This document shows, piece after piece, positions 1 through 34,020 of a DNA stretch of 34,020 bases. The first letter of the stretch is position 1; every line of letters begins with the position of its first letter. Made by a program: the position numbers and the translations under genes. Location: assembly GCA_011316305.1 (NCBI GenBank), contig SAUG01000204.1:1-34020 (forward strand), in the 5' to 3' direction. The stretch comes from Rusavskia elegans. Its lineage: Eukaryota; Ascomycota; Lecanoromycetes; Teloschistales; Teloschistaceae. Below the pieces are notes generated by a model, which had not been told where the DNA came from, made no database searches, and was given only the letters and a program-made list of their open reading frames with translations.

Positions 1-32
<32 letters not shown>
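1..32. repeat. poly-T tract at window edge
   Basis: The first 32 bases are all T. The tract opens a strongly AT-rich region and may be a real homopolymer inside a degraded repeat or an artefact of a contig end. Nothing in it points to a function. Confidence 0.6.
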
Positions 33-37
<5 letters not shown>

Positions 38-3000
38 TTTTATTATATATTTTCGAAAAAAAAATTAGCTAAAATCTTTTTATTATATTTAATTAAAAAG
101 AATTATAATTTTTTTTTTTTTTTATATATCTATAATCTTTTAAAAAAATATTAAATTAAAATTAGTAATAATATTTATAATAAATATACTCGGGTTTAAA
201 AATTATATAATTTTCTAATATCTAATACTATATATATATTATTCTATTTATTTTTTTATTTCTACTAATTTTTATAAAAAACTATTTAAAAAATAATAAA
301 AAATAAACTTTATTCTAATATTATAGGTATTTTTAATAAATATTTTAAAATTTACTATTATATCGAATTCTTTTTTAATTTCGAAAAGGAAATTTATATC
401 AGCATTTTCTAAAACCGATTTAAAGCCGGTTTTAGCTATTTCAGCCGTCTTAGCCGGTTCTTAGCCGATACGGCTAAAAGCGGCTTATAAGCGGCTTATT
501 AGCCGGTCTCGGATATACTCGAACTTACGTAGCTACGCGGCTAAGATAACTAAAATAGCTAAGCAGCTAAAATAGCTAAAAAGATTTAGAGATTCGATTT
601 TAAACTCGTTTAAATCTTTATTAGTAGTTAGTAGGCCTATATACGCCTATATATAACGCTAGGCTAGCTTTATCTAGATCGAAAATATCAGATTTCTTTA
701 CTAAAATCTAACTAGATTAGATCTAGTATAGTTTATTAAATAGATATTCGATTTCCGTTATTCTCGCTTTTAGCGGCGGCCGCTAAACCTTATATTCGAC
801 TTAGGTTATATAGATTTATTTTTAACTTATATATAGATTCTATTTTAGGCTATTTACTAAATAGATATTCGTACTATCGATACTATTAGAGCTCTAATCT
901 ATTAAAAATCTACTTTTTAGATTTTTAGATTATTTGGATTTTTAGATTATTTAGATTAAAATAGCTATCAGCCGGTCTAATCTAAAAATCCATTTTGGGA
1001 TTCGCTGATATATAATAAATATTTAGCCTAAAAATTAGATTTCCGCCGATTTTTTAGTAAATAAAAGTATTTTATTATCTATTATTACGTTTTAAATAAA
1101 TATAAAATTAATTTTATTATTTAAAAATAATATATACTTTTTTAATTTAATAAATTTAATAATCCGGTTATATTCTGTTTTTCTATTAATTTTATATTAG
1201 CTATATAAAAGATATTTATTAAATTTAATTCTAGATTTAATTCGGATAATCTAAATTAGTTTTTAAAAGATTTTAATTTTTCTTAATTTATAGAAAATAT
1301 AGAATTCTAAAAAAAATCTAATAAAAAGTTTTTTTACTATTAGTTTTATATATTCCGGGTTATATATCTATATTATAAATTATTTTCGGTTTTTTTAATA
1401 GTTTTACTAAATTTTATTTTTTAGCTATTATTTTATTCTATAATAATAAAAACGGATATTAATTAAATTTTTTATTTCTAAATTAAATATTAAATATTAA
1501 ATCTAGTATTTTTTTATACTAATTTATTTAATTTAAATTATAATATTTAATTTTATTTATAGCTTTATCTATATTCTATTATTTTTTTCTAATATAGTTT
1601 ATTTAAAATTATTAAATAATTTTTTTATTTTTATTATATTTTTTTAATAAATTATTAAAAGAAGTAATAGTATTTTTTCTAAATTTCTATTCTTTAAATT
1701 TTTCTACTTTTTTTAAATTTTTTATTTAAATTTTTAATTTCTTTATATTTTATTATTAAAGCTATATCTAGCTTTTTATATAAAAGATTTTTATAGATTA
1801 GAAAATATATTATTTATAGTTCTATTTTTTTACTAATAGTATTTTTTTCTATTAATTTTTCTAAAATTAATTTTTTCTATTTATTTTCTAGAATAATATA
1901 ATTTTTCTAACTTTTAATTATAGTAAAATTTATTATTCCGATTAATTTATATTTTATTTTAATTTTAATATTAAAGATTCTATTATTATTTATTATTTAT
2001 CTATAAAGATATCTTTTAATTTTATTATAGAATTCTTTTATAATTTTATTATCTTTTTATTTATTTATAAAAGCTATTATTTATTAACTTTCGATTTTAA
2101 TTTTAAATACTACTATAAAGGATTTTTCGGTTTTATATAATTTAAAATTAATTATTAATTTTATTTTTAATATTTTTTTTAGTTTTTTAAAATAATATTC
2201 TATTTTTTCTATATCTAATAGATAAATAGAATAGATATTATTATAGTAGATTAACTAGTTTTTTGATATATATTTATTAGGTAATTCTTTTATTATTTTA
2301 AAAAAATATTTAGTTATTTTAGTTATCTTTTTAGTTAAATAATTTTTTTTAAAATATCCTATTATTTTATATAAATAATAAACTTTAGTTTTTAATCCTT
2401 TAATTTTAATAGTATTAAATTCTATTAGGTTTTTTTAGATTTTCTTTTAATAGATCCTATTTTACTAAATACCTATTTATCTAAATATATTTTATACTAT
2501 CTAGTATTAATTTTAATTATAAATTTAATAAAATCTATTAATAAATCCGGTTTTTCGATTACTATTATAGTTTTTTTAATTTTTATCTAGAATCTTTTAT
2601 AGAAGTAGATTTTTAAAGCTAAATCTTTCTAGCCTATTTTATAAACTAATATTTTAAACTAAATAATATAAAGAATTAATAATTTCTATTATTTTAAAAT
2701 TATTAGTTTTCTATTTATTATTTTATTTTTTTTATTATTTCCGAAAGCTTTTTTTATAGCTATAATAAAATTACTAAAGATATAAAAAATTTAAAAAATT
2801 TTATTTTTTTTCTATTTTTATAGATTATTAAGGTAATTTTTTATTTAGAGCTATATTTAATTAAAAATAGTTCTTTCTAGATATAATATTATAAATAGAA
2901 CTTTAATTACTTCATTTAGAAACTAGTTTATATATAATATAAAATAGATATTTATCTAAATAATCTATAATATTAAGAATTTTTTATTTCTTTTATAGAT

Positions 3001-3078
3001 ATTTAGAGTTACTATTTTAATAGTATCGCTTCGATCTATAGGTCGAGATATCGAAACTAATATAGTAAATTATTAAAA
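33..3078. mobile_element. RIP-degraded repeat, unclassified
   Basis: This stretch is very AT-rich, with almost no CA or TG dinucleotides, as expected after heavy repeat-induced point mutation. No intact reading frame exists. Between roughly 1300 and 2900 the minus strand shows long Lys/Ile/Asn-rich pieces broken mainly by TAA/TAG, suggesting an old retroelement coding region, but no diagnostic motif could be recognised. A less AT-rich part at about 405-1010 carries many AGCCG/CGGCT and TAGCTA motifs in both orientations and a TATA-rich segment near 635-650, which may be an LTR or MITE-like remnant. Family assignment is not possible by eye. Confidence 0.5.
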
Positions 3079-3417
3079 TATAATATCTTTATATATTAGA
3101 AGGTATTATATTTAAATCTAGCTATAGTTATAGATATAGTCCGAGTTATTAAATAATAAAAGAAATCTAGTATAGATTATTATAACTAATTCTATATAGC
3201 TATAGAAGTACGGTTATAATATTACGAGGTATCTTTATTATAAAGTAATTAAAAAGAGAATAGTAGAAACGTATTTAAAAATTATATTAATAATTAATAA
3301 AAGAAACTATTTATAGAAATAATAAGCGATATATATAATAAAAATAGCTATAAAAGTCGATAGATAGCTATTTATTAAAAGTTCTATTAAAAAAGGCGGC
3401 TATAGATAATTAGGCTC
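3079..3417 (-). mobile_element. solo-like LTR of gypsy element, inverted copy
   Basis: The reverse complement of this segment aligns along its whole length, with many C/T and G/A differences, to the segment at 3942-4290. It is therefore an LTR in minus orientation. The LTR end near 3079 (RIP form of a terminal TTACA) faces left. On its right it continues into the last ~20 codons of the same pol gene (3418-3480, minus). The differences between the copies are almost all transitions, as expected from RIP acting on both. Confidence 0.7.
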
Positions 3418-3480
3418 GTTTATTTAACTAATTTTTCTAGAAAACCTCTATGGAATCGTGGATATAATAATAAATTAAAA
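3418..3480 (-). pseudogene. gypsy pol 3'-terminal fragment, minus strand
   Basis: On the minus strand this matches the last ~20 codons of the plus-strand pol relic that ends near 3941, including the shared final residues before the stop (LNKRA versus LDKRV). It joins directly to the inverted LTR on its left. On its right it stops abruptly at ~3480, where the plus-strand pol relic begins. It is a minute remnant of a second, oppositely oriented element. Confidence 0.6.
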
Positions 3481-3941
3481 AAATACTATAATATTAATAA
3501 AGAGGATAGAATATTACTTTTTATAAAAAATTTAATAAATAGAAAACTCGATAAACTATATATTAGAAGCTTTCGAAATTTAAAATATTAAAGAAATAAT
3601 AGTATATCTAAAACTTCCGATAATAGAAATCTTTTCTAAATTTTATATAGATTTACTAAAAAAAGCGCCGGAACGTATTCTATTAATAAAAAACTAGTAT
3701 TACTAAAAACGTAAAAAATATAAAGTCGAAAAGATTCTAGATAAAAGAAAAAAAACGGATAAATTCCTAGTAAAATAGAAAGGATTTTCCGACGAAGAAA
3801 ATATTTAGAAACAAAAAAAATACTTTAAATACGTTTAAAGAACTTTAAAAAAGTTTAGAAAAGTAATATAGAAAAAGCTATATTATATCTACGATTCTAT
3901 AGAAATTCTCTAGAAAAATTAGTTAGATAAACGAGTCTAAT
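3481..3941 (+). pseudogene. Ty3/gypsy pol 3' end with chromodomain (RIP relic)
   Basis: This is the C-terminal end of a chromovirus-type integrase. Reading through stops, the part up to ~3690 resembles the post-integrase segment of gypsy pol (a KLD..Y.GPF-like stretch, then KLP and a FH.DLLKKAPER-like stretch). At 3725-3813 a chromodomain is legible: VEKILDKR, then FLVK-stop-KGFSDEENI-stop. Both stops sit where the family has Trp, as expected from TGG to TAG changes by RIP. The frame ends with TAA near 3941, directly before the LTR. In intact elements this domain steers integration into heterochromatin. Here it is a dead fragment, lacking reverse transcriptase, RNase H and the integrase core. 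Confidence 0.8.
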
Positions 3942-4290
3942 TATCTATAGGCGCCTATAGCCGCTATAGCCGTCTTTTTTAATAGGATTTTTAATAGGCG
4001 GCTATCTATTAGCTTTTATAGCTATTTTTACTATATATATTACTTATTATTTCTATAAATAGTTTCTCTTGTTAGTTATTAATATAATTATTAAATATTT
4101 TTCTACTATTTTCTTTTTAATTACTTTATAATAAAGATACTTTATAGTATTATAACTATACCTCTGCGGCTATATAGAATTAATTATAATAATCTATACT
4201 AGAACTCTTTTACTATTTAATAGTTCGGACTACGTCTACGGCTATAGTTAGACTCGAACGTAACACTTTCTGATATATAGGGACGTTATA
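3942..4290 (+). mobile_element. 3' LTR of gypsy element
   Basis: This segment directly follows the end of the chromodomain-bearing pol relic, where a 3' LTR is expected. It is repeated in inverted orientation at 3079-3417. It ends near GGGACGTTATA, probably the RIP form of an LTR terminus in TTACA. The proposed left edge (just after the pol stop) is approximate. Confidence 0.7.
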
Positions 4291-4309
4291 CTACCGTTAG
4301 GACTAAAGT

Positions 4310-4925
4310 TTATTTTCGGAGTTAACTTTAATTTAGGTTCGAAGAAAAAATTACGGTTTTCGGAAATATTACCTCGATATTATACTAGAATTCGTATAAC
4401 TCTATTAGATTTTAAAATAATATTACTTTAAATTCTAATAGTACGTCTAAAGTTAAATTCTTTACGTATATAAAAATTAAAGTTAATTTTAAGATTTTAT
4501 CACTGCCGATAATAATTTACTATATTTAATAATCTAGAATTATTTCTTCCGGAATTAAAATATCTATATCTAGTAATAGATTAGTTTATAGATTTTTAAT
4601 AATATAAATTTCCTTTATAAATTCTATAATAGCTAAATCGCCCTTTAGATAGAAAATAAAAATAACGAATTTATCGGTTCGATAGATTTATTCGCCTACG
4701 TTATAAATAGAAATCTTTTTTAGTAGTTTTTTAATTTCGATATCTTCTAGAATAAATTTCCTATCGGCTATTAATATTATATAATCTAAATTAATATATA
4801 CGTCTATAGCGTTAGATATATCTAGGCGGAAAGCTAATAGAAAAATAGTATAATAGTAGCGTTTAAAAGCTAAACCAGTTCCTATAATCTACTCGCTATT
4901 TAAAGCGATTATACGAGGTATAGAA
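4310..4925 (-). pseudogene. retrotransposon aspartic-protease relic
   Basis: Read on the minus strand with stops ignored, this resembles the retroviral-type protease of fungal gypsy elements. An LD-Y segment stands where the family has the catalytic D(T/S)G, followed by ADRKF (4754-4768), then VGE..YRTDKFVIF, KEIYII, a TNLLLDIDIL-like stretch and an IILDY stretch. The order and spacing fit the family, but the assignment rests on remembered family patterns. It is upstream of where reverse transcriptase would lie. That part is missing because the sequence meets the LTR at 4290. Confidence 0.55.
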
Positions 4926-5699
4926 GTATCTTCTTTACTAGAAGATCATTTATCGGTAATAAATATTTATATTTCGACTTTATTACTTTTCGTATTCTAG
5001 TAAACGGTTTTCAAAAATTTAAATAATTTATTATATAACTCGAATAAAGCGTTATATTTCTAATACGAATATAAAATTTTAGTCTAATATTAATAAAGTT
5101 CTAGCTAATTTCTTTATATTCTAACTTTTTATAAACTCTATTATAGTATTTAATCTCTTTATTATAAGGTTCGGCGGACCTATTATTATAATACCTAGAG
5201 GCGGGATTCTATTTAGTATATTAGGCGTAAGTTTTTTCTATAATAGAATAATTCTCGCTATATACGTTTTTATAAACTCCTATTTAATAGATTTATTAAT
5301 ACGGAGCTAGCGGTACTAAATATTAGAAATTTAGGCCGAAGTAAAGTCTTCTTTAGAATTAGTTATTATAAGGTCCTTAGAGTCTATTACTATACGCTAG
5401 CGTAGAGTTCTACTATATTAGGAAAGAATTCCTTTATAGATTTCCTAATCTATTTACGAATAATGGGCGAAGGGAATTCGCGTTGTTTTAAATAGGAGGC
5501 GCTCCTAGTAGATCGTTTTTAATAAAAGAAGCTAATATTTCTAGGAAGGCTAAAAAGTCTACTAAATTATAAAACGCTAATATTCGTATCCGGAAAAGCC
5601 GGAATTAAATATCGATTAGTATACTAGATTTTCTAGTACTAGTTAAAGCCGGAATAGAAACGAATTCTCTATTTATTAATAGCTAGAGTTATTAGGAGG

Positions 5700-6325
5700 T
5701 AATTTCTAGAATTACCGGAAGTAGTCCTTTTCTATAGCCTAGATTTCGAGTTTATAATTATCTATTAATCGAAAGAATATATTAATAGTAATCTTTTCTA
5801 TTAATTTAGAGATAAAGGTAATACGAAAAGGAATAGTATAATCTATCTATATCTATATAATAATTTACCGAATATTAATCGTTTTAGCGATCTTTATAGC
5901 TCGAAGCCTAGCCTAGCTATATTCGTAAAATTCGCGATAGCAGCTTATATTTTTAATAGTATACTTTTTTTTATTTAGAATATATATTCTTTTTTCTATT
6001 AGTAGTTTAAAGCAAGTAATTAAAGCGCTAATCTATATATCGAAATCCTTTATTAAATATTCTTTTTCTATATCCGAAAATTCGTTAGAATACTATTATA
6101 GAGCTTTACTATAGAAATATATCTATAGGTTCTCTTTAATTTTACTATTTAATCTAACGACGTCTTTAACTCGTTTAGTAAAGATATAGATATCGCGAAA
6201 ATAGGTATTTTTATCTATATATTCGATATAAAGCCCGATCTCGGCGGATTTATTATTATAGAAAGGATAGAAGTAGCTAATATCGTCTACAATAAATTTC
6301 TCGTATTTATCGGCTCTAGTAAAAA
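5700..6325 (-). pseudogene. retrotransposon gag relic
   Basis: The minus strand, read from 6325 downward, gives KFIVDDISYFYP, then YFRDIYIFTKRVKDVVRL, then a YSNEFSDIEKEYL segment and KKKYTIKNI. This order matches the gag-like domain of fungal LTR retrotransposons (W..EDVGFFDPD, then FYRDVYLFVDR..D, then WYS.ELS..EK, then ERYT..D). Several stops stand where Trp or Gln is expected, consistent with RIP. It lies upstream of, and on the same strand as, the protease relic at 4310-4925, so both are probably parts of one element. Confidence 0.55.
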
Positions 6326-7299
6326 ATATAGAAAGTTTAGACGGTAGTAAAAATATCTTTTTCTTCTATTAACTTTATTAGCGAAGTTCTATAAACTCTA
6401 TTTAGATTATAATATTCTATTTTTCTAGCTTTTTAAAGAATTATATTACTACCGGGTCCGAGCTACGGCTTTATACTATATTTGGTTTCCGGATTTTATC
6501 CGATTTAGATAAAATAGAGAGGTCCGCTAGAATTTTATCGACTATATCTTCTTTTTTTTATTTTTAGAGGAGATTTAATAATTTACGAAGGTTTATATAT
6601 ATATAGAATCGTTTTAGAATTCCGCTATATTCTTTCTAAAACGTTTATTAGTAGCTTGCGCTATAGCCCCGCTATCTAACTATTCGTCGGGCTATTTAGG
6701 CGATCGAGGTAACCGGGAGAATAATTTTATTTTAACGTCTATAACGTTATCTACTTCGGTTCTAGAAGGCCTGGAATCGCTATAATTATTATATATAAAA
6801 TTTAATAAATCTAGTATATTCTAGTACTAGTTAGTAGTATATCTAGGATCGGTTCTATCTATAAACTCGATAAGCTAGTACCTAAAAAGAATAGTACTAA
6901 TACTAAAAAATAGAAATAGTTTATCTATCGCTATTATAATTAATTAGAATATAATTAATAAATCGGTTTATTTCTATCGTATCTAAATATATAAGGTATA
7001 ATTAGTAAAAAACGATAGTTATTTAGTAAATACTGCTAATAAAGTATATTTAATTAAAATAATTAGTATTTCCGAAAATACAGATAACGTTACTAGTATT
7101 ATTAATATTTATAAACGGAAATTAGTATTTATAAACGCTATATATATATTATATAGTACGTATAAATAAATCTTTTATTACTACTAATTATTATAGATCG
7201 ATTTAAGATAATAATAGTAGCTTAATATTTCTATATAAATAGAAAGTTTATCTATAAATAAACGAATAAGGCCGAGCGCTAGGCCTAATTAGGCAACGA
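6326..7299. mobile_element. RIP-degraded retroelement flank
   Basis: AT-rich DNA with hardly any CA or TG continues upstream of the minus-strand gag relic. It probably includes the 5' part and LTR of that element, but no second copy is available here to define it. The RIP signature ends between about 7270 and 7340, where CA and TG return. No gene is seen. Confidence 0.45.
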
Positions 7300-7946
7300 A
7301 TCCCGCAGGGCTAATAAGCCGCGGTTGACGGGGCTTAGTCAGCGTATTAGTCAGCCGGTACTATCGGCCAGTGCCTCCACATCCACTGAGTTCCACATGA
7401 GTTCCAGGCAGTTCAAATGGCTTATAATATTATTATTAGGCTCTGCAGCGCCAAGCTACGCTAAGACGATCTAAATAGGAATCTTTAACTATTTAACAGC
7501 GCCTAACTGGTCGTATCTTTAAGATATTAGTACTATAGAGTACCTTTATCAGGCTCTGTAGATTATACTTACTAGAATCTTTATTAAAGGTAGTATTAGT
7601 GGTTTCCCGTATAGTAGGTGGTGGGGGATTCTTGCGGCCGCTAAGGTCTTGCGATGGGTTCTTGCGCCCCGAAGACATGACGCTTCCAAAAGCAGAAGGT
7701 CGCTGGGCTCAAGAGTATCGCTACCGTTTCCGTGATTTGCCGGACAGTTCATATGCAAGATGATCTCATTCTACAGGAGATGTAATCACGTGGTTAGATT
7801 GCATCCTGTTTTGGCTGGCTCTGCTGATCAGGCGAGGCTGACACCACCTCGAGCGATTCAACCTGTTCATATTAATTCAGACCTTCTCGTCTTGGGTCCT
7901 TGTTGCATAGCCTGTCCGCTGGTATTATCGGCCACGATAACGCAAC
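7300..7946. other. boundary and 5' flank of the NLR gene
   Basis: The first part (7300-7430) has normal composition. A second RIP-like AT-rich patch follows at about 7420-7610, then normal sequence up to the NLR start codon. TCTTGCG occurs three times at 7630, 7647 and 7660. No coding region is convincing. The stretch upstream of 7947 must contain the NLR promoter, but no specific element can be named. Confidence 0.4.
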
Positions 7947-10900
7947 ATGGGATCGACCGTGCCACACAAAGATGCTTGGACGCGGGCGAGAGATCGCTAT
8001 GTTGACGACCTCAACAAAGAAGAGAGAGCATTGTATGAGACTGCCTCGCCAGAGTCAATCTTCTGTGACGCAAGTGCGGCAGAGAAATTTCATACCTCAA
8101 GAAGTAGCGGCGTCAAGATAGCTGATAAGCTGGGACCATTGATTGCTGCGATTGAGCAGTATGGCAAAGCGCTTGATGTCTACGCCAATGCCTCTCCTCT
8201 GATACTGAGCCCACTCTGGGGAAGCATTCGGATCGTCCTTCATCTGGCACGCGAGTTCGGCAAATACTTTGAACACATCGTCGATATGTTTGCCAGGATC
8301 GGTGACCTGCTGCCCAGATTCCGAGTGTATGAGAACCTCTTTCCAAGCCATGAACGTCTTGTCCAGACTCTCTCTGTTGTCTACATTGACATCCTCACTT
8401 TTTGCGCCGAAGCCAAGGCTGTGTTTCGACGTGAGCGGCGTTCATCGAAAATCGACCTCGGCATTCTATTCAAATTGAGCTGGAGGCCTTTCAAACGGCA
8501 GTTCGGTCAACACATTGACAACTTCCGGGCTCACGTAAAGAATGTTGACAAGGAGGTGAACTTGTCTCACATGATTGAAGCATCGGACTCTCGTGCAGTC
8601 GTGCTCGCCAATCAAAGACAACTCGAAAAAGCCAAGAAGGAGAATGCGCATCGACGAATCATCGCAGCAATACCGTCTGTTGACAATGCTGCGAAGCACA
8701 GGAAGCTCCAGAGTCTGAGGCAGGAAGGTACCGGCACCTGGATCTTACGTCACAGCGTTTACCAGGGTTGGTATGATGCAGCATGCCCTTGCACTATTTG
8801 CTGCTTCGGAATACCAGGATGTGGGAAGACCATCTTGACTTCGTCCATTGTTGACAAACTACAGTCTGATGCCGTATCGCAAAAGGCTCGCATCGTCTAC
8901 TACTACTGTGACTATGCTGATCAAAGAACCCTGCAAGCTGAGCGAATCTTGGGAACTCTTTTGAAGCAGTTCTTTGTCAATAGCCATATACCGGATGCGT
9001 TGGAGAGGCAGATCCCCCACGGCTACGGAGAAGACGGATATTCATTAAGTAGCAACGAGCTGATAGAATTGGTATGTCTGGCTATCAAGCAGACGTCGCT
9101 CACCTTTATCATCATCGATGGACTCGACGAGTGTGAAAAAAATACCATCAAGGAGATATCAATCTTGCTAGGTCGCCTACGAAACACTGATGCGTCGATC
9201 GTCAAACTCTTCATCTCTTGCCGACAAGAAGATCAGATGCTGCGATACCTGCAAGGAGTACCAACGATACACGTAAATTCGTCGGCTCTTGAAGATGACA
9301 TCAGGCTTTTTGTGGCTGCATCTGTAAGCTCAAGAATAATGGCAGGTGAGCTGAGGTTACAAAACTCGAACCTGGAAAAGGAGATCACAGACGAGCTCGT
9401 GAACAAAGCCCACGGAATGTTTCTTTGGGTTTTCTTCCAATTAGACGACCTCTGCGAGGCGCCATCGGATGCCTTGATTCGCCGGACGCTTCAGAACCTG
9501 CCGAACGGACTGATCGAAACATACGAAAGAGTCTTGAGCAAAATATGGCGTGATACCATTAAGAGACACATTGTACAGAAAATATTCATGTGGATGATTT
9601 GTGCTCAACGTCCGCTTGGGATTGAAGAATTAAGAGAAGCCGCCGGCTTCGAGCCCAATCAGAAATCGTGGGACTCTGAGATGCTGCCAGACGCTGATCT
9701 CATAATCGAAGCGTAGGTTTACCCCCCTCGAGCAATTTTGTCCGATTTCTACGTCCAACTACATGAAATTCAACCCTTCAATTTCAGAAATGTGGCTGGC
9801 AGATTGCCTGCCGTGCCAGTGCAAGAGATCTATATTTATGCTCTGATTCTCGACTCTGAAAATTCACTGCCGTCAATACATGAATAATTTTGCTGACTCA
9901 AACATTCATAGCTGTAAAGGTCTTGTGATCTGGGACCGAGAAGATGGCATAGTCCGGTTTGCACACCACACTGTCCACCAGTTCCTGCTTTCCGATCCCA
10001 TTGGCGCGCAAGAGAGCAATCTGAAATGCAGCGACCGTGCAGCAGGGCTTTACGTAGGAGAAATGTGCCTGACTTACCTTCTTTTCTCCGATTTCGAAAC
10101 TCAGATCCAGGTTCGTCCAGCCCAAATCCGGACGGAGCAGCCTGTAGATGTATCGCAAACAGGACCAGCGTACTGGATACCAGGGATGCTCGGAGTACGT
10201 GCCTCAAAATTAGAGCGACCTTTTCGGCTCCTTGGGTTAGGCTCGTCATCATCAGCACCAGGTATGGATTATGCCAAACACTTGAGGTCAGCTTCTGGAG
10301 TTAAACCCTCGGCTCCTTCTTCAGCCATTGTTGATAAATATAGTCTTCTGCAGTATATTATTGATCACTGGGTTTTCCACACGAAGGAATTCGATCCTGT
10401 CTCTTCGCTGTCACGAAAGCTACAAGCCCTGGCAATGTTCAAGACTCTGCCTTTCGAGTTTCGCCCGTGGGGACGCAATGAGCACTACGGCCCGTATGGC
10501 TGCGTCTCATGCAAGCCTGTCGGCGCTTCTTCATCCGAAGCGGAACTACTGCCTTTCATGTCGCTACTCCATTACGCTGCGGAAGCTGGCCACTGGTCGT
10601 TGATGCAACCCCTGGTCAGGGAGTACTGTTCGCACGAGACAGAGAACGACAGCAGACAGACATTTCAATGGGATGCAGAAGCTAAAAACTGGCTTCTGGT
10701 AAGGCCGTTACTTGAGAAACATGGCACCCCCAAGGAAAGCAATGATTGGACAATTTGCATAGCTATTCGCAACGGCCATGAACGAATTTTCCAACAATTA
10801 CATTCTAATGTCGGGCCCTTGCCTATTGCTTTACCAGCGATCAATGCCGCTGCGTCCTCCGGCCATGAAATGATGTTCAGAGCATTGCTGGAACCCCTAA

Positions 10901-11916
10901 CAGAGAGATTTTTTCATACCACGGTCTACATCAAAGCATATGCTAATATCACCCTTGCTCTTGCAGCGGCAAACGGGCACCAAGCTATCGTTGAAATACT
11001 ATTGCAACAAGGCGTTCCAGTCGACGAGCAGGTCGATATGTGTGGCGAGACTCCAATTTCGGCAGCAGCAGCCAATGGACACGATCATGTGGTGCGATTC
11101 CTCATCGCCAACGGTGCCCGGCTAACGAGACTCAAAGGCGTGATGCCGCTTCATCGTGCTGCCGAATATGGACACGCCACCGTAGCTAGCACACTTTTGC
11201 ATTTAGCAAAGGTTGGCCCGAAGTATGACGCTCCACAATATACGGGTCCTCATCAGTTACTAAATGGACTAAATCACGAGCGTGAGACGCCGTTGCATCA
11301 AGCGGCCAGGAATGGTCACGCGGACGTTGTGCAAGTCATGTTAGAGCATGCTCCGGCGGCCAAGGAGAGCTGGTTACTAGCCACAACACCAGTCTCGTCA
11401 CACGAACAAACAGCGCTACATTTGGCAGCGGCAAATGGGCATCTCGCCGTTGTCAGACTCCTGTGTGTTCATTTGGACTTCAACATGACCGATGGCAATC
11501 AAGAAACACCTCTTCTGTTGGCTGTAAGGGGAAATCACGGCCCTCTGGTAGAGGCGTTATTGGAGATGAAAGCTGACCCCCGTCGGGTCGATGTTGCTGA
11601 CCGCTTTGTTGCTGACCGCTTTGTTGCTGACCGCTTTGCTCTCGCTCAAGCTATCATCAAAGGCCATCAAGAAGTAGTGCAGATACTTTTGGATCACTGT
11701 CCCAGGTTGGTCCAAGTTGGATTACTTGTCTTGGCAGCAAGGTACGAACATGAAATGATCCTTGAACTTCTGATCAAGACACATAGGAAGGGGGGTATGC
11801 ACGTTTATGCCGACACCACAAAGAAGATCCTTGACGATGCTTTCACAAATGCTCAAGCAGAAAACTTTGAAGAAGCAGCACGAATGTTGGAAAGTTACTG
11901 GAGGCAGGAATTATAG
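7947..11916 (+). CDS. NLR-type protein: helical N-domain, NACHT, ankyrin repeats
   Basis: An intact gene for a fungal NOD-like receptor (STAND NTPase) of 1256 aa, probably cytosolic. Exon 1 is 7947-9712 and exon 2 is 9912-11916. The intron 9713-9911 starts GTAGGT, has a TGCTGAC branch site at 9891 and ends CATAG. Splicing joins ..DLIIEA to CKGLVIW in frame and removes a TAG. Residues ~50-230 form a helical domain like the one Pfam calls DUF7708 (from memory). NACHT follows: P-loop GIPGCGKT at 288-295 and Walker B IIIDGLDECE at 388-397. A winged-helix-like segment lies at ~540-650 (..RFAHHTVHQFL). About eleven ankyrin repeats span ~808 to 1225. The start has a good context (AACATGG). Such proteins sense ligands through the repeats and trigger incompatibility or defence-like responses. 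The ligand is unknown. A 15-base unit is tandemly expanded at 11593-11637. Confidence 0.92.
11593..11637 (+). repeat. 15-bp in-frame tandem repeat, three copies
   Basis: GTTGCTGACCGCTTT is present three times without mismatch, at 11593, 11608 and 11623. Each copy encodes VADRF, so residues ~1150-1164 of the NLR contain three copies of this pentapeptide inside the tenth or so ankyrin repeat. Perfect identity implies a recent slippage expansion that keeps the frame. Confidence 0.95.
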
Positions 11917-13035
11917 GGAAGCCGGATGGATAGAAGAAAGCACAATAAACTCCATAGCTCCAATTGGAAAGCAAGTAAGTTGTGTCCGTGCCAACAGTAA
12001 CTTTTGTGTGAAACCAAGCCAACGGTCATCCAGGACAGGATCCAAGGTACGTGGGACCTCAGCTGCGGTAATTACAGTCTGGCAGCATTTCGAATCCACT
12101 TCCATTGACACAGAACACGGTGCTGCCCTTGCAGTTTTCCCCGAAGAGGGCCATAGCAAAGACAACGAGGAATGCAACATCTTTGCAATGAAAGATCTTA
12201 TTATTACACTTTATTGTTCCGGATGTGTCATCCTACCGTGGGGGCGCCCATTTCCTGGCACGACGGAATTGAGACCGATCATCGAGGATGTAGCCTGGTA
12301 TAGGGAGCTTGCAGCCGCTAAGCTAACAAAAGGCTGTTGAACCATGAGATAAGCGTGAACCGAGAGAAGTCTCGCGACTGCTGCCATGTGGCTGTGGCGA
12401 AGGTTAGTCACCGAGGCACCTAAGTCTTGTGGAGCAGCCCATCCAATTGCAAGACTTACAAGGGTCACAAACATTTGTCAGAGTAGCTGTCGGCGTTTGT
12501 AAGCAACCTGGCCCCACATGGAGCGTTGAGTACGAGGCTACTAATCAACGTGCAGTTGCAGTTGCCGTACGCCTCACCGCTCTATCTCGCGTCTTGAATG
12601 TTGCAGTGGATGGTGGGAATCGATGCCAGCATCTGTAATCGATATGCCGACGGGATGTTCCAACCAGGGTAATACTTCTCTTCCAATGGTTCATCGGTGT
12701 AGTACTTGAATCTCGCTTTACTTTGTATGTTGTAAGCTCATCAGCTATGGCTCCATATTGACATGCGAGGAGAAACCTCGCGATGCAACTATGTTCCTTT
12801 TGGGGGATACCGAGATCGATAGTATGGGGTCATTGAAAGTTTCACACGGCGCAAGCTTCCGTCTCGATGGTATAAAGACAAGCCAGAACCCAAGGACACT
12901 CCAGATCAATTCATCATCAGAGCCACTCAATAGTCAAAGAGTTCAAAACATCAACTTTCAATCTCCAGTCTTGCCCAAACAAACCGCCTATACAAGCTAA
13001 TCATCAATCTTTCGCACGCTCAAGCACATCCAAGA
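11917..13035. other. intergenic region between NLR and secreted-protein gene
   Basis: No gene is convincing on either strand. The minus strand holds two short pieces with secretion-signal-like starts. One, beginning at 12474, has a hydrophobic N-terminus and a well-formed 68-bp intron-like segment starting GTAAGT and ending TGACTAAC..CACAG. The other, at about 12059-12215, has a hydrophobic run followed by a Cys-containing tail with N-C-K-G and C-V-N-G-S-G, but no start codon before the hydrophobic run. They cannot be joined into a coherent gene by eye. The right end, ~12700-13035, serves as promoter region of the downstream gene, with a TATA-like CCTATACAAG at about 12988. Confidence 0.4.
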
Positions 13036-13467
13036 ATGCATATCCCAACCGTTAGTATCCCACTCCCAATCCTCCACATAATCTCGCCTTCACCCCTGCA
13101 TACAAATCATCACCGCTAACCCACCTCCTCATAGCTTATCTCCCTCCTCCCCCTCCTCTCCACGGCCCTCGCCGCCCCAGCCGCCTTGCAGCCCTCTGTC
13201 TCCGTCGACGTCTTCCAAGACAAGACATGCAACCTGCCCTCCGTACGCGGCTACAGCTTTACCGAAAATAACGTCTGCCGGCAATTCATCGAGCGGGAGG
13301 GCTCCGTCACCGCTACGTCTATCAACGGGCCGGTAAAGGAGGGATGCGTGCTGCAAGTTTTCGCCGACACGTCTTGTGATAATGTACTGGCGGCGATTAC
13401 CATTGACGGAACCTGTCAGGCGCCGTACTATGGGCCGGCGAGCAGTGGGAAGTTGGTGGGGTGTTAG
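13036..13467 (+). CDS. small secreted cysteine-rich protein (effector candidate)
   Basis: This two-exon gene encodes 115 aa. Exon 1 is only 15 bases (13036-13050, MHIPT). The intron 13051-13134 starts GTTAGT, has a GCTAAC branch site at 13115 and ends CATAG. Exon 2 runs 13135-13467. Splicing completes a signal peptide: charged/polar start, a Leu-rich core (LISLLPLLSTALA) and an Ala-Pro cleavage region near residue 20. The mature part has six cysteines, in contexts KTC, NVC, EGC, TSC, GTC and a C-terminal GC, enough for three disulfides. No enzymatic motif is seen. Size, secretion signal and even cysteine number fit fungal small secreted proteins, some of which act as effectors, but no specific family is recognised. 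The methionine at 13186, the first in exon 2, would lose the signal peptide, so the spliced start is preferred. Confidence 0.85.
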
Positions 13468-13891
13468 ATGGGGGTAGTATGGGCGAGAGGCGTGGGAATA
13501 GTGGTCAGTGTTGGTGATGGACAAAATTCAAGGCGATGTGTTTGGGGCTGGTCGACGGTGCTCCGAGGGTTGATGTTGATGGTTGTAATGCTGGTCTTTG
13601 ATGGTGACGATGATAGAAGGATGGATGTAGTTCTCACCAGTCTTTACCGATGAATGCTGCAGTCTCCGACTTGGAATGACAATGAATGAGAATTTCAAGG
13701 CTTGCTGCTATGAATTCGATAATCAAGACTAAGACCCAAGAGAACAAGATTCGTTTGGGTAAAAAATACAGTAACCTTTGTAGGGCGTAGCAACTTACTC
13801 GGCCTACACAGTACGTACCCTGGCCAAGGAAGTGGTTCGGAGAAGCGGAGCCAGATGTGAGAACATATGTGAGAGCAGAGATTCTCCACCC
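13468..13891. other. intergenic, 3' flank
   Basis: This is the 3' flank of the secreted-protein gene, G-rich at first (13468-13620) and then of average composition. No reading frame with recognisable content and no RNA gene is seen. It lies between the converging ends of the secreted-protein gene and the F-box-like relic. Confidence 0.4.
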
Positions 13892-14320
13892 TTAACACTT
13901 GGACATATTCTCGTGAATGTCTTTTGGGATGGTAGCATGTAGTCTTAATCTTTTCTCTGGACTATCATGGAGTAGCATTTCTGCTCCAGGCCACACAAAC
14001 GTTATCGGTTCCATATAGGTTTCATGTAGAACGGTACAGAGTTTCTCTGGCCCTGGTACTTTGCTTATGCCACTAGCGCGACCTCAGTATTGGAACCAGA
14101 ATATTGCTGGACGACCTCCCCTCAGGTTGAGGCTCTCAGCGGGCTGTGCCGTGATGTTCAGGGGTATCAAGCATCGTCCGACAAGTAACAGTGCTATTTC
14201 TGAAAGTATGTGGTCTGGAATTGTCAATAGCGATAGATTTTGAAACATGCTTGCGGGTGTCGATAACATACTGAGCATATTATGGTGACCAAAAAGCGCC
14301 CTGTTAAGAATACTGCACAT
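13892..14320 (-). pseudogene. F-box-like short protein, interrupted by one stop
   Basis: The minus strand carries one continuous frame of 143 codons broken only by a TGA at 14084-14086. Near the N-terminus the stretch SLLTIPDHILSEIALLL has the pattern of an F-box (LP.EIL.EIA..L), the motif that binds Skp1 in SCF ubiquitin ligases. Past the stop, the same frame continues with a plausible body (VPGPEKLCTVLHETYMEP, then ITFVWPGAEMLL) to TAA at 13892. Possible starts are the Met codons at 14320 or 14278. The TGA could derive from CGA or TGG by one transition. An undetected intron is possible but no good splice sites flank the TGA. The F-box match is short, so the function is tentative. Confidence 0.4.
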
Positions 14321-14393
14321 ATGTAATCACCAACAGACTCTCGGACCAAAAAAACCCAAGGCTTGACTTAGAAGGGGCTTATTATCCACTTCA

Positions 14394-15181
14394 ATGCTAT
14401 TTTTTAGTCGTACAACCCTGCTTCTCTGTGCTTTGGTCTCTGTCTCACGTGCGCAGAACCCATACGATCCAAAAGCGAATAGCATTACTAACCATGGAGA
14501 CTGTCTTGCCAACGATGGGGTAAAGATGTACTGGGTGGAAAGGTAGAGCAACTGCTCTCGCTACTTGAAGACATTGCAGTAGATCTACCGTCCATCATTG
14601 TCGAGGCAGTTGATGGCGTAAAATCATCGCACGGATTCAAGAACCTTTTCACCTCCGACGACGCCGCTCCTATTGTCGCCAACTACGTCACCAAGATCTC
14701 CACCAACGCGCCTGTAGTGATGAGTGGCAAACCAAAACAGGTTGTTTTTATTTGTCTCAAGAAAGAAGATTCATTCAACGCCGGCTGGTATCGCTGGATG
14801 GCTAATGAGCATCATGACATCTTTGGAAGGAGCGAGCAAGGCACGGAGAAAATATTCCTTCCGCCTTCCATTTTGACACTCGAATTGTACCCTCTGCCAC
14901 ATTGGTGTCCTTTTATTAACCCCAGTCTTGGGGAAAAGACCGTCTATGGAAGTGAGAAACTTGGGTTCACGCAGTGGGCGGTGATTATTCATGAGCTCAT
15001 GGACAAATACTTGGACCACGACGGATGACGGGATGATAATGTTGAGACCTACGATATCTATCGAATCGTCGCAATCCCACCGGAGCAACAGCGGCTGAAC
15101 GTTCAGATGCCCTTTTTGTCTCTGGTGATTTTGTGGCACTATATAGCGATCATAGCAGATTGTTATGAGTGGCCAAGATAG
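14394..15181 (+). pseudogene. secreted metallopeptidase-like protein, broken
   Basis: A decayed gene for a secreted protein of the fungal putative-peptidase group related to M35-like zinc proteases. It opens with a clear signal peptide (MLFFSRTTLLLCALVSVSRA) at 14394. That frame stops at 14544-14546. A second frame takes over from ~14531 and contains SSHGFKNLF, CPFIN and, at about 14984-15010, VIIHELMDKYL. The zinc motif HExxH is damaged: the second His is Asp. An in-frame TGA at 15026-15028 follows, after which the family-like sequence continues (ETYDIYRIVAIPPEQQRLN) until another frame change near 15110-15115. There are thus two frameshifts, one nonsense codon and loss of a zinc ligand. It would have acted outside the cell. 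No pair of splice sites repairs the breaks. Confidence 0.6.
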
Positions 15182-15286
15182 TTTTGGGTGGGAACGATTT
15201 TTGTCGTGGCCAGCGAGGAATATCATGTCCGCAGCTAGGTTACGGAAGAGTCTTGGTGGTGCGACATGTGAGAGCTGCGTATAGGA

Positions 15287-15905
15287 ATGAATAGGGCCGA
15301 CTTGAACCAGGTGTACCTGTGGCCTTGCAGGGGCATTGCCGTGAGCCCCTGTATACAAGCACGTGCACTAGTAGATGCAGGAGGTGGTCTGGGACATGAC
15401 CTAGAGATACTTATGGACAAGCATGTGGTTGGCCGGTGGATCCTACAGGATACGGCACAAGTCATCGGTCAGATTACCGAGCCAGATACCGTTTTCGAAA
15501 AGATACCTCAAGACTTCCTCACGCCTCAACCAGTGCCTGGTACCCTCTTTCCTATGAAATGCGGGCCAAAGGCTATTCTGATTCTCAACAGGTGCGCGCG
15601 CTTATCATTTGCATTCTGTCCTGCATGACTAGGATGACGCTTCTTGCCTTGCTATCCTCAAAAATACCGCCTCCGCCATGGAAAGAGGTTACTCGGAGCT
15701 CCTTAATAAGGAGCTCATTGTACCTGATCAGGGCGCGAGCTGGTCGGTTACAAGCATGGACTGGCTGATGTTAGCGCTTGGTGCTGTCAAAGAGCGCATA
15801 GAGAAGGATTGGCATACCTTGATTGAGCAAGCCGGTCTCAGAGTTACAGGGATGTGGACAGAGGAGCAAGGGAGTGAAAGCTTGATAGAGTGCGAACTGG
15901 CCTAA
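15287..15905 (+). pseudogene. O-methyltransferase, C-terminal half, broken
   Basis: Relic of an S-adenosylmethionine-dependent O-methyltransferase of the type found in fungal secondary-metabolite clusters. Exon A ends at 15539, an intron 15540-15591 (GTACCC..CTGATTCTCAACAG, 52 bp) follows, and exon B runs 15592-15905. The SAM-binding segment LVDAGGGLGHDLEIL begins near 15368. After the intron come ARAYHLHSVLHD (with the probable catalytic His), a TAG at 15630-15632 in place of Trp, then ASCLAILKNTASAMERGYSE and a well-kept tail to ECELA. The N-terminal dimerisation half (about 200 residues) is absent; 15182-15286 shows no trace of it. The TGG to TAG change corresponds to CpA to TpA on the other strand, the preferred RIP context. 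No other metabolite gene is nearby, so it is probably a stray piece of a former cluster. Confidence 0.75.
15540..15591 (+). other. intron in the O-methyltransferase relic
   Basis: Removing this 52-base GT-AG segment joins FLTPQPVPG to ARAYHLHSVLHD, restoring the expected family sequence exactly at the codon for Gly. Its survival shows that the piece was duplicated or retained as DNA, not copied from mRNA. Confidence 0.65.
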
Positions 15906-16325
15906 TTGTTGGTGTCGAGATGGTGGCTTTCGCGAAGCTGTAGGGAAACGATGCTGCTTCTATGTCATCGAGTCTCTTTTTCTAAGAGAAGATGTATGAT
16001 CCGAAGACAATCTAACATAACCCGTGCCCATTTCTAGTGTTATGAATGAAAAGAAGAAGTTTGCGCTGGATTCCCGCAGAAGATTCTTCGTAAACTTTTA
16101 TATGACTTGGTTGACATGTAGGTAGACGATGCCAAAGGATTTCCTGCGCCAGAAAAATCCAACAGCTGCAACACTGAGCGCAAGATCGGGACGGACGATA
16201 TTGCTTTGAGAGCGATAGACTGACAGTCCAGCGTCGCAACGTCAACGCAATATGTGGATCCCCTGGAGCGCCCACGACGAGCGCTCTCATGTAGCTTGTG
16301 GGCGATAGCGAAGACCGACAACCAC
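15906..16325. other. intergenic between converging genes
   Basis: This 420-base stretch separates the 3' end of the O-methyltransferase relic (plus) from the 3' end of the ankyrin gene (minus). It should hold the 3' untranslated regions and polyadenylation signals. An AATGAAAAGAAGAAG-type A-rich stretch occurs near 16044. No gene is recognised. Confidence 0.4.
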
Positions 16326-17612
16326 TCACATCCTCGTACGAGTGGTGAATTGAGACAGATACTCAACGATGTCATCATGGTCCTTCTCGCGAGCGAGATC
16401 GATTGCAAGCTGGCCTTTGGCATTCTGCAGCACTGGATCTGCACCTCGGGCAATGAGTAGTTGAACTACATCGAGATGCCCTTTCGAAGCGGCCACATGG
16501 ATAGGAGCGTTGCACACAGAATAGTGATTTCGCTCCGAGGCGAGGATCGGATTGTCATGATACTCTAGTTTGTTGAGATCTGGAAGCCCTCCCTGTTTCA
16601 GTAGATATTCGAGGATTTCAAGCCGATCGGAAGTTGTTCGATGCGCGGCATGGTGTAAGAGGTAGCCATGCTTGATCGAACTAGGCCCTCCAAAGTCGAA
16701 CAGCAACTTGATGGTATCAAGAGGTGCAAAGAGTACCGCCCAGCTCAGCGGGGTTGTGCTTTCAGCCCAACAACCTCTACTTTCGTGATTGGGATCTGCA
16801 CCACGGTCGAGAAGCCAGCGCGTCATCTCAATGTCGTAAAAGTGGTAATAGGTGCGTGAAAGAGCTGTTGAGGAGAAAGGGGCCAAGCTAAATTCCTGAT
16901 TGATGTCGAAACCATGATCGAGAAACAACTGTAGGAAGCCATAAAGCTTGAGGTCCATAGCCCTTTTGAAGTCATTTTCCCAGAAAGCCCTCTTGACAGG
17001 GAGTCCCCAGTCCACCAGACACAATGCGACGGAGAGATGGCCTCCCTCCATAGCCGAGCGAAAGCAATCATCGAACCAAGATCTCGGAGAGCGGTTCTCC
17101 TTTGGTGCTTGCTCCCATTCTCGTATGATGGCTTTGACTAACGATGTATCTCCGTTAGAGCTCGCACGGACAAGCTTTGACACATCTGATGGAGGAGACG
17201 AGAGCTTCGGTTCGAGGTGGGGTCGCGAAGGTGTCTGGGAAAGGGGGGTAGCATAGATATTAATCTGGTTGTTCAATCCAACATCATCGGCGGCTGTGGC
17301 CTTAAAAGAGTCCATAACAGAGTTGGCGTTTTGCGGATGGGCCACCTGAGAGGCTGAACAAGAGTGTTTCGGACTGTGATGACTGGTGGGCTCGCATATT
17401 ATGTCTCCTGTGCCTGGAGGGATCGACGGAAGAGAAAGGACATTGATATGATCGTCCTCTGTCCACCCCAGGTTCTCGAAAGTGCAGTTGCCTGATGCCA
17501 GAAAGTCCTCGAATTCGTCGGCGGTCATGGAATCCGAGAGCGCCAAAGGCCTCGAATGATTGTCCTTGACAACAGTACCGTCGTGCTGCGTTGGTACATT
17601 TATGTTGAGCAT
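16326..17612 (-). CDS. ankyrin-repeat protein
   Basis: An intact intronless gene for 428 aa. I chose the ATG at 17612 because it has a strong context (ACCATG). The same frame is open to an upstream ATG at 17750, which would add 46 residues of no evident content and run into the shared promoter. Residues 1-145 are polar and Ser/Pro-rich with one acidic-hydrophobic patch (ADEFEDFLAS) and no recognised domain. From ~145 to 425 there are ankyrin repeats, degenerate at first (LVRASSNGDTSLVKAII), clearer later (RWLLDRGADPNHE; PIHVAASKGHLDVVQLLI; LAIDLAREKDHDDIVEYL). There is no signal peptide or membrane segment, so it should be intracellular and act through protein binding. It is transcribed divergently from the gene at 17816. 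The partner is unknown. It differs from the NLR in lacking any NTPase domain. Confidence 0.85.
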   Translation of the reverse strand: MLNINVPTQHDGTVVKDNHSRPLALSDSMTADEFEDFLASGNCTFENLGWTEDDHINVLSLPSIPPGTGDIICEPTSHHSPKHSCSASQVAHPQNANSVMDSFKATAADDVGLNNQINIYATPLSQTPSRPHLEPKLSSPPSDVSKLVRASSNGDTSLVKAIIREWEQAPKENRSPRSWFDDCFRSAMEGGHLSVALCLVDWGLPVKRAFWENDFKRAMDLKLYGFLQLFLDHGFDINQEFSLAPFSSTALSRTYYHFYDIEMTRWLLDRGADPNHESRGCWAESTTPLSWAVLFAPLDTIKLLFDFGGPSSIKHGYLLHHAAHRTTSDRLEILEYLLKQGGLPDLNKLEYHDNPILASERNHYSVCNAPIHVAASKGHLDVVQLLIARGADPVLQNAKGQLAIDLAREKDHDDIVEYLSQFTTRTRM

Positions 17613-17815
17613 GGTGTCAAGTCGTACTCTAAAAGTGAAGGAATTGAAGAGAAAGTTGTCGGGAATGGCGGCTGCGTGGTGACGTTCACGTGACCGTATG
17701 ACGTAATTTTCATGGGTTGGTGGAGAGACCGTTGTAACGTACAGAATCATGCATGCAATTATAATACCTGCAATCAGTTTTTAGTCGGAGCGGTGCCAGG
17801 ACCTCTGTTGGCAGC
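17613..17815. promoter_or_regulatory. shared divergent promoter with bZIP- and bHLH-type sites
   Basis: The 203 bases between two divergently transcribed genes contain TGACGT at 17680, CACGTG at 17687 and TGACGTAA at 17699, all within 27 bases. TGACGT(A/C)A is the ATF/CREB-type bZIP site and CACGTG the E-box bound by bHLH factors. Their clustering suggests joint control of both genes. Binding is inferred from consensus only. Confidence 0.5.
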
Positions 17816-18439
17816 ATGACCGCGGCTCGAATTGCAGAGATGCAACGCCTCGAAAAATGGGGGGATGCTTCTATGGTTCCCATGGACGAGCTGGCTATCA
17901 TGGTCTTCGGCGTCGATTCACCATACAAAGGTTGCCTCGCTACACAATACCTCAACTCCTGTAGGGTGGTTGTGATCATCTCTAGGCAGGCTGCTCTGCT
18001 GGCGCACATTGGCCCTCGTGCACCGGATTCACCCAGTCCCTATCTCCCATCGGGTATGAATTGGATTCAGAGATTCATGACTCGTATTTCCCTCCTCCTC
18101 AACGGTAATCAATACAGACGCTACTTCGAAAACCAAGGCCCCGGTGGGCTCGTCATCTTTGGGGCGTTGGGTGGAAAACCTCAAGGTCTAGAGGAACTCG
18201 CGAGTCTCGCAGCTGCTGTCCAGGCTATCATCAAGGTTCCTCCCAAGGGAATCAGATACGATGTGATCAATTCATCAGATCCACGAACAGAAAATAAAGG
18301 ATTGGTCCTCATTGAAGGCATCGCATCGGGACAGTACCCTCGAATATGGGTTGAAGACCACGAGCAAGCATTGCCAGTTCCGGGTCCAGGAAATTTGGGG
18401 AGCTTTCCAGTGACTACGAGTACTTCCTCGTCCGTATAG
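17816..18439 (+). CDS. conserved-looking fungal protein of unknown function
   Basis: An uninterrupted gene for 207 aa with no intron. No catalytic motif, signal peptide or membrane segment is recognised. The middle (residues ~45-125) alternates hydrophobic strands and loops: SCRVVVIISRQAALLAHIGP, then LVIFGALGG. A later segment has KGLVLIEG followed by a WVEDHEQALP stretch. This resembles, from memory, a family of short fungal proteins of unknown function with a C-T-A-L-like strand and a 'HI.P' motif, but I cannot name it. The C-terminus is a Ser/Thr tail (TTSTSSSV). The ATG at 17816 has an acceptable context (GCATGACC). It shares a promoter with the ankyrin gene, so the two may work together. 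Confidence 0.7.
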   Translation: MTAARIAEMQRLEKWGDASMVPMDELAIMVFGVDSPYKGCLATQYLNSCRVVVIISRQAALLAHIGPRAPDSPSPYLPSGMNWIQRFMTRISLLLNGNQYRRYFENQGPGGLVIFGALGGKPQGLEELASLAAAVQAIIKVPPKGIRYDVINSSDPRTENKGLVLIEGIASGQYPRIWVEDHEQALPVPGPGNLGSFPVTTSTSSSV

Positions 18440-19412
18440 AATATAGACATACTCGGCCACCTTTGTTTCATCCAAAAGCTCTAGAGGAACCTCCTTGCTA
18501 ATACTGATTCTCATCTGCCTGAGGCTTGCAATGCTGTGATGCGATTGATGGTTGGCTATCGGACCCAAAATGATATCCAAAACCGTCCAGGACAAGCAGC
18601 TCGAGCAGAACGACCATAACCAAGATGCGACTGAGTATATGTTTAGCCATCCCTCTCTCGATCAAGTCAACTAACTTGGAATCCGGTTGGCTCTCCGGCC
18701 GTCTACAAGGTAAAATCCCAATCATCAATACCCTAAGTTCTTCCTCCTCTTTTCTTCCCTTCCGTTCCTCCTCCACACTCTTTTTTCTTTTTTCCTTATC
18801 TCCATCGCCGTCTATTTCTTCAATGAGTACTAAACGCCGCCTCTCTTAATTTGACTTTAGTATAGCCACCCGCTTCTTCGCTCGTACAGTTTTCTTATTA
18901 CTCCATATCAAGGCACTCGCGGTGTTTTCGCCCAGCTACTTGAAGTCCTTCCCTTCTCTCGTTATATTTATAACGATTTGGCCCAAGACTTCGGGCGCCT
19001 ATTCCTGCCCGCATCGAGAATTACCTCGGAAGTTAATAGTAGTATCGTCGCAATTGTCGATATCCCCAAGTGGTTTCAGTAAGTCTGCGAGACTCTGTAG
19101 ATCTATTTCACATGACCAGAAGCTACATTCCTCCTTAGGGATTTCCACTATGATATCGATGCGCGGACATGATGCGATAGACCACCATGGTCTTCGAGAC
19201 TGCCATTCTTGGATCAAGTCTGACCAAAATACGGTAAGCGATGAGCTCGACAAGTACTATATTCTTTTGTTCGTACAAAAGTATACTGGTATCTCAATTC
19301 ATGTCGAGCAGTGCCCGATTGCAGGATTATAGACCAGCCCCACGATTCTAAATCCTGAAAAGACTGGAAATTTCGAAGAGACACGGGCTGAAGAAAAAAC
19401 AGTTACGCTTCA
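18440..19412. other. gene-poor segment with decayed coding traces
   Basis: No intact gene is supported. On the minus strand at 18999-19253 the sequence gives DIIVEIPKEECSFWSCEIDL and ADLLKPLGDIDNC, patterns that recall F-box-associated fungal proteins. On the plus strand at ~18850-19079 there is an open stretch (FSRYIYNDLAQDFGRLFLPA and more) preceded by a possible acceptor (CTTTAG at 18862) and followed by a GTAAGT-like donor at 19079. The two overlap on opposite strands, so at most one is real. A pyrimidine-rich tract lies at ~18735-18800. Confidence 0.3.
18735..18805 (+). repeat. polypyrimidine tract
   Basis: About 65 bases composed almost only of C and T (CTTCCTCCTCTTTTC-like). On the other strand it reads as GA-rich codons for Glu, Arg and Lys. 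It may be a CT-rich promoter element or a simple repeat. Nothing decides between these. Confidence 0.4.
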
Positions 19413-19661
19413 TCAAGCAGTAGCAACAGCCCCCGCGCGATCATTCGTCTTCCGTTGAATTTTCACCTTCCTAAACTTCAAAATCGAACCATTCCTCAGC
19501 TCCATGTCCGTATAGTGTATCACCGTCCTCCTAAAATCAGGCAAATCCTGCGGAAGCATCCTCCCCAGCATAATATCGAGCGTCAAATACATATCAACCG
19601 CCTTGTACGCAGCCCCCGGTTCCTCAGCTGAGTTGAAGAAGGCGATATTGTACGGTGCGGA
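19413..19661 (-). pseudogene. 3' end of an unknown gene, 5' part missing
   Basis: The minus strand from ~19658 to the TGA at 19413-19415 is open and looks like real coding sequence, with balanced codon use and a globular composition: YNIAFFNSAEEPGAAYKAVD, then MYLTLDIMLGRMLPQDLP, then VIHYTDMELRNGSILKF. About 80 codons survive. Upstream in the same frame a TGA comes at once, with no acceptor AG near it, and then the telomere-like GGGTCAGGGTTAGG (plus strand 19662-19675) and the RIP-degraded block. The gene thus lost its 5' end at this breakpoint. I do not recognise the family. Confidence 0.55.
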
Positions 19662-19675
19662 GGGTCAGGGTTAGG
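19662..19675 (+). repeat. interstitial telomere-like sequence at breakpoint
   Basis: GGGTCAGGGTTAGG lies exactly between the truncated gene on its left and the RIP-degraded subtelomeric unit that begins ~19681. It equals two and a third units of the (TTAGGG)n telomere of this same chromosome end with one T-to-C change and in the same orientation. It is short, so chance cannot be excluded. Confidence 0.5.
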
Positions 19676-19928
19676 CGGGTATCTTATAGGATTTAGTTAA
19701 AATCGGTCGGTCGTACCGTATATTAATATCGTCCTATTAATACTGTTCTAGTATAAAAGTTCTATAGAATCGTCTTATAATAAACTTCTAGCTTTTAGAA
19801 CTAAAATAATTATAATAGTTTATAATATATCTAACTATATAGTTACTATTAGTTTTAATATTTATCTAAAACCTGCTTCCTGCTATTTCCTATTACTACC
19901 GCTAGTATAATTATCGCTTAAGGCGAAG

Positions 19929-19981
19929 GAAGATTTAATTATCTAATTAATTACCGGGAAGATTTAATTATCTAATTAATC
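19929..19981 (+). repeat. 29-bp tandem duplication
   Basis: GAAGATTTAATTATCTAATT plus AAT occurs at 19929 and again at 19958, a 29-base spacing, with the first 23 bases identical. It is a minor local duplication within the degraded block. Confidence 0.8.
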
Positions 19982-22900
19982 TAATAGTAACCTATATAGT
20001 TATCTATATATATACGCGTTAAGAAAATTTAAAGATAGTAATTAATTAGCTAAAGGTTTTACTCTTTATTTTTCTATAAAATAGTAGGTTCTACGCGAAT
20101 TTCCTATTTCTATCTTTACTTCTTCTATTCTACTTTTACTAGCTCCTTTTTAAGTTTAGCGAAGCTATTACTAGTCTACTTAACCTTTAATATAGGTTAT
20201 AGATAATTCCCTACTACTATTAAATAGGAACGTAATATTATATAATAAAGATAGTAGTATATAAAATAGTAGGCCGTTTATTAATAATCTAAAACTCTAG
20301 GTACTACCTAGTTCTATTTTTTATTACTATAAAGTCTACTATAGGCCTTTCTTCTACTATAGTACTATTAACGATCTATCTAGGCGGCTATTTCTTATTT
20401 AAATAGATAAAAAAGCCCGCTAGCTCTATAATAAGTCTCTAATAAAAGTTAAAATATACTAGTTTATAATCCGCTTTATATACCGGGGGGGACCTATTAT
20501 TCCTAATAGAATACTAGTTCCCTGCTTTTACTACCTAATTTAGATATCGAATATTAAAGTAATAGGTTTTCCTACTTCCTATTCGTTATTTTATATTTAT
20601 AATTAAAACCTAACTTATATACTTCCTAGTAATATTAGTAACAGTCCTTTTCTATTATATAATAATAGCCGATTTTTTATATCCTTATATCGCGTAAGTT
20701 AGATACTTATTCCTTTTTTCTTTCTATCGGAACTATCTAATAATACTTTTTACTAGTTAACTTTTTTTATAATTTCGAGGTCTAGTACTAAGTATTTCTA
20801 CCGGAACGTAATACGTCTATCTAACTATCTAAAATACCTTAAAGTAGGTCTAAAAAGTACTAGATAGAGGAAAAAAAAAAAGAAGCGGCTAAAGGTTATA
20901 AAATAATATTTAAAATAAAGAAAGCCTTAAATTAAGAATTTTAAGTAGTTCCGGCTACTACCTTTACTCTTTCTATTCCTTCTACCGAGGCCCCGAAAGT
21001 ATCTATTAGTATATACTACGGTACTAAATAGATTTTTATAGTTTTAGGACTATATCGTACCCCGTTTAAATTCTATATTAATTCTAGAATATAACTCTAG
21101 AGCTATATATTAAAGCTAATAGCTTAATTAGAACCTTTTTCTAGCGATAGATTAGTCCGGTATAGAAAGCCCTAGGGGCTTATTCTACCTATAATAGAAC
21201 TATAATCTAAACCTTCGATTTCGCTATCTATTTCTATTTTTCTTTTTATTATTATCCTATTCTATAGAATCGAAGATCGCTTCCTTAATAATAATATACT
21301 TTACTAGGTTAATACTCTATACCGACTACTAAGCGATAAATATCCTTTATTTCGTTTTACCGGTAATATATTAATTTTTACCTTTCCTATTAAAATTCCC
21401 TACTTAATAAATATAGCCCGATATAGAGGAGGACGTTTATATAAAAGGTTATAAACTATATCTCCGGTATAAATTAAAGATTCTATTTTTATAAACGGTA
21501 TTCGAACCCTATCTATTTCCGGTAGTAATTTAGGTACTAAATAGATTTTTTATATACCTTTAGATAATAGACCTAGACTTCTACTATAGCTATCTAATAC
21601 CTTACCGCGGTAATAACTATAGCCTATAGAATTATTACTACTATAATAACTACGGTTAGTACCGTCTATATTACCGCCGCTATAACTATAGCCTATAGAG
21701 TTTAAATAGGCTAATAAAATCCTTATAACGGCTTTTCGATACTTATATAATTATAGTAAGCTTTCTTTCTATTTCTATTTATTATTAGATTACTAATAGA
21801 TATTCTAGCTAGCTATTACCCCGACTTTCTATTTAATATTCGGAGCTTCGGCGAACTCGCTATATATTAGAAATTATTTAGTTCCTAGAAAGCTTCGTCT
21901 ACTCTATTCCTCCTACCTTTATACTATTTAATAATATTATAGTATAATAATCCTATTTACCCGGATTTTTATAATATTAATTAGCGCGCTTTCTTCGCTA
22001 GGGAGTCTATTCTACTTTCTTTTAATATTAGCCGTAGTAAAAAGGCTTTACTTAAATAACTTATAATAAAAGAATAAAACGACCTTTAGATCCGTACTAC
22101 TACTAATATCGATAATATTATTTTTACTCCTATAATTCTAGCGGTCTATTTCTATTTATTTTACTAGTATTTCTATCCGCTTTTCTATTAATATATTATA
22201 TAGAACCCGCGCTTTACGATCTATAGCTATAGTATTTATAAGCTTAAATAACTATATATTAGCTTTAGTTCTACCGACCGAAGGCGAAGCTTTAATATCT
22301 ATATATAATTCTCTAATATAATATAAATAGAATAGGATACTACCTATATAGATTATAATCTTTAATTAGGTTAAATAGATTTAATTATCTTTCCTACTAT
22401 TCGATTAACCTACCCTAAATATATATCCGCCTACTATTTTTAAAGTTTTAAAGCCGCCTATACTAGTATATCTACTAACTAGGAGCTATATTTCTTTAGA
22501 TTATTAGTTCCTATAAATATCTACTATTCTATCCCGGCTAACTACCTCGACCCTTTATAGGTAGAAGTAATAAGGCGCGCTAATACTATATAGGAGTTTA
22601 AAGGGCTTATCCTCGTCCTATCGGCCTATAACTTAAAAGCTAATATTATATATAATTCGCTATAGGAAGCCCGAGGTACTATAGAGTAGATACTAGCTTA
22701 CTAATATAATATATCTAAGAAGATCGTTTTTTCTAATAAGTCCTACCTCGATTTCGGCTTTGACGATTTTATTAAAACTTATAGTAGAGCTCCCTATTCT
22801 AGTATTACCCTGTTTTATAATATATACTGCCTCTAAGCTTAAAAGGATTATTTCTAGAATCTAGATAAAAGGCCTATAGGCTTTAAAGTATCGACCTATC

Positions 22901-25510
22901 TATTCTATTTTATTCGAAACCTCGGCTCTATATCTATAGAGCTAATTATATCTAACTTTTTCTATTATAAAAGTCTTATAGCTTACTATAAATCCTATAA
23001 TACTATTAAAGATCTTTTAGTTATACTATTTAAAGATATCTATCCTTTTAGTAGTTACGAATTTAAAGCCCTCGCTTTTAAATAAACTAAATAGGATAAT
23101 TAGGCCGCGAATAACCTAATTTATAATAGGTAATACGCTGTAGCGCGCTTCTAATAATATACTAATAGCTTTAAAGATTATCTAGATCTACCTTTTAGCT
23201 AACCTTTTTCCTATAATTACTAGGTTTAAGCCTTCTTATATATTAAAGGCCGTCTTAACGAATACTTTAAGTAGATATATAAAAAGGATATCTATTATAG
23301 AGTATAAAATAAGTACCGGGTTAGCTTTACTCTTTTCCGAATATTAAATTTAAATTAATAGCCGGATATAGCTTTTATTCGGCTATTATATCTCCTATCT
23401 AATATATTATAGAACCCTTTATTTAGGCCGGGTCTAATATAGCCCTAGAACTACGTTTCTAACTTTCCTATAGAGTTCTATTAACTATATACCCTTATCT
23501 CTATCCGGGATATTATCGCCTTTATCTCGATCTTTCTAAATATTTAACTTCTCCTTTTTAAAGTATTAGCGGTATAACCCGTACCGGTAGCCGGTCTATT
23601 CCTAGTTTTATAGGAAAAATAAAGAACTAATAGGAATATACTTTATATCGCTATTAATATTATACGTCTTACTATAGGGGGAACTAAACCGGTATAATAT
23701 CCTTCCTTTATAAGAAAGGAATAGTAGACGGAATAGGTACGTATAGTCTCTATTTTAGAAGAGGATAATATAAAAATAGATACCGACCCTATTTATATAA
23801 CTAGACTTAATTTATAATACTAAACGATAATAGACCGGTATAGTATTATCTTTTATCTTCCGGATATAATCCTTTAATAGGGTATTTTTTCTTTCGATAT
23901 TCGAATTATTTACTAATTAGGTATTAGAAACGGGCTTTAGTAGAAATTTAAGGGTATACGTAATATTACTAGGATTTATATAAAGTAAAACCGGTTCCTT
24001 ACTTTTTTCTAAACCCGCCTTCGCTCCTAGGTAGATAAAATTTAGATAGTACCTTCCTTTAATTATACTGCCTTACTTTAGCGTTATTACTATAAATCTA
24101 TTTAATTTACTATATACCTTATATTTATCGACTATAATAAATATATTATCTATAAACTAGTTAACCGGATAGTAGATAATATAGTCGATACCGAATAGTA
24201 GGCCGAGGAAATTATAAGAGTACCTAAACTATAAACACTAAAGTAATAGTTCTATATACTTTAGTTTAATAAGGAATAAAACTACTAGTATAGAATTCTT
24301 ATAGTCTAGGTCCGGAAAGAGACTCGAAAGCTATATCTAGAATGCTTAATTAAATAGGAATAGTTAGGCCTTAAGCTATTAATTTTCCCTGCTATATAAT
24401 AATTTCTAGGAAGGATATTTTCTCGTATTATCCTCGCTCGCTAGTCTTCTAAATCTAATAATTCCTACTTTAGCTAGTATTTTAAATCCGGTTTATAAAA
24501 AGATCGGCTATAGGCCCTTTTCGCGTAGGATAACTATAAAGATTACTAGGAACGGAAGTAGGAGTATATATCTTTCTAAGTCTTAATCCGTAAACTTTAT
24601 AAATACTTTATTAATACCGGAAGTACTAAATATAGTTTAACTTTTTTATAATAGATATTTTATATTATTTCTACTATCCTATATACTATTTTTTAGTTTA
24701 ACTATAACGATCTAGCTATAATAATCTCCGCGAAATAAGTATATAATATAGGGAGAGCCTAAGAAATCCGAAGCTTTTCTAGAATAGCTTAGACCGGATA
24801 GTACTTAGCTAGGATTCTAGTTAACTAGGCTAATAATATAGAACGTATATAATATAGTAATAGAAAGAGCTAGAAAAAACTTAGTAATATTATTAGAACC
24901 GGCAGTCTAGAAACTACCTTATAGAATATCCTAGGATAGGTCTTCCTATTTAAGCCGTATCTATTTAATAATTATAGTACCCTTAATATACTAGATCTAA
25001 TATTTTCCGATTATTTCTATATTTTCTACTAGAAACTAGATTAGCTAGCTATTATAGTAGAGGTTTAAAAGGCGAGGTTTAATAATAACGATAATCCAGC
25101 CGATAATTTTAAACTTTTTAACTATAACGGAAGTAAGAATTAGACCTAGCTTAGTTATAATAGATTACTAGATTATAGTCCGCGGTAAATAACTAGTGCT
25201 AATATTAATAATATAATTCTAGAACTATACCTATTAATAATATAATCCTAGAACTATATCCTTTAGATCTAGCGGTTTACTAAATACTCCGACGTAAGAA
25301 GATCTAACTAGGTTAAAAGAAAATAACCTTTACTAATAGAGAGAAGTATTAAAATAGGTTACCTATAGATATAGGTATAAAGTATTTTTATATTATCCTA
25401 CTATTTATCTATTTAACTAATAACTACAGATTTTATAAATTCGGAAACCGATACTTTTTACTAGATATATATAGACTATAGTTTATTCCGGATAAGCTTT
25501 TCTTTTAATT

Positions 25511-25584
25511 CTATAAAAGCTGGATATAATCCTAGAATAACTAAAGCCTTAATACTATAAAGGCTGGATATAATCCTAGAATAA
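25511..25584 (+). repeat. 44-bp tandem duplication
   Basis: The 30 bases starting CTATAAAAGCTGGATATAAT at 25511 return at 25555 with one transition, a spacing of 44. This lies between the unidentified coding relic and the helicase relic. Confidence 0.8.
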
Positions 25585-28500
25585 TAAAAAAGCGCTAGTC
25601 CTAATATATTTACTATATATTATATATTTAATATACTTTTTTAGTAAAATAGTTTATTTTTATTTTATTCTACTATCTGTTTTCGCTTTAGAAATAAAAC
25701 CTATTAAATATCTACGCGTTACTCGCGTCTATTAGCGTATTATTCGGCTATTATTAATATATAAATACTCTTTATTTTCTATCTTACTTTTCTTCTTTTT
25801 ATATATTATATTTAGTACTACCTACTTATATATTTCTGTTTTTTTTTCGATTATAACCTTATTAGTATATTCTTCTATTTTTTAATATAGTTCTAGAATT
25901 ACGATCTGCTCTATAATATTAGATATAAACTATATTTTATAGCTTCCGAGTACTCGAATTACTATATTTAATACTAACCCTATTACGGCTTTCGGTTAAT
26001 TTACTTTAATTTAGTTATAGCGAGTTATTATCCTAGGATTATATCTAGCTTTTATTACTTATTATTCTAGGATTACGTCTAGCCCTAATTATACTAATTT
26101 ATTCCGATAGTCTATATTTTCGACCCCTAAAACTATATAGTCCTTTTCCTTTTTCTAGGTACGATTACCCTACAGTCTCTAAAATATCCTTTTTAAGGTA
26201 TCTAGTTTATACTAGAATATAGTCCTAGATCTATATAGTATTATTAAAGGAAAAGAAAAGAATACGGACTATATAAGCTAGGCTATTAATACCTGCTAGA
26301 CCTAGGAAAACTACTACTTTAAATCTATTAATAAACGTAAGCCTAGCTTTAGCCGGACTACTACTACCTAAAGATCTACTATAGTTTTTCGACGGTATTT
26401 AGGTTATCCCTTCTAAAGAAGGCGGACTAAATCTCGTAGGTAATAATATTTCGCTATACGGGTATCTCGGCCTCGCTAATACTAGCGAACTAAGGGAGCT
26501 CTATAGCTATTTAAGCGTACTACTAGATAGACTTACTACTATCGTTAAAGAAGGATACTAAAAAGAGTAAATAGGAAAGGAGCTGGCGAAGATATAGATT
26601 AAAGTTAGTAAACTATTTAGCTATATTTCCTAGTAGAACGAGATCGATATTAGCGGTTTTAATCCTACTTCCTATATATAGTTATTACCTATTAAAGGGA
26701 GTATTTTTTATATAATCTATCGACCTTTCCTATACTAGATTAAGATACTATATAATATCCTAACGAGTAGCCGAAGCCTAGATATTTTAATACGTATTCC
26801 CGAAGGCAATCCGGTTTACCGGAATAAAAAGTACTTCTACTAGGCTTACGCCTCCGAAAATTAGTATCGAGTCTATTACCTAGTTAAAAACTAGTTTAAA
26901 AAGTCGACTAAAAAGGCGGTACGTTTAGGAAGTTATATAGGTACCTCTAAATTCTAGACTAATAAAGCTATACTAGTATATTACTATACTACTCCGGATA
27001 CTAATCCCTATACATCCGATTCTAAGCTAGAAAAACCCCCGGTACTAACCTTTTTTAAACCTATAGAATTTAATTAGATCGAAGATCTAGACTAGATATA
27101 TAAAATTAAAGAGAAACTAAAAGCTAATTATATATTACCGGATATTAATTATAAAGTAGTAGAAAAAAAACTACTAGCTTAATTTAAAAAAAAGATCGAT
27201 AAACTAGTCTCGGTTTATACTATATATAAATTAAATAATAGCCGGTAGAATCCCTATCCGCCCCTATTATATACCGAATAAATAGCTACGATTAAAAGTT
27301 TATACGATTTTAAGCGTATACTAGTCTAGTTCCCCCCTAATACGATAGTCGAATAGATAGTTATAATAACTTAAAAGAAGGAAGCTAGGGTAAAAACTAC
27401 CTAAAAGGACTAGTAAGAATTAACGGAGTAAGTATTTACCTATAAAGTAGCCTATTTAGCTAATATTATAGTAGAAACCGATATAGTAGTAGACGACTAA
27501 TAAGCCTAATAAACAGTCGAAAATATCTAAAAGTATATTAGTACTATTAATACTATCCTTCCTTTATATAAAGAGTCCTATAAGGCTTTATAGTTAGATC
27601 CCGAACTACCCCGCGTCCTAGATATCTATCCGGCTAATTATTTCTACTTTAATAAATATCCTAGAGCAATATAATATTTTAAACTATATTAGATATAATT
27701 TCTATATTAGGTATTAATTATAGAGTCTATATTTAGGGGTCTGCTATTAGCCGACGAAATAGGTTTAGAAAAAACTATTTAGGCGCTCTATTTAGTAGTA
27801 TAGTATACTATTAAATACGGTAGTAAACTACTAAACTTTCTATTATTCTATTTCTACTAATATAGCTTTAGCCGATATAAAAATAGTAATAGCGGGCCTA
27901 GGCTTTATAAAACCTAAACCCGCCCCTTTATTTAAAACTAAGGAACTAACGTTAACGTTAATCTAGGACTATATTAATACCCCTTCGTCTATTATAAAGG
28001 CGCCGCCGTTAATATTAACCTAGGACTATATCTAATTTATAGAATTTAAAAATTAAAAACTAACCGAATCGTATACGGATAAGTTAGCTTTTATAACCCT
28101 CCCTTATAATCTAGTTAATACGGATTCGGATACTTTAGATTTAAACTCGGTATCTAATTCCTTTTTTAACTATCGAAGATTACTTATACTATAGTATAAA
28201 GGTATACTATAATATAAGAAATTACCTTGCCGTATCTCTACTATAGATCTAAATAAGAAGGTTTTAGTACTTACGGAAATATACGATAAATATAAATATA
28301 AATCTAATTTAGTTATCGCCCCTTTATCTAGGTTTATTATATAGAAATAGGCGAAAGCTAACTTTCCCGCTTTAAAAATTAGATTTTAGTAAAGAAATAA
28401 AGCGTCGGCTAAATTTAAAGATCGCCCTAATATCTTTAGAACTACTAACCTAGCCTTTATAAAGTTTCTAAATAATATCTCTAATATTCTATAAGTACTT

Positions 28501-28647
28501 TTTATAGTAGTAGTTATAACGTATACTATTTTATATCTAAAATCTATTTATCTAGAAGGTCCTATAGAGCGGCGCCGAGCTAAATAAGCTAAGAAAATTA
28601 AATAAGCTAAAGATACTAAAATAAATATTACTAAAAATACTAATAAA

Positions 28648-29030
28648 GAAGTTACCTAGAACGCTAATAAAAATATCGACGCGGACGATTATTAAATAGA
28701 TATTAAAAGGGATATTAAAAAAGAAAGTACTATCTTTACCGATAAAGAAGTTACCTAGAATACTAATAAAAATATCGATAAAGATAATTATCGAATAGAT
28801 ATTAAAAGAGATATTAAAAAAGAAGGTACTATCCTTACTAATAAAGAAGTTACCTAGAATACTAATAAGAACGTCGATAAAGATAACTATAGAATAGATA
28901 TTAAAGAGGATATCGAAAAAGAAAGTACTATCTTTACCGAAAAAGAAGTCGCTAATAATACTAAATAAATTATCGATAAAGATAACTATAAAATAAATAA
29001 CGAAGAGGAAATAGAAAATATTAGTATATA
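28648..29030 (+). repeat. 99-bp tandem repeats inside the helicase relic
   Basis: The segment starting GAAGTTACCTAGAA begins at 28648, 28747 and 28846, and a diverged fourth copy starts GAAGTC at 28945, each exactly 99 bases apart. One unit is 33 codons, rich in charged residues (NKNIDKDNY.IDIKRDIKKE). The units are in the same frame as helicase motif II, which follows at 29074. A stop sits at the same place in the first three units, as expected if a Trp or Gln codon was hit by RIP in each. Confidence 0.9.
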
Positions 29031-30779
29031 TTAATAAAGCTGGATTCCTAGGATATTTAGCCGAGTTATCTGCGACGAAGTATAGAAAATTAAAGATTTA
29101 ATAACCCGGTTTAACCGAGCCTTACGGTTATTATAGCCTCGTTCAGTAATAATATTAATAGGTACCCCGATATTAAATACGGTAGAAAATCTAAACGGCC
29201 TTTTATAGGCTATATAGAATCCTATTTAGGAGTCGGATAATATACTATATTATAGTATTAATAAATATTCCGAAGCTTGAAAGGAGATAGAATTATACTA
29301 GTAGAAAGGTAAATAGTTCTAGAACTATATTAAATACTTTTACTAGCTTTTAAATCTAGTTATCTTTACCTGATTTATTCGGATAAAAGATTTCTAGAAC
29401 TAAATAGAAGTCGATACTATATATAGTATTATTCCTCCTATTCTAATACTATTAAGTCTACGACGCTATAGAAATAGTATTATTAAAGTTAATAGGAAGG
29501 ATATTAGAATTAGTAAGTCTATATTTAATAGTAAGTCGTTAACCGTCGAATTAGGTTTTATATAAAATAATAGTAATTAATAGGTCTTTATTTATTAGAA
29601 AGTAAATCCCCGCGCCGCTTTATTTCCTTTAACTTTACTCTAACTAGTATCTTATATATTACTTTCTACCGGTTTTACTAGCGGCTTCGGTAACTAGTTA
29701 GAAAATAAAACCGGCCGATATAATTACGGGATTTATAGGCGCTTTTACTATTTAGCTTTAAATCCCGCGCTTAAAACCCTTTATTTATAGGTCGGGTAGT
29801 CTAAACTTACTATTTCCGCCTTCGATAAAACCTACTATAAATATAATAACTATAAAGTAAATTTCTACTTATAATATACCCGACTATATTTATTATTTCC
29901 GAACTATTATTATTATAGGGATTTAGCGAAATATATATATATATACGCTCCGAAGCTTTATACGCTAGCCGGTTTTATCTATTAAATCTATAACGTTAAT
30001 TAATATAAACTTCTAATATTCTATAACTAGCCGACTATTTAATAGAATACGGAAATATTACTATATACGCTCGGTATTAAAGTTCTCTCGATATAGTCTG
30101 CCTATAGTACGATAGTAAAGGACAAGTACGTAGAAGCCTTTATTAAAAAAGATAATATTAAAGAGGTTTAGGCTATATATATATTAACTAGAATTATAGC
30201 GACTGCCGTAAATCTATAGGGGGGTAGCTATTCTAACGTACTTTTTTTAGATATCTTTAATAATATTTAGATTTTAATTTAAACCGGCGCTCGTATTATA
30301 AAGATAGGCTAAAAATTCCTCTATAATTTCTATATCCTTATAGTAGATAGTATCTATAACTAGGCTATCTAAATAAACTAGGCCTTAAAAATACGCCCGA
30401 TTATCGCTAGATAGGTAGGGATTATATATCCGACCTATAAAGAATATATAAATTTCCGGGAATTATATTCTAGATTTAAAAGAGAATATAATACTATTAC
30501 TACTCTAAGGATTATAGCGATTATAGCTATAAAACTCTATACTAACCTTTTTAGCTAGCGTTTTTCCCGCGAAAATTAAAATAATCTAGAAAATTATACT
30601 ATAAAAAATATCCTTCTTACTAAAAAAGAGTTTTATAAATATTATAATATCTCCCTACTTAATCCTCGCTTTAAATATATTAGAAAACCTTTTAAAGAAT
30701 ATAGTAAGCCTTCGAAATACTCTTTCTAAACTTTAACTATAGATAATCCTTTTTTATCTAATTTTATTAAAAATCTATA

Positions 30780-31320
30780 GTTTCTATAGCGTAGTAAAAG
30801 TTATTCCTCTATTCCTCGCTCCCCTAATACTAAAAGATAAAAATTAAGCGAATTAAAGGTAAATTCTAGTAAATATAGTTTTATATAGTCCTAGGACTAC
30901 GTCGATACTAATCTTCTTTCTAGAAGACGAATTATTAGATAATATAGCTTTAAATCCTATATAGCCGGGAAGGCTCGATTTAAATCGCTCCCCTATTCCT
31001 TATTTTCCTAATATTAAGAAATAAAAATTAAGCGAGTCGATATTAAATTTAGGTAAATATAGTTTTTATATAGTTCTAGGACTATATCGATACTAATCTT
31101 TTCTTTAGATAATAAATTATCCTATATTATAGCTATAGATTCTGCGTAGTTTCTATAGTATAGTAAAAGTTACTCCTTTATTCTTTATAAGCCCGACGTT
31201 AAAAGATAAAAATTAAGCGAATCGATTAAAAACTTTAGTAAATATAGTTTTATATAGTCTTAGGACTACGTTAATATTAATCTTCTTTCTAGAATTTAAA
31301 ATATCCGATAATATAGTTCC
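30780..31320 (+). repeat. ~184-bp repeats, three copies, near the helicase 3' end
   Basis: The block AATTAAGCGA followed by AAATATAGTTTT and a TAG(T/C)C(C/T)TAGGACTA motif recurs with anchors at 30842, 31026 and 31210, exactly 184 bases apart. Divergence is mostly C/T. The copies lie in or just past the C-terminal coding part of the helicase relic. As 184 is not a multiple of three, either the frame changes between copies or they are noncoding. Confidence 0.85.
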
Positions 31321-31600
31321 GAATCCTATAAAAATAGTAGTCCTTACTTTTTTAAACCCCGAATCTAAAAAATATCTACGGTCTCTTTAGTTTTTAAATA
31401 CTTTAAAGGACCTTTAGTTTTAACTAGTTCTAGCCCGCTCTTAGTTTTAACCGGCTTTAGCCCTAACCTCTAGGATAGTAAGATTAAAGAAGATATATAA
31501 TAGAAAATCTAGATAGTTTATTTCTAAAACGGATTTATAGGATAAAATAGTCCTAGGACTATATAAAGTTCCCCTATCGGTATTAATATCCTAAAATTCC

Positions 31601-33953
31601 GAATAATATAATATTTTCCCTTTCTCTATCTACCTAATAGTTTTAAAAGTAGATATTTAAAATTATATATTTTAGCTCTTAATTAGTTATTCTAATACTT
31701 ACTATAATTAGTATACCTAATACTATTATACTACTGGTTATTATATATATATTATACTAGTTATTTTCTGTCTACTTTATACTATTATTTTTATCCCTTT
31801 TAGTAGATATTCCGTATTTATCTACTCTACGCCGGTACCTTTATATTAACTCTAACTACTAATAAATATATAGTCGATATAGGTTATATAATACTTAATT
31901 AGTAAATAGCGAATTATTATTTAAAGTTTAGCCGGTAGCAGTACCTACTATCCTCTTTTTACTATTAATTTTACCCTCTTAAAATATATCGCTACTATTA
32001 ATTTCTTATCTATTCTAGCGATTTCGTTTATAATACTAGTAAGTAATATAGAACGGCTATATAAGCTAACTATATCGAAATAGATAAAAGCGGTATATTA
32101 GAAAGCCGGTATAACTCTATATATTTCTATAGCAGAGTAACGTCGTATTAATAGGGCTATCGAATTAGAGGAATAGACCGATAAAATCTATACCGCCGAA
32201 GAATAGAAAAAATAGAATTATAAAAAGAAATAAATTAAGGAGTAATAGAAAAGAAAAAACCGCTAATATATAGGACTACCGGTTATAATAGTCTCTAAGC
32301 TAGCGGCTAGTTAATCTAGTCTAAGCTAGTAGTATAAAGGGAATATATAAAATAAAGAAAGTAAGATAGTAAATAGGCCGAATACCTTTCTATTAAAAAA
32401 TATAACCGGTAGTTATAATACTATTATCGACCTTTTTAATAATAAAACGGATACGGATAATAGTAATAGGGTTAAACTTATTTCGATAAATATAAGTAAG
32501 TCTATAGAGCTACTAGCTTAATATAAAGACTTTTAAAAGGTAGATTTACTAAACGAGTTTCCGGTAGAAGGCTTTCCCGGACCGCTATTATTATTATTCG
32601 ACTCTTTACTATTATTTTAAAAGCTATTTAGGCGTTATAGTAGTAGTAGATATAGTTTAATACTATCTCCTATACTCGCCCCTAGTTTAAACTTATAGTA
32701 GAGAGTTAGCGGTAAACTCGTCTAGGTCCCTACTTTATTTCTCTATAAATTCTATTTTCCTTCCTTTCGCCGTACTAGGTAAAGGACGCTTAACCGGCGA
32801 TCTAGCTTTACTTTTCGGCGCCTAGAGACGTATAGAAGTATACTAGAACCTAATAAGAATTATATCTAGGTAAATAATCTTAATCTACTTATTAGTAATA
32901 GCTAAATCGACCGGAAGTTAGCCGATATATCGTTTCTAGTACTTAGATATTATAGTAGTAGTAGACGTTACTTAACGCCGTTCCCGGTATTTACTTCTAG
33001 TTTAAACTTATAGTAGAAAGTTAGTAGTAAATTTATCTAGGTCCCTGCTTCGTTTCCTTATAAATTCTATCTTCCTTCCTTTTACCGTACCGGGTAAAGG
33101 ACGCCTAACCGGTAATCTAGCTTTATTTTTTAGTATTTAAAGACGTATAGAAATCTACTAGAACCTAATAAAAATTATATCTAGATAAATAATCTTAATC
33201 TACTTATTAGTAATAGCTAAATTAATCGGAAGTTAGCTAATACTTTATCCCCGATAAATATAGAAGCTCTAGCTACCGTTTTTCTATTTCCGCCTATAAT
33301 AACGGATATTACTTTACTAATTTAAAGGAAGGTTAGACTAGTCGAAAGCGCTTTATAAATAGTAGTAGCTTTTACTATATAAAATTGCCTATAGTTATTA
33401 TTACCGATATAGTACTTTTTTTATTATAGATAGTAGCCAGGATTTTATTAATACTAATAGGCGAATTCTAGGAGTTATATTTTTATTATATATAAATCTA
33501 AATATCTATAGATACCGAGGATTTAATAGTCGCTAGAATAAAAGTATTTATTAAGATACCGACTAATAGTAATAACCGCCGGTAATTTACTTCTATTTCC
33601 TTCTATTATAAATTTTTATTCTTCTAACACTCTTCTTATTATTTATATTATATATCCAGATATAACGATTATAGCTATCTAAACCCCTACCTTATACTAA
33701 ATTAAATAACTATTATAGTAATATTTCCTTAATTACCTATTATTTTCTATCTTTACTAAAGCTTCTACTATATATTTATCTAAATTACTAGTTTAGTCGT
33801 TAGGCTCGACCCTATTAATTTATCTCTAATTACTATACTTATTAGCGTTATTATTATTAAATCCGTTTCTATTAATATTAATACTTTAGTACTTATCTAC
33901 TTTCTTCCTTTTTCTATCTACTGCTTTACTATCTACTTTATAGTACTTCTAGA
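31601..33953. repeat. telomere-associated repeat region
   Basis: RIP-degraded DNA between the helicase relic and the telomere. A tandem 315-bp duplication lies at 32635-33250. At ~32110-32290 the plus strand has a stretch encoding a Lys/Glu-rich helix-like peptide broken by stops, of unknown origin. No intact gene is present. Position and composition fit a telomere-associated sequence. Confidence 0.6.
32635..33250 (+). repeat. 315-bp tandem duplication
   Basis: Copy 1 starts at 32635 (TTATAGTAGTAGTAGA) and copy 2 at 32950. Shared anchors such as TAGTTTAAACTTATAGTA (32683 and 32998) are exactly 315 bases apart. The copies stay alignable to their ends with mainly C/T and G/A differences, so the duplication preceded at least some of the RIP. 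Confidence 0.9.
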
Positions 33954-34020
33954 TAGGGTTAGGGTTAGGGTTAGGGGTTAGGGTTAGGGTTAGGGTTAGG
34001 GTTAGGGTTAGGGTTAGGGT
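33954..34020 (+). repeat. telomere repeat (TTAGGG)n
   Basis: About eleven units of TTAGGG run to the end of the window, with one variant TTAGGGG near 33971-33977. The G-rich strand runs 5' to 3' toward the window end, as it must at a right chromosome end. The telomere abuts the degraded repeat at 33953 without any unique sequence between. Confidence 0.98.

Follow-up and report, generated by a model that had tools for sequence, protein, structure and literature searches.

Helicase genes adjoin telomeres in yeasts and fungi, for reasons that are unsettled. A stretch of 34,020 nucleotides from the ascomycete Rusavskia elegans (contig SAUG01000204.1, positions 1 to 34,020; the window, or W) ends in a telomere and carries the remains of a gene that an earlier note had read as a SNF2-type helicase in the place usually held by a RecQ-like one, in a multicopy unit damaged by repeat-induced mutation (RIP) and possibly self-spreading. 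The locus thus raises the question of which family of DNA motor this relic belongs to and how the unit came to lie at the chromosome end. Other contigs of the same genome are designated by C-numbers, such as C44 and C98.

Identity of the telomere-facing relic

A SNF2-family ATPase relic was found on the + strand of the window, pointing toward the telomere. With three read-through pieces joined, the PF00176 profile matched at 36.4 bits (E 4e-9), above its curated cut-off of 24.9; single read-through frames scored just below that value (20.3 bits, E 3.3e-4; 23.3 bits, E 4e-5). In a genome-wide profile search, window positions 28936-29235 reached 25.5 bits with their frame neighbours and 24.4 bits alone against the same cut-off. 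Among PDB chains the best solved relative was RAD5 (E 4.6e-6 in all), with a match that rests on the motif I and motif II-III stretches, each weak alone; phmmer with a single frame-1 piece gave no PDB match. The relic resembles Rad5-type SNF2 ATPases in these two stretches and differs from them in two inserts, one of about 150 amino acids that follows motif I and one of 33-codon repeats ahead of motif II.

The + strand has readable motifs I, Ia, II, III, V and VI in this order. The NH2-terminal part (26202-27819, frame 0, by frame reading and PF00176) contains motif I at 27741-27776. The SNF2 domain requires a frame change at about 27820-27865, where a 46-nt intron-like stretch on the + strand (GTAGTA...CTACTAATATAG) is probably an intron that would link frame 0 to frame 1. 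Frame 1 was then read through the insert and motif Ia (27866-28605, with the motif from 28303 on), and repeat analysis placed 3.6 units of an in-frame 99-bp repeat at 28643-28999, between motifs Ia and II. Motifs II (29074-29097), III (29155-29169), V (30205-30225) and VI (30280-30315) follow in frame 1 within 29038-30500, a part with PF00176 and RAD5 matches; AVNLxGG (V) and GARIIKIGxK (VI) of the second RecA domain are by-eye readings. Tandem repeats of 185 bp (2.7 units, 30823-31316, + strand) possibly lie in the COOH-terminal region. The telomere begins about 3.6 kb beyond motif VI and 2.35 kb beyond position 31600, the limit given in the earlier note. The matches of most copies of the unit break or overlap at the 99-bp repeats.

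A copy-by-copy profile search (E <= 1) detected PF00176 on the motif II-III piece in eight of 10 copies and on the motif I piece in three of nine (best E 0.016), on the motif Ia piece in none of nine, and Helicase_C in one of 10 (E 0.0085). No RING domain was seen in the relic, although RIP converts codons for Cys and His to Tyr codons. Neither a single copy nor a 10-copy profile (about 8000 candidates scored each) yielded SNF2 homologues at E <= 0.01 in a large protein set, probably because low-complexity words created by RIP crowd out candidates. Stop counts and a codon model gave too weak a signal to set gene limits. Weak profile matches to DUF7842 (E 0.14), DRE2_N, Filo_VP24 (one of nine copies, E 0.063) and DUF2417 (one of nine, E 0.99) were dismissed.

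The RecQ model TIGR00614 matched 30 times across the genome and not once inside the unit, and we therefore rejected a RecQ identity for it. The OrsD/DUF3505-type domain PF12013 had no match, but it had none in the control genomes either. Profile searches and the RAD5 match bore out the reading of a SNF2-family relic that is oriented toward the telomere. The claim of SNF2 instead of RecQ holds for the unit but perhaps not for the genome, given that weak, sub-cut-off RecQ-model matches with stops were present near two telomeres (C150 and C81), where the unit was not found.

A second coding relic

The suspicion of a second gene at 22400-25300 was also well founded. On the + strand, 22300-25179 forms a single frame of 960 codons broken by stop codons only, and its relatives, two unannotated proteins of which one is from the lichen fungus Flavoplaca citrina, mark it by sequence as a conserved protein-coding relic (gene 2). 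No known domain was found in it. Further weak matches in the profile searches, to TNFR_16_TM, DUF2909 and Glyco_hydro_17, were dismissed. A PDB search with gene 2 returned a single match (E 1.2) that was not kept; the gene 2-like protein P0001 gave no PDB match and had no relatives in viral contigs. For AlphaFold we aligned six of 13 full-length copies (0 or 3 gap columns), leaving out one copy with 3 gap columns that crosses a locus border and six copies with 1, 2, 4 or 5 gap columns; the prediction from this six-row alignment had a pLDDT of 30 and was not used for a fold search.

An element with an exact inner terminus

Both relics lie within an element of 14-15 kb, which we term U. Genome DNA matches and junctions place the RIP-mutated window copy at 19647-33953 on the + strand, with an exact inner end at 19647 and an outer end cut by a directly joined TTAGGG telomere (33954-34020). 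Given that other copies extend about 582 bp beyond 33953, the telomere cuts U in the window and does not mark its natural end.

The inner terminus, ATTGTACGGTGCGGAGGGTCAGGGTTAGGCGGGT (19647-19680, + strand), is defined by 33 genome matches and 14 junctions read, and includes, by eye, three imperfect TTAGGG-like hexamers (GGAGGG TCAGGG TTAGGC, 19659-19676). The inner end ATTGTACGG... was matched 33 times with at most two mismatches, and its reversed control 0 times. All 33 inner ends face a nearby contig end, at a distance of at most about 34 kb. Twenty-four of them are on 17 telomere-bearing contigs, on every one of which the telomere is the end faced; the other nine are spread over six contigs and point to whichever contig end is nearer. 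U was present on 18 of at least 30 telomere-bearing ends, and its DNA matches are all in the same orientation, save matches shorter than 80 bases. Apart from a 648-bp fragment inside C213, it was found only near contig ends; copy counts are lower bounds, as the genome search scores best candidates only. Mapping thus confirmed a multicopy unit at chromosome ends, and the exact inner end, facing outward there, is new here.

The 14 inner junctions read are all at different sites, nine in other sequence, three inside an older U and two inside a copy of a repeat, R, located after an older U. In three cases, two flanks have a repeat in common and are cut at different places within it. TTAGGG was found at none of the 14 joins, and they have no common poly-T or poly-A tract, a run of T being present at one (C33 inner). 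Such an exact terminus at many unrelated sites suggests that U is self-spreading, as had been conjectured.

The RIP index (CpA+TpG)/(ApC+GpT) was 0-0.10 in 20-34 kb of the window and 1.19-1.48 in 8-19 kb. At the window junction, host sequence with 12.4 CA+TG per 100 bases ends and RIPped sequence begins within 50 bases. Only two of the 14 inner flanks (window and C74) are clearly un-RIPped, so that most joined sites were already repeats. The window and C44 copies differ by 1770 transitions and 15 transversions in 14,312 columns, and U copies were nearly identical before RIP. All copies examined are damaged. The index and the genome copies together upheld the view that the unit was multicopy and RIPped.

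Outer ends, arrays and joining enzymes

Twelve outer ends were read with a direct TTAGGG cap, at 12 different points from 2.7 to 14.3 kb into U. An evenness test of cut points (p 0.74; 16 values, at least four of which are estimates or have non-U sequence) was not counted as evidence. In three cases a cut U copy adjoins a further U at the exact inner end of the latter. TTAGGG is absent from all three U|U joins and from both U-R|U joins, and these five joins inside U or R share at most one base. In the arrays C45, C114 and C115, the outer copy could be traced as far as the telomere, and the remainder of the copy to which it is joined does not come after it. Five contigs (C120, C196, C115, C58 and C44) have a common outer boundary at about 34535, and four of them (C120, C115, C58 and C44) have an identical U|R join. 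In C98, U and the telomere are about 5 kb apart. No inverted copy of ATTGTACGG was apparent on inspection of the outer boundary of U, and outer ends are either lost or held in common, which would hide any target duplication.

R is short and has a U-like pattern, with 13 matches that begin within query 568-592 and whose ends range from 700 to 1700. Its terminus in C98, ATTGTAGTGGG, has ATTGTA in common with U. R is also present at inner sites, twice in the opposite direction (C205:372205 and C150:39829), and some of its matches stop at gaps and not at cuts (C33:33682-34773 probably represents a single copy).

A Pfam scan of read-through frames on both strands of U, together with profiles of its copies, revealed no candidate for the joining enzyme, whether integrase, transposase, Rep or reverse transcriptase; the scan covered one of the three + frames at 31700-31880 and 32718-33953, and RIP lowers its sensitivity. 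For RVT families, the scanned frames of U and its extension, on either strand, had no match at E <= 1, again at a sensitivity lowered by RIP. The window had no Rfam match at gathering score.

Comparison with known chromosome-end elements

Long helicase units at chromosome ends, in one orientation, liken U to the fungal telomere-linked RecQ-like elements, as far as the cited accounts describe them: DHX_G198 of Colletotrichum, those of Mycosphaerella graminicola, UTASa of Ustilago and TLH of Magnaporthe (PMC5576322; PMC4522978; PMC10532341). The helicase-bearing end units of C. higginsianum are given as 11-18 kb (PMC5576322), and the telomere-linked helicase copies of M. graminicola as truncated and low in GC (PMC5576322; PMC4522978; PMC10532341). 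In the same accounts, the helicase of those fungi is RecQ-like, with DUF3505 in Colletotrichum, whereas U encodes a SNF2 protein and the unknown protein of gene 2; the Colletotrichum copies are single, full length and contain TTAGGG motifs, in contrast to the exact inner terminus and cut tandem arrays of U.

The pattern of U is one of attachment and erosion, as in terminal retroelements. Unlike them, U showed no reverse transcriptase in its scanned frames, and its genes point away from the fixed end. MoTeR elements are telomere-associated non-LTR retrotransposons of filamentous fungi, from which U differs in that no reverse transcriptase was found in its scanned frames. The same difference separates it from FoTeR, described as another such retrotransposon (PMC12857005).

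How U may have spread

We think it probable that U is a mobile element of chromosome ends whose inner terminus was attached to broken or eroded ends, and which was later itself eroded and re-capped. The inner terminus (ATTGTACGG...) would have been joined blunt, with little or no shared sequence, to such an end, and the remainder of U would have become the new chromosome end. Its outer part would later have been lost through erosion or breakage, and the eroded end healed either by direct TTAGGG addition or by the joining of a further U (or R) through its own exact inner end; repeated attachment would give head-to-tail terminal arrays. U once carried at least two genes, for a SNF2-family motor, which may move on or remodel DNA at the broken end, and for a conserved protein of unknown fold, which may act at the ATTGTA terminus. 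The joining would be the work of these proteins, and a new copy would arise by DNA copying or by reverse transcription. RIP would have destroyed the copies afterwards. In favour of this reading are the 33 inner ends, all of which face a contig end, the different sites of the 14 junctions and of the 12 telomere caps, the near absence of shared bases at the five joins inside U or R, the sharp onset of RIP at the window junction, the few transversions between W and C44, and the similar pattern of R. Counting against it are the negative scan for a joining enzyme, the damage to the copies examined, the mostly RIPped inner flanks, the U|R join common to four contigs, the 5 kb beyond U in C98, the inner and reversed sites of R, the fragment inside C213 and the low pLDDT of the gene 2 model.

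Another reading, which we consider unlikely, makes U a passive duplicon of the subtelomere, comparable to yeast Y' or RecQ TLH blocks. Homologous recombination or break-induced replication between chromosome ends would then have spread it, with its genes as passengers. Y' elements spread by recombination, and their units can have telomere repeats between them. Saccharomyces Y' is likewise a helicase-coding unit that adjoins telomeres and can be tandem, in the cited summary (PMC4522978), and such a location, the near-identical blocks common to chromosome ends and the one U|R join on four contigs, as copying to a chromosome end or ectopic recombination would give, fit a duplicon. U, however, joins blunt and at unrelated sites: its inner edge is exact at 14 of them with neither homology before the edge nor telomere repeats at the join, flanks with a common repeat are cut at different places, and the five joins inside U or R do not pass through telomere repeats.

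It is improbable that U is a terminon-like retroelement, or the outer part of one, whose fixed inner end corresponds to the 3' end of a minus-strand RNA that was primed on chromosome ends, with 5' truncation outward and a reverse transcriptase lost to RIP or acting in trans. U does show the one-way head-to-tail arrays, fixed inner end, truncated outer end and telomere capping of HeT-A/TART/TAHRE, GilT/GilM, Athena and Terminons, the last being cut by telomere repeats, as these are portrayed in the cited passages (PMC5537684, PMC6431247), and its inner end has telomere-like hexamers. The same passages give terminal retroelements a reverse transcriptase and poly-A or telomere repeats at the fixed end (PMC5537684, PMC6431247), and neither was found in U: RVT was not detected in the scanned frames of either strand though SNF2 was at equal damage, and neither kind of tract is common to the joins. 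Both U genes also run away from the fixed end, and the Rfam search of the window was negative.

Insertion of an ordinary DNA transposon at subtelomeres, with outer ends removed by terminal deletions, would explain an exact inner terminus at many sites and the common outer boundary at about 34535 but is very improbable, since random insertion would give both orientations rather than one on 17 of 17 telomere-bearing contigs, all 33 inner ends lie within about 34 kb of the contig end faced, and the outer copies in C45, C114 and C115 lack the rest of the joined copy after them.

Implications

A second motor family occupies the telomere niche together with a conserved partner gene, which suggests that selection there is for DNA motors and not for RecQ in particular. 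An exact inner terminus that was probably joined to broken ends offers a handle on chromosome-end rescue. It also enables a concrete search, for units that have an ATTGTA terminus and carry both SNF2 and gene 2, at the chromosome ends of related fungi; the hosts to expect are perhaps lichen fungi, judged solely by the Flavoplaca relative of gene 2. A bolder proposal, which we advance with considerable doubt, is that U and R belong to a class of chromosome-end elements free of reverse transcriptase, whose own proteins, a SNF2 motor and a member of a new family, attach the ATTGTA terminus to broken ends. If so, a selfish element would also serve to patch broken ends, in a fungus whose telomeres are normal.

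SNF2-family relic and gene 2

The genome searched comprised 44,163,098 bases in 217 contigs, with the window corresponding to contig C116, which ends in approximately 11 TTAGGG repeats. Base composition was normal between 8 and 19 kb of the window, and between approximately 20 kb and the telomere GC content was 24–33% with CpA and TpG nearly absent, a pattern that indicates RIP. This RIP-mutated sequence is a copy of the chromosome-end element U (19647–33953, plus strand). A further RIPped stretch (1–7400, 10–30% GC) lies at the opposite end of the contig, and its similarity to the AT-rich region of repeats R and S was weak and of low complexity, with none stronger. Two open frames at 7941–11916, less than 12 kb from U, contain by eye a P-loop (GIPGCGKT) and ankyrin-like repeats and look like a fungal NLR-type gene; ankyrin-like repeats were also seen by eye on the minus strand at 16326–17780.

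The earlier note had recognized SNF2-like motifs in U, and translation recovered motifs I, Ia, II, III, V and VI in order. The relic runs in frame 0 to approximately 27819 and in frame 1 from approximately 27866, with an intron-like stretch of 46 nt (27820–27865), as read from the sequence, that would link the two. Single frames scored under the cut-off for the Pfam model SNF2-rel_dom. In a genome-wide search the window passed it (25.5 bits counting neighbours), the other 32 of the 33 matches listed falling outside U, and the joined pieces scored far over it (36.4 bits, E 4e-9). The top PDB match of the joined pieces was RAD5 (E 4.6e-6, made of two weak stretches), as was that of a ten-copy profile (E 0.0031); the single frame-1 piece had no PDB match. 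The RecQ model gave 30 genome matches and none in U, in agreement with the proposal that this motor is not of the RecQ type.

The coding relic previously noted at 22400–25300 (gene 2) resolved into a single 960-codon frame at 22300–25179 interrupted only by stops. A single 3-bp indel distinguishes four of the six aligned gene 2 copies from the window, the alignment omitting seven further full-length copies, six of them for other indels. Two unannotated relatives are P0001, with 811 aa at 44% identity, and the Flavoplaca citrina protein P0002, with 609 aa at 43%; neither had a Pfam match over cut-off, and P0001 had none in PDB. P0001 matched this genome 36 times, always with in-frame stops; the least damaged match was on C11 (61% identity). 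The U copy there (L025, C11:67–6026) has 42% GC, versus approximately 28% in the window, and is much less RIPped, so RIP exposure or age varies among U copies.

Copies of U at chromosome ends

DNA searches with three parts of U gave matches on many contigs at 78–91% identity, apart from hits of <80 bases, and copy counts from these searches are lower bounds. TTAGGG repeats mark no fewer than 30 contig ends, namely 28 that have nine perfect copies of the repeat, C115 and the window. U was found on 18 of them (C10, C11, C12, C22, C26, C45, C74, C90, C93, C94, C98, C99, C114, C115, C116, C120, C196 and C205), bearing out the suggestion of a multicopy, end-located unit. It was not found on 12 telomere-bearing contigs (C2, C13, C27, C56, C62, C67, C81, C109, C112, C135, C150 and C160), the last 1.5 kb being compared directly for seven; the C13 end carries R, and those of C2, C27 and C67 match the R/S region weakly, in AT-rich sequence.

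The inner terminus of U yielded 33 genome matches and none in the control. Twenty-four lie on 17 of the 18 telomere-bearing contigs with U (C90 excepted), facing the telomere in each, and nine (on C15, C33, C44, C58, C92 and C100) face the nearer contig end. Of all 33, the most distant lies approximately 34 kb from the end it faces (C58). A single U piece was seen away from an end (648 bp, C213 96623–97270 of 270014). With R copies it occupies C213:68950–97270, a region distant from both contig ends that may once have been a chromosome end, before a fusion.

Inner and outer ends

At all 14 junctions read, unrelated sequence precedes the join and U follows from ATTGTACGG (ATTATACGG post-RIP). 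Nine join other sequence; three join an older, cut U, at window-equivalent positions 21431 (C114), 28448 (C45) and 31881 (C33); and two join an R copy behind older U (C58, 702 bases past 33953; C115, 1010). These five U/R-internal joins share at most one base, and in three flank pairs with common sequence the cut points within it differ. The host side of the window junction is un-RIPped (12.4 CA+TG per 100 bases), with U RIPped beyond its first 50 bases; C74 is similar, and the remaining 12 flanks are RIPped or nearly so. The first 34 bases of U hold three imperfect telomere-like hexamers. A minus-strand open frame of approximately 75 codons at 19400–19646 (AFFNSAEEPGAAYKAVDMYLTL..., by eye) reaches the junction; it resembles a host gene that lost its start at this point.

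TTAGGG directly caps U at 12 different points in 12 of the copies read (window, C10, C11, C12, C22, C26, C45, C74, C90, C93, C114 and C115), with roughly 15 unmatched bases intervening in C22. In C120, C115, C58 and C44, U extends 582 bases beyond 33953 and meets the AT-rich repeat R at an identical point, and in C196 it ends at that point with other sequence beyond. Because five contigs stop there, this is probably the outer boundary, for a U length of approximately 14.9 kb. R starts with an exact end of its own (ATTGTAGTGGG in C98); at least 13 matches (among the best 40 of 389 candidates) begin at it and end at query 700–1700, some of these ends being gaps inside a copy. In C98, R follows U cut at approximately 28075 and approximately 5 kb separate U from the telomere, so direct capping is not universal. 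AT-rich R/S chains, several with exact inner starts, occupy C33:28790–35110, C12:13695–15209 and C213:68950–71205; C12 and C213 have two consecutive R copies.

Age and mode of spread

The window and C44 copies differ at 1785 bases, 1770 of them transitions, and other pairs compared show a like excess (2 to 61 transversions per pair). Because the differences are almost all transitions, the copies were nearly identical at the time of RIP, and their spread was recent relative to it.

The exact inner end at unrelated sites, the single direction and the capped, cut outer ends favour an end-attaching element, copies of which would have been added to chromosome ends and then eroded, the cut ends being capped by a telomere or by another exact inner end. 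Terminal retrotransposition, as in known terminal retroelements (PMC6431247, PMC5537684), would also give the exact edge and uniform direction but is less favoured, given that no reverse transcriptase was detected in the frames of U scanned on both strands and that the genes of U run in the opposite direction. Ordinary transposon insertion, likewise less favoured, would give the exact edge without explaining why the copies face one way. Homologous recombination between chromosome ends, again less favoured, accounts for block copying (the common U/R join) and leaves the exact edge at unrelated sites unexplained. Given these shortfalls, we favour end attachment.

Helicase types at chromosome ends

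The subtelomeric helicase elements described in the portions of the literature consulted are RecQ-like (PMC5576322, PMC4522978, PMC10532341), those of Colletotrichum without the full set of RecQ motifs (PMC5576322). Inserted segments of Fusarium graminearum include an SNF2 helicase-like protein (PMC11152077), and an SNF2-related helicase gene is mentioned elsewhere (PMC5870968), the parts consulted describing no telomere element in either case. Among titles and abstract openings, with subscription journals mostly outside coverage, we found no report of an SNF2-type telomere element. At two of the ends lacking a detected U, matches to the RecQ model, which also picks up other helicases, face the telomere: C150:15866–16357 (E 1e-7, nine stops) and C81:277377–277526 (E 9e-4, three stops), both far below cut-off. 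Given these weak matches, SNF2 and RecQ motor types may both have used the chromosome-end niche.
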